Positions 1 through 64,000 of a stretch of 64,000 bases of DNA are shown in pieces. The translations under genes and the position numbers were made by a program. Source of the stretch: Macrocystis pyrifera (lineage: Eukaryota; Sar; Phaeophyceae; Laminariales; Laminariaceae); assembly GCA_031763025.1 (NCBI GenBank), contig JASSKH010000014.1, forward strand, positions 10,034,563 through 10,098,562, read 5' to 3'. The notes under the pieces are model-generated. The model was not told the DNA's origin, made no database searches, and was given only the letters and a program-made list of their open reading frames with translations. The stretch's first letter is position 1; every line of letters starts with the position of its first letter.

Positions 1-1625
1 AAAACCGACCGACATTTTCGGGTTTTCACCGACAACTGTTCGGTTTCGGCGTCGGGTTGCTTTTATTTTGTAAACCGAAACCGACCGACTTTTCTGGCGA
101 AAAATCGAAAACCAACCGAGGCCATTTCCTCCACTGCACTGGTCGACCGTGAAATACTCATATTTTTTTCGAGCCTTTGACAAGTTTCAAATTTTGAAGG
201 AGTCATTGGTCATTCCATACATGGGAAACCCGGGCGGACCATAGATCGTGCTTGGCCAAAGTACGGAATGTTCGGGTTTAGCCAGGAAAGGCAGCCAGGA
301 ACCTGGATTCGACCGGGACTTTTGTCGCGGCTTCACTACGTAACCCTAAAAAATGCGTTGGTGTTGGGCCGTATTTTCAAAGCCAACGTTTGGTCAAGGG
401 TCGGGGGTTTTATTTTATGTATTTGTATAGATTGGACTCGAGAAATAGTCGAAAATGCGTACAAAGTGTATGGTGATACAAGGGTTATGCTGCTGATGCA
501 CTGCTCTTCTTTCTCTCTCTTCTTTTACGCTGGTTTCGATGGGTTTTCGTTATATTTTAAATTGTGAGGCGTTATAGTGGGACGTACGTAAACTGCCAAC
601 ATCTTGGAATCCTGGCACCTCCCTCGAGCCAAAAGAGATGTGCTGCGAGGACCAACCGCTGCCGTACTGCCAGTAGATATTGACCCTGTACCGAGCGAGC
701 CCTGCGGATTGTGGTACTCGTGCCGACATACTCGAATCGTGATGACTTATGGTACGAGTTGGGTATTGACAGGAGCGCGCGTGTCTTCTGTGCTCGCCGC
801 CGGCATCCCTGTCCGTTCGTGCGCTCTCGCTGGTGTGGAGCGTTGTCGCTTGCGAGAGAGTTTCTCCTCACTTGTGCCGTTGATTGTATTTGTCGCGCAA
901 TATATCATGCCACCCATGGCTATGACTCTTTTCTGTCGCGAAATATTTCGTCGCTCGGTATGGCTCTTTCCAGTGTCCTGTGCACCAGTACGTTCATATC
1001 AAAGCACAAACTGTTGGTATTTTAGCACTTAACCAAAGGATGAAGGAATCCTTCCACAGAGTACCTCTGTCTCCGCTGCCTAGCGGTGCAGTAGTTGTTC
1101 GTGCTTTGTTTTGCGGGGTGCGATTCCAAAAATGCTGACGTTTTTCGTGGTCGCGAATTGCACGCCGAATGGACGTCGCGTGGCGGGTTCTCTTGTTGTT
1201 TGCGCGTACCTATCACACATAGAACACACATAGGTACTTCCTTGATCTGTGTCCTCGCGAATCGTTTGTCGAGGACTACTATTACTAAAGCAGCACGGCA
1301 GTAGCACCAGTACGGCAGCGGTAGCACCAGTGGCAGCAGCACCAAAAGTACGAGCAGCAGCGTGATTTACTCCTGGTGTGTGATGTCTGATGTTTATGAC
1401 GAGGGAATACACTACTGATTTACTATATAATATTAATAGTAATCATTATCAAATAAGTTGTTTCAAGGTACAGTAGTAGGGGTGTGCCTGTTTTTTTAGT
1501 TCGTCATGGGGTTTTGATCACTATTATATTACTATGATATTTTATGCACCGTAGTAGTGCCGTACAAGCTGCGGTTTGTAGTTTCGTGAGGCGTACGTAC
1601 GTCTCACAAACGCCTTCCTAAGAGT
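1..1625. other. no gene recognised
   Basis: The first 180 bases are rich in ACCGACCG and AAACCG words, which read as a small direct and inverted repeat. The open frames between about 570 and 1,410 overlap on both strands and show no family motif, so I do not call them genes. The stretch 1,270-1,370 is rich in AGCAGCAC/GTAGCACCAG words of microsatellite type. Confidence 0.4.
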
Positions 1626-1629
1626 TCAC

Positions 1630-1873
1630 ACCTCGGGCAGATCAACTACAGATAGATCATCTACTGTAGAGCCGCACCTGTTGCTATGAGATGCTGTGCA
1701 GGATCTGTCTAGTACATATCCTATCCAGGAAACAAGCCCTAGACTATGGACTATATGTCTCCCACTCGACAACGTGAGCTACTGCTCGTAAATCATACAG
1801 ATCATACAGAGCAGGGATTTATCTGCCCTGAAATATCTGGATAATGAGGCGGGAATCGATGAGTCTGTCCGAG
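1630..1873. repeat. family C inverted-repeat element
   Basis: Begins near a CACACCTCGG-CAGATCA end and closes near a TCTGTCCGAGG end. The inside carries AGATCATCTA words and a GATTTATCTGCCCTGAAA block that recurs in the other copies. The matching ends suggest a non-autonomous DNA element; borders are approximate. Confidence 0.5.
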
Positions 1874-2263
1874 GTCTGGAACGGTTTGATTGTTTGTTAA
1901 CGAAACCCCTTCCTCTATCCTCTATCCGACACTCTGTCGACGATGGTGATGATGCTGCTGCATGCCTACAATCGTAGCGAGAGCGCTCGTAATCGTTCAA
2001 GCCCTAAATCTCCTCAAGAGGCCAGACAACTTGCCATCGTTCGTGCCATTTGCTACCAGTCTGGCCGAGAACATGGTGCCTTTTTGGTATTGTGTGGATC
2101 TATCAAACGGGTATAATATTCCCGGCCAGACTGATACGTATATACCTAGTATTAGACTACTTGCTTCATGAACGAGCACTTTTACATCGTTGGCCTTAAC
2201 GCTGTTTCGTGCCGCAGAGATGAAGGTTCAAGCTCGGAAGGTAGTGTTATTATTAATAATAAT

Positions 2264-2342
2264 AATCAGAACCTAATTTGATGGTGAAAACATAGGGGGA
2301 TACACGGCTGCTGGGAGCATCGCGGGTTTTGATTATTGTGCC
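2264..2342. mobile_element. family G short inverted-repeat element
   Basis: Starts with ATAATCAGAACC and closes with GGTTTTGATTATTG, an imperfect inverted repeat around an ACATAGGGGGATAC core. The same ends and core occur again near 50.9-51.0 kb. About 80 bp, with no coding capacity; MITE-like. Confidence 0.5.
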
Positions 2343-2689
2343 CTATGTGCCATGAGCCGTAATACTGCTGTAAAGCGTTGACAGCAGTACGTAGAGCTTA
2401 CCGCTTGCCAACATGCCCCTGGGATATATATTCATCGTTTCGTGTTGACATCAGAGTCCGAGGATTGTACTTCCGGCCTGAGTGGGTACGGGGTATCCGA
2501 GGAATTATTCGGCGCACACCATGTGTATCAATGCTACGACTGTGTAGGAGACGAAGAGACACGGAGGACTACTGCTTTAGCCCTAAACAGTCAGTGATTC
2601 AATGGTTGATCGGGTTGGGATTGGGGTTAGGGTACACAACAAGAGCAAGTGGCTTGTCAAATCATTTTCTCGAATAGGTCGGAAAGCTA

Positions 2690-2948
2690 TAATACCTCTT
2701 CAAAGATCGATAATTTCGTAGCTATTGGATTCCTGATCTGTATGATCTGTATGATCTAGCTCATGTTGCCGGGTGGGAGCCGTAGAGTCTGCGTGATCCA
2801 GCACATGTTTCCTGAGTTGGATCTGTACTGCAGTATGCAGATCCTGCACAACCCCTCATAATGACAGGTGAGGAACTACGGTAGATGATCAGCAGATTAT
2901 CTATCCGATCTGTAGATGATCTGCAGATGATCTGTCCGCGGTGTGACG
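2690..2948. repeat. family C inverted-repeat element, reversed
   Basis: Holds GATCTAGCTCATGTT, GGATCTGTACT, several AGATGATCTG words and a GATCTGTCCGCGGTGTGA end. The block GCCGGGTGGGAGCCGTA also occurs in the copy near 30.0 kb. Confidence 0.5.
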
Positions 2949-4465
2949 TGATTGTATTATGGCAAGCAGTGATGCCGTGATGGTGTTATGTCTTCAACGA
3001 TGCAGACTGCTACCGTGAAGCTATACGGGATATGAGCTATGGCAGTTTTTACGGTCTTATCATAAGCCCATAGCAGTGGAGGTCCCAGAAACATCCGTAT
3101 GGTAGGCTGATCTGGGCTGAAAGAATAATCGCGTTGAAAATTGAACTCTTGAATTTTCATACAAGTATATATTCAACTTGAGTCGTGCAGGAATGGCTAA
3201 ATGGCCACCAAAAGTACTACATGAGTGATAGATGGACCACCCTCATTCTGCCTTTTTGCCGCGTGCTACGATTCAGTATACCTGGTATAGGTAATAGGTA
3301 TGCACCTAGGGTTTCCTATTGTCACTAAGGCTTTTGACTTGATGAGAGCTGTGTACCTTTTGCTGAAACGAACGATTTTGAGATGAACATTAAAGTGCCT
3401 CCCGATGAAACGTGCTTGGCGTACATAGAGCCGTAGAAATGTAATATAGGGGGGAAGACTGTACTCGATGTCATGCATGCCCGTAGTCATACGAGTGCCT
3501 ACTACGATTTTCACCGTTATGATGCTGGACCACGATTGCGAATATGATCGTCACACGTCTCACTCACTCGCACGTGAGAAAGCGGGCGCGGGTGGGCGGT
3601 CGGTGGGGCGGTGGGCGGACATTCCCCTAGTGTGGAGCGGGAAACTTCACAAGTAAACGAAAGCTCCCACCCGCACATCTAAACTTGACACGTTTATATA
3701 GTGGTGTTAGATATTCTTATGGCTGAAGTTGCCCCGCGCCCGTCCCCTGTCCCCTTCTCAACATCCAGATTGGATGTCTACCAGAGGGCATGAATTCTGG
3801 TAACTTTGATGGACCAGATATCACATTAGAGCGTACTTGGCATAGCGCTGCGTTTTTTTTTCTGCTGAACGAGATGTTTTAATTATGCTGGTGCATAAAT
3901 TGGCCCAAAATGACCACAAGGTGTTGTCGGTTTTGGTGTTTTGTTGTTGGTTTCACATTGAGTTACTGCCGCGACCTTGTCCATTATAACAAGACAGGCT
4001 CGTTCGCAGTGTATTATTGCCGCAAACCTTGTTATTATCACGGAGATACGTATGCAGACTCCGAAAAGTGCAGCAGCAGTTACCACAGCAGTCGTGTCTG
4101 AATTGTAGCTGTACAGTAGTCGTGTCCGGCACTGGCAGCGTTGGCATACAGATAGCACTCCTGATAGCAACGCTGCCGTAGCGAGGCATCTTGCGGCACC
4201 AGTGCCGATACGGGGGTGTTTTGCGGCGGTGGTGACCTGAGTAGCTACTGTCTTATCCCGGGACCGTATTGATAGCACAGCAGTGGCATGCCATACACCA
4301 GCATGACTTACATGATTCTCGCGCTTGACACATGTCTCTTCTTTGTGTGTGTTTGTGCGAAAGGTCTCTTGCTGGCTGTTAATAGTCACCCTGTAACCCC
4401 GACTGACGTCGTTTTTTCGTTCGTTTTCCTACCTTCCGATAGACACCTTGTACCGTTTCTGTGTT
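2949..4465. other. no gene recognised
   Basis: Several open frames overlap on both strands here, including a 168-codon minus-strand frame at 3,883-4,389. They are low in complexity, lack any motif I know and show no splice-consistent neighbours. I see nothing firm in this stretch. Confidence 0.4.
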
Positions 4466-4470
4466 TAGTA

Positions 4471-4840
4471 GGGGGTGTACTCTGGGCTACCCGGGTACCT
4501 CACCTGATTGTGTTGGTCTTGGCCGGGTAGGCACCCGGGTGCTTTTCCAACAATGTGTTTGGCAGGGGGTGTACTCTGGGCTACCCGGGTACCTCACCTG
4601 ATTATGTTGGTCTTGGCCGGGAAGGTACCCGGGTGTTTTTTCAACAATGTGTTTGGCAGGGGGTGTACTCTGGGCTACCCGGGTACCTCACCTGATTATG
4701 TTGGTCTTGGCCGGGTAGGTACCCGTGTGCTTTTTCAACAATGTGTTTGGTAGGTGTGGTGTGTATTCTGGGCTAGCCGGGCACCTTGCCTGGTTATGTT
4801 GGTCATACCTGAGTAGATACCCGGGAACATCCAGGCGTTA
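4471..4840 (+). repeat. 94-bp tandem repeat, four copies
   Basis: GGGGGTGTACTCTGGGCTA recurs at 4,471, 4,565 and 4,659, a period of 94 bp. A more divergent fourth copy starts near 4,751. Each unit also contains two inverted ACCCGGGT words. The open frame across it is a by-product of the repeat. Confidence 0.85.
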
Positions 4841-5265
4841 TACCCTGCTACACACACCCTTGAAGACCTGAAAACTACAGCATTAGTCCTAGCCTCTACA
4901 GGCCTATCCACACCAACATGAGACATGAGGCATTGTCGTGCTGTTCGCACGTTTGCGTCTGCTGTGCTCGCGTAGCTGTGAGCGAGACTGTGCGGCAGGC
5001 CAGTGAGTGAGCACTGCACTTGCTTCGCCTGCGTGAGTGTTGATGCACATCTAGGGTCAGATCTCCCGTCCGTGCGCCCTTCCGTCGACATGGAGAACGG
5101 CCATGGATTCCGACCTTGCAATGAAAATGCCATATTCGCCCCGCTTTCGTGGCGACAGGCTATCATAGTACTGTAGTACAACTACTATTTAATACGCAGC
5201 ACTACTGTAGGTTCAGACAGCGAGCCAATACAGCCACTGGGAACTACATTACAACAACCGCTGCT

Positions 5266-5287
5266 GCTGCTGCTGCTGCTGCTGCTT
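5266..5287 (+). repeat. CTG trinucleotide microsatellite
   Basis: About seven CTG units in a row, outside any recognised exon. Confidence 0.8.
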
Positions 5288-5392
5288 GATGTTGTGTCCG
5301 GTATAAGACGAGTGTGTACTGGTACATACGAAAGCAGCTTGGTTTCTAATCACCGGTCGATGAACCCGACTCCACGCTTCCACACATCTCAG

Positions 5393-5660
5393 TCGGACAG
5401 GTCACGGCCTACTTGCAGATCACCTATGATACATGCCTCCGTTTGCGGCTGCTAGATATTCCTTGGAAGGGCTGTATCATACAGATCCATCCCACCAGGC
5501 GAACGAACACGTGGGCAAGACCCGTGGCGTACAGATCCCGCGCAGCACAACAGGATCCGCAGTAGATCGTGCAGCTCGTTTAGATCAGGGGTCTGTTTGC
5601 CCCGAAAGATCGATATCAATATATGGGGATCATCTGTCTGATCTGTCGAATGTGTAAAGT
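5393..5660. repeat. family C inverted-repeat element, divergent
   Basis: Opens with CAGTCGGACAGGTCA and closes with GATCTGTCTGATCTGTCGAA. Inside are the TTTGCCCCGAAAGATCGAT block and a CACGTGGGCAAGACCCGTG block shared with the copy near 23.1 kb. Confidence 0.5.
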
Positions 5661-5856
5661 GTACAGCAGCTTCATTCAGCCCAACGGCAACGTAATACCT
5701 ACTATGTGTATGAATTACGTAGGGGGGTTCGCCGCGGCGGACTGACGCCCGCCTGCGGCTCCGCGCACGCCCGCATTGACCGTGGAAGGTACCAGGCATG
5801 ATGTACGTAAGCCGAGGCCGCATAAGAGCAACTGTACTGCCATACGGTGTGTACTG

Positions 5857-5950
5857 TTACGGGGAGCCATGAGAGTAAATAGGACCTACGGTACACACAA
5901 CCTATATTTTCACCTTTTTTTGTAACAATAGTTGGTCCTATTTACTGTTA
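5857..5950. mobile_element. family A MITE, 3' end lost
   Basis: Left arm TTACGGGGAGCCAT plus the AGGACCTACGGTA and GTTGGTCCTATTTACT blocks of family A. The right tip is missing. First of three copies lying head to tail. Confidence 0.7.
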
Positions 5951-5953
5951 ATA

Positions 5954-6058
5954 TTACGGGGGACCGTAGTAAATGGGACCAAATTTTGTTGATAAAAATA
6001 GGGAAATATATATGTTTTTGTGTGTACCGTGGGTCCTATTTACTATGGACCCCCGTCA
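5954..6058. mobile_element. family A MITE
   Basis: Inverted arms TTACGGGGGACC and GGACCCCCGT-A flank an AT-rich core. Bounded by TA on both sides; the right TA is shared with the next copy. Confidence 0.8.
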
Positions 6059-6060
6059 TA

Positions 6061-6165
6061 TTACGGGGGTCCATAGTTAACAGGACCAAATATTGTCAGA
6101 AAAAAATAGATGAATATGTAGGTTTTATGTATACCATAGGTCCTGTTAACTATGGACCCTCGTAA
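6061..6165. mobile_element. family A MITE
   Basis: Arms TTACGGGGGTCCATAG and CTATGGACCCTCGTAA, bounded by TA. It directly abuts the previous copy through a single TA, so the two appear to have inserted side by side. Confidence 0.8.
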
Positions 6166-6334
6166 TATGAACACCTAGGGATTGCGGTACCTGTTACTTT
6201 TTATACCGCGGTGTTTTTATATTGACGTCAAGAACGTCCGACATTGACCGCTGACACTGATCCATCCCCCCCGCACGTCGTCTACCGTTACTTGTTACCG
6301 TTGCGCTTTCGTCCCGTTTTGCTTTTGTCGAGAG

Positions 6335-6597
6335 AAGGAAGCGCTTCTGAAGGGGGAAAGGGGGAGTCGGCCCATGGTGAGGGGGGGGGGGGGAGGGGAA
6401 GGGGAGGGGCAGGAGGGATACGACGGGAATATGCTTACGCTTGTAGATTACTACAACAACCAGTACGTGGGAATGATTGGCATCGGATCGCCACCTCAGT
6501 ATCTTTCGGTTGTGATGGATACTGGATCCAGCGATCTGTGGATACCCGGCATGGGATGCACCGCGTGCGGGAACCACGCGACCTTCGACGGATCCAT
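6335..6597 (+). CDS. protease exon with first catalytic Asp
   Basis: Encodes a possible propeptide stretch (EKEALLKGERGSRP), a glycine run, then LVDYYNNQYVGMIGIGSPPQ and DTGSSDLWIP. The catalytic Asp codon is at 6518-6520. The donor is AT|GTGAGT, phase 2. The 3' border is firm. The 5' border is a guess: two overlapping AG acceptors at 6331-6334 follow a pyrimidine-rich stretch, and an in-frame ATG at 6374 is the alternative start. Confidence 0.75.
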
Positions 6598-9500
6598 GTG
6601 AGTCAGTAAGCCAGCCGCCTGCTCTTCATATGCGAGACGCTATATACCAGTTCTACCCTTGCCGGTACCGCTGCTGCAACCGCTATATGCTGCTAACTCG
6701 AATTACACTGCTGTGGACAGCAATATATGTTTCGCCTTTGGTATTCATAGTTATACTCTAACGGTGCTTGCATTGCTGTTCAGCGTGATATTCCACACGT
6801 CGAGAGGGTGGATGGTGGGTACCCGCCAGCAGGAACACTACTGTAGCAATGGTTCCTCTCGCATAGTGCCGGTATGTATGTCCCAGCCAACAATACCGGC
6901 ACTAAGTATAGCGGTAACCGGCACTATTTACTCCGCACACTGCCACGCTAGCTGTTATTAGTATTACGGGGGACCATAGTAAATGGGACCAAAATTTGTT
7001 CGTAAAAAAAAGGTAAATTATACAGGTTTTTGTGCGTACCATAGTCATATTTACTATGCTCCCCCGTAATGGTTCGTCCCATCTGTACCAAGCGATTTCA
7101 CAGGCGCTCTACGAGCGGGCACCTACCTTCCTGATCGCTGGTTTATGGAACCGCGCTCCCTGGTGGGGAGTGTTGAGCGATTCGGAGTACACGCGACGCA
7201 CACGCCCGGTATTAAACATATATACCCGGCAGGTACATTTTTTCGGTTGTGTCATTCGAGTGACTCTCTTTAACTTACTGCTGTGAGGGGGTTAACTCTT
7301 TTTAGTACCGCAGTCCCGTTTTGGGGACAGATCACTTGGAATTAGAATGGTTTGTCCCCAAATCGGGACTGCGGTACCAGAGGGGTCAAAGCGTCGTTTT
7401 GGTCACTTTTTCTGCACGGGGAGTGTATTCCTGATGAAACAAACCCCTCTTGTTGCTATTACGGGGGTCCATAGTTAATAGGACCTATGGTATACATAAA
7501 AACCTATATATTTAACTATTTTTACTAACAATATTTGGTCCTATTTACTATGGTCCCCCGTAATACGTACCGGAAAATTAAATCCCACACTAATTCCAAG
7601 TAGATATTACCCCGAAAACGTTGGTCCAGTTTCGAAAGGGAGTAGTAAGACCAACTATTTTGGGAAATTATTTTCTGAGCTCTCAGAGCTGGGGTTTTAG
7701 GCCGAACATACACGCGTTTCACTCGGCGGGAAAGCCAAAAACACCGATGGCCTCCTCAAAATGCTCCCCGTAGTTTTTTGCGAGCTTTCAGGAACAATTT
7801 CCCGTTTCTCCAGAGTCCTGATTTTAATTTTGGAGCAGCCAATCACTTTTCTCTGGAGGGTCAGAAATAAGGCTGTTGTTCAGAACTGGGGCCGGAAATA
7901 GCGGATCTTCGAAGATTTTTGATGAAAAATCACGATGTCCTCAGAACTGGAAATATCGACGAACAGTCCAACTATGGCTCTGGAGGAACGGAAAAATGCT
8001 CGAGAAAGCTCTCGGAAAACTGAGGGGAGCATCCTGAGGTGTCTACCGGTGTTTTTGACAGTCCCGTCGAGTAAATCGCCGGTTTTCGGCAAAAAAAAGC
8101 CCGTTCTGAGACCCCTTAAAAAATTCCCATATTAGTTGGTCCAAGTGCAAGATCGTAATCAGTACGAAGAAAAATAATTGCAATTTCGTTGTGACCGACG
8201 GATTTGCCCGTGCATGTCAAACCCCCGCGAAAGGGCTGATTTCTAGCGACACGCGATCGTCAGGGGACATCCGCGGTTCATCCCCAGTTTTACCCCCCTC
8301 TGTATATATATATGGATGTGCCGGTAGACATGAACGATATGCAAAAGCGAGCGTATATATACGTAGTTTTCATTCGTCCGTCGTTCCCACGCTAATTCCA
8401 AGTAAATTTTCCCTACGTACTTGGGTGCAGTTCTAATTTGATCGGGAATATAATATCCGTTTGATGTCCACATCGGGGCCCAAGCAGGTACTATATTCCC
8501 GGCCAGAGTCATCGGAGGGGTTTTTTGGTCAACGGCGACCGTTTTTTGTATTTTGTTCAAGTATTTTTTTTGTTTTGGAATCATCCGGCGGATTGTGGGA
8601 AAAAAAGCCTGAGCTCCACCGACTTCCGTCCACATGTGAAATATATATTTTTTGTGTGGTAAACAGTTCGAGCAGTTTCAGCCTGAGCACTGAAGGCAGC
8701 GGGAGCGCGGTGGAGCCTAAAATGTTCGAGGTGGACTACGGCAGCGGAAGTGTTTTGGGCATGGAGGGGTCGGATGACGTCACTCTCGCCGGCCTGGGGC
8801 TGTCGCAAGTGCTCTTCGGCCTCGTCATCTACGAGGACCAGCAGGTGACGAGAGTGGCGAATGGACGGAGCGGCGTCTGGCCGCCTTGTCTGCACCTTTC
8901 AACCGGTGATGTATGGCCTCTGGAGCGAGAAAATGATTGAGGGTCACATAGTGTACGAGACGAACGGAGGCAAACCCTAACCCCCCCTCATCCAATCAGA
9001 CCAGCCCTCATCCCTGACCCGAAGGCCAATCAGGCCAAATGTCGAATTATTAGTAGTTGCGAGCTCGTCTGGGCCTCTGGAGGCATCCATCCATATTAGG
9101 AATGTCCGACGTCGCGGGTTGAAAGGTGGTGCGGCAGTGGGCGTCCCGAGGTACATGGCACACTGCGGATCGCCGAAACGAGCATGTTGCGGGTGTCTGC
9201 AGAAGGAATTGCGGAAGCCTGAGCTCGATTATCGGATTGGACACCATGTTACGGAGTACAGAGTCAAACTGGGCAGACATCATCCAAACTGCTTCTTGAC
9301 TTCTGGCTTCTGGCTTCTTGACTATTAATAGACACTGCTTTTGCCTGTAGTGGGCATTTATTTAGCCTTTTGGTCTAGGCGGGGGATATGCTGATTTGGC
9401 CACCGTAAGTCCCGTTTTTTTTTTTTTTTAATCTTGGGTGCTCTTTAACACGTGGAATCCACTGGTGTGTGTTCAGGTATGCATGCGACAAACAAACCTG

Positions 9501-12500
9501 CTGGGGACGTACGTACATCACCGTGTAAAAAGAGACTCTTGTCTTTTTGTGCCTGACGGTGCTTCTGCGAATCCTCCTGTCTAACCGATTGAGGTGATGA
9601 ATACATATTCATCCTGAGAAATTTCTGTTAGATTGTGATCGGGAACAAATATGACGAGTAAAAATACTGTAATATAGAAGTTTTTGTGTGTATGATGGGC
9701 TCTGATTACGATGGTCCCCCGTAGCCTTGAAACCTCAACTCTTTCGTTGATCTTGCTGTTGTTACAGCAGTCTGTCTTAGTTGTGCTCATAGATTCACTT
9801 TCAAAGACGTTCGGGCGTGGCATGACCCCCCTGCCGTTCGCCGCTCTGTCTCCCTCGTGCCTCCCCAGATCCGAAGCTTCATGATGGACGGCATCGCGGG
9901 ACTCGCGTTCTCGGGGCTTAGCATGGTGACCTCACCGACTCTGTTGGAGATTCTTCACCGAGACCACCCGGAAGTACCCAACATCTTCAGCGTCTACCTC
10001 TCGTGCGACCCTTCCGACACGTGAGTTCTTTTCGGTCTGGTCGAAGATAATATTGACGAGAGGGCGGCGGTTTGACCCCTTTTGGCTGACAGCCCCCACA
10101 CACTAAAAATGGGACGTTTAGGCCGAAAGATGGTTTGACGCGTCAAACGATGACAGGAGACCACCGTTTGAGTTTTGACCTCTTTGTATATGTATCCAAG
10201 CCGAAGTAGCAAATATGCCAGGAGACTGCGGTTTGACCCCTTGGCTGGTCGGGCCCCACATAAAAATCAAGATAGTAAATCAATAAGCTAGGAGACCGCG
10301 GTTTGACACCCACCGTGACTGACGACCCCGTACGCTAAAACTATTGTAGTAAGCTAGCTAATATGCTACGTAGGTGACCGCGGTTTGACCCGATGACCGA
10401 CCCCCCCTGCACTGAAACGACAGTAGTATAGTAAGCAAATATGCTACGAACGAGACCGCGGTTTGACCCCGTAACGGACGGTCCCCTACACTGAAACTAC
10501 CATAGCAAGCTAGCATGCTAGGAGACCGCGGTTTGACCCCGTGACTGACCGCCCCCTACAACATAATTACGGCAGTATAATACGGCAAACTAATATGGTA
10601 GGAGACCACGGTTCGACGCCTTGACTGACCGCTCGCATATATACACTAGAGCTAGTGCAGTAAGCTATTACTGCGGTGTCATAAGACATCGGACCGCGCG
10701 ACACCAATACCTGATACACTGCTTGTTTTGATTTTTTCGGCCTGATTGCATTGTGATCATGTCCCTCGTACACACTCGCCTTTCTTTTTTTCTGGAAACC
10801 CCGTTTGGCGTCGTTTTTTTCCTGTCCCATGCCCCCTGTCCCCTGCTCTCTACATTCACTGGAAACCCCGTTCGGCGTCGGTTGCGGCTGTCCCCTGTCT
10901 CTTTATTTTTGCCTCTTTGTTAACCCCTCGTTCTGCTAGGGAGAATCCTAGCCATATGCTTTTTGGGAGCTACGACCTCGATATTGTGGCGAAAAACGCT
11001 TCCTGGCACTACACTCCGGTCATCAGGCACTCGCACGGCCAGCTTCGGTACGCACCTCCCTCCCCGCCCTCCGCGGTGGTTGTTGCATTCGTGGACTTTT
11101 ATAGTGCAGCCGGCAGCATTTTTAGTGTTTGTTTTCGGACTTGAAAGCTTACACGTAAAGGCTTCACTTTTTTGTGCGAGTAGCGCGCGTGTTGTTGAGC
11201 TTGTGTTCGCGCGTGCACGCGTGCTTTTGATTGTTCTGCAATGCTATTGACTTTTGTGTGAGCTTTCACGCCTCTGTTGGTGCGGTCGGATGCTGCTCAT
11301 CGAGAGTTGGCGCCTTTTTTTGCTCTCTCCAGTGCCGTTCACTGATATCATAAAAAGTTTATCCATAACATACGAAGAATACCCATAGATGCGCTCTTTT
11401 GTTGAAGCCTGTTTTGTGACCGCAGGCTGTTACGGGTAGTTCTTTTTCGTTCAGGCAAAGGAGCTGAGTATATAATTGTCCTCATCATCATATTATTCGT
11501 GCATTACAGGGGAACATACAGTAGCAATCAGAACCATATATGCTTGGCGAAAACATTGGAGTATGTAGTTTTTTTTGGGGGGATATAATGGGTCCTCATT
11601 ATAAATACTATGGTTGCGTAGTGGTAGATATTTGTATGTACCTATTTCCTTTCGCTGATCGTTTTCTGTGCCTTTGGTTTTCGGGTCTGTACAGACTTTC
11701 AAAATATCTACGGCTGCTGATTCACAGGCCTTTGTTTTTTTTTTTTTTAGATGCCACAAAACGTCGTCGATTTTTGTAGCTCTCGTCACCCCCACATCCG
11801 AATGCCTATGAAGGGAAACCTCGTAGACTAAGCATATTACTTATACCGGTATATATATATATGTCCATGTACGTATATCATTCGTGTTCATGTACGTACC
11901 CATACGAAGTCCTTCCAAATATCCGTATCCCCGTACATAGATACTGGACGGTGAAGATGACGGGGATGAACGTGGTGACGAGCACTCCACTTCCCGTCAT
12001 GGACACCGCAGTGGACGCAGAGGAGGAGGTAGAGCTTCGGGAGGATGGGGAGGTGGGGGGAGAGGGGAGGCCTGATCAAGCGGACACCGGCGACGAACGT
12101 TACGAGATCCCTCTCTTCGGTGGCGGCACGGGCGAGGAGGATAACCTGTGTTCTTCTGGGTGCTACGCCATTGTCGACACTGGAACATCAGGTGAGCGTG
12201 CCGCCAAATTGCGTTAGATATCGTATCGAAAGTTTCGATATATTTCGATGTATCGAAAGTTCCGATATATCGAAATATCGAAAATTCGATATGTCGTACG
12301 CTCCCCCCAGCCTTCCGGTGTCAACGATGGCGTAGCACCCAGAAGGACACAGGTTATCGATACGGTATATCATTAGTATCGATATATGGAAATATCCAAA
12401 GTACTTTGACACCCTGACGCCCCCCCCCCCCCCCCCCCCCCCCCCCCCGCCCCCCCCTTCTTATCTGGGCAACAACGCCTCTTCGCTTTCGCAGCACAGT

Positions 12501-15500
12501 CGGTGCCCAGGTATTGACACTGTAGCGCAGGCAACCAACGACTTTTCCCCCTTTGATCGCTGCTCTCCATACAATATGCCGCAGGTATCGCGGTGCCCGA
12601 GGAGTACTTCTACGTCCTGACAGCGCAAATCGCGGAAGCTAGCGGCGCAGAGTGCAAGTCGACCACGTGCTACGGAACGAAAGCTTCGGACTTCCCAGAC
12701 CTCGTGAGCAAAGCGCGCGCGCCTCGTGCCGGCTCAGCCCGTTTCGGACACTTTTTAAGGAATATATACTTGGTATATATATACATAGCGACCAAATCAT
12801 GGTACAATGGTTGGTAGCGTTGCTGTTATCAACCATCTAGGAGCACCCAGACGTAGTAGGGGTAGGATAATGTTGCGCCCGTACCGTGCGATTGCTTGCA
12901 TTCAAACCGCTGTAACTCGGACGCCAACTTGCATCAATCCCCCAATCGGCAATCACGCCGTCGCGGTTGCCGTGATCGTCCCTTTTTTTCTTCACCTTCA
13001 GTTTTTTTCCTATCAAGTCCCCAGAGGGTTCTTACTATAACCCCCACTTTTTCTGGGCTCGAACTGCTTGAAACTACGGTGGGATCACTTTTTTTAGTAC
13101 AGTGCAAGCCCAAGAATAAGAAATAAGCCTTTTTAAAATGAACGCGAGGCTCTTTTTGGGCGGAACAGCCAAGAAAATCGGATTAATGAATCGTTCTCAG
13201 CTGCGACCTCGCAGCTACACTATATCCCATACAGTAGCCTATGCTCAATGTTGTTCATGGACGGTGTCACACATAAGGTTGAGGGCGTGTCCAAACGTAA
13301 ATCGAGAATCGAAATCGAAAATCGAAAATCGAAATCGAAAATCGAAATGATAGTACGAAAATCGAAATCGATAATCGAAATGATAGTAAACTTGGCGCTG
13401 ATTGGTCCAGGGCGCAAACATGTCCCCCTTCGTTTTTTACGTTCCGAGATAATGAACGACTTACCGGCCCAATGCCAAAATCAAAAAGTTGACAGCAGGA
13501 AATCGAAAAGCAAATCGAAAACACGAACAGCAACAATTCAGCGCGTGCTACTGGTCACCGCAGCCAGGTCGAAATATCACATCAGAACCGCCGTACACAA
13601 GATCAAATCCACAGCTAGCACGGCAACACAGCCGCACAGACCCCCCGTGAACAGCCAGCAGGCGAACCGCAACACCAGCCCGACATTATCCGGCCTTTGT
13701 GTCCCGGCGTTCGAGCCAGAGCGAATATAGGTTGAGGAAAATTCAGGATGATGCCCTCGAGAACGAGGTCGGAAGTTCGTTCTCAAAATAATTTCAAGTT
13801 TGATCCCGGGGCGTCAACGCTGGACGCGCCACCACCTCCATGGGAGGCCCAACGACCTCCCGGAATCGAATTGCCGTCGCGTTTGCCTGCTTCTGTGGTG
13901 GATCTGTGTTGCCGAGCGCTAGATTGTCGGCATGTGTGCACAGTTGCGAACGGCCCCGAAAAGGCTGTGCTTTCCGTTGCTTTTCGCTTGGATTTCTGTT
14001 TCCTCTTTTCGATCCTGTTTGGACACCTGGGCTAATTTTTTTTCGAAATCGAATTGAAGTCGATTTTCGATTTTCGATTTCGCTTTTCGGTTCTGCTCGG
14101 ACTCGCCCCAAGAGGTTTCTGCTCATATCAGGCGTTTCTTCTTGGCGGACACCATACTGTAGGAAAGTGTGGCGTTGTGAAAAAAAACTTAACACCAGTA
14201 CCCCTTTTGACTTGATTATAGTATAGCAACCTACAGTATAATATATTTTTTGTTGGCGGGCACCATGTACCAACTGTAGGAAAGTGTCGCGTTCTGCGAA
14301 AAGCAGTAACACCGTTAAGTCTCTTGACACTTCGCGAGCCGGCGAGAGAAGAAAGGGCCTGAAATCTTCTCGTGATAAAAATGAAGGCGCGAACCGTAGG
14401 GGGGAAGAAGAGGGAGGAGGGATTCGCTACTCGTACGTGACACCGGATCTGAGTCACGAGTACTTTATAGAGGAAGGAGATAGAAAAGGAGGGCGAAGAT
14501 AATAAACGGGAATAAAAAAAAAAAAAAAAAGCATAAGTTATCATGGCATACCAGGCTGCAGCCTAAAAAGCCGTATAAGTCTCGCATGGTCGTAGGATAG
14601 GAGTAACTTTTTTTTGTACGTAACCCCTCCCAAAAAACGCCTTTAACCCATGTGGGACCCCCAAGACGGCGACGAAAGACAACGGTTGGTATCGTCGGTG
14701 TTTGCTGATCAGCCGTTTACGGGCGCAGCGCACAGCGATACAGCAGTGTACGGATATATCACTCTGACCCAAAACGTAAAGAACTTTTGGACTTGATTAT
14801 TTACATGCTAGCTGCCCCTATATTTTGGGTCAGGCTGGGTTCGCCTGAGTGTCTGTACGGTGGGTGTCCCGGCTCAAGAGAGGGCACGCTATTAATCAGA
14901 AAATACAGTACTGATACTACTCAAGCAGGAGCCAAATCGGCTGGACCCGCCTATAGACTAAAGCTATACATGACATCCCACCGTAGATAGGAGAGAAGGC
15001 GATTAGGGGGACCATGGTGAGTGGGACCAAACATTGTAGGTAAAAAATGGGTAAACATCTATGTTTTTTTCGTGCACCGTAGGTCCTATTTACTATGGTC
15101 TTCCGTGATAGTCAAGAGAGGCGTTTTCAGGATGTACCATACCTCTCTTAGCCCTTTTCGAACCGCAGTCCCGTTTTGGTGACAAAATGGTTAGAATTAG
15201 AGTGGTTTGTGCCCTTAAGGAGACTGCAGTCCTACGTAAAAGGCTCAAGTCGGGGTACCCGCTGCTGTGGCGAGAACGATGGTGCGACACGAGTAGAACA
15301 TGCCGTAAATAGCGTTGAGTTCGCTTGCAGGGGTGGCAATCGTTTCTTCGGCGCTCGATTTTTTCCCGGAACGGGAAGGTTTCCATTATCGAACAAGAAG
15401 GGAGGCGTTTTCGGAAGATCTGGTCGAGAGAGAGAGCGATACCCGGTAGAGAAGAGAGCCTTCCGTTCCGCAAATAGAGTGTGTTCGTCTTTTGGCACCC

Positions 15501-16332
15501 TCACCGCTGTAAAAACTAAATGAGCGCCGAAAAAACGATTGTGTACCCCTGTGCGAATTCAACGCTATTTACCGTAATGCAGGGGAACCTGCTATTACGG
15601 AGGTCTGTCTATAGTTAACAGGACCTATGGCATACATAAAATCCTATATATTTAGGTATTTTTACTAACAATATTTGGTCCTGTTTACTATGGTCCCCCG
15701 TTTACTATGGTCCCCCGTAGTAGTCTATTAACATCACGGGGAACCATAGTAAATAGGACCTACGGTATACGCAAAAACCCTTTATATTTCCGTACTTTTG
15801 GTAACAATATTTGGTCCTATTAACTATGGCCCGCCGTAACAGTGATGAGGACCCAATGTGGTGTGTGTATACATGGAGCAGTAGAGGGGGATACGTGGGT
15901 GGTTTATTTACTATGGGTCTTAGCCCGGGTGCTGTATTTTTGTATTCGTTTGTGTTTTTCTTTTTATTTCATCCTCCGGCGGATTGGTAAAAAAAAAGCA
16001 AAAAGCTTGAGCTCACCACACTTACACGTTTAGAACACGTGTCGCGTGTCAGCCTGACCCGTCGCCGCTCCCGTTGTTGTTGTTGTTGGTGGTGGTGGTG
16101 GTGGTGTTTTCTTTTTTTTCAAGTGGGTTCTGATTGTTATGTGCCCTGGTACCCAATTTCCGGGTAGTTGGTCGGTTGAGAAGCTCCGCCCCGGTGACTT
16201 AACGTTTCCGTCAAAAATTGCTGCTCGTACCTCAAGGAAACCCGTATACCCTGATCGTGCGTCGTTTCCACACTCGATACGTACTGGCGGTAGTTGCGGG
16301 GTCCGACGGACGAGCTGCCTCGTCTCGCCGTG

Positions 16333-16363
<31 letters not shown>

Positions 16364-18796
16364 GCCTTCCCCTTCCAGGTGCTGGAGCTGGACCCGTCGA
16401 AACACGGGTTGTTATTGACAGCTATTAGTTAATACCTACCTGGTACCTACCAATCTGGCCGGAAATATAGGGATCGTTCAGACAGTACTATGAAGACCGA
16501 GCGATCGTTGTATTTGCGCCCAGAGTTTTACTCCCAGAGTAGTGCCGTTGGTGTTGTCACATTTACTCTCAAATGAAGGATTCCGTGGAGCTCTATCCCT
16601 TTTAGTACTGCAGTCCCGATTTGGGGACAAATCACTTGGAATTAGACTGGTTTGTCCCCAAATCGGGACTGCGGTATTGAAGGGGTTAAGGGGCTGGAGA
16701 CCTATTAACAGGAAGATCCGAGAAGCCACAAAAAGTCGAAATTCGGCTGCCTAAAATAAAAATACACGAGACGAAGAAGGCACACACAAGATAAAATCAA
16801 TGTGCAAGCTGAATTAACATGGCCGCGGATATATCCTCTCAACTACAGCGCAGAGTTTCCCCCGTTCCCTCAACTACTGACCAACTCGTGGCTACCGACT
16901 ACCAGCGGTTGCTGTCTGGAGTGCTGCCTGTACCGTACGAAACGCACGGGAGTCGTGAACACAGAGAGGAACACGCCTCCTTACTGTATGGGGTGCTTGC
17001 TATCAAGAGTGACGAACTCGCGGACATGCAGTGAAAAAGGAACAATCGAATCAAGAACCACCCACCACACAAGCATCAACGATCGCCATCTCTTGCCGGA
17101 CTGTCAGACAAAGGCGCAGCACAGCTATGATACCACGTCCCTGATAATTGCGAGGGTCATTCCCCATGAAGGGTATACAACTCGCCAACACTAAAAAAGG
17201 CCAGTGGCGTAAATAACAAGCACCAGGTACATACTACTGCCTGGTGAAAAACCAAGCCAGAAAAAAAACGACGACTGCTTCTCTCGTGATGGCGTGCGCG
17301 CCGGTCATGGGTCTCCGTGTGCCGTCCTGCTGCCGTTTTTCATGGCCGCCTCATCGCCTTACCCCAATCGGCCCGCTCCTTTGCACGTGCTCTCGTTGCC
17401 ACTCCCTTCCAGTCGGTTCCCTTTCTCCCCCGTCTCGAAAAACGAAGTGCTCCTCGCACTCGCGGTTCTGATCTGAAGAACAAAGATTCTGGGGCAGGGT
17501 GAGTTCAATCCGCCTCTTCCCCCCTCGTCGACGCTCTGTCTCCCTCCTCCTTCGTCGTCGAATCCAGCCTCCTACCGGCGCAATAGACTGTGCCTTAGTC
17601 TGGCCTGTGGTGGCGCCTGCCTCCGCGCGCGAACATCCCGATTGAGCATTGCTGCTCTGCCGCTGCTGCCTTACAATAGATGCGCGAATCGTAGGTGTCC
17701 GTGCCTGACGCACCACGTACGACCCAAATCTACCACCACGAGTAAATCTCGCGGCCCCACGCAGCAGCAGGAAGGTATCACTCCTTGAGGGTGAGTCCGG
17801 CCTTGAAACCCCCAGAAAGACCAACCCCCCTCTCTATGAGCCTGATAGGGCATGCCTCACAGCATGCCTTGCCGAGGCAGCGAGGGGAACGGAGAAGTAT
17901 GTACCCCTGAAATACTTTCCCGACCCGATTTTCCTCCGAAACACCACTCTGACCGAAACTTTGAGTTCCGTTCGATGTTCACACTACTGCATCCTGTTTT
18001 CACGATAAAAACACCCCCTTGGACGGATTTAAGACCCGGTTTCCTCCAAAACGTGGCGGGCACACACAACGAAATTATTACGGGGGTCCATAGTTAACAG
18101 GACCTATGGTGTACATAAAAACCTATATATTTACCTATTTTTACTAACAAAATTTGGTCCCGTTAACTATGGACCCCCGTAATAGTGGCCCTGGAAATAT
18201 TTCGTGGAGAAGGTTGCATAGACACTTCGCTCGGTGTACTCAGTACGCCCTCCCCGTTGTCGAGACATCGCATTGTCTTACCACCCGGGTGATATTTCTT
18301 ATCATCCGGGTGATAGCGTCATACGGGACCAATCTGGACCCTATCACCCGGGTGATAGTGTCATACGTTACCAATCTGGACCGAAATGTAAGGGCCTTCT
18401 AGACATCGGTATTCATACTATTACAGGGGTCCATCGTTAATAGGGGACCTATGGTATACATAAAAAAAACAACTATATATTCACCTTTTTTATGAACAAT
18501 AGTTGGTCCTGTTTACTATGGTCCCCCCGTAATAAGCGGTCCTTACTTGTATTTACGGCGTCAGATTCTGAACGGTGATTGTATTCCCCGGACAATTATC
18601 TAGACGCCTCGCTCGCTCTCCCCGTTTTTTGTTCAGAAAACCGGCTTTTGCTCGAACGTTCGTCGGAGGAGGGGATGGGGTGCACTATATTTGTTGCGGG
18701 TTACACGGGCGAGCGTCAGTGTCGCGTGCCTACCACACCGAAAAAATGCGTTGTTGTCCCGCTTATTTACCGCCCTGTTGCTTCGCCGCGGTACCG

Positions 18797-18844
<48 letters not shown>

Positions 18845-19379
18845 ACCCCCCCCCCGTCTTCCCAGATGCTGGAGCTATACCCGTCGAACAAGTTTCTCCT
18901 TCGAGGAGAAGACTACACCCGTCTGCAGTCGCTGGGGTGTCTGCGTGATCAAGCTGCAGCCGAGCTTCGGGGGGGAGTTCTGGATCCTGGGAGACGTTTT
19001 CATAGAGGTAAGAGGGGGAGAGACTCGAGGAAGGTTTTCGTCGAGGGGGGCGTGGGATGGGGGGCGGCGCGAAAAGACAATCGGCTCAAAAAAATGGGGG
19101 GGGGGGGGGGGGGGGGGGTGTACTCGATAGGAGAGATGTACTCGATCTCATGCATGGCCGTAGTCGTATGACCATAGACCCTCGCATCCCTACAATGCCG
19201 GGACGGAGCATGTCGGGTTTTCACCGACCAGGCAGACATTGCTTGCACCAAGCGCGAAGCGCCGTGAGGTGTCCGGCGAGTCGCATGAAGGTTGAGCTGC
19301 ATCCTACTAAGAACCGCTTGTGAGGCGGACTTGCATATGGATGACAGCTTCAATGAGTTAGTTTAATTTCCGGTGTGGC

Positions 19380-19418
<39 letters not shown>

Positions 19419-20904
19419 GGGGGGGAGGGCAGGGATTATTTTGGTTGTTGCTGGTTGTTTAGACTGGTTGTGTAGTTTTTGGTTTTAATACGTGCGTAAA
19501 AAAATATTCCACGCTTTTTCCAAGCAGTTTATCCCAAACAATGGGGGCGCGGTTGAACGTGAAAGGGTTGCTTTGTGCGATGGTTGACTGGACATACGTG
19601 GGCGGTTGATGTTTTCTTCTTTCATGAATACCTGGCATACTGTTTCTGCTATTACGGGGGTCCATATAAATAGGACTAAATTTTGTTAGTAAAAATAGGT
19701 AAATATATAGGTTTTATGTATACCATAGGTCCTGTTAACTACGGACCCCCGTAATAGAAGACAAGCAACCAGACGCGCGCGGCTGCTCACACTAGATATA
19801 GTATTTGATGCTTTTGTCGGTCGGTCGGTCGGTCGTTTGGTTGTTCGTCGGTCTGTTCGGCGTCGACGCGGGCTAGATTTTGGCGGTGAGTTAATGTGAG
19901 AACAAATACGACAACAATAACAGTATTTTTTTGTTAGCACATCCTGGTTTTCATGCGTCTACCTCTCCCCCCCCTCTCGTGCGTGAACTATCTACGACAG
20001 GCTTACTACACGCTGTTCGACGTGGACAACCTTAGGGTGGGGTTCGCGTGCACAGGGAGCGGGTGCTCGGGGGGGACGTGGCACGGGCAAGGCGGCTTCA
20101 TGGAGATTGAAGACAGATCTTCTTGGCGAAGGTATGCTTGTTTTCAATTTCAAGTACGAAGATTAGAGTTGTCGCTGTTTGTGATGGAAGACAGAATGTC
20201 ACCCCACGACGAAAAATCAACTCTCACCTTATGGCCGATTCTTACACCGACGTTATTGAAAAAAAAATTGGAACGAATGTCGATTGCCGCGTGGAAACCC
20301 TCAGCTGCGTCTCGACGACATTGTCGGTGATGGCGTACTGTCTCTTGTCGACGGGCTATCTCCTTTTCCTCGTCCCCCCACCCCTGGGTGTCTCTTGCCA
20401 TGTGGAAACCCCCAGCCAAGTCTCCACGATGTGCTTGGTGGTGTGCATCGTGTCTCTGGTCGGGTTTCTACCTTCTCATCCTCACCCCCCCTCCTCCCGA
20501 CTGTCGCCTGCCGTGTGGAAACCCTCAGCTACGTCTCCACGATATCGTTTCTTGTGTGCATCGTATCGGCGGGCTATCTTCTCTTGACCTACGCGGGACC
20601 CGTCTATCACCGTGTCGTGTCTCGGCGAGGCTACTCCACCATCACCGGAACAGCAACAGCAACAGCAACAGCAACCACGCAGGAAACCCGGGTTGGGGGG
20701 GATGGGGGCAGCAGCGCTTCCGTGCAGTCGGACGGAGCTACTACTTCTGTTGCCGGGGGCTCTTTTGGTCGTTCTGGCCAGGAGCAGGAGGTGGCGGGGG
20801 GTAGCAGGGGTGGGGGTCCTTTACCAGGGGGTGGCTGGAGAGCGTATGGGTCGACGGACGAGGCTCCCGCCGGCGCGGGTTGTTTACCTCCTGCGGCTAG
20901 ATGA
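6335..20904 (+). CDS. membrane-anchored pepsin-family aspartic protease (gene span, nine exons)
   Basis: An A1-family aspartyl endopeptidase, which cleaves peptide bonds with two catalytic Asp residues. Exons at 6335-6597, 8667-8844, 9869-10020, 10940-11047, 11941-12191, 12585-12703, 18866-19007, 20001-20131 and 20529-20904 join in phase with GT-AG borders to give about 573 residues. Visible landmarks are the first active site DTGSSDLW, flap tyrosine DYGSGSV, DGIAGLAF, second active site IVDTGTSG, FWILGDVF and the end strand LFDVDNLRVGFA. A hydrophobic segment and a Gly/Ser/Thr-rich tail follow, so the enzyme is probably anchored with its catalytic part in the secretory lumen or outside; that placement is inferred. 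An acidic insert (EEEVELREDGEVGGEG) lies before the second Asp. The signal peptide is not found; an exon upstream of 6.3 kb is presumably unrecognised. One base too many in the seventh exon disrupts the frame. Confidence 0.85.
6964..7069. mobile_element. family A MITE
   Basis: Arms TTACGGGGGACCATAG and CTATGCTCCCCCGTAA, inside protease intron 1. Left flank TA. Confidence 0.8.
7291..7388. mobile_element. family B MITE
   Basis: Inverted arms AGTACCGCAGTCCCG and CGGGACTGCGGTAC are perfect over about 14 bp, inside outer ends GTTAACTC and GGGGTCAA. The core is GGAATTAGAATGG. About 98 bp, non-coding. Confidence 0.8.
7459..7563. mobile_element. family A MITE with unlike arms
   Basis: The left arm is the GGGGGTCCATAGTTAA form and the right arm the TTTACTATGGTCCCCC form, bounded by TA. 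Inside protease intron 1. Confidence 0.8.
8667..8844 (+). CDS. protease exon with the flap tyrosine
   Basis: Reads SSSFSLSTEGSG, then MFEVDYGSGSV, and VTLAGLGLSQVLFGLVIYE. The pepsin flap Tyr codon is at 8737-8739. The first base completes the Ile codon split by intron 1. The exon ends in phase 0 at CAG|GTGACG. Confidence 0.85.
8845..9868 (+). other. protease intron 2
   Basis: GT-AG intron of about 1.0 kb. It holds a half-size, degenerate family A relative at 9,665-9,724 and otherwise nothing I recognise. Confidence 0.6.
9665..9724. mobile_element. degenerate family A element
   Basis: Only the AT-rich core (TTTTTGTGTGTATGATGGG) and the right tip ATGGTCCCCCGTA are readable; the left arm is too diverged to place. 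Confidence 0.4.
9869..10020 (+). CDS. protease exon DGIAGLAF
   Basis: Encodes IRSFMMDGIAGLAFSGLSMV and EVPNIFSVYLSCDPSD. The DGIxGL block is a pepsin-family signature behind the active site. Acceptor CCCCAG, phase 0; donor GACAC|GTGAGT, phase 2. Confidence 0.88.
10021..10939 (+). other. protease intron 3
   Basis: GT-AG intron of 919 bp, about two thirds of it a minisatellite with units of 70-80 bp. The remainder (10,690-10,939) is T-rich and repeats GGAAACCCCGTT-GGCGTCG twice. Confidence 0.7.
10060..10665 (+). repeat. tandem repeat, unit about 75-80 bp
   Basis: GAGACCGCGGTTTGACCCC and close variants recur about every 70-80 bp (near 10,153, 10,219, 10,291, 10,371, 10,452, 10,530 and 10,601). 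Between them stand GACCGCCCCCTACACT and TAAGCTAGCTAATATG words. Confidence 0.85.
10940..11047 (+). CDS. protease exon MLFGSYD
   Basis: Encodes ENPSHMLFGSYDLDIVAKN and WHYTPVIRHSHGQLR. It matches the pepsin strand 'xLxFGxxD' followed by a W-x-x-x-PV segment. It starts by completing the Thr codon left by the previous exon and ends in phase 2 at CTTCG|GTACGC. Confidence 0.85.
11048..11940 (+). other. protease intron 4
   Basis: GT-AG intron of 893 bp. A weak family G-like stretch (CAATCAGAACC to TATAATGGGTCC) lies near 11,526-11,600. No gene is seen. Confidence 0.6.
11941..12191 (+). CDS. protease exon with second catalytic Asp
   Basis: Encodes YWTVKMTGMNVVTSTPLPVM, an acidic Gly-rich insert, and SSGCYAIVDTGTSG. 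The second catalytic Asp codon is at 12176-12178. The insert of about 40 residues between the 'VxMxGM' strand and the active site is longer than in secreted pepsins and is probably a surface loop. Donor TCAG|GTGAGC, phase 1. Confidence 0.88.
12313..12358 (-). repeat. inverted copy of the catalytic exon segment
   Basis: Reverse-complement match to 12140-12185, the exon stretch coding DNLC-SGCYAIVDTG. I count 42 of 46 matching bases; all four differences are transitions, three of them silent in the protein frame. The two arms are separated by about 127 bases that include the exon's own splice donor at 12,192. Confidence 0.85.
12421..12448 (+). repeat. C homopolymer, about 28 bases
   Basis: Nearly pure C run, followed after one G by seven more C, in protease intron 5 upstream of the acceptor. 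Confidence 0.9.
12585..12703 (+). CDS. protease exon after the second Asp
   Basis: Encodes IAVPEEYFYVLTAQIAEASG and CKSTTCYGTKASDFPDL. The two Cys in CKSTTC fit the conserved disulphide of this region. Starts by completing the Gly codon of DTGTSG; ends in phase 0 at CTC|GTGAGC. Confidence 0.85.
12805..12912. repeat. family F repeat
   Basis: TTGCTGTTATCAACCATCTA, an AATGTTGCGCCCGTACCG block and GCATTCAAACC correspond to the block at 30,385-30,510. No inverted ends seen; nature unknown. Confidence 0.5.
13297..13395. repeat. AATCGAAA-rich array, left arm
   Basis: Tandem AATCGAAA/AATCGAAATG units. A shorter cluster follows at 13,498-13,522, and the reverse complement appears at 14,040-14,090. 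Confidence 0.75.
14040..14090. repeat. TTTCGATT-rich array, right arm
   Basis: Reverse complement of the 13.3-kb array, about 650 bp to its right. The pair could fold back or be the ends of a foldback-type element; no insertion-site duplication could be shown. Confidence 0.6.
14145..14315 (+). repeat. two-copy tandem duplication
   Basis: GGCGGACACCAT-ACTGTAGGAAAGTGT is repeated about 115 bp later as GGCGGGCACCATGTACCAACTGTAGG. Both are followed by CGTTGTGAAAA or CGTTCTGCGAAAA and TAACACC. Confidence 0.7.
14630..14765. repeat. family F repeat, divergent
   Basis: Shares TGGGACCCCC-AGA and an ACGGTTGGT-TCG-GGT block with the region near 30,360-30,420. Borders are uncertain. Confidence 0.4.
15003..15108. 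mobile_element. family A MITE
   Basis: Arms TTAGGGGGACCATGG and CTATGGTCTTCCGTGA; both tips have drifted from the usual TTACGGGGG. Confidence 0.7.
15148..15249. mobile_element. family B MITE
   Basis: Arms AACCGCAGTCCCGTTT and AGACTGCAGTCCTACGTA around TTAGAATTAGAGTGGTTTG. More diverged than the 7.3-kb copy. Confidence 0.65.
15300..15583. mobile_element. family E inverted-repeat element, about 280 bp
   Basis: Ends CCGTAAATAGCGTTGAGTTCGC and GCGAATTCAACGCTATTTACGG-type are inverted repeats of about 20 bp. The core has GGCGCTCGATTTTTTCC, a CCCGGAACGGGAAGGTTTC block and AGAGAGAGAGC. Related copies lie near 29.1 and 31.3 kb. Confidence 0.75.
15595..15720. mobile_element. family A MITE with duplicated right tip
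   Basis: The right arm TTTACTATGGTCCCCCGT occurs twice in tandem, making this copy about 20 bp longer than its relatives. The left arm is ACGGAGGTCTGTCTATAG. Confidence 0.75.
15733..15839. mobile_element. family A MITE
   Basis: Arms TCACGGGGAACCATAG and CTATGGCCCGCCGTAA. It follows the preceding copy after only 12 bp. Confidence 0.75.
16076..16104 (+). repeat. GTT/GGT microsatellite
   Basis: Four to five GTT units run straight into about six GGT units. Confidence 0.8.
16336..16363 (+). repeat. C homopolymer, about 28 bases
   Basis: Pure C run ending 15 bases before the acceptor of the decoy exon, where a polypyrimidine tract would lie. Confidence 0.9.
16379..16432 (+). pseudogene. decoy copy of the seventh protease exon
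   Basis: CCTTCCAG is followed by codons for VLELDPSK, nearly the same as MLELYPSN at the start of the true exon (18,866). After about eight codons the match ends and the frame reaches a stop at 16,430. Like the true exon it is phase 0 and sits behind a long C run. If spliced in, it would cut the protease off before WILGD and the membrane anchor. It could be a dead fragment or a regulated poison exon; only transcripts would tell. Confidence 0.7.
16593..16690. mobile_element. family B MITE
   Basis: Arms TACTGCAGTCCCGATTTGG and CCAAATCGGGACTGCGGTA are nearly perfect inverted repeats. The core TCACTTGGAATTAGA is identical to the 7.3-kb copy. Confidence 0.8.
16691..18070 (+). other. no gene recognised inside protease intron 6
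   Basis: A 71-codon frame starts at 16,819 (MAADISSQLQRRVSP) and a GC-rich Arg-rich minus-strand frame covers 17,351-17,824. Neither shows a family motif, splice partner or repeat identity, so both stay unassigned. Confidence 0.4.
18078..18182. mobile_element. family A MITE with matching arms
   Basis: Both arms are the GGGGGTCCATAGTTAAC form, giving an almost perfect inverted repeat of about 28 bp. Flanked by TA. Confidence 0.85.
18271..18400 (+). repeat. short direct and inverted repeats around CACCCGGGTGATA
   Basis: The palindrome CACCCGGGTG appears at about 18,281 and 18,345, with related ATCCGGGTGATAG between. TACCAATCTGGACC is repeated nearby. Confidence 0.6.
18421..18532. mobile_element. 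family A MITE
   Basis: Left arm TTACAGGGGTCCATCG and right arm ACTATGGTCCCCCCGTAA around ACCTATGGTATACATAAA. Confidence 0.75.
18798..18855 (+). repeat. C homopolymer, 47 bases plus 10
   Basis: Forty-seven C, one A, then ten more C, ending ten bases before the acceptor AG of the seventh protease exon. It is the longest homopolymer in the window and occupies the polypyrimidine-tract position. Confidence 0.9.
18866..19007 (+). CDS. protease exon with WILGDVF, one-base frame break
   Basis: Begins MLELYPSNKFLLRGEDYT in phase with the previous exon and ends KLQPSFGGEFWILGDVFIE in phase with the next, but the two halves lie in different frames. The exon is 142 nt, one more than a multiple of three. 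The switch must fall in TCGCTGGGGTGTCTGCGTG, most simply as one surplus base in the GGGG run. Either this copy is inactivated or the base is a sequencing error. WILGD is the conserved pepsin motif before the last lobe strands. Confidence 0.8.
19096..19366 (+). repeat. family D repeat with G run
   Basis: A G run (19,096-19,118) is followed by TGTACTCGATCTCATGCATG, ACCATAGACCCTCGCATCCC, AAGCGCGAAGCGCCGTGAG and GGATGACAGCTTCAATGAG. Read on the other strand it is a unit of about 245 bp ending in a C tail. Best-preserved copy, together with that at 54.0 kb. Confidence 0.75.
19384..19417 (+). repeat. G homopolymer, about 34 bases
   Basis: Follows the family D copy by about 17 bp, inside protease intron 7. 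Confidence 0.9.
19652..19754. mobile_element. family A MITE
   Basis: Arms TTACGGGGGTCCATA and ACTACGGACCCCCGTAA, TA-flanked. A few bases of the left arm are missing. Confidence 0.8.
19821..19845 (+). repeat. GTCG tetranucleotide microsatellite
   Basis: About five GTCG units in protease intron 7. Confidence 0.75.
20001..20131 (+). CDS. protease exon LFDVDNLRVGFA
   Basis: Encodes AYYTLFDVDNLRVGFACTGS, then a Gly/Ser-rich stretch and GGFMEIEDRSSWRR. The YTLFDxDxxRVGFA strand is the typical end of the pepsin fold. Acceptor TACGACAG, phase 0; donor CGAAG|GTATGC, phase 2. Confidence 0.88.
20305..20376 (+). repeat. transmembrane-exon copy 1
   Basis: AACCCTCAG is followed in the right phase by codons for CVSTTLSVMAYCLLSTGYLL, a membrane-length hydrophobic run. 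The frame stays open through copy 2 and stops at about 20,587. Confidence 0.7.
20416..20487 (+). repeat. transmembrane-exon copy 2
   Basis: AACCCCCAG is followed in phase by QVSTMCLVVCIVSLVGFLPS, again hydrophobic. It lies 111 bp after copy 1 and in the same frame. Its downstream frame gives a short, different tail ending at about 20,587. Confidence 0.7.
20529..20904 (+). CDS. protease last exon: membrane anchor and tail
   Basis: AACCCTCAG leads into YVSTISFLVCIVSAGYLLLT, a 20-residue membrane segment, then VYHRVVSRRGYST, an Ala-Thr run, a Gly/Ser-rich stretch and the stop TGA at 20902-20904. The basic residues after the hydrophobic run suggest a type I protein with a cytosolic tail of about 100 residues. 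The phase fits the previous exon (AG plus C gives Ser). Confidence 0.75.
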
Positions 20905-21164
20905 TAGCGTAGCTTTATCGTGAGGGCGGTAGATTCGATGGTGTGCTTGATTGTCGATTTGCTTTGGGGCAGGGGTTGTGCGTGGTTCTCTTCCCTTTTG
21001 GTGCCTGGTTGCTGTAATATATTTTCGATTTAGGTGAAGCAGGTTTTGTTTTCGTTATATATTTTTTTTTCAGTAACGGGTCGTTTAACAGAGATTAATG
21101 GAAAGGTGCGCATGCGTAGCTGGTTGTTTTACGGTAGATTAGTGAAAGGTGCTGAGGCGTGGTG
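20905..21164 (+). other. 3' flank of the protease gene
   Basis: Presumed 3' untranslated and intergenic sequence. T-rich stretches (TATATTTTCGATTTAGG, ATATATTTTTTTTTC) are present, but I cannot point to a poly(A) site. Confidence 0.4.
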
Positions 21165-21425
21165 GGGTGTACCCATTGCCATGCGTGGCCGAAGTCGTAT
21201 GGCCATAGATCCTCGCATCCCTACAATGCCGGGACGGAGCACGTCGGGATTTCACCGACCAGACACACATTGCTTGAACCAAAACGCAAAGCGCCGTGAG
21301 GTGTTCGGCGAGTCGCACGAAGGGTGCGCTGCATTTTCTAAGAGCCGCTTGTCGGGCGAACTTCGACATCTTGTGCGTGCTTTCTTGCATATGGGTGACA
21401 GCGTTGAGCGAGTCGACGGGGCTCG
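21165..21425 (+). repeat. family D repeat
   Basis: GGTGTACCCATTGCCATGCG, CATAGATCCTCGCATCCC, ATGCCGGGACGGAGCACGTC and AACGCAAAGCGCCGTGAGGT follow the order of the 19.1-kb copy. No long G run here. Confidence 0.7.
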
Positions 21426-21799
21426 CATGAATTGACCACGCGGTCTCCTTGTGTGTGCGTCCAGGGACGAGGACATCTTTGTTGTCCCGGTCGCTGGCTG
21501 TTGTGATCGGTTGGGTGAGCGGTTCACCAGCCTAACGAGGGAAAAACCGCGTTGACTTTTTGATAATAACGCCACAAGCGCTAGATGCGTTGCTTTTTCT
21601 GACAGTGACGTATGTTCTGCGTTGATGCGTTTCTTGTCGGTGACGGTATATGTATGTAGTCTGCGCAAAATTCGCTGCCCTCGGTAGCAATAATGTCGTG
21701 TGATCTGCGCATGTGTGTTGTCTATAGCGACAATGCAGGAGGGTGAGCGCGAATTTTCTTGCCTTCAGAGACAAGTTGACGGGTGGTCTGCGCAAAAAA

Positions 21800-22015
21800 T
21801 GGACGCATTGGACAGATCACGATCTAGATCATCCAGGTCCCGAGCTGCCGTCATCAGATGCTGTGCAGAACCTCGAAACGTGCGCCACATACAGCAGATC
21901 ATGCAGATTATACGGCTTCCACCCGACATCGTGAGCTAGATCGTATAGATCAGGCACATGGTAAACGCCCTGAAAAATCTAGCTCATGTACTGTAGTGAG
22001 GACCGGTGACCTGTC
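21800..22015. repeat. family C inverted-repeat element
   Basis: Contains GATCATCCAGG, ATGCTGTGCAGAACCTC, CATGCAGATTATACGG, CCCGACATCGTGAGCTAGAT and CGCCCTGAAAAATCTA in the family order. Confidence 0.5.
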
Positions 22016-22260
22016 CGCCGACGTGCGGAGTGCGTTTGCCGTTACGTCGTGACAGAGACGTGTAAGTCGCACGTAGTTACCGTAACATAATGCCGTTCCA
22101 GAGAGCTACAAGTATAGATACGCGTTTGGTGCCAAGTAACGACGTACGTGGGGATAAGTATATAGGCGAGAACGGTTGTAGAGGTGGGTGCCTGGTAGGC
22201 ATTAGAGCGATTTTTTTTTTTTTTTCCTCGCTCAATCCCCGTTCACACTTTGCCACCTAC
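22016..22260. other. no gene recognised
   Basis: A short spacer with a T run at 22,211-22,226. Nothing is recognised here. Confidence 0.4.
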
Positions 22261-22269
22261 AACAGCTAG

Positions 22270-22780
22270 TATCTTGACTGCGACGGCTCCAGTCTGGTCC
22301 TCGGACACTACTGGAGTACGAGGTTCTCGTTCGGTACGGCCCAGTGTGGTGTACGTATGTATGGCTGCTGGAGTGCTTATTAGGTACCGGCATGTCCCAG
22401 TGGTTCACCGTACACTGCTGAAGCACCTGTTGAGTAAGGTCTAGCATGGCCTACGTGTACTGCTAGAGTACGTGTTAGGTACTGCCCTTATGGTCTACGT
22501 ATGCTGCCGGATTGCTTGGTAGGTGTATATGTCCCAGTATGCTCTGCGTACACTGCTGGCATACATGTTATTAATAGGAATCGCCTAGTATCGTGTACGT
22601 GCACTGATTGATGGGGAGTACTTGTTAGGTACTGGTATGGCCTAGTTTGATCTACGTAGACTGATGGGGGTGTTGGTTAGGTACCAGGTATGGCGCAGTA
22701 TGGTCTAGGTGTGCTGCTGGAGTGCTTGTTTTTTACTGCCCAATATGGTATAGGTTCGCTGCTGGTAATGCTGAGGTACG
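22270..22780 (+). repeat. degenerate tandem repeat, unit about 55-60 bp
   Basis: GGTCTACGTATGCTGC, ACTGCTGGAGTGCTTGTT and GTTAGGTACTGGTATGGCC variants recur eight or nine times. Copies differ much in length and sequence. Confidence 0.7.
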
Positions 22781-22989
22781 GGTTGCTGGCGGCCTTCTGT
22801 AAGCTGTAAGTACTGTTTTTTCAGTCGCGGGCCTTGCATCGGTCCCCTCTTCCTGTTTTTGTTGTTCGTTGTCCACACTGCTGTAATATATCGTTTCAAG
22901 CATCCAGCGGCCGACTGGTGGCTCGCGCTTCCTCGACGATCTTGTGGATATGTCGCACGCCTTATATGCGTTTTGCACTTATCTTGCAC

Positions 22990-23335
22990 GTGTCGGACAG
23001 ATAGAGTATTTCACGATCGAGTTGTAGATCATCTAAATCGCGAGTTTGCGTCTTTGCCGTTCCGATGAACTTTCGATCGTGTATTTGCCGTGCTGCTTTG
23101 CTCATCGTGTCGATCGGATATTTGCCGTTGTGGGATCTCGTGCTGGCGCGGCATCATGCAGATCCCAGCTGGCGAGCACGTGCGCAAGAGCCGTGTCGTA
23201 CAGACCCCTCCCGTCATAAACATGATCTACCTCAGGCAGATAATAGTATTGATCCGGGATATATCTGCCCCGAGAGACCTAGATATTGAAATGGGGATCT
23301 GATCTATCTGATCTATCTGATCTGTCCGGTGTGTG
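22990..23335. repeat. family C inverted-repeat element
   Basis: Shares GCGGCATCATGCAGATCC, GAGCACGTGCGCAAGAGCC and CTGCCCCGAGAGACCTAGAT with the 5.4-kb copy. Closes with ATCTGTCCGGTGTGTGATG. Confidence 0.5.
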
Positions 23336-23411
23336 ATGCGCGGGGCGGCGAGAAGCAAGCACACTCCGGGCAGAAAGGCGGCTCTTTGCTAGTGCAGCCG
23401 CGAAACTGTGC

Positions 23412-23722
23412 CGAACTGTGCCCCTCGGACAGATCCTGATATTCTATATTAATGTCTACAGATAGATCATCTAGATCATCATCTGCCGTAGTGAGAGGTT
23501 TTGCAGGGTCTCCGCAGCACATATGCAACCCAGGAAACAAACATGTGCCACTACAGTACATCGTGCAGATTATACGGCGCCAGCGTGAAAAAAATAGCTA
23601 CATACCGGTATAGCAGTAGATCATGTACCTTGTATACAATATCGGGAATAGATCTGCCCTGAACGATCTACAGTAAATCATGAAGTGGGAATGATCGGTT
23701 TATCTGTCCAGGGTGTGATATA
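23412..23722. repeat. family C inverted-repeat element
   Basis: Opens CTCGGACAGATCCTGAT and closes TTTATCTGTCCAGGGTGTG. Inside are TACAGATAGATCATCTAG, GCAGGGTCTCCGCAGCAC and TAGATCTGCCCTGAACGATC. One of the clearest copies for defining both ends. Confidence 0.6.
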
Positions 23723-23943
23723 ATAATGTTACTATCGTACCTGGTACGACAAGATGTGATGCGGCCTGCGATACCGCCTGCGATACGTACACGTACCGCC
23801 TGAATATTTGAAGTTGCGCGGGTGATGGACGATGTTGCCACCCCCTATCCACGAACGTGTTGGAACTCTTCCACCTGCTAGACCATACCCTACCCTACTG
23901 CATTTCGGAACGAAAAAAAAAAATGTTTTTTTCTTTATCTCTA

Positions 23944-24057
23944 TTACGGGGGACCGTAGTAAATGGGACCAAATTTTAATTTAGTTAGTAAAAATAGGGA
24001 AATATGTGGTAGGTTTTTGTGTGTACCGTAGGTGCTATTTACTACGGTCCTCCGTAA
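23944..24057. mobile_element. family A MITE with short core insertion
   Basis: Arms TTACGGGGGACCGTAG and CTACGGTCCTCCGTAA, TA-flanked. An extra AATTTAG-like stretch lengthens the core by about 9 bp. Confidence 0.8.
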
Positions 24058-24104
24058 TAGCGGTTATTGTCATGGTGACGCAACAACTTACCAGGCACCA
24101 TTTA

Positions 24105-24520
24105 CGCATATATACCTTCAGAACAGGACGCCAATTAAGAAAATGAGCATTCAGAAAGGCCGGCTGAGATTCGCGGGAAAACTACGAGCTCCGGGAGGCG
24201 TTACGTTGTACACTGGACGTCTTCAGCCGTGCCGGAAAAAAAAACGCCTTTTAAAATCTCTACCGACTATTGCCGTGGAGCGAAAAACGTACCAGGCGTA
24301 CATAAAGTACGAGACGCCTACTATGAAAACGAAGATTCAGATAGTCAGGCTGAGCTTCACGGGGAAATAAATGCGGACTTCGGGAGGCGTTACGTTGTAC
24401 ACTGGATGTCTTCGACCCTACCCGAGTCTGCATCGGCACAGAAAAAAAAAAAAAAACTCATTTCCAGCGCTTGTAGCCACTACTGTCGTGGAGAAGCGAA
24501 AAACGTGCTCCCCAGGGTAC
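24105..24520 (+). repeat. two-copy tandem repeat, unit about 190 bp
   Basis: CGGGAGGCGTTACGTTGTAC occurs near 24,192 and 24,380. Both copies are followed by ACTGGA-GTCTTC, an A run, then TGCCGTGGAGCGAAAAACGT or TGTCGTGGAGAAGCGAAAAA. Confidence 0.75.
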
Positions 24521-25436
24521 GGGGGTCTAGAAAAACAAGCAGACCCCCCTCAGTCAGAGCGGAGGATTTCCTAGCCAACTATTAACTAGCTGGTGACTAA
24601 TAGTCGGCCGACTATTAATAGCAGCCGCCCTAATTGTGACCCTACGGCGATGTCAAGGTCGGTGCCCGCTGCTGGCCTGCGCCGTTGCCTGAGCCAGCTC
24701 TCGGCTTCTCCAAGTACAGGCTTATAGTGGTCAGTTATCAAAGTCAGTGGCTTTGACCCAAAAGCGATTCCGGAAATGATGTCGAACAGTCCGGGATGGG
24801 GGGAGGGAATGCCCGTTCGCCCACGAGGCCAGCGCCCGCTGTCTTTTCGCCGCAATCTCCCCGACCTCAACTGCATCGGTCCGCGCGCGGTGCTTCTCTT
24901 TGCTTTTTGTCCACCTGAAGGAGGGGTGGGGGCAGCACAACGATCAATCAGCACGCCGCCGAGCAAATCTGGTATTCACAGGAGACCCAGGGAGGCCGGT
25001 CATTTTGGGCGCGTCAAGCCCTCTTTCGTCTTACTCCTACTGCATAAAGCATTACATACTGTTTTCAAGTAGTTTTTACCGCAAAAGCGTGGGTGCAGTT
25101 CCCAAAGACCTCTCTCTCACTGGCTTGACCCCTTCGGGTAGAGCTGTGACTCGGCACGACTTAAGTCACCGACTGATACTACTAGTTATTAGTCGGACTT
25201 ATATTTAGTCGTTTCCCGGAGGTGCCGACTAACCAACTTTCTGGGCTTCCATACTTGTAGGAAGGATTGAAGGCGGGATACATTTTTTAATTTTCTGGGC
25301 GGAGCCCGCTCGGACGAGGGGGTTCTACTTAGACTCGCTTCGTTCGGTAAGTCGGCTGGCCACTAGCTGGTTTCGCCAGTCAACTTGCCGACGAAAGTCG
25401 ATTATTAATAGTCGTCTAACGGCACCTACCGACTAG
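24521..25436. other. intergenic stretch downstream of gene B
   Basis: Edges carry CTAGCTGGTGACTAA-type words related to the 52.1-kb tandem repeat (24,570-24,620 and 25,150-25,436). The middle has overlapping GC-rich frames on both strands and no motif. Confidence 0.4.
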
Positions 25437-25476
25437 TTACAAGTCGTGAAGCCATGCCGATTCACAGCTGTACCTT
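25437..25476 (-). CDS. gene B possible terminal exon
   Basis: A strong pyrimidine tract ending TCTCAAGCCCAG precedes codons for RYSCESAWLHDL and a stop. The phase matches the preceding exon. With only about 12 codons this rests on splice context and phase alone. Confidence 0.35.
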
Positions 25477-27663
25477 CTGGGCTTGAGAGAAAAAAAACAA
25501 CAACATCGTCTACACGTAGCAGCTCGGGCTGCTGGGGTAAGGGATGCGTCCGAACTGCAAATAGTTGCACAACACGCGCTTGACCACGGTTGATGCTCGC
25601 ACTGCTCCACGCTCTGCTCGAACTTTTTTGATAATATCATACTATCGTCCTTATCATTGACTTTGGTTGTTTTTCATGGGTCCCAAAAAGGATTTAAGGC
25701 CACCGAGGATCTTGAACGTCCCCACATCCCCGGGTTTCCAGTGGCTCTGATCTCTACATGTTTTATCAGAAAAGAAACAGCAGCCCCAATCTCAACACGC
25801 CGCGTTCGGGCTTTCGGCTGGTTCTTGCCTTAGAGAGGGCGGGTATTAATAGTGGCCAAGAGTGCTTCAACCACAGAAGCTGTGATTCTCTTCAAAATAG
25901 CCTTCCGCGCTTTCTCGACAGAGGCTTACACCTCGACTTCGAGGTGCTGCCGTTGTCGAAATGATACCTAAAACAACCCCCAACTGCACGTGTTGCGATT
26001 CACATACGGACAGCTACAGCTCTTCACAAGCAACCACAGCCGGCGAAATTGAAGGACGCTTCTACTGGGGTGTGTGACGGCGTCGGGTGCGCCAGACAAC
26101 AATCGTAGACAACCAGAGGGAGCCAGAATCGACTCACGAGGTGTTTTCATAAACTCGAAGATGCGAGCCAGGAGCACAAAAACTCCCAAAATCGCTGAAA
26201 TATTTCGACTTCACGCGCCGGAGCCCAATACGATGAGTAGCACCGATGAAAAACGGCTTTCACCAAAAGTTTGCTGTTCATCAGGCGACTGATATAAGTC
26301 TTCTCGGTGCGTACTCGAAAAGCCCGCGGGTCAAATTATGTTATTCCCGCAAGGGGTAGGAAGTTAGTTCGTCGTAGCAGGGGCTAAAAAGGGCCTAGAA
26401 GCTTTGAATTTTTGTTTTGTTTTGAAGCATTTTTATCCAAGTTCCGGAATACGGATCTTGTTTGCAAATGCCGTACTCTATTTTCAAGCCGTTTGAATAT
26501 CTGCGCGAAACGCCTACGATAGCACCTACTCAACAACAGATTCCTTTGAGATCCTCCTGTTCCCTTAACCTATGACGTGTCTCGGGGACATCAAGCTACC
26601 TGGAATTAGTGCAAGCTGTTTTTTTGCAGGAGCAAGAGAGGTAATTTTTAGAGCTACGATTCCGTTTTTGGGACTAAACCACTCAAATTCTAAGTAGCTA
26701 GTCCCTAAAACGAGACTTCAGCCCTAAAAGAGGGTTAATGTGCTAGTTTTAGAGCAGGGCGGCATTGGTGAAGGGTTCAAACAAGCCGCGGTCTCCTCCT
26801 AGCATGTTTGCCTTCGAGGGGTTATCGTGTCCCGCCATGACGAAGACATCGACAACTGGGGGGGGGGGGGGGGGGGGGAGGTGTGGGCGTACATGGCGAT
26901 CTCTCAATGTAGTTAGTCGCCGCGTTTCGAGTCGGGCTGGCGACCCCCAGCGGTTCACCATCGCGTGTGAAAGCGCAAACGGCCTACCGCACAGCTTGAA
27001 AAAAACTCGAGTACCAGCTACTAAATCGGTCGAATTCACAACTAACTGACGCATTATTGAAACCTTATATATGGAACGTACCGAGGTAGACGGCACGCGC
27101 GGCCGACGTATGACTTAGCTTGCAAAGTTGAGCCCGGTCGCGCGGTCCTCCGCTGGGCCGATCGCGCCGTCGCATACCACCCAATCGGTCGAACTCACAG
27201 CTGACATACTACGAATACTGTTATATAGTATAAAACGCCCGACCGCTGATACCCTTCGCGGTGCTTCGGCCCGTGGTACTCTTGATGCAGATCACGCATT
27301 CCTTGTTGTAGGCTTGCGTCGTGCATCCACATACTTGCACACCTTGAGGTCGCGTGGAGCCGAACCCGCATATCGTGCTGAGACTCCTGCGCAAACACGC
27401 GTCGGAGTTCATCCAGCTCTTCTCCGTATCTCTCTGGAATCTTGCCCCTCTGTCGCAACGCCTCCACTAGCTCGTTGCAGTCCATTGCCTGGGCGGCGCG
27501 CCTCGCACGCCTCTCCGTCAAAAGTAGGCGTTTTCGAGCTCGGAGACTTCTCTTCAATTTTCGGCTGTCGCACGTTACGGTACAAGCAACGCCCGCGGTT
27601 CCGACATTGGTTAACGAACGATAGTGCAACAAAAAGAAGGGTTCTCTTGATTGCAGGTTGATA

Positions 27664-27713
<50 letters not shown>

Positions 27714-30700
27714 TACATTATTATTGTTGTGTTAGCCATCCGACATTGCGCAGGCAGCTGAGCTCGAACGTTGACCACCCACGAATATTCCCTGAAAGAA
27801 GGAAGCCAAGGGGGACCGTAGGACTAAGTTGGACTGTTGGATCACGGTAGCTTTAACGTTGACCACCCGTAAACATCCCCTGAAATGAGATGACCACAGC
27901 ATTCCGAAACGAAAAGGAAGCTCAACGCGCGAAGCCTGTGCCTACTCGCTGCTTGTTGACCTTGCTCCTTCCTTCTCAACACATGTTCCTTCTATAGGAC
28001 AGGGTAGCTACGCGCGTATCGTAAACCTCGGAACGACTCATCACGTGAAGGTAGAAAACCTCAAACGTCACGGCCTATATATAAAAGAGCCTGCCGAGCC
28101 GTCAATTCCGAATACGAGGCAATCGATCCTTTCGTTTTCACGTGAGGCCGACCTCTCCCCGGAGGACTGATTGGATCATGCATTGTGAATGTGCACCGAC
28201 CTACTGGACGACGGGGTCGCCATCGCGAGGAAGGGTGCGGACTTGTCGCCCATCTTCTCTGCGGTGCTGCGTGATGGCCTCGGTCGCGGGGTTGATACTA
28301 ATACCAACATTCAAATAGGTGGGGTCGTATACTCATGGATGGCAAAACAAACAATTTGTGGACTTAAAAAAAAACTATAGCACAATTGGCGTTATTGTGG
28401 TCCGGGGTCCGTGGGCCGAACGAACTCCTGTGGGGTTCGTGGACCCGAATAACCCCTGAAGGTTCGTATGCGTGCATCCTGGACGGAAATGTAAGCACCG
28501 TCGGGGTACGAACACGAATATCGGACAGTCCTTACATTGAATGTCAAACGGTCCTTGTATGTCGGCCTATATTGGTATGATACGCGTCAAGGCTGTTGAC
28601 CCCTGGGATATGAGATAGAACTTGTGAAAGGTTAACCAACTAGATTCCCCACCCAGGGTAAGCCTTACGGCACACATGTGGGGTACAATGGATAGCCTGC
28701 ATACCTGTGCTCCGTGTGCACTCTCTGCTTCTCCCGCGCGGCCGTCTCTCTCTCATCGCGCAGGTGTCTCAGCCGCTGCCCCACGGTGAGACCTTTGTCG
28801 TCTATTACAGGAAGAACGGGATTGCCCTCCTCGTCTTCTTCGCCGGTTCCCTGGAGGCGTTCCACGAGGGGGGATCAAACGAATTGGGTGCTCCTTGGGC
28901 GGACGCTTGCGGCAGTAACGGTAAAAAGGATAAAAACGCCCAATATTTATGGGGCTCCCGACAACGGCCTCGCGGAATAATGTACCAGTATCAACAATTT
29001 TCGGTATCGACCCAACCACCATTTGTTTTTTAGAAAAACAAAACGATGGACAAGGCCGACACTGCAGACAATCCCATGTTGTGGGCCGGAGATAGAACGA
29101 GTACAATTGCGAAGAGCGTTGAGTTCGCTTTACATACAGGGGTGCCGACCGTTTCTCAGCGCTCGATCTTCCCGGAAGGGGAAGGTTTCCATTTCCGAAC
29201 AAGAAGACGTTTTCGGAACGATCTGGTTGAGAGAGAGAGCCTTCCGAACATATAACGTACCTGGCACGACTTTTGGCACCCTTTTTACCGTTGTTAAGGG
29301 AAAACGAACGCCGAGATACGGGCTTACGCCTGTGCGAACTCAACGGTTTTCACGGTACTACTGCAAATATCACATCGGATCCAGAGGTGTTGGGTAGTAT
29401 CGCACAGGGTCCAAAGGTATTGGGCAGTATCACACCGGATCAAAAGGTAATAGGTGGCATCATACCGGGCCTCCAGCATCACATCGGATCAAAAGGTATT
29501 GGGTAGGATCACGCCGGACACAAAGGCCTTGGATAGTAGTTCCATCACAGTTGCAATGGTTGAAGAGTACTGTAAGTACCGCCTAAACAAAAACGTGCAA
29601 CCCCCTAACTGCAACCAGCACCATAGCACGCCTCCATGGTTGGGTCCGGCACGGCAATAGTAGTACCCGTTCGTTCCCGCTGTACTTCCTGGAGTGAAGC
29701 CTCCATTTTGGGCCGAAGGGATAGCCTACCAATCTACTTTCCAAGCCCAGACTGAGTTGCCTAGACGGTTATTTATCCCTTTGGACCAAAACTGTTCACC
29801 TCTGTCGGACTTGGGAGGGAAACAGATACATCCGATTGTTTTATCGTTAGCTATCTGACCGTGCGCGACACGAGCGCACCTCGGACAGATCAGGTATGGA
29901 TCATTGATTGCCACAGCTCATGACCTAGATCCTTCAAGGCAGGTATATCTATTTCCGATCTTGTATTAAGGTCTAGCTCATCATGTTGCCGGGTGGGAGC
30001 CGTATGTTCTGCATGGCCTACTAGCACATGTTTCCTGGGTTGGATCTGTACTATGCAGATCCTACATACCGTCTCACTGCGGCAGGTGAGGAACTACAAA
30101 TGCTTTAAGGATGAGAGTTTTCAACTATGAATACTCGTCAACATTGCCCGAAAGAAAAAAGGCAGTCGTACCCGGAGAAGTGCTATCTTGGCTCCAAGGG
30201 CCACCCGAGGGTTCAGCTGGGCACCGAGCAGAGGCTTATTCTCCTTCTTCCCCTGACCATTTGTCTTCCCAAGGAGCTGACCATCGAGGTCCTCTGCGTG
30301 AGCGGAGAGAGGCCACAGATTGAATGATACACATGGAATACGAAAAAAAGATGTCAATCCCTTTGGGACCCCCGAGATAACAACCAAAACAGCAGTGGTT
30401 GGTGGCTTTGGTGTTGTCAACCATCTACGAGGAGCGAGAGCGCCCAGCGGTACGGGCAGGGTCATGTTACGCCCGTGTCGCATGACTCCTGGCATTCAAC
30501 CATCGTAGCGCAGGACACCAACCATGGTGTCATCCCTTAAACACGCAATGATCGTTGCTGTACTTGTCGCTTTCTTTAGTCAGTTTTCTCCTGTGAAGTT
30601 TGAAGAGGGATGATGGTGGTGGAACGCACTCGGAGTCGGAACCCAACCCACGCCATGATGGGCTATGATCTCGACGGCGAATATAGTTTCTCGACTGCAT

Positions 30701-33700
30701 GCGGACTATACATCGAGGCGCGAGAAGAACATGGGTGCTGCTCGTACGGAAGGAAGTAAGCCCATCAGACCAACGCAACGTAAGGTATAATTTTGGACAG
30801 TTGTGGCCGTGAGCACAGCGGGTCAAATCGTAGGATATAACTGACTTGTGAGCGTAGCACGCGGCGGGGCAGAGCCAGCGCGGCATAGCTAATTTTCCTG
30901 AGGTTTAGCGCGCGGTCATGAATCAGGCTCAATCTCCTGATTGGCGCTACGTACTGTGCGGGGTAAGATGTTATCATGTTTATTACCCCGCTTAGGCCAA
31001 CTTGGCGAGTGACGTTGTGCCTCACTCAAAGTTAGGCTTGAAATCATATGTTGGCGTACCACAACCCATGGCAGTGCATAATATCACGAAACCAGAAAGC
31101 AAAGAAGCCCAAGACACGAATAAGAGGGTAAAGTCACGCGGTCAAGCGACTCCCTGTGAGGCTTAGAAACAAGCCGAACCTAAAAGTGACTCCACCTCTC
31201 AGCATTGTAGGGATGCGAGGGTCTATGGCCACACATACAACCACTACGGTCATGCATGACATGAGGTGTGGTAAAGAGCGCTGACTTGGCAGAGGGGTGC
31301 CGTTCGTTTTTCAGCGCTACATGCTGATAGTTTTCTAGACAGCGGTAAAGGTGCTAGAGTCGAACATAATATTTTCGGAAGGCTCTCACTCGACCAGACC
31401 TTTCCGAAATCACCTCATTCGGTTCTTGTTCGGTATTGCCAACCTTCCTTCCCCTTCCGGACAGATCGAGCGCTGAAAAAAACGGTCACCACTCCTGTAT
31501 GTAAAGCGAACTCAACGCTCTTTAGGTACACCCCCTCCCTCCCGCCTCCTGTTGTTGGAAGAAAGTAAAATAAAAAACACAATTCCTCGAGGTGCGCCTG
31601 CCTGCCTGCCTGCCTGCCTGCCTGCTTGCGAGACAGGCCGCCTCCGGTGAGACGATCGCGCGTACGTTATTTCCCGCGAGCGTGGCTGCTTCAAAGATGA
31701 TTATGTACGGGATGAATGAGTAAATCCGCAAGCTATATAGCTCAGCCTCTTTTCATCTCACAGAGGCCGTCAGAAAAAAAGTTGCTTTTCGGTTTCCAGA
31801 GAGAAAGACAAAACTGGTGATTTTTCAAGAAAATCTGAAACAGTGAACACGTCGTTATGGCCGGTAGATAACCCTTGCACTAGCAACACTGCCAAAACCT
31901 TCCTACACTATTTTCAAGTAAATTGGCCCAAAAAAAATGGTTTGCTGTGCTGAAGGGGTTATGGTGGCGAGGTTTTAGCTAGGTAGCAGAGCACGTTGAG
32001 GCACTACGGCACAAGCTCGACTATTGTGGAGGTTGTATCAGGTTACTCTTGATCTAGCACGCGTGTTGGTGTCATATTAGCTCTGCCTTGCCTCTCCAGA
32101 TGCTCCTGAGAGAGAGGGACAACACTCCACTTCCATGAAATATACTTATAACAGTAATGCCTCCACAAAAATCTAGCACGCGCGTTGGTGTCATATTATT
32201 ACGGGGGACCATAGTAAATAGGACCAAACATTTCTGGTAAAAATACGTTAATGTATTGGTTTTTATGTGTACCATAGGTCCTATTAACTATGGACCCCCG
32301 TAATAGCTCTCCCTTGCCTCTCCAGATGCTCCTGAGAGAGAGGGACAACACTCCTCTTCCATGAAATCTAGTTGTAACAGTAATGCCTCCACAAAAATAC
32401 AGGGGAAACGGGGATGCCATGGCACGGCACCACCGTACGGCGCCGGGGGCGGGGGGGGGGGGGAGTGCTACTGAAAGGGGGGGGAAATCACGAGCAAATA
32501 TGTCATACCTCGGACAAACCACAATCTAGATCATCTGTATCATCTATATCATCTGTATCATCTAGATTATCTCTATCATCTGTATCATCTAGATCCTATG
32601 CTTCTGTTGTGAGATGTTGTGGACGATCTGTAGAGTACAGACCCAACCCAGGCAACGAATCCTAGATCGCGCAGGTTTATTCGGCCCCCATCCGTCAACA
32701 TGAGCTAGATCATCGTACAAATAAGGCGTAAACCTGCCCTAAACGATCTAGGTAGATCACGAAGTAGGAACCGATGATCAAAACTATCTGTTTGATTTGT
32801 AGATGATCAACCTGATTTGTGAAACATTTATTGAAGAATGCATGCTACGGTAGGAGTGCACCGGGATTTGTCTGAGGTTCCTGACTTGATGAGCTCGCTA
32901 ACCCGCTCGTATCTGACTTCGACAAAAATGTTTGGTCAATCCGACGAGCCACGCGACCTTAGGTACACAAAACGAAAAATGCAAAAAAACATAGTGGGTG
33001 GTCTCTCAGTTGTGGCCAAAAAGTGCTACCCGTATTGTAAGCACGCCTCAGATAGCGACACAAACAAATATTGCCCCATAAGGCAGCAGCCAAGATAATT
33101 TAACGCCTGGATTTGCGCAGGACACCACCTCAAGAGGAGGGTGCAGGGGTTCCATACTTTAAGCCGCAGGGCAACCGACCAGTGTCGAGTGCCCTGCCTC
33201 TCTTAGTAAAATCAGTTCCGTGTGCTCAAGGCCTGTCTGCTCTTGATTAAGCGACCCGCACCCGAAAGAAGTCTCTCGCTCATGGCGGCTCGAGTCTCCC
33301 ACTTTCCCACTGGAGACAACCGATGGAGCTTCTCAGCTCAAGATCTTCCCGATGTCGTATATTGGCTTATTGTCTCCGCCACGTGCCTTTGCCATGGGCT
33401 TCTTCATGGCGTTGCACATTTACTATTGTTCGAAGTCAGGCTTTCAGCCGACTCTAATGAGTGTTCTTTAACGAAGAGTCTCAGAACACCCAGGCGCACC
33501 TATTACGGGGGTCTATAGTTAACAGGACCTATGGCATACATAAAAACCTATATATTTAGGTATTTTTACTAACAATATTTGGTCCTGTTATCTATGGACC
33601 CCCGCAATAGCTCCACTATATACCAGGATACCAGGTAGGTTCTTAGTAAAATGGTAGGATCCAGCTCACACCCTTAATGAAGACCCGGCGAGAACCTCAC

Positions 33701-36700
33701 TCGTGCTACGACGGGAATCGTAGCATCTTTAGGGCAAGAAAACTCCGACTGACTAGTAGTAGTCTCCTTGGTCCGATATAGTTGGAACACCATAAGTCTA
33801 GAGTTTTATTGTATTGTTCTTGATAAACCTAGGCTTCGGGAAGATTCATCCGGGTTGCACTGTTTAGTTTTGCTCAAAATTCGTTTTGTGCCCTCAGAAA
33901 AAGTGAATGGTACATATACCCTTACCGTCCATTCTAGGGATGCGAGGGTCCATGGCCAAAACGACTACGGCTATGCATGGCAGTGAGCTTCCCCCCCCCA
34001 GGTCTCCGTTTTAGGGTCAGTGCTCGGTGAGCGGTTTCTGCCTTACGTAAAAGGACCACATCTGTGATTGTAGGATGGGGACAACTAGAGGGCGCCGGAG
34101 GGGGCAGGGCGGCTTAGATTGAGTTGGCGGGTGACTTCGTCAACCTCGCTGCTACAATAATTGACGGTAGCGTTCGTCCAGCCTACCTTCGGGGGCGGCG
34201 TCTTTCTCGTTCAGTCGTAGGATGTCCGCATGGTCGCGGATGAGGGCCAGCGCTCGTTTCACGCCCGCAGCCTCCCCGCGCACCTGGCGGAGCGACAGGG
34301 TGGGCGCGCAGTTACGAGAAGGTTGCGAGTAAGAATAGAGGGAGGTATGGTTTCTCGGGTCCATCGTAGTGATTGATTCCCCCCGTAGGACCTGGTAACA
34401 TTTGGGGGGAAAGCCCTCAGGGTACACGCTCAGCGACCGTGCTCCTCGAAAGGACCAGGGCTGGCATGTTCATGTTGGTCGCGTACACACACCGAAAAAG
34501 TGGCCAATCGTACTGCTTGCGCCATTGAAACTAACTAGCTCCCGCCGCCACCAGACGGAACGGTTTACGAACAATTGTTGTGTTCGACGGCTTTCAGGAT
34601 CGTCTACGACAGGGTGCCGAAAAGAAAAGCCCTGTCTATCTACAACTTGAGAGGGTTTTGGTTTTTACCGTAGCGTCGTAGTAGTCCAGCTCTGCCTTGC
34701 GATACGCCGCGTGCAGGTGCTGTGAATCCCGCAAGACGCAGGATGCGTGACACAGCGGGAAAGGGGAGGGGGGGGGGGGGGGGGTACTCAATAGGAGAGA
34801 TTTACTCGATCTCATGCATGGCTGTAGTCTTATGACCATAGACCCTCGCATCCCTACAATGCCGGGACGGAGCGTACTCATATCATGCATGACCGTAGTA
34901 TGGCCATAGATCTACCCATGCCAATAAATACGGGACAGAGCACGTCGGGTTTTTACCGATCAGACGGACATTACTTGCACCAAGCGCGAAGCGCCATGAG
35001 GTGGTCGGCGAGTTGCATGAAGGGCGAGCTGCCTTTTACTAAGCACCGCTTGTGAGGCAGACATTCTTGAATACGGATGGCATAGTCGAAGGCACTCGGG
35101 GGGTGCGGGGGGGGATTAAATGGCGTACGTCTATCCGTACTACTGCTCATGCCCCTGCCTGATGCGATGGAAATTAACGGAGCCGAGTTAAGCCTGTGCA
35201 CCGCACGAGATTCTCATTGCGCCCGCCCCTACTGCACATGATCAATCACTTCTAAATGTTTAGACAGGGCGGGTAGAGGATGGGACCGCGCGGAATTGTG
35301 GCCGCCTTGTTTAATGTTTTTTGTCCTTCGCAGGGTAAGGAAGAAGGCGAGAAAGGGGCGGACTTGACGACCCCTGCCGAGACGTCCCATGAATGGAGGA
35401 CAACACAGGTTCACAGGTGGCCGGGACCCCCCCCCCTGTACAGTGTTTGAGCATGGTAGCACACCGTCAAGCGTACTGAGAGGTTATCGACGCCTTTTTA
35501 TGGGGCTTTGCTACCTTGTTCAATGTCTCCACACGGATGCTTTTACGCCATCACTGTGCAGGAGGGAGAGCTCTCGGTCACCTGTGTTGTTGTTATCTCT
35601 GCTGCCGATGCATTCGCCGCGCGCAGGTCGGGAAGGGGTTCGCCTATCGTCGCGTTTTCCGGGCCGTTCTGGCTTTTTCCCCGAGCTGAGCCCGTTGCCA
35701 CCACATTCGTTGAAAGCAAGCTAGCCGTCGGTGATGTCGGGGGTAGCGACAGCCGTTGTGGCAGTCCCGCTGCAGAATGGACGTTGTGGGCGGTCGCTGT
35801 GTTGTTTTCGCGCGATTGGGTGGTGGAAAGTAGGGAGAAAAACGCGGAGCAATTGACAAGGGGGGAGGGTTTCTTGTGTTGCTGTCCTGAATTGGCAGTA
35901 GGCGATGGGGGTCTTTTGCTGCTGAACTTCATTGATAATAGTTGAATGGGTTCATCTGTTGCTGCGCTTTACTACACTGGGCATCGGGGTTCATTCGGTG
36001 CTGTCAATTGGCAATGGATGGTGGGGTTCGTTTGTTGTTGTGTTGTACTGTACGAGTACTTGATTTCCACTGAGTGATATGTGGTTGATTTGTCGCTGGT
36101 GCCGCTCGGGCGTCACAACCATAGCTGACGCCACTCCTTCCCTTTAATGCATGCTTAATAACGCACCGGAAACTTCCTTGCGATCGCTGGATCCCGTGTA
36201 CCATGACATTCGGTGTTGCGACGGTTCGCTTCCGTATTCCATGATACGATACCACTCAAAGATGGCTGCAGATGCGCAAGCCATGAAGGCATCTCATCGT
36301 TCAACGCAACCGATTTCACGCGGACATCGCATTTCTGGCTCCTATCGTAGACTCACGCATTTTATTATCCATTGACCTCACCCGCCTGCGCTCGGGTCGG
36401 CCTAAAAAATGATGGCCTCTACCTTGAAGTATTTCTATCTTTCCAATGTAAAGGGCGACTATGTACCAAAATGATCTCGGGAAAGTGGTAGCTTCACCGC
36501 GCAGCAGTCGCAACCAACCACGAGAGCCTCCCGACTTCGAGATCACATCACCTTTTCCAAGCGACGTTTCCTCTTCCGCATCCTTCCCTTTCCTCCGTAA
36601 ACCTCCATCTTGCCTCTCGACCCCCCCCCCCCCCTCCCCCCGCGACTGCGTGTACACCTCCCGCCAACTTACTCCCGCCTCCACTTCTTTTTTACCGTCA

Positions 36701-39700
36701 TCGATACGGCCTGCGGGGGAGCCAAGGCGGTGCACACCAGCACCGTCGGTGAGAACCCTCCTTCCAATTCCGGTCATTTCTGGGGTTTCATAGAGAAGAC
36801 GTGGGGTTTGTTTGTCGTCTGGAGGTCGCAAGGGGTCGCTGGTGGAGTACGATCGGTCGGGGGGCGAGGTGACGGTGGGCGATATCCACGGCCTTGTTGA
36901 TGATGCCAATGTGGAAGACAGCCTACGGCTCCCCTCTTCGCTCCCGCTGACTCTGCAGCAGAATGGGGGCGGGGGGGAGGGGTACCCATGTCATGCATTG
37001 CCCTAGTCGTGTGACCATGGACCCCTGCACACCTACAATGGCGGGGACGGAGCTTGTCAGGTTTTCGACGACCGGGCAGAGATTGATTGTTTGCACCAAG
37101 CGCGAAGCGCCGGTGGGGTGTTCGGTAGGTCGCATGAAGGGTGAGCTGCATCCTATCCTATTGGTAAGAACCGCTTTTGAGGTGTACCTTGCTACTTATT
37201 GATGAGAGCGTCGAGTGAATGCGGGGGGGGGAGGGGGGGGGGGGAGCAAGCGAGGCGGACCCTCGTTCCTGTCGGTGAGGGCGCTTAGAGCAGTGCAGTA
37301 GCAGCGTAGTACCAGCCGCGTGTTACGTCTAGAGCAGCACGTATTGGCCAAAATAGATCTGACTGACGGGGCTCCTGAACTGAGGAATTGCGGAATTACC
37401 CGATGTAACTGGGATATAATTGGAATGTCATTTCGAGTTCTTTGCAATAGTATTCGCGCAAAAATTAGTCTAATACGAGTCGAGTAGCCTACAAGTAGTA
37501 TTACTAGGCTAGTAGTCTAGTAGTCTAGTATTACGGGAGACCATAGTACGTAGGACCAAATATTGCTGGTAAAAACAGGTAAATATGTAGGTTTTTATGT
37601 ATACCATAGGTCCTATTAACTATGGACCCCCGTAATAGTATAGTAGTCTCGTAGTCTAGTACTCGTAGTATAGTGGCCTATGGGATTTCATCGAGACGCA
37701 CTCTCACAGGGTGAGGTATAGAGCTCATATAACATAATCAAGTGAGAAACATCGTAAATATCGTACGTCAAATCCTATAATCCTGTCATAGTCATAGAGC
37801 CCAGAGACTACAATCAAGTGGGGAAGATCATGAACATCACGCGTTAAATCCCAATCACCCTACCATACTTGTAGAGCCCATACGTTATACATGAAATCAG
37901 AAAGATCCCAAGCATTTTACGTGAAATCCCATCTTCCTACCATAGTTGTAGAGCCCACACTCTACAGTCAAGTGAGGAAGATCATAAACATCATACCTGA
38001 AATCCTATCATTCTATCATAGCAGCAGAGCCCGTACACCATAATCAAGTGAGGAACAACATACCCGTTACGCGTACCCCTATCATGCGTGCCGTAGCAGG
38101 GAAGCGTCACCATGCCACTCTGCCCCAAAATATAGGTAGATGTTGTCAGCTAAGATTGAATCCAAACAGTCCTGATAAGTCGGGACATGTTATGTTTCGA
38201 AACACAAGGACCGTGTATTTATCCATATTTCATGAAAACGATCCTCATATTTCAGAACAAAGTGGTACTTACAGTAGTATTAATAGTTATTTGGGCACAT
38301 TCAACTGCCTCAAGGGAAGGCTGGTGCCGCGGGGCTACCAATGCCCAACAGGGGTTCCACCAGGCCCGACCGTTCCCCACCTGCGCTGAGGCGGCATCAG
38401 CAGCTCGCTCCGACCGTTTTCCAGCCGCGCCACTGCCTCGCTGTACACCCGCCGCGTGTTTTCAGTATCGCGGGATGCTGCTAAAGCCACTCGCATGGCC
38501 TCGGCTACTCGAAGATCCAGGTCTCGACTGTACGGCATCGCGTGGGGAGGAGGGGGTATGAGGACGCGCCCAGCTATTCTGCGAGGGATACGCTCAGCAT
38601 AATCAGTCTGTGGCCACGTGGCTGTGTATATCTGTACGATGACTAATCAGGACGGACACTGGGTGTACTGGTGTCCGGTGGGCAGAAAGAACGGGCCAAT
38701 CTGAAGACATACGCACACAACAGTAATGCCCTGTGGTAGCGACCAAAGCAACGACAAAATGTGGTAGTGGATTTGTTGGCTCGCGCATAGCGGCATTGAA
38801 AAGGGAACGCCACTGCATCGGAATGGTAAAAAAAAGAAGACAGCCCGGCGGCTTTTGTCTGTGGGGCTTACCGGCCACTGCCCGTGGGCACTGTCGCCCG
38901 CAGTGCTTCCTCCTCTCTAGCACTTCCCGCCAGTTCATCCAACTTCGTCGTCAATTCTTTCAAGGCTCTCTCGGTTTTCAATAGCGCTCTCCGCTTGGCC
39001 TGGAGATTGACCATTGAAGAAGACATGCGCTCGGAATTTTCTCGGAAGGCGGTGTCGTCGCTATTGGAGCGCGAGATAAGGGTTTGTTCGGCCGCTCGTA
39101 GCTCGTCGATTCTCCTGCCAGAAACCGAAGCGAAAACACGAGTTCCAAAGTTTACACCCCTCCAAAAAAAACATAGGGATCCCGTTCGAGCTGGCTAAAA
39201 AAAAACGAATCTTGTGACGCAGGAGGTTCCCTACGACTACGGACCGAGACTATTCTGAACTCGATCCTCCTGTAGGAAATCGAGACCGCGTGAAACCATG
39301 ACGGAATGTTAGTGTCCAATGCATTTTTATTTAAGGGGGGAACATTCATGAATGAGCAACGTCGAAACTCATTCTGAGCATTGTCGGGTGGCGAAGCGCA
39401 TATAATAACAAGTACCTGGTACAACAGGAAGGAGGGCACCCACACTTGAACGTACACAATATATATATATATATATATATATCCACAAGTATGCACGTAG
39501 CGGCTCGGGAGGATTGCACACTATTTCCAGTCCGTCTCTCAAACGCAATTTCAGAAAAAAAACAAACTAAACGTAAGGAGGTTATTGTGCAGGCTAGTTG
39601 GGGGGTGACTTGCGCAAGCGAAACTCCGTGGGAAGAAAGAGGCGATGGAAAAATCTGGAATGGAGCAATATCCCCCCCCCCTTCCGCGCCCGAGATGATA

Positions 39701-42700
39701 ACGTTGAACGACAGAGTAAAAAAGGCAGAACCGGAATGGACTAGACAGTGCATACAAAAGGGAGAAATATCTATCCTTGACTTTATAGTAGTAGAAAATG
39801 GCAGCGGTAAGGAAACGGAAGTACATGTATGCGCAGCGGACATAGGAACTACGGATCACTGTCTAATATGGACAGACAGTCAACAGACGAGAGTTATCAA
39901 ACATAGAAGAGGTAGGAAATTGTATCGATGGAGAATAGATAAACTAGAAGTAAAAGAGAAACGGGAAGAGTTCCAAGAAGAGATGGCCAAAAATGCAGAG
40001 AAATTTTCCGAGCTGTTGGAAAGAATAGGTACAACAAGGAACGATATAGAAAGGGATGATGCAGGAGCTAGGATAATAGAAGGATGGGAGCAGTTGGTCA
40101 AGACCACAGCAAGTAAAGTAATAGGGAAGAAGTTGATAGTATGCAACAGAGCGGTAAAATGGTGGGATGAAGAAGTGAAAGAGGCCATAAGAGCAAGGAG
40201 AAAGGCACACGCAAGGTATACATCGAGTAAAACTTCGACAGGGTGGGAGGAGTATGCTATAGCTAGAAAGAAAGTAAAAGAAATGGTAGAGAAGAATAAG
40301 AAAGGGATATGGAAAGACGTAGTAAATAAAACAAATGAATACTTTGAGGGCGGGATGAAGCAGATGTGGGTAGGGATAAAAGGGATACTTGGCAGACAAG
40401 CAGGAGAGGCAGACACGGAATAGCTACTCTAAGAGCACAGAACGGTAAAATGGTTAGTAGTTCGAAGGGGAAAAGGGAGGTACTAGTAGAGCATTACCGA
40501 AAGCTAGGAACACCCACAACCAACGAAACGTTCGATGCAGAATTCGAGAAGGAAATCAACGCGTGGGCAGAGGTGAACGTAGATACATCAGAAAGGGAAG
40601 ACAGTGGTTCGGGAGGGTTACAGAGAGAGTTCACAAGGGAAGAGGTAAAGAAGTGTGTAGCTAAACTTAAGAATAGAAAGGCAGCAGGGGCAGACCAAAT
40701 AGTGAATGAATTTATGAAGTACGGGGGAGAAGGAATGCTTACCATGATGGTTATGTTGTATAACTAGATATGGAAAAAACGAGTACGCACCTAGGAGGTG
40801 GAGAGAAGGAGTAGTAGTAAATTTATTCAAGAAAGGAGATAAGGCTGACCCGGGGAACTATAGAGGGATAACGCTACTGAGCACAGTAGGCAAAACATTT
40901 TGTAAGATTTTGAACGATAGAATGGGAACGATGATGGAGAAGGAAGACAAAATAAGCGAAGGACAAGCAGGGTTTAGGCCAAACCGTAGCTGCGTAGACC
41001 ATGTGTACACCTTAGGTAAGATTATTCAAGGTAGGAAAGACGCGGGACTAGCAACGTACTGTTTCTTTCTAGATGTGCAGAAAGCCTACGACACAGTATG
41101 GAGAAATGGATTGTGGAAAAAACTGTGGGAAATAGGAATCAGAGGAAAGATGTGGAGAATGATGAAAAAGATGACGGAATGTGCGAGAAGTGCTGTGATG
41201 CTGGACGGGGAAATATCGAAGTATGTTGATATTTTACAAGGTGTTGCACAGGGATGTACGTTGTCACCTAACTTATTCAAGATATATATTAACGACCTGA
41301 TAGTAGCAGTCGAGAGAGCAAGGCAGGGAGTCACGGTAGGGGAAGATACGGTGTCGGGATTGATGTTTGCGGATGACTTTGTGGGGATATCAGAAACACC
41401 CAAAGGATTGCAGAAACAAATAGAGAAGGCACTAGAATACACCAGGAAATGGAGGGTGACGGCGAACGTCAAGAAATGCGCAGTAGTTGTTTGCAACGAA
41501 GATAAGGTAAACCCGGTAAATTTCAGTTGGAAATGGGGAGAAGATGAAATGCCGATCGTAGACCAGTATACATACCTTGGCGTAGAGATCTCAAAAGACT
41601 GCTTTTGGGGTACACATACAGCAAAAGTAATAGGAAAGGGTAAGGCACAAGTAGGCAAGATGGATGCGATCCTAACAGACCCGAACCTTGACACTAGGAT
41701 TAAGAGATGTATCTTGATGAATGTGATAGTACCAAAGCTAGAATATGCAGGAGAAGTATGGGAAGGGAACGCGAAACTCGTAAAACAGTTGGAAATAGTA
41801 CAAATGACAGCAGCTAAAAAAATCCTAAGATGCTCAAGTACGACTAGTAATACAGTATTAAGAGCAGAACTGGGAAATGCGCCCACCCAAGACAAATAGA
41901 GACATAAGAAAGTTGAACTGGCAATATAAAGTAAGGAACATGCCAAAAAAGAGGTTACCAGCCATAGTTGATAGAGCTGTATGGGAGAAAGTATCAAAAG
42001 GACGAGCTGGAATAAGGTGGGATGGCGTAGTTGAGAAAGTATGGAAGGATCTAGGGGGAAACCAAGTAGAGATGATGTCCGCCGGGAAGTTTGGGAGGTA
42101 CAAGGCAGAAGTAGAAGAAAGGATAGAAAGATGGGAAAGGCTAGCGCTAAGAAACAAGGTGGAATCGGAAAAACACTTTTGGAGATATACGGGGGATTGA
42201 GGGAAGGAATAGGAATGAAAACGTATTTGCGTGGCCCAATGGACTTCGCGAAAACGCTGAAACTGCGCTTTCGTGTAGGGGACCTGGACCTGCCAAAAAG
42301 AAGAAAGAGGTACACCAGTAGCCGGGAAGAGGAGGAAGCAGACGCACAGATGTGCCCGTGTGGCAAAGCAATAGAGAGTAGAACTCACATAGTAGGAGAA
42401 TGTGAAATATACAAGGAGGAACGGGATGTGTTAGAAGAGGAGATGAGGGAAATAGACGAATGTGACATGGAGGAGTTTGATACAATGAATAGCAGCGAGA
42501 AAACGATCGCTTTCCTAGGAGATAGATGGTGGCCACAGGAGGCCAAACAGGAAGGGAATAAGATTAGCAAAAAGTTTCTACGTAATTTATGGAAACAACG
42601 CAATGAGCGCCCAATTGTTGGAGGTGCCTCTATTAGGAGTAGGGACGGTGCTCCGTCTCGAAATGGATGCGTGGTCAATGGTCAAATGACTAAGGCAAGC

Positions 42701-45700
42701 AACAAATGAATACGCCCCCCCCCCCTTCCGCGCCCCCACTCTATTTTCTACGTTGGGTTGGCGTCGGTTGGTAACGACACTGTACAGTATGCCGCTCTCT
42801 ACATGAGCTAGACAACCAGGGTACGGGCTGTTTTTTGGTGGTCGGTTACAGCTGGCGATCGAGTAGATCATTTGTGCGGGGTGGAGAACCTTTGCTCCGC
42901 ACAAAGGAAAAGACACCCACGAAGAAGCTACATAGTACCCCCATTGCTGTCTCTGGAAATGGCCACGCCGAAAAAAATAAGTCGTTGAAGCTGTCATCCA
43001 TATGCAAGTCCGCCTCACACACGGTACTTAGTAGGATGCAGCTCGCCCTTCATGCGACTCACCGAATACCTCACGGCGATGGCGCTTGGTGCAAGCAATG
43101 TCTGCCTGTCCGGTAAAAACCCGACGTGGTCCGCCCCGGTCTTGTAAGGATGCGAGGGTCTATGGTCATACGACCTACGGTCATGCATGATATTAAGTAC
43201 CCCCCCCCCCCCCCCCTCTCTCGGCAGATACTTTGGATTTTCCGAGCTTTTCCCGGAAATAAATCAGGCAATCAAAATTCAGCTAGCGTAAAGCAACCGA
43301 GTCCACGGCTACACGCAGTTGCGACAGGTGTTTTTTGCGCACCCACCACTCGTACGCACCTTTGGTCCCCTTCTAGGTGTATTTGAGCCTCGCGCAATTC
43401 GTTCTTCATCGATTCTGCATGCTCAGACCGCTCCCTCCAATCACTCTCGAGCAGTTCTTCGCTGGAACAGATGGACCGTTCGGCGCTTCTGAGCCCCCCT
43501 TCCCGCCCCTGCGACATCCCTCTAAAGTCGTTTAACTCTGAGCCGCGCGCTGTCAAGGGTCGGATTTAGATTTCCGTCGTCAACGTGGTAACTTTTTGTG
43601 GTAAATGTAGTTTCGGCACACAAAGGCCAATTGTAGGTTATCCTTGCATTCTCCTGTTGACCATAGATTATGTCCCGGGGAGATGCTTCCATATATCAGG
43701 ATCTGGCAGAAGTGTTTTTACTGTGGGCGATCCGGAAATAAAGCCTCAGCTCAGTTGACGTTATGTCGCGACGCCTGACGTTGTGCTTCCTTCATTAAAA
43801 AAAAAACAAAAACGTTTATTCCGTGCTGTCCAGTGTTGAGCCTTGCGGATAGTAAACTTACACCCCCGTGTCCAGTAGTACGGGCTATTTTTTTAGCCCT
43901 CTGACTGTAACTATAGCGAGAAAGATAGGACGTTCCGGGCAGTGACAAATATTCCTCAGGCTGCAGCTTAGTCCGAATTCAATTTACAACTGTTTCAGTG
44001 GTTGACTTGATAGCGAGGTGTTATGACGATCTCGCGACATGTCTGCTCGCGGCTCTAGCTCTACATACTACGGTGGATCCACGGTGGATCTAGACATTCT
44101 CCTGTGGGTTTGATAGATATTTTGTAAGGTCTAGGTCCAGCACCGGCTCGCCGCGTCGCCGATTAAACCGGAACACTCCCTCTCTCGGTCCCGCTCACGT
44201 CGGCGTTGCCAAACGTCCTATTGCCCGAACGTTTCACGCATCAGTCTTCCTCACGCCCAAGAGGGTGATGAACTCGTGCAAGTTTACCGCAATCACAGTA
44301 CCAGTGAGTACGACACGGCAACCCACCGAAACACGACTTTATCGGGTACAGAAAAAATGGCGACATCGAGCGCAGAAAAAAGGAAGAATCGGGCACTGAA
44401 AAATACACAATCGGGGACCGAAAAATGATAGATTGATCGGGCACCGAAAAATGATATCAATTTGAAGACCAAAAAAACGACATAAATCGGGAACCGAAAA
44501 ATACGCAATCGAGGACCGAAAAATGATACAATATCGGGCTCTGGAAAAAATGATAATCGGATGCCAAACATGACATGCATGGCACCGAACAATGGCCAAA
44601 TCGAAGACCAATAAAAATACATAAATCAAGCACCGAAACATGTAAAACCGATCTCTGAAACATGACACGATCGGCGCCGAAAAAGGACATACTCCGGGAC
44701 TAAAACATTACTTGATCGATACCCAAAAAATGACACGAACGGGCACTGAAAAAATATACAAGCAGGCGCCAAACAATGAGATAGCCGGGCGCAAACAAGT
44801 AAAATAACCGGAACCGGAAAGCGGCATAACCGAGGACCGAAACAAGAAGTAAATCGGGTACCAAAAAAAGTTGCTTTTTCGGAAGGTGCTATTTAGCCCC
44901 TGTGTTCTGCTCCGGAAGAGGGTGTTTCGGTTCATTTTCTTCGTACGGAACTCGTGATGGCCGCTTGTTCGGTTAACACCGCATTTTTTCACTTCGTTTA
45001 CCGCTCACCTCGCGCCGAGCGTATAGAAGCTTCCGTAACAGGCCACAGGCGCCGCACCCCATCCACGGCCACATCTCGGGCAGCCCCGGCATCTACCAGA
45101 CGTTCTCTCAGCACAGAAGCCTCCTGTTGGACTCCTCTTCGAAGCTGGGTCCGTGACTCCCGTAACGATCGGCTTTCGCTTGTGTTCGAAGGCGTGTTCA
45201 GGGTGCATGTCGCAGAAGGGGGTAGGATAATAAGTCGCGATACGTAGTCCGCGATAATATATAGTCCGCGAGATGATAGCTTGAAGTGGTTTCTTAGATC
45301 CTATGCTTACAGCGGAAGTGTCGCTGAGATGGTCCGCGACATGAATAGTCCACGACATGAAGATAAATATACTACCATACCACGAGTTGCTTGCCTGGAT
45401 CTATGCTCAAAAGGTGGAAGTGGCACTGAGGTAGCCCAAAAGGTGGAAGTGGCACTGAGGTAGCCCGCGAAATAAGCGTGCTAAAAATACGTATTTACCT
45501 AGATCTATCATGCAACGGAACTGGCGTTAAGGTTACGTTTTTCGAGAGTAAAGGGGGGGCGAAAAATTAAGTCCACCTTGAAATGGCGATCGGTAACCGG
45601 GGTGGGGGGCACAACGTTCCATGAGCGCTATGTCTCAAGAACAGGGAGGAGTTGGGGGCTACATTCACTGCTTCTGTGACACTCTCGAGCATGACGAGCG

Positions 45701-48388
45701 GTGAGGGTATGAGTGGCCCGCCCACTCCCCACTACTTGGTAAATCGTACGCGAGCTATATACTGCCTCTGTGTACTCGTAGCTCTTACTAGTGACGGCGT
45801 CGTTGACATAGTATTTCGTGTTAGTGTGTATGACGAAGGTCGTGCCTACATGACGACCGTGCTTCCTGAAGCCCAGAGCCCGGCATACGATCAGCTACAC
45901 CTCACCCCTGTTCCGCGCCAAATCAACGGCTTCAAGATTACTGAGAGGTCGGACTGTTAAGCGCTTTTTCGCCTGTAACCCGCACTCCCTCCCCCCCTCC
46001 CCTCCCCCGTAGCTCACCGCACTAAGGCAACCTGCTCGCTGTCCAAGCCTTTGAGTTCTGTCCTCACGATGGCCGTGAGCCTCCGTCCCTCTTGTGCACC
46101 AGCTTCCAATTCTGCCGCACCTGTACGCGTCCCCCCTCCGGGGCGAACCGCTTTCGGTGGAGTTTGTTGATCATTTTCCTGTCCCTGGTGGCGAGCCTCA
46201 CCGCGAGGAGAGTGTGCCCTCCAAGGGCTGCGTCTGTCGCTGCCACTGCCAATGAATGGTTCTTCAGGACTGGGTGGAGATACCGCTGGTGGGTTTGTCG
46301 TTACTGTCGATATTGTTTTCAGAAGGGCCATTTCGGAAGCTAGGGAGCCGTTGCTGGTGGAAACTCCGTCCGCTAGCGATCTTGTCCCCTCGGTACCGGC
46401 CATGTTCCTCGCCGATTGTTTCAGACTCGCTGACATCGCCGAATCATCTCCATCCGGTGAAGGCAAATTCACCGTCGAGGCGGCCATGTCCCCTACCTCC
46501 GGAGCTACCGTTTCCGCCCCTAACTTTGGTGGGGCACTCTTTAAGATGCTATCGCCGTCCGTAGATGCATCCGCCGCATGTGTATCCCCTGTTTGGAGCC
46601 TAGTCTCGCACTGCGTTACTTCTTTGTCGGTGCGCGGCGGGGCGAGGCCAGTGCTGGACAAATCCCCTGTGACGCCCCCACTTCGCAGAGCACCTTGCTT
46701 CGTGTTCGGCCCTTCGTGGGACATACTTGTTTTGGTAACTGTGACGCTGCAATGCGCCCGCCCACCCCCGCTGCTGCCGCTGGAGCTACTCCACTTGCCG
46801 TGCTTAGTGATTGCTTCATGGACCCCAGGGTCAAAAGAATCGACCAACTTTTGAAGATCCGCTAGCCCCTTCCAGAGTCGTGAACCTACAAGCGAGGCAG
46901 TTTGCGTGTCTTGCTGGTTCGCGTCAACCCCTGGCACTGCAGCCCCCCCTGAAAGACCCTCGATACATGGTTTTCGCGATTGGGTCCCAGAGATAGGTAC
47001 CTTGTCGTTCTCGTACCCTCTAGTGCTTCTCTCGGCTGCCGAAGCTTCGCCGTCTGCAGCGGGAGACGGCGGGCGTGGATAGCGCATTCCCTTGACTCTG
47101 CCCGGGAGGGTAGTGGCGGTAAGAATAGAACGACGGTTGTGAACATTGTTCGATGTGGTAGTTCCATCGAGGGCGAATGTTAAGGATAGAACGACGAACA
47201 TGGAGTATGTTTGATACGATATTTCCATCAAAGAGGCATGTGATGCATAGAACGAAGACTATGGACAGTGCTCGGTATGGCAACTCCATCGAGGGGGCGT
47301 AACAGAACGACGAATAGGGAAAATGTTCAGTGAGGCAATTCCATCTGGGAGGGGTGATGAAAATAGAACGATGAATGTGGAACATGTTCGCTATGGGGTT
47401 TCCATCAAGGGGGCGTGTTAAGAATAGAACGACGATTATGATTATTGTCCGATATAGTAATTCCACCAAGAGGGCGTGTTAAGAATAGAGCGACGGCCAT
47501 GGACATTTTCAGTATGGAAATTCCATCGGCGCAGCGTGTAAAGAACTGAACGCCGAATCTGGAGATTGATCGATGTGGTAATTCTATGGAGGGGGCATGT
47601 TAAGAATACGATGACGAATATGAGCATTGTAGATATGGCAATTCCATCGAATCGAAAGGGCGTGTTAATAATATACTATTGTAGAGGTCTACGTACGTAG
47701 TTATATGCTCATATGTATTACGCCCGTGTCGTATGGTAGACACGACTTGGCATTGTACAAAGCTCGGACACCGACGTTGTATTCCCCCAGCCAAGCCGTG
47801 GCCGATGCCGTACTCGCAATTTTTTGTTGTCACTTTGTCGCTCTGAAATCCCCAAGGAAAAAAACAAAAGACTCAGACGCGTGCTACTATGGAGGTTGCA
47901 ATTAGGCGTGGCCTTTTTTGCCCGAATTGTCTCTGACTGACGGTGTTGCTCAGCTGAGAGAGGAATGTACCCAACGTCGTTGATCCCCATTTGTTTTTTT
48001 ACAGTAGTATGATCAATTATTCACCATTCGTTTTCATGTCTACATTATGGGATTGTACTGTTCGGGTCAAGCTCGCACGTTTTACAAAATAAAAAAAAGC
48101 TTTACGGGTGAGACATATAATAACGCTATTAAAGTGAGGAGCCCCAGGGAAAAAATAATGCGTTACTTTACCGTAGGAGACATCCTTTGCACATCGCTTG
48201 ACTGCCGGACAGCAGCGGGCTTACCTCGCCGCATCTAGCAACCAATCTCTGATTTTGGCCGCCCGAAACCCCAGTGACTTTTCGTTACGCCACGACAAGC
48301 GCCTCCCGCTAGCGTCAGAAGTACCGTTCTTAGGGCGAGCACCGGGTGATTCCGTCTCCCCTTGGCAAAACTTTCGACCGGCTGTCAT
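25437..48388 (-). CDS. long coiled-coil protein, gene B (gene span, incomplete model)
   Basis: Minus-strand exons at 48388-48225, 47097-46018, 45178-45009, 43549-43360, 39114-38872, 38527-38381, 36892-36696, 35769-35582, 34719-34669 and 34283-34187 join in matching phase. Further exons at 28850-28705, 27564-27343 and perhaps 25476-25437 also agree with each other. The join between the two groups (phase 1 to phase 0) needs a missing exon. The predicted protein of about 980 or more residues has a Ser/Gly/Pro-rich part of some 300 residues, then charged helical segments (LRRGVQQEASVLRERLVDAG, LLKTERALKELTTKLDELAG, ELDELRRVFAQESQ). A structural or scaffolding role in the cytoplasm or cytoskeleton is a guess from composition. 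I recognise no catalytic motif. It may be the 3' part of gene A. Confidence 0.6.
25641..26640. other. gene B intron sequence, nothing recognised
   Basis: Short frames on both strands (25,758-25,964 and 26,074-26,292 plus; 25,968-26,189 minus) show no motif and do not join to neighbours. Confidence 0.4.
26641..26741. mobile_element. family B MITE, degenerate
   Basis: Arms AGAGCTACGATTCCG and CGAGACTTCAGCCCT around CTCAAATTCTAAGTAGCTAG. More eroded than the 7.3- and 16.6-kb copies. Confidence 0.6.
26858..26878 (+). repeat. G homopolymer, about 19 bases
   Basis: G run with one interruption at its end, in the gene B intron between 25.5 and 27.3 kb. Confidence 0.85.
27343..27564 (-). CDS. gene B charged helical exon
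   Basis: Encodes RKLKRSLRARKRLLLTERRA, AMDCNELVEALRQRGKIPER and EELDELRRVFAQESQHDMRV. Very rich in Arg, Glu and Leu, consistent with coiled coil. Acceptor GTGCGACAG; donor CTCAAG|GTGTGC, phase 2. Confidence 0.65.
27664..27712 (+). repeat. TTG trinucleotide microsatellite
   Basis: About sixteen perfect TTG units in a gene B intron, directly next to the helical exon. Confidence 0.95.
27765..28000. other. short direct repeats, no gene
   Basis: ACGTTGACCACCC-CGAATATTCCCTGAAA occurs twice with changes (27,769 and 27,857). Otherwise nothing is recognised. Confidence 0.4.
27998..28170 (+). other. coding-looking stretch of about 55 codons
   Basis: From GGACAGGGTAGC the frame reads GQGSYARIVNLGTTHHVKVE, then NLKRHGLYIKEPAEP and ends SFSREADLSPED before a stop. 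Balanced composition and the absence of repeats make it look like protein coding. It has no nearby Met, lies antisense to gene B, and I cannot assign a family. It may be a remnant of another gene or element. Confidence 0.35.
28705..28850 (-). CDS. gene B exon GLTVGQRLRHLRDER
   Basis: Encodes GTGEEDEEGNPVLPVIDDKG, LTVGQRLRHLRDERETAARE and KQRVHTEHR. An acidic start is followed by a charged helix. Acceptor CGCCTCCAG, phase 0; donor CACAG|GTATGC, phase 2, matching the next exon. The phase-0 start does not match the last located upstream exon. Confidence 0.7.
29108..29362. mobile_element. family E inverted-repeat element
   Basis: Ends AAGAGCGTTGAGTTCGCTT and GTGCGAACTCAACGGTTTT are inverted. Inside, TCGATCTTCCCGGAAGGGGA and AAGAAGACGTTTTCGGAACG match the 15.3-kb copy. 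Confidence 0.7.
29380..29530 (+). repeat. short tandem repeat, unit about 20-40 bp
   Basis: CACATCGGATC, AAAGGTATTGGG and AGTATCACACCGG words recur six or seven times. Confidence 0.65.
29800..30100. repeat. family C inverted-repeat element
   Basis: CACCTCGGACAGATCAGGTA at 29,877 is a clear end. GTTGCCGGGTGGGAGCCGTA and TTCCTGGGTTGGATCTGTAC are shared with the 2.7-kb copy, and GCGGCAGGTGAGGAACTA with the 53.0-kb copy. Confidence 0.5.
30340..30510. repeat. family F repeat
   Basis: TGGTGTTGTCAACCATCTAC, GGGTCATGTTACGCCCGTG and TGGCATTCAACCATCGTAGC match the block near 12.8 kb; the upstream TTTGGGACCCCCGAGA matches that near 14.65 kb. Confidence 0.5.
30511..31200. other. gene B intron sequence, nothing recognised
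   Basis: No motif, repeat copy or splice-consistent exon was found here. A small missing gene B exon could lie anywhere between 28.9 and 34.2 kb. Confidence 0.35.
31203..31272 (-). repeat. family D repeat fragment
   Basis: CATTGTAGGGATGCGAGGGT, CTATGGCCACA and CGGTCATGCATGACAT are the reverse complement of the family's first third. Confidence 0.65.
31277..31529. mobile_element. family E inverted-repeat element, reversed core
   Basis: Ends GTAAAGAGCGCTGACTTGGC and GTAAAGCGAACTCAACGCTC. The core carries TTCCGAAATCACCTCATTCG and TTCCTTCCCCTTCCGGACAG, complementary in order to the 15.3-kb copy. Confidence 0.65.
31596..31626 (+). repeat. GCCT tetranucleotide microsatellite
   Basis: About seven GCCT units. 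Confidence 0.9.
31630..32060. other. no gene recognised
   Basis: AT-rich middle with an AAACTGGTGATTTTTC region and no recognisable family. Confidence 0.35.
32061..32400. repeat. direct repeat flanking a family A element
   Basis: CTTGCCTCTCCAGATGCTCC, TGAGAGAGAGGGACAACACT and GTAACAGTAATGCCTCCACA occur at about 32,087-32,168 and again at about 32,311-32,397. The family A element lies between them. Confidence 0.75.
32199..32303. mobile_element. family A MITE
   Basis: Arms TTACGGGGGACCATAG and CTATGGACCCCCGTAA, TA-flanked, lying between two direct copies of an 80-bp host sequence. Confidence 0.85.
32500..32835. repeat. family C inverted-repeat element
   Basis: Opens ATACCTCGGACAAACCACAA. It carries about eight ATCTAGATCATCTGTATC-type words, the longest such run in the family, then CTGCCCTAAACGATCTAGG. 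Confidence 0.5.
32836..33500. other. gene B intron sequence, nothing recognised
   Basis: Frames on the plus strand (32,838-33,098 and 33,222-33,518) show no motif. On the minus strand I found no exon with the phases needed for the missing gene B link. Confidence 0.35.
33503..33607. mobile_element. family A MITE
   Basis: Arms TTACGGGGGTCTATAG and CTATGGACCCCCGCAA, TA-flanked. Confidence 0.8.
33937..33990 (-). repeat. family D repeat fragment
   Basis: TCTAGGGATGCGAGGGTCCA and CTACGGCTATGCATGGCA match the family start in reverse orientation; a short C run follows at about 33,994. Confidence 0.6.
34187..34283 (-). CDS. gene B helical exon
   Basis: Encodes VRGEAAGVKRALALIRDHAD and ILRLNEKDAAPEG. 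Acceptor TCCGCCAG, phase 0; donor CGAAG|GTAGGC, phase 1. No phase-1-compatible partner was located downstream. Confidence 0.75.
34669..34719 (-). CDS. gene B mini-exon of 17 codons
   Basis: Encodes HLHAAYRKAELDYYDAT. Acceptor ATTCACAG and donor ACG|GTAAAA are both phase 0, so the exon can be skipped without changing frame. A family D copy with its G run lies just upstream of the acceptor. Confidence 0.65.
34766..35075 (+). repeat. family D repeat with G run and internal duplication
   Basis: A G run (about 34,766-34,783) leads into GTACTCAATAGGAGAGATTT and ACCATAGACCCTCGCATCCC. The stretch CGGGACGGAGC is then repeated with a second GATCTACCCATGCC unit before AAGCGCGAAGCGCCATGAGG. Confidence 0.7.
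35076..35580. other. gene B intron sequence, nothing recognised
   Basis: A TCAATGTCTCCACACGGATG stretch near 35,520 resembles the tandem unit at 49.1 kb. No gene is seen. Confidence 0.4.
35582..35769 (-). CDS. gene B exon, Ser/Thr-rich linker
   Basis: Encodes GLPQRLSLPPTSPTASLLST, KSQNGPENATIGEP and LPDLRAANASAAEITTTQ. Low-complexity first part, helical end. Acceptor CATTCTGCAG, entering in phase 1; donor ACACAG|GTGACC, phase 0. Confidence 0.65.
35770..36695. other. gene B intron sequence, nothing recognised
   Basis: Holds a C run at about 36,620-36,634. The open frames of 36,316-36,640 run through intron sequence, and I see no motif in them. Confidence 0.4.
36696..36892 (-). CDS. gene B exon, Pro/Ser-rich linker
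   Basis: Encodes PWISPTVTSPPDRSYSTSDP, LRPPDDKQTPRLLYETPEM and RRVLTDGAGVHRLGSPAGRI. Disordered-looking. Phase fits on both sides (2 in, 1 out), but the donor GACG|GTAAAA is only fair. Confidence 0.55.
36965..37190 (+). repeat. family D repeat
   Basis: GTACCCATGTCATGCATTGC, GTGTGACCATGGACCCCTGC, AAGCGCGAAGCGCCGGTGGG and GTCGCATGAAGGGTGAGCTG are in family order; the leading G run is short. Confidence 0.7.
37220..37243 (+). repeat. G-rich run
   Basis: Eight G, one A, then about eleven G. Confidence 0.85.
37531..37635. mobile_element. family A MITE
   Basis: Arms TTACGGGAGACCATAG and CTATGGACCCCCGTAA, inserted in a TAGTCTAGTA-rich stretch. Confidence 0.8.
37680..38085 (+). repeat. tandem repeat, unit about 80 bp, five copies
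   Basis: CATAATCAAGTGAG-AA, AAATCCTATCAT and ATAGTTGTAGAGCCCA recur about every 75-85 bp. Located in a gene B intron. Confidence 0.8.
38381..38527 (-). CDS. gene B helical exon
   Basis: Encodes RDLDLRVAEAMRVALAASRD and VYSEAVARLENGRSELL. Acceptor GCCGTACAG; donor CGCAG|GTGGGG, phase 2. Alternating hydrophobic and charged residues fit coiled coil. Confidence 0.75.
38640..38740. repeat. repeat shared with the right window end
   Basis: AATCAGGACGGACACTGGG, GTACTGGTG and TGAAGACATACGCACACA correspond to a stretch near 63,850-63,935. Element type unknown. Confidence 0.5.
38872..39114 (-). CDS. gene B coiled-coil exon
   Basis: Encodes RIDELRAAEQTLISRSNSDD, MSSSMVNLQAKRRALLKTER and ALKELTTKLDELAGSAREEE. 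The clearest heptad-like pattern of gene B. Acceptor TTTCTGGCAG; donor GGCCG|GTAAGC, phase 2. Confidence 0.8.
39459..39483 (+). repeat. AT dinucleotide microsatellite
   Basis: About twelve AT units, 210 bp upstream of the LINE. Confidence 0.9.
39672..39691 (+). repeat. left target-site duplication of the LINE
   Basis: Ten C followed by TTCCGCGCCC. The same sequence with eleven C stands at 42,715-42,735, directly after the element. Confidence 0.75.
39692..42714 (+). mobile_element. LINE (non-LTR retrotransposon), 5'-truncated and frame-broken
   Basis: The 3.0-kb element begins inside the endonuclease domain (EWTRQCIQKGEISILDFIVV, then GTTDHCLIW). It continues through a linker (FTREEVKKCVAKLKNRKAAG) into reverse transcriptase: FRPNRSCVDHVY, LDVQKAYDTVW near 41.07 kb, QGCTLSPNLF near 41.25 kb and the catalytic FADDFVG near 41.37 kb. 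The C-terminal part has a CPCG...H...C zinc-knuckle-like cluster near 42.35 kb. The frame changes about four times, so no full protein can be made here. Strand composition is A- and G-rich, unlike the surroundings. Domain order fits an endonuclease-bearing LINE; I do not assign a clade. It lies in the gene B intron between 43.36 and 39.11 kb, opposite in direction to that gene. Confidence 0.9.
42715..42735 (+). repeat. right target-site duplication of the LINE
   Basis: Eleven C followed by TTCCGCGCCC, pairing with the left copy. Host sequence CCACTCTATTTT continues after it. Confidence 0.75.
42983..43216 (-). repeat. family D repeat, reversed, with C run
   Basis: TTGAAGCTGTCATCCATATG, CTTCATGCGACTCACCGAAT, GTAAGGATGCGAGGGTCTAT and CATGCATGATATTAAGTA end in a run of about 17 C (43,200-43,216). 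Shows the C tail of the family in full. Confidence 0.75.
43360..43549 (-). CDS. gene B coiled-coil exon
   Basis: Encodes GSELNDFRGMSQGREGGLRS, SICSSEELLESDWRERSEHA and ESMKNELREAQIHLEGDQ. Acceptor CCCTTGACAG entering in phase 1; donor CAAAG|GTGCGT, phase 2. Confidence 0.75.
43550..44324. other. gene B intron sequence, nothing recognised
   Basis: No motif-bearing frame or repeat copy identified; an A run lies at about 43,797-43,812. Confidence 0.4.
44325..44890 (+). repeat. degenerate tandem repeat, unit about 26-29 bp
   Basis: AATCGGGCACCGAAAAATGA and variants recur about twenty times. The Phe/Ser-rich minus-strand frames across it are only the repeat translated. Confidence 0.85.
45009..45178 (-). 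CDS. gene B coiled-coil exon
   Basis: Encodes ESRSLRESRTQLRRGVQQEA, SVLRERLVDAGAARDVAVDG and VRRLWPVTEASIRSARG. Acceptor CGAACACAAG lacks a long pyrimidine tract, but the phase fits on both sides. Donor GCGAG|GTGAGC, phase 1. Confidence 0.7.
45179..46017. other. gene B intron
   Basis: AAAAGGTGGAAGTGGCACTG and GAGGTAGCCC are repeated near 45,405-45,465. The short plus-strand frames carry no motif. Confidence 0.5.
46018..47097 (-). CDS. gene B large low-complexity exon (1,080 nt)
   Basis: Encodes VKGMRYPRPPSPAADGEASA, SRLWKGLADLQKLVDSFDPG, a Ser/Gly run, many Ser, Thr and Pro residues, and ends EAGAQEGRRLTAIVRTELKG. Largely disordered-looking apart from the final helix leading into coiled coil. 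Acceptor CCCGGGCAG sits at the edge of a minisatellite; donor GTGCG|GTGAGC, phase 2. Confidence 0.75.
47108..47690 (+). repeat. tandem repeat, unit about 62 bp, nine copies
   Basis: GGGCGTGTTAAGAATAGAAC, GACGATTATG, ATTGTTCGATATGGTA and ATTCCATCGAGG recur about every 60 bp. It occupies the gene B intron right up to the acceptor of the large exon. Confidence 0.9.
48225..48388 (-). CDS. gene B probable first exon
   Basis: Starts at ATG (48,388) and encodes MTAGRKFCQGETESPGARPK, SGRRLSWRNEKSLGFRAAK and IRDWLLDAAR. Donor GCGAG|GTAAGC is strong, phase 2, and fits the large exon. The same stretch could instead be an internal exon with an acceptor at CCTACAG, CATGACAG or GCGACCAG, in which case it would continue gene A. 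Confidence 0.55.
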
Positions 48389-49060
48389 GCTGTAGGACGC
48401 GTTTTTTTTGGATTGCCAAGACCTGGTCGCGGGAAAGGCCGCACGCTCGAAGCACGATTGTGCGCACACTGGTGTTCACCTGGGGGTTTCCACAATAAAC
48501 GCATTGTTTCCAGGGATGCGGCGGGATGAAGGTAGAGCGGCGTGGGCCCGCTACAAGGAAACATCGTGCATGATGAGCAAGAAATTAAATTATTTTTGTG
48601 ATATCGACCTTAGGCAGCCGTAAGTACAAATTGGTATGTACCGGTAGGTGTCAGTGTAGCGCCTGCCGCAGAGTACGATTTCTCAATCCAATTTTCTTGA
48701 TGTGATGTCTTCCAAAAAGTGAGTTTTTTTCGTTCTGAGCATAATCGTATCCCTCATTCGTGGGCCTATACTATTTCTGGGCGGAAGGGAGGACGGCATC
48801 GTTCTCTGTTGGCGCTCGCACTGGGTCGGCGGTGCATCGCTGGGAATAGGGAATGTTTACCAGCATCACACGCCGCTACCTCCGGTATCATATCGTTCCC
48901 TTGATCCAGCAGAGGTACGGCCCGCTGACGCGAAGAGTTGCCCTTCACAAGTGTCCCCCCCCCCCCCCTCTCCCCTGCGCAAGTCTTGCATGATATGGGC
49001 GTGATAAGTCCTTGTGGAGGCGTCGAACAATATAGAAATACCCACAAGTTGTCGAAAGCC
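48389..49060. other. spacer between genes A and B, part 1
   Basis: Contains a C run at about 48,955-48,967 and no motif-bearing frame. If genes A and B are separate, the gene B promoter should lie here; I see no recognisable core element. Confidence 0.4.
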
Positions 49061-49225
49061 TCTCGATTCGGTACGGTTAATGATGCGCTACATTGTTCAA
49101 CGTCTCCACAATCATTGTTTTACGCCCACATTGTACACAATTCGGTACGGTCGATGGTGCGCTACAGTCCAACGTCTCCACAAGCCTTGTTTTACGCTCA
49201 CGTTGTACAAGGGGGGGCTCCGGCC
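49060..49225 (+). repeat. two-copy tandem repeat, unit about 75 bp
   Basis: TTCGGTACGGTTAATGATGC and TTCGGTACGGTCGATGGTGC each lead to GCTACA-GT-CAACGTCTCCACAA and TTGTTTTACGC. A related single unit occurs near 35.52 kb. Confidence 0.8.
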
Positions 49226-49544
49226 GGCTGCACTACTATTAGCAGAGGAATCCAGCGTCCACAGCCCAAGGTCTAAAAACATACCCGGTATTCGATTTCT
49301 CCCCGTGTTGCCACTATGCTCGCGCTGCCTGGTGTAGTGAAACGCTGTGATTCTGCCCCCCTACGTGCATAGTGCAGGTATACATTCCAAGAAAAGGGTC
49401 CTCATGGACGAGAGACCGATATCCCGGAGTTTCTACACCCTCTGGCCCGCGTGCAGTACTCACAGCAGATTGGTCGTTGAGGCTTGATCTTGGTGGTCAA
49501 CCCCTTGGCTGCTGCAAAACAACCCAACTCTGACTCCAAGTAGT
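49226..49544. other. spacer between genes A and B, part 2
   Basis: On the minus strand TTTTGCAGCAG to CTGCT|GTGAGT (about 49,462-49,510) looks like a short exon, but its phase does not connect the last gene A exon to the first gene B exon. Confidence 0.35.
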
Positions 49545-49690
49545 TCACACATCGGACAGATCAGATAGATCATTTACCGATAGATCATCTACAGATAGAT
49601 CATCTACAGGTAGATAATCTACAGGTAGATCGTCTACAGATAGGTCTTCATGATCCTAGCCTGCCGTTGACGCACGCTACAGTAGAGGCG
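49545..49690. repeat. family C inverted-repeat element, left part
   Basis: ACATCGGACAGATCAGATAG is followed by five GATAGATCATCTACAG-type units. The element seems broken by inserted sequence before 49.84 kb. Confidence 0.5.
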
Positions 49691-49839
49691 CACCATTCTG
49701 TTTCTGAGCCCCCCCGCTTGAGGAGCTCTCACAACCTCACCCAAAGACTGACTACAAGAGAAATCAAAGTGCTATGGTTAATGAACAGTCCCTAGGTATA
49801 CGAAAGGATGATTGAGCAAAACCAGGATGGCATCAGGGA

Positions 49840-50100
49840 GTCCCGTCATGCAGGAAATAATTTAGCCCAAAAATGCTATCTCTGTTGTAGCAGGCGTCCG
49901 TAGTGAGACGTTGTGCAGGATCTGCATACGAATGCAGGCCGAAACCAGGCAATAGTGCTACTAGATCATGCAGATTATTATGCCCCCACTCGGCAACATT
50001 AGTTCTATCAAATAGACCGGAAAGCTCCCTGAGCTTCAGGATCTGGATCATGAAGAAGCGGGTGTCGATGATCTGCCTGACGTCTAAGTAGTGTATTCCT
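49840..50100. repeat. family C inverted-repeat element, right part
   Basis: GAGACGTTGTGCAGGATCTG, ATCATGCAGATTATTATGCC and CATGAAGAAGCGGGTGTCGA follow the family order. It may be the continuation of the 49.55-kb part. Confidence 0.45.
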
Positions 50101-50295
50101 GAAGCGTGGGTGGAGTCCTAAAGATATTTTTTCTTGGAGTAAAGCGCGCGAAAATCAGTGCGCTAGAAAAGGGGCTAAATAATCCCTTGGAACAAGAGTA
50201 ACTACACCCCTTTTGGGGTGGGGACACTACTTGGAATTAGTATGGAATCGTTTGTGCAGTGGTAAAAATAGTCCAAACCGAAACGTAAGCCTTAT

Positions 50296-50530
50296 TCAAC
50301 AACATAAACCCTGACGTAAGATAATTGACGAAGGCCTTACCTGAAGGCCGAGCGACAGAAGTTCCGCAGCACTCTGCCCAGCGGTTTCGTCCTCCTTGCG
50401 GGCGAAGTCGTTCCCAGATAAATCGACGGTTTCAAGCGTTTCATTCGCACAGAGGGCGGCCGCGATCGCCTTGGCTCCGAGCGTCCGCAAACCCGCGTTG
50501 GTCATGTGAAAGCTCCTGTTGTGTCCCCCG

Positions 50531-50563
<33 letters not shown>

Positions 50564-53500
50564 CAGTACTCAAGTAATTAGTATCTTGAGCTAGTGAGAA
50601 ATACTTAATTGATTTTTTTTTTTTGTATATCATGCAACGTATGGGCTGGTGAAATAACTGAATGGGTGACTCGGGTTGGTGCGAATTGTTTACGAAACTG
50701 ATGTTCATGTTGTGGAGGCGCTATGTCCCATGGGACTGTGTATCGGGCTTACAGTAGCTTGTGACTTTTTCGGGCGTTTTTTGGGGTGACATGCGTTACG
50801 TAGCTCCTAAAGTGGGTGACAGGCGTTACGTAGCTCCTAAAGTGGACCCGGTACACACTATACAACTGGTAGATACCGCCGCCACCGTGATCCGCGTCAA
50901 TCTACGCACAAAGTTCGTTTATCAAGAGGGAACACCATAATCAGAACCAAATATAGCGTGTGAACATAGGGGGATACCTGTTTTTTGGGGTCCATTGTGG
51001 CTCTGATTATTATTGTATCGCTACGACCTTAGTAGTGCTAAACGTCTAGCATGGAAAGAGTTACGCGGTAGAGGGTGCTCTACGTTCCTTGCATGTAGGT
51101 GCTGCGGGCAAGCTTAACTCGTTTAGGACCGCACTCCTGTTTTAGGGACATTTTACTAGGAATTAGAGTCAACTGCTTGTTCATGTACAGCGCAGTACTA
51201 TTAGAGTTAAGGCGAACAAGGGACATCTTCAGGAAGAGTCTATAATTATCAAGGCAGACAATATTTTCAGCAGCAGAGATTGTGAACCATCGCAGGCGGC
51301 AGCTTCAAATACATGCCGGGCACACCGTTGCTAGTTAAACGACGCACCACGAACAGGCATCATGGTGAAAACTTTTTGTTTGTTTCAACCGCCTTATCGA
51401 CCAGTGTTTAGCAAAACTAACGTTTGCATCCGCCTTACCAAACATAATTTAGTTAAACAAAAACGTTTTCACTCGCCTTACTGCATGCAATATGGTCAAA
51501 AACTACTTTTTACGTCCGCCTTACCGAACATAATTTAGCGAAAACACTTTTTTTCATTCGCCTTATACAACATACTTTAGCAAAAACTAACGTTTCCATC
51601 CGTTTCAACGAACAAAATTGAGCATAACCTAAACATTTTCATCCGTCTCGCCGAACATTGTTGTTTCGAGACGCAAGGAAGCTGCAGAAATTCAGTCGTG
51701 TCCGCAGATTTATACCTGAGGGGGCAACCGTAGGGAGACATCAAGGCTGCAGCCAGAACCACCGCACCCTCATCTCCTGGACGGGGGGGGTCTCGAGTCT
51801 TCCCCCCCATCCCCCCTTGCCGAAAATTTAAGGTTTTCCAAGCGGAAGGGTCGACATCGAGGCAGCCGGCGACGGACAACGACCGCAGGGAGCACCCATG
51901 CTGGGACAGAAGGATGGCTAGAGAAAGGCAGGCCTTTTCGCCGAAGGGGTTGTGGGACAAGTTGAGGGTGGAGAGCACTTTCAGGGGGCCCAGCGCGTTC
52001 GTGAGCTTGTGGCATCCTACGTCCGTTATCTGTTGCGGGAAGGGGGGGAGGGACGAGCGTTGGAGGGCGGGGGCGGGGGTTCTTCCCTTTTTGGGTAGGG
52101 TTGTGACTTGACTGACTTATACGTTGCCCACTAGCTGACTATAAGTCACCGACTAGCTGGCTCTAAGTCGTTGAAGGGCGGGGGCGGGGGTCGCTCCCCC
52201 TTTTGCGTACGGCTGTGACTTGGTTGAATATAAGCTGCCGACTAACCGACTTTGAGTCGCCGACTAGCTGACTGTGAGTGGCCGGCTAGCTGACTACAAG
52301 TCGACGACTAGCTGACCATAAATCGCCGGCTAGCTGACCACAAGTCGTCGACTAGTTACAAGTTGGCTAGGCATGACAGGTACTTGCGTGCGAAAAAAGT
52401 GTGAGGTCCTGCGTCTTTTGATCGGTGCGTTTGTGGCCTGGTATTGGTTCTTGTTATTATTACGGGGGACCGTAGTAAATAGGACCAAATATTGTTACTA
52501 AAAATAGTGAAATATATATAGTTTTTTTGTGTGTACCGTAGGTCCTATTTACTATGGTCCCCCGTAATAGATCAAATATTCAAGCCAATCAGCAGGCTGC
52601 ATTTTACAACCCAATTAGTAACTGCAGTAGTCCCAAATCTAGGACAGATCATCAGTTCCCACGTCAAGATTTAGATATTTCAGAGGAGATCTATTCCTAG
52701 CCTGCATGATATATTAATATCCCGTGTGTGTGTTCCTCGTAATAAACCATTCTTTCTACCCGACGACATCCAGCACACCCCGTCCCCGGGCCGATTCTTC
52801 ATCCTATGGGGGTACAAGCTCGCTGCGGTCACAAAACCACGGCACAGAGATACTACGTTGTGAAACAGCAAGCAGAGTGGACAATGCATGGCCATGCCAT
52901 CGCACTGGATACGACAGAGAGCCGTAAGGCCTGTATAACCTACAGTAGGTCATGTTTCCCTGGTCGGACATGCACGACAGTATGCAGATCCCGCACAACC
53001 CCTCACAGCGGCAGGCGAGGAACTAGACGACCTAGATTATCTAGATCACGACAGTAGGTGTGAATTAGTCGTGGCCGTGACGAGAACGAAGTCCAGCAGT
53101 CTCGCACCCCTATCATCCAGACTTTCAGAGTGAAAAAATGGACGAACGCAAGTATGATATACCCGTATGTGACGATCAAAGCAGCTGCGACACCAAGCGG
53201 CCCCGGCAGGCCGCCGGCTGTGGCAAGGGAAAGTTCCGACGTAGCCGGGCAGGCAGACTTACGAACCACGCTCGCGCGCAGCATGACGGTGATGCCTGTG
53301 ATGTGGAACGCTCTTCTTAAGACGGGTGGCAAGCATTTTTGCATCGTGTTTTCGGTCGCTATACCTGGGTCCCAATATCTGAAGTAGTAGCAGTATTCAT
53401 GGTAGCGTTAACTCAGTGGCTACCGGGGAGTAGAGGCTAGGCCGTAGGGTTTCCAATCGTTCGGTGGTGAGAGCAGAAGAATAGCCGCAGCCAGGTGCTA

Positions 53501-56500
53501 CGGTCACAGGCCACAGATGAAGGCACGGACCACCGCAACGGGGCGGGGGAAATAGTGCCCGCTATATATGCGACCCCAGAACTGAGGTGAGTATGCGAAA
53601 GGGAGGGGAGTAGGGAAGAGATAAAAGATGGCATGAAGCAAACAAAAACAAAAACTAAAGTCCCGGATTGTGTCGTGTGTCTGACCCTTGCCTCGTTGTT
53701 GTTGAGGTGCAACTTTTGCAGTCCTCGGGCGTGTCTCAGACCGTCCGCCATGGAGGCCACGCCTTCATCTCCGATCGCGTTACTCCCGAGGTACAAGGCC
53801 ACGACAACGCATGTCTTCAACGCAGGCGCCTGCGGAAAAGGGGGCAGAGTGAGACGAATGCAAGTTCATGGGTGGGGGGTGGAGAAACGAATGCATTAGA
53901 GGGGAGAGATACTCATGTCATACATGGCCGTAGTAGTATGGCCATAGACCCTCGGATCCCTTCAATGCCGGGACGGAGCACGTCGGGTTTTCATCGAATG
54001 TATTTTAGGAGAAGGGGGGGTGAAGCAAATGCATTATAGGAGGGGGGGTGTACTCGATATCATGCATGGCTGTAGTCCTACGACCATAAACCCTTGGATC
54101 CCTACAATGCCGAGACAGGGCACGCCGGGTTTTCATTGACCAGGCGTGCACTGCTTGCACCAAGCGCGAAGCGCGGTGAGGTGTTCGGCGAGTCGCATGA
54201 AGGATGAGCTGCATCACACTAAGAACCGCTTGTGGGGCAGATTTGCACATGGATGACAGCTTCAACGAGTTAAGTCATGTTTGGAGGTGGTCACTACCAG
54301 AGACAGTGATGGAGATACTATGCAACTGCCTCGTGGGTGCCTTGCCACAAACACACTACGTGATGCGATCATTCCCGCACAACCTAATAGGTGAGCACCG
54401 CATCAGGATAATCTTTCGCCGTATCCTTCGAGGGTGAAAAGGCGATGCTCGCAGTGATATCGGCACGTCTAGCGAAAAAAAGAACTGCTACCGTACCTTA
54501 CTCTGACCCGCAAAATAATGCCCGTTGGACGTTCATATTCGTTCCTTAACGTTGTTTATATTCCCGGTCAGAGGGGTAACCCGTATCAAACGAATGATAC
54601 CATAGCACACCCCCTCGGACAATGACCTTCAAAGCAGGTTTACTCGACGGCGGGGAGAGTTTGAACGCCGAGCGACGCGTCAATGAAAAACATTAAAAAT
54701 GTCGACGAGGCCTTTCCAAAGCCACATTTTCCATTGTGTGTGTCCTCCTTTGTCTTGAAGAAAACCGACTCGGAAATCGTCCCAGAGGGTGCCCTATCTT
54801 ACGTGATATACGCATGGTATTCGTGTATATGCCTACTGCTGTAAGGCAATGGTGCTGAGCGTGCCTCACCAAGGCGAGAGCTCCTGCGGGGCCGATGGCT
54901 TGCGAAGACAGGCAAATCTCTCTCATCGTTAGCCTAGCCTCTTCCTTAGACGCAGCGAAGAGCACCCTCAGAACCTTGAGTCGCGCCCAAAACGAGGGGA
55001 TGGACGGCAAAAACGTTCAGCGCCCCGCGTTTAATTTTAGAGCAGTCGTAGGTTTCATTTTTCTTTTGACCATTGCTTTCATTTTCCAGCCTTTTGGATA
55101 TACAAGCCGTGGTCACAGGTGTCTTCCATTCCGCCCCCGGCACTTGCCTTCATTTTGAGTTCGTTCAGCATTCCGGCTGCTCATAAACTTTTACAGAGTT
55201 TGGCTAGCTCACGCTCTCAAGCTCTCCGCGATGATAAAAGGAACGTGAAGTACTTTATTGCTTTTTTGCGAACCCAGCAGGATTCGAACTCCGGCCCTCA
55301 CACGCTAGTAGTATTTAAGGTTAACCACTAGACCACCGCTGCGGCTGCGCAAGAATCACGCCATCACTTCTCTCCTTTCCCCCCGCGTTCCATCTCACAC
55401 CTCCTGCTCGAAACACACGTGGGGGGAGCTTTACCCCAGTGTGTTGTGCAGCACCGCGCAGGCTCCCGCCCCGCGAAATATTTCTTACCCCAAGCATAAT
55501 CCTGTTAATAGGAAGACTAACAACACGTGGAAGCTTAGCACGCGGAAGATTTTAATGAGTTTCCAACTGAAAATGTTTTCGCGGCTGTCAGCCACAAAGT
55601 CACCAGACTGACCATTCCTGAAGGTCGATACCCCCGTGTAAAGGACAGCCCTCGGCTTCAGCTGGCAATCAATCCCGTGCATATGCAAACGATCGACCCC
55701 TACGCGCAACAGCCCTCCACGCAACAGCCTCGTCAACAGCTGCTCACCTCCTGCAGCTTGCCTCCCACGAGATCATCCCGTTCGTTTCTTCGCCAGTCTT
55801 CTTCCGGTTGTGTTTGTTCGGCGCCCGCTCCGTCTTGCTCAGAAGACCAAGACTCGACCTCGTTTTCCGTACCGTCGTGCTTCGGCTGCGCACCCCTCTT
55901 GGCGCTTGACTCGCCTGGGAATACTACACCAGGGGATAACACCTTCGGCAGAGAGAATAGTGGCAGGGCGGGATGGGGGAGGGAGGCGTTCGACAGGTGC
56001 CTATATTTAAGATGGGGGCGGTGTGGAATTTAACCAACAACAAGCGGCGGGACGGAGGGAGGGATGCGCGTCCAAAAGTTGCCTGTATTCACGACGAGGC
56101 TGGTGTTGAATCAGACCAACAATAAGCATGCACCCATCGTTCATCTTGCAACAGCCAGCTCACGAAGCATGGGGACCTTTGAGCACTTCACAGGTGTACC
56201 GCGCAACTGTGAGGACCACGAGCGCAGCGCCTTGAATGTTCTGACGTTCCTTAGCTCGTATCTGCGAGTCGAGTATTCTCGCGCCTCACGCTGGGAGTAA
56301 CCACGGCGCAGGGGAACTGTAGTATTAATTGTCAATTCAAACAATCCAAGCACATGCCGTAACGTGGTGGACCCAAGAAATGCAGGGGGGAGCTCGAGAG
56401 AGTGTGCCAAAGGCGATAAGTATATATGTACACCTCCTTGGATGAATGTACATGCCCTAAAAACTTCGAAGGTAGCCATAAAAAATAAGTGTGGGCTGGT

Positions 56501-59500
56501 GGGCGGAGTCTTCCCGGATTGCTTCCCGTTCTATATATATGGCTTGGTGAAGCTTGCCTTGAACGAATGTGCATGCCTTAACTTACTTGCAGCAGATACA
56601 ACAGTAGACAAAACGTACCCCAAACCTGTATACGCACATCTTTCGGCCATTGTACATACCTCAACCTAGTAGGCACACTGCAACAGAACTATGGGAGCTC
56701 GAAAAGTGTATACAGAGCGTATCAAAAGCGTATACAAGGTGCATGCTTCTCTTTGGATGGTTGTCTCTTCTTAGTGTGTCTGACCTGCGCCCAGTTCAAC
56801 AACAGGGGTCACCGGTGCTGACCCCAAAACAAAGATGAGAGTTCGAGGTACATACGGGCGCAAGTAATGCTACAATTTACACGACACCACAAAAAAGGTA
56901 CTGCTGTACCCGTTTTCGAGATCGCCGAAGCCTAAACAGTACGACCAAACGTGGTTCAATCTCCGAAAAGAGAGAAAAAACCAGTACGTAGCGATCACGA
57001 TTCTGTTCGAGCAAACGCGTCCCAACGGCACACAAGTTGACGATAAGTCACGAATATCCCGCTGCGCGAGTTTCCAAGCGAAGGTTCTTCTACTATCATA
57101 CATACGTACCTCCTTGGATGATTGGGTCCTCCTGGTGTGTCTAAACTGTGCTCTACTCAACAACAGTGACCGCCGCTGCCGCTCCGCGTCCGCAGTTGCC
57201 GTCCTTCTCGAGTGCAACATTGCCCTCTCCATTGCCGCCTTGACAACCCCGTCCATGACCTTAGCCGGCAGTAGTACGAGCAGCGCCCGAAGGTTTTGTT
57301 CTCGAACGGTGGCGGAATCGTCCGGTACGAAAGGATTCTCCTCCTCTTCCGCTTGCACTTTCAGGGAGGGGGAGGGGGTGAAGGTTTGATTGTATTGAGG
57401 GGATTTGCAGGATGCAAGAGGACGTTCAAGGAGCTGGGAAGATGAAGACCCGTCTGTTTTTCAATGTCAGCGCTACTACATGGAGATTCCTGTGGGGGGG
57501 GGGGGGGGGGCGGAAAGGGAGGAGGTTGAAGGTCTGATTTGGCTCTGAGAGCGTTTTAGGCAATGGGAAGACAACGGTTCGTCTTTTTTTTCAAAGTCAG
57601 CGGTATTGTGTACGGGGTCGATATATTACCGTCATTGATTACCGAGAGGAGGGCCTTAACATGCATATTTTCTGCACGAAAACCGCTGGAGGGGTGTGGA
57701 AGCATGTACCACCGATTAACAAGAAGTCCGTGTGGGGATTGCCGGGTGGTACCAGTACCTCCAGGTGGTGAAACAGCACCGCCTGTGAACGACACCAACA
57801 TACTGTTGCATCATTTTTCGTTCCTTGCCGAAAGCAAACGAAGTGCAAACGCCAAGTGGTAACAAGAGCCAAGCGACACTCGCGTTCTCAATAGAGGGGG
57901 GCTGAAGTTGATCTCCGACTAAGTTAGCTTTTGCCACATCGCCTGGAAAAAAAGGAATGAAAAGTTTTCTTTACATCGTCTCCTTGAAAAAAACATGAAT
58001 TCATTCACATTAGTTCAACTCATTAATCAATTAAACTTCACCCACTTGTACCCCATGTATTACTTGCATACACCGGACAGGTCATCGATTCTCACTTCAT
58101 GATTTCAGCTCCTTCTGGGAAGACGCATTCCTGATATGTACGATCTAGCTCATGTTTTCGGGTGGGAAACATCGTTTCCTGAACTGAAAATAAAAAAAAT
58201 GAATGGATTTCACCCCTTTGTTAGCCCTTCAGGACGGTAATGTAGTCCCCGTTTGATATTCACATTTAACTCCAAACAGGGATAATGTACTCCTGGCCAT
58301 AGCCTAATTGCGGTATATCTGCACTGCAAAAGTGATTGAAATGAACCCGTTTTGTAAAAGTATTGAACTTAATTATGTACTATACATCGCTGAAGGGCAA
58401 AGGAAAACACTCATTGAAGTTGGTTATGAGAACAAGCCAGTCATCTTAGGGTCATTCTTATCGGAGAGCTTTTTTTCCATATTTTCGGTGTTTTTTTTTT
58501 TTATTTTCGCGAAATTTTAATATCTTCCAGATTTTCCTGTTTTTTTTTTTTGCCAAAGGTGTGAAATTTAACAAACGTGATTGTTTTGCTTCTGGATAAT
58601 TTCACGAATAGTGACAGAACGCCTCCGTATATTGATACATATCTCCACTTATTTCCAACCTTTGTTCATTTTGGAAAAAAAAAGTCTCCGATAAGGATAA
58701 ACCTTACGCCCGCCTCTCAGTGGGTGACAAGGCTTTCCCGTTCAAGGCTTTCTCGTTCTCACCTTGAGGCAGATTACCGCTCAGCCCAATTTCGCTTGGC
58801 GAGGCCTTCATGTCGCCGGGATCCTCTTCCTTCCACGGAACGAAGACCTCCCCATCAATCCCGTCCCACATTTGGTTTTCCCATCTCTCCATAACGCCTT
58901 CTTCGTGGGTTCCCGTCGTCAGGGCTGCCGTCAGCCCAGGCTCATGGTCGCCCGCAGAGTATGTCGGCGCTTCTTTGGTCGTGGTATTTCCATAGTCGTG
59001 GGTGGGTAATGATGTGTGATAATCGTTATCTGTGTGGTTTTCCGGGTTTGCATCGCCGTAGGTTGGCATTTGTGCGTTGTGGTCCTGATCGGTGTAGCTC
59101 GTTGCCGTCATCTCTGCATCGTCGTTGCAGGAGGGCAGCGATGCGTAATATTCCTGATCTATGTTGCAGTTTGCCGTCGCTGCTGCATCCCCGCAGGTTG
59201 GTGCCAGTGTCTTGTTTTCCTGATGTGTGCGGTTGGCCGTTTCTGCGTCGCCTTCGTTTTCGTCGCAGGCTGGTAAGGATGTGTGGTACTCCTGGTCGGT
59301 GTGGTTGTAGAAGTACACTGCCCCGTCTTCTCCGGTCACTTCTTCCCAGTACTCCATGTCTTCTGTGGTGTCCCCTGGCGAAAGTTAGAACGATAGCGGG
59401 ACGGAGAGCACGGGGCGGTTTCACGATTTGACTAGAGGGGTTGCGACCGACATAGATACTTTTCCAGAACTCGAGGGCCCATAGGCTGGTTAACTCAACA

Positions 59501-61598
59501 CATTGCATCGATGCCAACCTTCAGCTAGTCGAATTTTCGTCGGTGGCTGATGTTGCGTTTCTGTGATGCCAACTTGGTGCAGCGTATCGAATATCGTAGA
59601 GATAGAGAAGCGATCCTAACCGACCCGGAAACGAGTGCGAAGACCTCGCCCGTCTCCGGCCGGGCTCGGTATAGCATTTAATGCCTCTTGGCTTATACAT
59701 CCCGATAGCCGTTTTTTGCGCCACGTCTGGGAGTAGTCGAGGGCTGTATAGACTTTGGCCCAGCCTTGAAAAAATAGTTGAAACGCACTTGATGTCATAC
59801 CCTAAACCTGACTGTAACCCAAACCCTAAGCCTGAGCCCAACCTCCTGGAAGGGTTCTCGCCTTGTATGTAGATGTAATTATAGGTTAGCGTGAAAGATT
59901 AACCATTGTGCCGAAGCTAGGGCAAGTCGAAACAACGATATATATATGACACTGAAGCAATCAACCATTGCGGGTCTCCGACTGTAATTTTGCGTGAGGT
60001 CTTCATACGCACCTTCCGCGGGTATGGGTCCGACTTCCTCGTCCACAGCGTCACCAGCAGCGTGTCCACTGCTGGGGTCATAGTGGGCGTCACTACCGTC
60101 GAAATGGGCTTGACCGTCACCCAATGACTCGTCAAGATTTCTGTACGCTGTGGCTTCTCGGTCCTGGCCTGAAACCTGACAGGGGGGAGGCCCCACCGCG
60201 ATACCACGTAACGTTGATGTATTTCAATCTCAACTGCGGCACACGCGCACCAAAGTTGTTTCGAGGTATGATGAAACCTTCGTACGCACGTAAATTTACG
60301 GGTTCCTACATCATTTATTTGCCATTGTCGAACGTTTGCGATGAATGTTTGTTTTTCGAAAGGAGCCACCTTTGTAGAGAGGAACCTCCGTAAGGTTAAG
60401 CATGGATACAGCCGATCGCTTTCGCAATACTACAACTGCTGTTCTAATATGTACCAGGTACGAAGTAGACACCAGGTACTGTGAGTTGTGACCCTTTGGC
60501 AGGAAGAAGCAGTACGTACGTACGAACGCTGGGTGCGCTGTGTTTGGCCGGGCAGAAAACATGGTTTCTGTTAAGAAGACCACAAAAAAAAACAGTTTTA
60601 CTCAGACAACGACCACAACAACCACATCTACAGCTACATCGTCAGAAGTGTGAGGTGGTTATAAATAATAAAATACTCTCACGGATTTACTCGGGTTGCC
60701 CTGACCCTCTACGTACCATAATCGGCTCGATCGACCCAGAAATACGACAACTGCAAGTAAAACATGTGGCAGAGACATTCAACTACTGTAGTGGCATGGT
60801 TATGCGTACCTGAGTATAAGGCTCCCATACAACACTACGAGTAACCCACGCTTGTGCCCACCGCGGCTCGCAATGCCGTACACACTGCGTACACCGACCC
60901 GCACTCGAACACCCTGCGACTGGTGACGCCATGCATATACTGCTACGTGCATATTCGGAGCTAAAGGCGAGAACCCTGGCTACGACCTGCGTACGAGTAC
61001 CGCTGCTGTATTCATTGATAACATCACACAATTGTGTGATGTATGCTCCGAATTTACTCAAACACATAATGCTCACGAAGTTACGAAGTTTCAAGTATAC
61101 ACCAGCAAACATACCTCGATACTTCGAAGTACCTGGTATGAAATACTCGTACTAATACCAGGTACAATAAGCATCGGTCGCCGACGTACGTTGTCCTCAA
61201 GCATGTACAATTCGTATAATAGTAGTCACACGTGATATTAATACTTGTAAGTATGATTGCTTTCCAGCTTCAGCATTTCAGCCGATCGTCCGCAATAAAA
61301 AAAGTCGAATGCACAACAGCAGTCGTACCTGGGCGTCTGTGGATTGTCGGTTTGAGCCTTCAACGGGGTCATCGACGGACGCTTGCGCCGGCGTCATCGC
61401 ACACGAAGGTCTCGCCGCACATGGATGTCTGGACTCGGTGCCAGCTTCCCCTTCTTCCCGAAAGAAGTCTCGTACACCTCTCTTCTTGCGTACACTTGCA
61501 CACCTACAGGTCGTGTGTGATCGTCTGCTTTTTTTTTCACTTGTAAACAATATCGGCCGCCCGTAAATGCGCCGCGTTATTATGTGCCTGTTCGACAT
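50296..61598 (-). CDS. WW-repeat and leucine-rich-repeat protein, gene A (gene span)
   Basis: Minus-strand exons at 61598-61329, 60175-60013, 59374-58763, 57357-57110, 54974-54870, 53829-53686, 52029-51716 and 50515-50341 join in matching phase into about 677 codons. The order is a basic start, an acidic segment, a WW-like segment (EYWEEVTGEDGAVYFYNH) with its tail repeated about five times, a helical linker, then ribonuclease-inhibitor-type leucine-rich repeats. WW domains bind Pro-rich peptides and such LRRs bind proteins, so this is probably an adaptor; that is inference. No signal peptide or membrane segment is evident, which suggests a cytosolic place. The last located exon stops in mid-LRR: either it reads on to a stop at 50,296 or more exons follow, possibly those of gene B. 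LRR-plus-coiled-coil proteins such as LRRC45 exist, but I see no specific match. Confidence 0.7.
50341..50515 (-). CDS. gene A LRR exon
   Basis: Encodes SFHMTNAGLRTLGAKAIAAA, LCANETLETVDLSGNDFARK and SAAELLSLGLQ. Two LRR units. The preceding exon's two bases join to give Arg. Acceptor GACACAACAG stands just after a G-rich run; donor CTTCAG|GTAAGG, phase 0. Unspliced, the frame runs 15 more codons to a stop at 50,296. Confidence 0.8.
50529..50562 (+). repeat. C homopolymer, about 30 bases (G run in gene A sense)
   Basis: In gene A's direction this G run lies right before the acceptor of the last located exon, where pyrimidines would be expected. Confidence 0.9.
50936..51022. mobile_element. 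family G short inverted-repeat element
   Basis: CATAATCAGAACC and GGCTCTGATTATTATTG flank the core ACATAGGGGGATACCTG, as at 2.26 kb. Confidence 0.55.
51114..51211. mobile_element. family B MITE, degenerate
   Basis: TTAACTCGTTTAGGACCGCA, TACTAGGAATTAGAGT and GCAGTACTATTAGAGTTAA follow the family B order. Confidence 0.6.
51368..51660 (+). repeat. tandem repeat, unit about 50-55 bp, six copies
   Basis: CCGCCTTACCGAACATAATT, TAGC-AAAACTAACG and TTTTCATCCGC recur. It fills the gene A intron up to the donor of exon 52029-51716. Confidence 0.8.
51716..52029 (-). CDS. gene A LRR exon with inserted loop
   Basis: Encodes ITDVGCHKLTNALGPLKVLS, TLNLSHNPFGEKACLSLAIL, SLRSLSVAGCLDVDP and, after a basic Gly-rich loop (FRQGGMGGKTRDPPRP), GDEGAVVLAAALMSPYGCPL. 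Acceptor CGCAACAG, phase 0; donor CTCAG|GTATAA, phase 2. The loop interrupts one LRR unit and may be a late addition. Confidence 0.8.
52115..52375 (+). repeat. tandem repeat, unit about 22-24 bp
   Basis: GACTAGCTGACTATAAGTC and CGCCGGCTAGCTGACCA-type units recur about ten times. Related words occur near 24.6 and 25.2-25.4 kb. Confidence 0.8.
52460..52567. mobile_element. family A MITE
   Basis: Arms TTACGGGGGACCGTAG and CTATGGTCCCCCGTAA, TA-flanked, in a gene A intron. Confidence 0.85.
52625..53065. repeat. family C inverted-repeat element, enlarged
   Basis: TAGGACAGATCATCAG at the left and GGTCATGTTTCCCTGGTCGG, GCAGATCCCGCACAACCCCT and CGACCTAGATTATCTAGATC at the right. Longer than other copies, so it may contain foreign sequence. 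Confidence 0.45.
53066..53685. other. gene A intron sequence, nothing recognised
   Basis: The frames at 53,003-53,387 on both strands have no motif and do not join to exons. Confidence 0.4.
53686..53829 (-). CDS. gene A LRR exon
   Basis: Encodes APALKTCVVVALYLGSNAIG, DEGVASMADGLRHARGLQKL and HLNNNEAR. It matches the LxLxxNxIGxxG pattern. Acceptor GCCGCAG, phase 0; donor AAGG|GTCAGA is weak but keeps phase 0 into ITDVGCHKL. Confidence 0.8.
53893..53998 (+). repeat. family D repeat, partial
   Basis: GATACTCATGTCATACATGG, CATAGACCCTCGGATCCCTT and GGGACGGAGCACGTCGGGTT. It stops where the family's middle begins; the next copy starts about 30 bp later. Confidence 0.7.
54030..54274 (+). repeat. 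family D repeat, near complete
   Basis: GGAGGGGGGGTGTACTCGAT, ACCATAAACCCTTGGATCCC, AAGCGCGAAGCGCGGTGAGG and ATGGATGACAGCTTCAACGA. A tandem neighbour of the partial copy. Confidence 0.75.
54275..54869. other. gene A intron sequence
   Basis: CTCTGACCCGCAAAATAATG and TTTATATTCCCGGTCAGAG form an inverted pair at about 54,502-54,574, related to ATATTCCCGGCCAGA words near 2.1 and 8.5 kb. No gene is seen. Confidence 0.45.
54870..54974 (-). CDS. gene A LRR exon
   Basis: Encodes VLRVLFAASKEEARLTMREI and CLSSQAIGPAGALAL. Joined to the next exon it gives GALALAPALKTC, a regular LRR unit, which fixes the donor at CTTG|GTGAGG, phase 0. Acceptor CGACTCAAG. Confidence 0.75.
55262..55345 (-). pseudogene. 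degenerate tRNA-like sequence
   Basis: On the minus strand TGGTCTAGTGG fits a polymerase III A box and GAGTTCGAATCC a B box, at tRNA-like spacing. The acceptor and T stems pair poorly (about half the pairs fail), so it is not a working tRNA as read. It may be a tRNA pseudogene or the head of a SINE. It lies in a gene A intron. Confidence 0.6.
55346..56735. other. gene A intron sequence, nothing recognised
   Basis: The frames at 55,677-56,033 and 56,064-56,300 lack motifs. ATGAATGTACATGCC and CGAATGTGCATGCC are short direct repeats at about 56,440 and 56,562. Confidence 0.4.
56740..56830 (-). pseudogene. partial degenerate copy of a gene A exon end
   Basis: On the plus strand TTTGGATGGTTGTCTCTTC, AGTGTGTCTGACCTGCG and TTCAACAACAGGGGTCACCG parallel the end of exon 57357-57110 (CTTGGATGATTGGGTCCTCC, CTCAACAACAGTGACCGCCG). 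The match is roughly 70 per cent and lacks a usable donor. A dead tandem duplicate of the exon end. Confidence 0.55.
57110..57357 (-). CDS. gene A helical linker exon
   Basis: Encodes QAEEEENPFVPDDSATVREQ, NLRALLVLLPAKVMDGVVKA and MLHSRRTATADAERQRRSLL. Acidic, then amphipathic helix, then basic. Acceptor CCCTGAAAG entered in phase 1; donor CAAGGAG|GTACGT, phase 0. Confidence 0.75.
57370..57605 (+). repeat. two-copy tandem duplication next to an exon
   Basis: GGGTGAAGGTTTGATTG, GGGAAGATGAAGACCCGTCT and TTTTTCAATGTCAGCGCTAC recur as GAGGTTGAAGGTCTGATTTG, GGGAAGACAACGGTTCGTC and TTTTCAAAGTCAGCGGTA. A G run of about 18 bases lies between (57,495-57,512). Confidence 0.7.
57606..58700. other. gene A intron sequence
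   Basis: Overlapping frames at 57,563-57,937 on both strands have no motif. The right half is AT-rich with T runs near 58,490-58,550. A family C fragment lies at 58,075-58,200. Confidence 0.45.
58075..58200. repeat. family C repeat fragment
   Basis: CACCGGACAGGTCATCGATT, GATCTAGCTCATGTTTTCGG and CATCGTTTCCTGAACTG are family words; the far end is missing. Confidence 0.45.
58763..59374 (-). CDS. gene A WW-like and tail-repeat exon
   Basis: Encodes DTTEDMEYWEEVTGEDGAVY, then FYNHTDQEYHTSLPACD. The first Trp and the YFYNH core fit a WW domain, but the second Trp is absent (EYHTSLP). The segment HTDQEYHTSLP returns about every 20-24 residues: IDQEYYASLPSC, TDQDHNAQMPTY, TDNDYHTSLPTH and a weak THQENKTLAPTC. 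A Trp-rich stretch (RWENQMWDG) follows. Acceptor TTTCGCCAG and donor CTCAAG|GTGAGA fit phase 1 on both sides. Confidence 0.8.
59375..60012. other. gene A intron
   Basis: Includes a CCCTAAACCTG/AACCCTAAGCC stretch at 59,799-59,838 that resembles scrambled telomere repeats, too short and irregular to name. No gene is seen. Confidence 0.45.
60013..60175 (-). CDS. gene A acidic exon
   Basis: Encodes VSGQDREATAYRNLDESLGD, GQAHFDGSDAHYDPSSGHAA and GDAVDEEVGPIPAEG. Asp/His/Gly-rich and probably disordered. Acceptor CCCTGTCAG, phase 0; donor CGGAAG|GTGCGT, phase 1, which joins the WW exon in frame. Confidence 0.75.
60176..61328. other. gene A first intron (tentative)
   Basis: About 1.15 kb with ACCAGGTAC words repeated near 60,453, 60,469 and 61,156. 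The frames on both strands show no motif. Confidence 0.45.
61329..61598 (-). CDS. gene A possible first exon
   Basis: ATG at 61,598 opens a basic stretch (MSNRHIITRRIYGRPILFTS), then KKRGVRDFFREEGEAGTESR and PVEGSNRQSTDAQ. Donor GCCCAG|GTACGA is phase 0 and fits the acidic exon. The start is uncertain; AG acceptors inside the frame (GACCTGTAG, GTACGCAAG) would make it an internal exon. Confidence 0.5.
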
Positions 61599-61968
61599 CG
61601 TTTATTCCGGTTCGACCCAACCAACCGTTTCAAAAGGAATACAGGCAGTAACCAGGACCAAGTATGTCAGGAAACATGTCAAGCAGGGCAAAACGTGCGC
61701 TGTCAAGGGTGCAGGGCCGAATCTTCCACACTAAAACCTGGTAGGTTGGTGTCAGTTAAGGAATATCAAAGCAAACTTGCTGTCTGTCAAGTCGTGAAAG
61801 TGCTGTCCCCTGACATCTCTGACCAGGACGGATCCGCAGATTTTATGCGCGGCATCCACACTGAGAGAGGCAACTCCCGTCGAAGCGCAGCTGGTAGAGC
61901 ATAGTGCAGTGCCGTGCACTTCGTGCTACCGCAGCAGAGAGGGGTAGGCGAGGCAATCTTTCATCGCC
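61599..61968. promoter_or_regulatory. divergent intergenic spacer
   Basis: If the two start codons at 61,598 (minus) and 61,969 (plus) are right, these 370 bp hold both promoters and both 5' leaders. I see no TATA box or other named element, so the role rests on position only. Confidence 0.35.
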
Positions 61969-62171
61969 ATGCAAGAGCAGCAAACAGGAGCAGGAGCAGA
62001 CGCGCATCGAGCTAACTCGGTCGGGTCCCACGAGTCGTACGACACGGAAAATGAGGAGGGGCCTAATGTGGAGCAGAGGGAGAGACTGTTGGCCGACAGC
62101 ACTGTGGACACCCAGGATGCAGACCTGTCCCTTGCTTTCTCTAACATACGAGACCGGGTTGCCGATAAGAC
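61969..62171 (+). CDS. probable first exon of a plus-strand gene
   Basis: ATG in the context TCGCCATGC opens MQEQQTGAGADAHRANSVGS, ESYDTENEEGPNVEQRERLL and DADLSLAFSNIRDRVADKT. The exon ends at AAGAC|GTGAGT, a strong donor, phase 2. The acidic, Ser/Asp/Glu-rich composition looks like a disordered N terminus. No downstream exon was recognised before the window ends, so product and length are unknown. Confidence 0.5.
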
Positions 62172-62720
62172 GTGAGTCAATTGATGCACATGTCCGTGAA
62201 GGCTGCCCCTAGGCCCATAGAATAAGGTAGAAGGAAAACCCTGTGGGTTGATTTGATGCCGTGCGTTTTTTTTTTTCGAATATCCGGTGTATCGATCGAG
62301 AATGCAAGACTCTGGTATGATACAGTAGCGTAACAATTAATAATTCAAAACACAAGACGGGGGCAATGTCGTCCCTGGCCTTCTCCAACCCATCGTACGC
62401 GCCCGGTTACCGATAAGACGTGGGGGGGTCCCACTTGAAACGAATAACGACCGTCAGGTAGCCTGTGCAGGCAGAATAATAAGATACTACCGTGGGTTGA
62501 TTCATGCCGTGGGTTAACTCGAATTTCTTTTTCGGCGTATCGATGATGAGTGTAAAATGAAGGGTGCAAGACAGACACTTGCTGACCGTAGGTATAAGCA
62601 AGTACAGTGACTCAAAATACGAGGCGGAGACAACGTCCCTACGTACGTAATGTAGCCTTCACCAACATACCGATGTATTATTACCGATACGACGTGGGTC
62701 CCACTCCAAACAAAGAATGG
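62130..62720 (+). repeat. decaying tandem repeat of the exon end
   Basis: CGATAAGACGTGAGTC, CGATAAGACGTGGGGG and CGATACGACGTGGGTC stand at about 62,164, 62,413 and 62,684, each preceded by a TTC-CCAAC-type stretch. The unit is about 250-270 bp. Only the first copy keeps the GTGAGT donor. Confidence 0.7.
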
Positions 62721-63320
62721 ACACGATTTTGCCTTTAAGGTAGACTAAAAGTAGAAGAATAGGTACAGCAGTAACTCGAGACGAAAAAGACGGCCGTAAT
62801 TGCCTGTAGGTACCGCAGTGCTGGACGAAGAAGAGGGAATTATTCCTCAGGGTGATTGATGCGGGCGATTGTTGCGCTTCTTTCTCTCTCGGTCTACTAC
62901 TGTACGTAGCGGTAGGGACGGGTGTAAATTGACAGAGGATACGAGGGCGAGAACTCAATATACAAGGCGGACTGGGACGAAGATACAGCTGCAGTTCTGA
63001 GGATGATCGGACGAACTACAGCAACGCTCTAATTATGCCTACGAGTATTTACTGGAGTGTATACTTTACAGAGAGGAGATGCGCAGTAATTGGACACCCC
63101 CCTCCCCCGTGTACACGTATACGTGTACGAGTATTAGAAAGCAATGTAACGCAAACACTTCGCTGTGAGATCCAGGATTTTGTCGAGACACATGTTCATC
63201 TTTGCAAGCTGCGTAACGAGGATGCCTCGAAGTACGTTTCCCCTGGTGAGCTGCTTGCCCATGATTCGGTGCCGGTATCTGGTCGTGGTTTATCGCGAGT
63301 AGACGGCGGAAAATATTTCT
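62721..63320. other. no gene recognised
   Basis: Possibly intron of the plus-strand gene. A TACACGTATACGTGTACGAG palindrome lies at about 63,111-63,130. No motif-bearing frame is seen. Confidence 0.35.
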
Positions 63321-63625
63321 CACGTCGGACAGAGCACGGTCCACAGTAATACTACACTAACTGCACAGTAGAGTATCTATACACTGTACATCTAGTAGAG
63401 ATCCTAACCGCCGCTAAAAGATACATTGTGCAGGGTCTGTATGCTGTACGTACTGTGCTGTGGCACAGGTTCAACCCGGGAGGTATGTGCTTAGGTAGGT
63501 ATTGGAGATCGTGCGGGGGTCCCGCCCTGCAACATGAGCCACTTCTACAGATCAGGAATCTACTGCTGTAGTATCTGCCCTGAAAGATCTAAATGATAAC
63601 GTAGGAATCTAATCTACCATTCTGG
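63320..63625. repeat. family C inverted-repeat element
   Basis: CACGTCGGACAGAGCAC at the left; GTGCAGGGTCTGTATGCTG, GCAACATGAGCCACTTCTAC and TATCTGCCCTGAAAGATCTA inside. The right end is not clear. Confidence 0.45.
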
Positions 63626-64000
63626 GCGTAAATATAAGGACCAATTGGTATTCATACCGATATATTAACGTTCCTTACATTTATGCCCACAGGTCTAGGT
63701 TGTGTTGTTGTGCTCTCGTACCCGGTACGCTGGCAATTCACTTGCTTTACCCATCCGTTTGCGATTATACTTTATTTTATTTTTGCTTTTGGGCTTCCTC
63801 TGTCTCAGTCTGTGACCTCAGATTTACGGTGGTATATCTCTAAGATAAGGAATCAGGACGGACACTGGGCGTACTGATGAATCTGGGTAGAAAATACGGT
63901 TGAATTTGAAGACAGCACACACAGTGGTATCTGACTTGTCCGATATGTGAAAGTTCCATGTTAGCGACTGACAGTATGCTTCTAAACGTGATTCAATACC
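63626..64000. other. right window edge, no gene recognised
   Basis: TAAATATAAGGACC and GGTCC-ACATTTATGCCCAC-like words near 63,630-63,690 suggest another small inverted repeat. The stretch 63,850-63,935 matches the repeat near 38.65 kb. Confidence 0.35.

Follow-up and report, generated by a model that had tools for sequence, protein, structure and literature searches.

In the giant kelp Macrocystis pyrifera, a pepsin-like aspartyl protease gene carries at its 3' end three tandem copies of a candidate splice acceptor and of the exon start that follows it. The gene lies in the 64,000-nucleotide stretch analysed here (the window; positions are counted from its first letter and all features are on the forward strand). 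We think it reasonably probable that copy 3 is in use, with copies 1 and 2 being relics of duplication and copy 2 perhaps serving as a minor site; we infer both the junctions used and the relic status from the sequence. Tandem duplication would have tripled a segment of about 111–113 bp at the 3' end of this gene, whose predicted product is a membrane-anchored A1 aspartyl protease. The segment would comprise a 3' splice site together with the beginning of the last coding exon and, in copies 2 and 3, a pyrimidine tract ahead of the site; copy 1 either lost that tract or never had it. Exon 8 would normally be spliced from 20,131 to 20,529 (copy 3), giving a single C-terminal membrane anchor with a long tail, and copies 1 and 2 would be left as relics inside the last intron (20,132–20,528), copy 2 having kept a good acceptor whose low-level use is possible.

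The protease gene

By sequence, the gene is a pepsin-like A1 aspartyl protease. The family profile PF00026 (A1 aspartyl proteases) is matched by exons 2–6 with the start of exon 7 (E 3.5e-23) and by the C-terminal piece (E 3.4e-07), both passing the cut-off, and matches to solved structures (best 60 of 133 distinct sequences) include cathepsin E, pepsins, chymosins and renins. Both catalytic D[ST]G motifs are present, DTGSS at 6,518 and DTGTS at 12,176. Scans against Rfam and for tRNAs gave no match. Published work on aspartyl proteases of brown algae, on splicing and on duplicated acceptors, PMC10084794 included, holds nothing direct on this protease gene in the portions available.

The exons were placed by eye. 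Exon 1 (6,431–6,597), whose start is unsettled, contains the first catalytic motif (DTGSSDLW), ends in AT/GTGAGT and is matched by genome search. It is followed by exon 2 (8,667–8,844, with the VDYGSGS segment), exon 3 (9,869–10,020), exon 4 (10,940–11,047), exon 5 (11,941–12,191, with the second catalytic motif, DTGTSG), exon 6 (12,585–12,703, ending in SDFPDL at phase 0), exon 7 (18,866–19,007) and exon 8 (20,001–20,131), which starts AYYTLFDVDNLRVGFA, ends in phase 2 and has the donor GTATGC. A decayed copy of the exon 7 acceptor and exon start lies at 16,375–16,401 (27 bp at 89%, E 1.3e-4, search within the window); it reads VLELDPSK and remains open for 17 codons from 16,379 before a stop. 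This second, decayed copy of an acceptor plus exon start in the same gene supports the view that copies 1 and 2 are probably duplication relics.

The coding frame is interrupted within exon 7, where the protease frame shifts near 18,931–18,937, beside a G4 run. As this change lies ahead of the tail, the gene might be decaying in this strain, which would make its C-terminal variants immaterial. That seems improbable to us: neither catalytic motif is disrupted, the remaining exons keep their frames, and the break adjoins a base run in a genome described as built from PacBio reads, assembled with Canu and polished with Racon (PMC10498591), an assembly in which single-base run errors are plausible. 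Frames in this gene hinge on the lengths of base runs, and the assembly is a long-read one.

Three tandem units

The 14-base block GTGGAAACCC(T/C)CAG occurs at 20,291–20,304, 20,402–20,415 and 20,515–20,528, which places the candidate first exon bases at 20,305, 20,416 and 20,529 and the unit spacings at 111 and 113 bases, as the first-pass annotation had reported. Unit 1 (20,274–20,384) has an acceptor without a pyrimidine tract and a hydrophobic frame; unit 2 (20,385–20,497) has an acceptor with a tract of 14/15, a hydrophobic frame and, near its end, a C7 run; unit 3 (20,498–20,610, the 3' limit being approximate) has an acceptor with a tract of 14/15 and a membrane segment. Over 51 bases unit 1 is 69% identical to unit 2 and 84% to unit 3, and units 2 and 3 share 77% over 81 bases. 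Local alignment scores of 49 (units 1–2), 62 (1–3) and 68 (2–3) lie far above the maxima of 27, 27 and 29 reached in 1000 dinucleotide shuffles of each pair, and chance resemblance is rejected.

A wider array is likewise rejected, there being no fourth copy above shuffles in 20,132–20,273, 20,616–20,904 or 19,007–20,001. Tandem arrays are frequent in the window (44 overlapping rows), so a local duplication is unexceptional here. In the 537-Mb genome 20,131–20,904 matches only itself at E <= 0.001, and a dispersed repeat is rejected at that threshold. The protein from exon 8 and copy 3 gives eight genome matches at E <= 1, of which the best two are itself and the next has E 0.09. Absences in these genome searches carry little weight, since the search has a loose first look: the protein search missed an exon of the C137 paralogue described below, which tblastn on the extracted C137 stretch finds at 1.6e-10.

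Splice signals of the copies

Acceptors were compared by their best 15-base pyrimidine count within 60 bases upstream, the yardstick for acceptors and donors alike being this one gene with its exons placed by eye. Copy 1 reaches 9 of 15, which 84% of the window's 1833 YAG sites equal or better, and copies 2 and 3 reach 14 of 15 each, which 3.3% of the 1833 equal or better; the gene's seven inferred acceptors range from 11 to 15. The missing tract of copy 1 supports its reading as a probable relic. The tract of copy 2 is as good as that of copy 3, a point against relic status, and copy 2 is a credible candidate for a minor acceptor. Branch-like YTNAY sites precede copy 3 twice (at -51 and -45) and copies 1 and 2 not at all, a weak difference because three of the seven inferred acceptors also have none.

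A strong donor is missing from copies 1 and 2, which also fits their proposed relic status. Between 20,305 and 20,528 the sole GT to reach the level of the weakest donor of the gene is at 20,441 (score 5.8; the gene's eight donors score 5.4–12.1). Cassette or mutually exclusive exons are rejected on this single GT at weakest-donor level.

Regulated use of copies 1–3, or of 2 and 3, as alternative acceptors, yielding isoforms that cross the membrane once or twice and carry either of two tails, would be consistent with the phase fit at all three, with the equally strong tracts of copies 2 and 3 and with the scarcity of AG between the acceptors. Two AGs are observed there, one being copy 2's own, against 6.0 expected; 643 of 20,000 single-base shuffles have a count as low, and four of the strand's 29 AG-free gaps of 95 or more follow one another in this region. 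Such sparse AG also counts against relic status for copies 1 and 2. We nevertheless regard regulated use as unlikely, given the missing tract of copy 1 and the frame-changing gaps set out below.

Frames, membrane segments and tails

All three acceptors are in phase with exon 8 and each completes a Ser codon, bearing out the first-pass annotation on phase. It was also right that copies 1 and 2 share a frame and that copy 3 leads to a different tail: the open frames of copies 1 and 2 (94 and 57 aa) run to a stop closing at 20,587, and that of copy 3 (125 aa) to a stop closing at 20,904. Such openness is not rare, being found in 303 of 2000 shuffles for the frame of copies 1 and 2 and in 66 of 2000 for that of copy 3. 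The hydrophobic run claimed after each block holds up in 19-residue hydropathy, with maxima of 1.80 (copy 1), 2.18 (copy 2) and 2.02 (copy 3) reached by 12, 4 and 10 of 2000 shuffles, respectively. Provided that the splice is made, the catalytic domain is followed by a predicted C-terminal membrane segment in a type I anchor layout. All three segments are hydrophobic in the exon 8 phase, as alternative use would have it and as relics need not be.

Only copy 3 yields a single membrane pass with a long tail. The tail (20,611–20,904) contains RRGYSTI and then low-complexity sequence up to the stop. Base composition favours the copy-3 frame as far as about 20,613–20,655 and is undecided further on, a point against use of copy 3 alone; over the tail the best-scoring frame is another one, with two stops. 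When the 25 codons that hold the GYxxPhi motif of the copy-3 tail are shuffled, 31 of 5000 shuffles contain such a motif and 414 of 5000 contain YxxPhi. Copy 1 has YxxPhi matches too: its isoform peptide contains YCLL, YLLF and YRFL (by eye). A glycine before the tyrosine is reported to help lysosomal recognition, and lysosomal signals are placed 6–8 residues from the membrane (PMC4584282), compared with about 15 for the copy-3 motif. Unspliced read-through past 20,132 is possible and would end at a stop at 20,330.

Divergence between the copies

DNA alignments place gaps of 1, 3, 1 and 1 bases, which change the frame, within the membrane segment between units 1 and 2, and gaps of 3, 1 and 3 bases within the membrane part between units 2 and 3. 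These frame-changing gaps in both pairs support the probable relic status of copies 1 and 2. Between units 1 and 3 the net length difference in this part is 6 bases, which preserves the frame (the 25-base end block is spaced 218, not 224). Differences between copies 2 and 3 fall at third positions in 7 of 10 cases over 13 codons (binomial P 0.02, the best of three pairs, uncorrected, on codon alignments made by hand); the other pairs give 5 of 10 over 14 codons (1–3) and 4 of 10 over 9 codons (1–2). The net 6-base difference and the third-position lean are further points against relic status, and the lean, with the hydrophobicity kept in three copies, would suit alternative acceptors.

Any comparison of the frames of copies 2 and 3 passes through the C7 run at 20,485–20,491. 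Were the length of that run wrong, all copies could share one frame and give three, two or one membrane segments with the same tail; copies 1 and 2 are already in one frame, the second spacing, 113 with the run inside it, is a multiple of three minus one, and a frame break adjoins a G run elsewhere in the gene. The further non-triplet gaps in the DNA alignments make this highly improbable. Also highly improbable is a nested ladder of three acceptors, in frame with one another and born of tandem duplication, that would yield three, two or one membrane segments; if it existed, the even or odd number of segments would set the membrane side of the sorting-like RRGYSTI tail and thereby switch the destination of the protease.

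Paralogues of the protease

In the closest paralogue found (contig C137), a single open frame runs from the protease end through one strong membrane segment, with a hydropathy peak of 2.61, into a tail about 270 residues long. Use of copy 3 is supported by this shared layout of one pass and a long tail, and by layout only, because the C-termini align no better than shuffles: 150 of 1000 are as good for copy 3, and 183 and 63 of 1000 for copies 1 and 2. The relative at C194:4,447,977 terminates shortly past the catalytic domain and that on C221 shows no more than a weakly hydrophobic stretch (1.55), ends that speak against use of copy 3 alone. No relatives were found in viral contigs or in contigs of prokaryote genomes. 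Of the isoform proposal in the first-pass annotation, the three copies stand, as do their phases, their hydrophobic runs and the two different tails; production of isoforms is disfavoured by the missing tract of copy 1, the non-triplet gaps and the paralogue layout.

Comparison with known systems

In duplicated mutually exclusive exons, copies of one exon segment lie side by side. The adjacent copies described here resemble them in this respect and differ in that copies 1 and 2 lack a strong donor. The gene resembles alternative 3' splice sites in that a single donor is phase-compatible with more than one AG acceptor of the same intron. Tandem alternative splice sites lie close together, for example 2–12 nucleotides apart in the cases described in PMC8055015 and PMC2878309, whereas distances of 111 and 113 bases separate the candidate sites here, which derive from a copied acceptor plus exon start. 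If the copies are used, they would be a clear case of alternative acceptors made from a copied splice site and exon start and changing how a protease is anchored in the membrane. If unused, they still show an acceptor plus exon start being duplicated at two sites of a single gene, with plain decay at one of the two, as raw material for new splicing.

Membrane-anchored A1 aspartyl proteases are known from Phytophthora (PxAP2, PxAP4 and PxAP6–12), and include human BACE and plasmepsin V (PMC3116508). As predicted for the present gene, their pepsin-like domain leads into a C-terminal extension that carries a single predicted membrane segment; duplicated acceptors are not mentioned in the available part of that account, according to which the C-terminal extensions align among orthologues only (PMC3116508).

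Structure of the gene and of its repeated 3′ end

The gene on the + strand encodes an A1 aspartyl protease with both catalytic motifs [PF00026, E = 3.5e-23 over exons 2–6 and the start of exon 7, and E = 3.4e-07 for the C-terminal piece]. Upstream of the repeat region eight exons were delimited by visual inspection, using open frames, phase and GT/AG borders: exon 1 (6,431–6,597, with a candidate start), exon 2 (8,667–8,844), exon 3 (9,869–10,020), exon 4 (10,940–11,047), exon 5 (11,941–12,191), exon 6 (12,585–12,703), exon 7 (18,866–19,007) and exon 8 (20,001–20,131).

The three-copy repeat that the first-pass annotation described at the end of this gene is real: the copies align with one another at scores of 49, 62 and 68, where 1000 shuffles each reached at most 27, 27 and 29. 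The block GTGGAAACCC(T/C)CAG sits at 20,291, 20,402 and 20,515, thus the exon starts proposed at 20,305, 20,416 and 20,529 are exact. The repeat extends beyond the block, 51 bases being alignable across all three copies and longer stretches pairwise; a fourth copy, sought around the array by alignment against shuffles, was not found. With exon 8 ending in phase 2, every acceptor completes a Ser codon followed by a hydrophobic frame, which bears out the earlier claim of a phase fit. Copy 1 gives a peptide of 94 residues with two hydrophobic segments and copy 2 one of 57 residues with a single segment, both closed by the stop at 20,587; copy 3 gives 125 residues, again with one segment, and closes at 20,904. 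These ends, too, stand in the assembly as first annotated. Equal hydrophobicity arose in 12 (copy 1), 4 (copy 2) and 10 (copy 3) of 2000 shuffles.

The frame of exon 7 shifts near 18,931–18,937, adjoining a G4 run, and this change may be either genuine or an assembly error. The main text of the genome paper (PMC10498591) reports PacBio reads, Canu assembly and Racon polishing, and has the word ‘polish’ once. A wrong run length is plausible in exon 7, and just as much so in the C7 run lying between copy 2 and copy 3 and in the tail's G runs. Base composition tracks the copy 3 frame to about 20,613–20,655 and then wanders among frames; for both reasons the end of each tail is uncertain.

Splice signals

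The three acceptors are unequal in strength. The pyrimidine tract, scored as the highest count in any 15 consecutive bases among the preceding 60, comes to 9 at copy 1 and to 14 at both copy 2 and copy 3; the seven inferred acceptors of the gene range from 11 to 15. Of the window's 1833 YAG sites, 84% score at least 9 and 3.3% at least 14. Copy 3 has two branch-like YTNAY sites within 60 bases upstream and copies 1 and 2 have none, a weak point since YTNAY is also absent from three of the seven inferred acceptors (exons 2, 3 and 7; the exon 2 and 8 borders are off by one in this count). Only two AG dinucleotides lie between the acceptors against 6.0 expected (643 of 20,000 shuffles had as few), and of the 29 AG-free gaps of at least 95 bases on the + strand of the window four are consecutive here. 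Between 20,305 and 20,528 one GT (20,441, score 5.8) exceeds the weakest of the gene’s own eight donors (range 5.4–12.1), a level reached by 182 of the 4226 GTs in the window; copies 1 and 2 do not resemble exons of their own.

We consider it reasonably probable that an acceptor together with its exon start was duplicated in tandem, that exon 8 would be spliced to copy 3, and that copies 1 and 2 would be relics left inside the last intron, copy 2 perhaps serving as a minor splice site. A second case within the gene supports the relic reading. At 16,379, in the 6.2-kb intron 12,704–18,865, a copy of the exon 7 acceptor and exon start (27 bp at 89%, E = 1.3e-4 within the window) likewise follows a C run; C-run, acceptor and exon start together take up 16,358–16,401. 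It meets a stop after 17 codons and has plainly decayed. Duplication of an acceptor plus exon start thus seems to have occurred at two sites in the gene.

Possible coding retention of copies 1 and 2

The signs that copies 1 and 2 are kept as coding sequence are mixed, and the alternative that the three acceptors produce different isoforms appears unlikely to us. For retention, all three copies give hydrophobic frames, and the net difference of six bases between copy 1 and copy 3 in the membrane stretch preserves the frame. In codon alignments made by hand, copies 2 and 3 show ten differences, seven of them at third codon positions (P = 0.02, uncorrected, the best of three pairs), with 5/10 and 4/10 in the other pairs. 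Codon-position base composition scores the expected frames of copies 1, 2 and 3 at 0.10, −0.02 and 0.15 per codon and their other frames at −0.12 to −0.40. Across 300 windows of intron or intergenic sequence the 5–95% range is −0.51 to 0.01, and known exon windows span −0.03 to 0.51; copy 2 falls inside the non-coding range. Against retention, the DNA alignments of copies 1–2 and 2–3 carry non-triplet gaps inside the membrane segment, and equally long frames stay open in 303 (copies 1 and 2) and 66 (copy 3) of 2000 shuffles.

Relatives

A search of the genome (537,376,219 bases in 223 contigs, the window lying on C194) with the catalytic region gave at least 11 matches among 17 candidates scored, six being this gene’s own exons and five lying elsewhere: three on contig C137, one at C194:4,447,977 and one at C221:3,262,420. 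In L013, the stretch of C137 with the closest paralogue found, the last part of the gene is a single open frame (6,303–8,051) in which the protease end is followed, some 33 residues on, by a single strong membrane segment (..LACALIVSSVVLFVAGCALW.., hydropathy peak 2.61) and then by a 271-residue tail; apart from this segment only a poly-alanine stretch, upstream of the second catalytic motif, reaches 1.6. This layout is that of copy 3. The C-terminus has no significant similarity to the copies, 150 (copy 3), 183 (copy 1) and 63 (copy 2) of 1000 shuffles scoring as high. In the frame seen, the C194 relative has a stop shortly past its catalytic domain. The C221 relative has a weak hydrophobic stretch (1.55) past that domain; of the three relatives, therefore, one shows a single membrane pass. 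The A1 proteases of Phytophthora mostly have one predicted membrane segment in the C-terminal extension (PMC3116508, Table 3: 9 of 12 groups).

Other repeats in the window

C or G runs of 28–58 bases lie at 12,420–12,457, 16,336–16,363 (preceding the decayed copy), 18,798–18,855 (directly preceding the exon 7 acceptor), 19,384–19,429 and 50,525–50,561. Tandem arrays are common (44 overlapping rows), among them 4,460–4,825, 37,736–38,062 and 47,120–47,648 with units of 94, 76 and 61 bp. A dispersed repeat of about 230 bp, its copies 77–95% alike, lies at 19,115–19,365, 21,180–21,363, 54,041–54,272, 42,974–43,200, 34,779–35,082, 36,974–37,212 and 53,903–53,997; two of these copies flank the protease gene's final exons. 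A family of elements of about 110 bp with near-palindromic ends (TATTACGGGGGTCCATAGT..), which we take to be MITE-like, occurs in both orientations at 18,070–18,185 and 16 other places, two of them partial (members include 7,457–7,565, 33,501–33,610 and 19,649–19,756). The reverse transcriptase open frame at 40,748–41,896 (PF00078, E = 1e-32) is, judged by this match, a retroelement copy or remnant.
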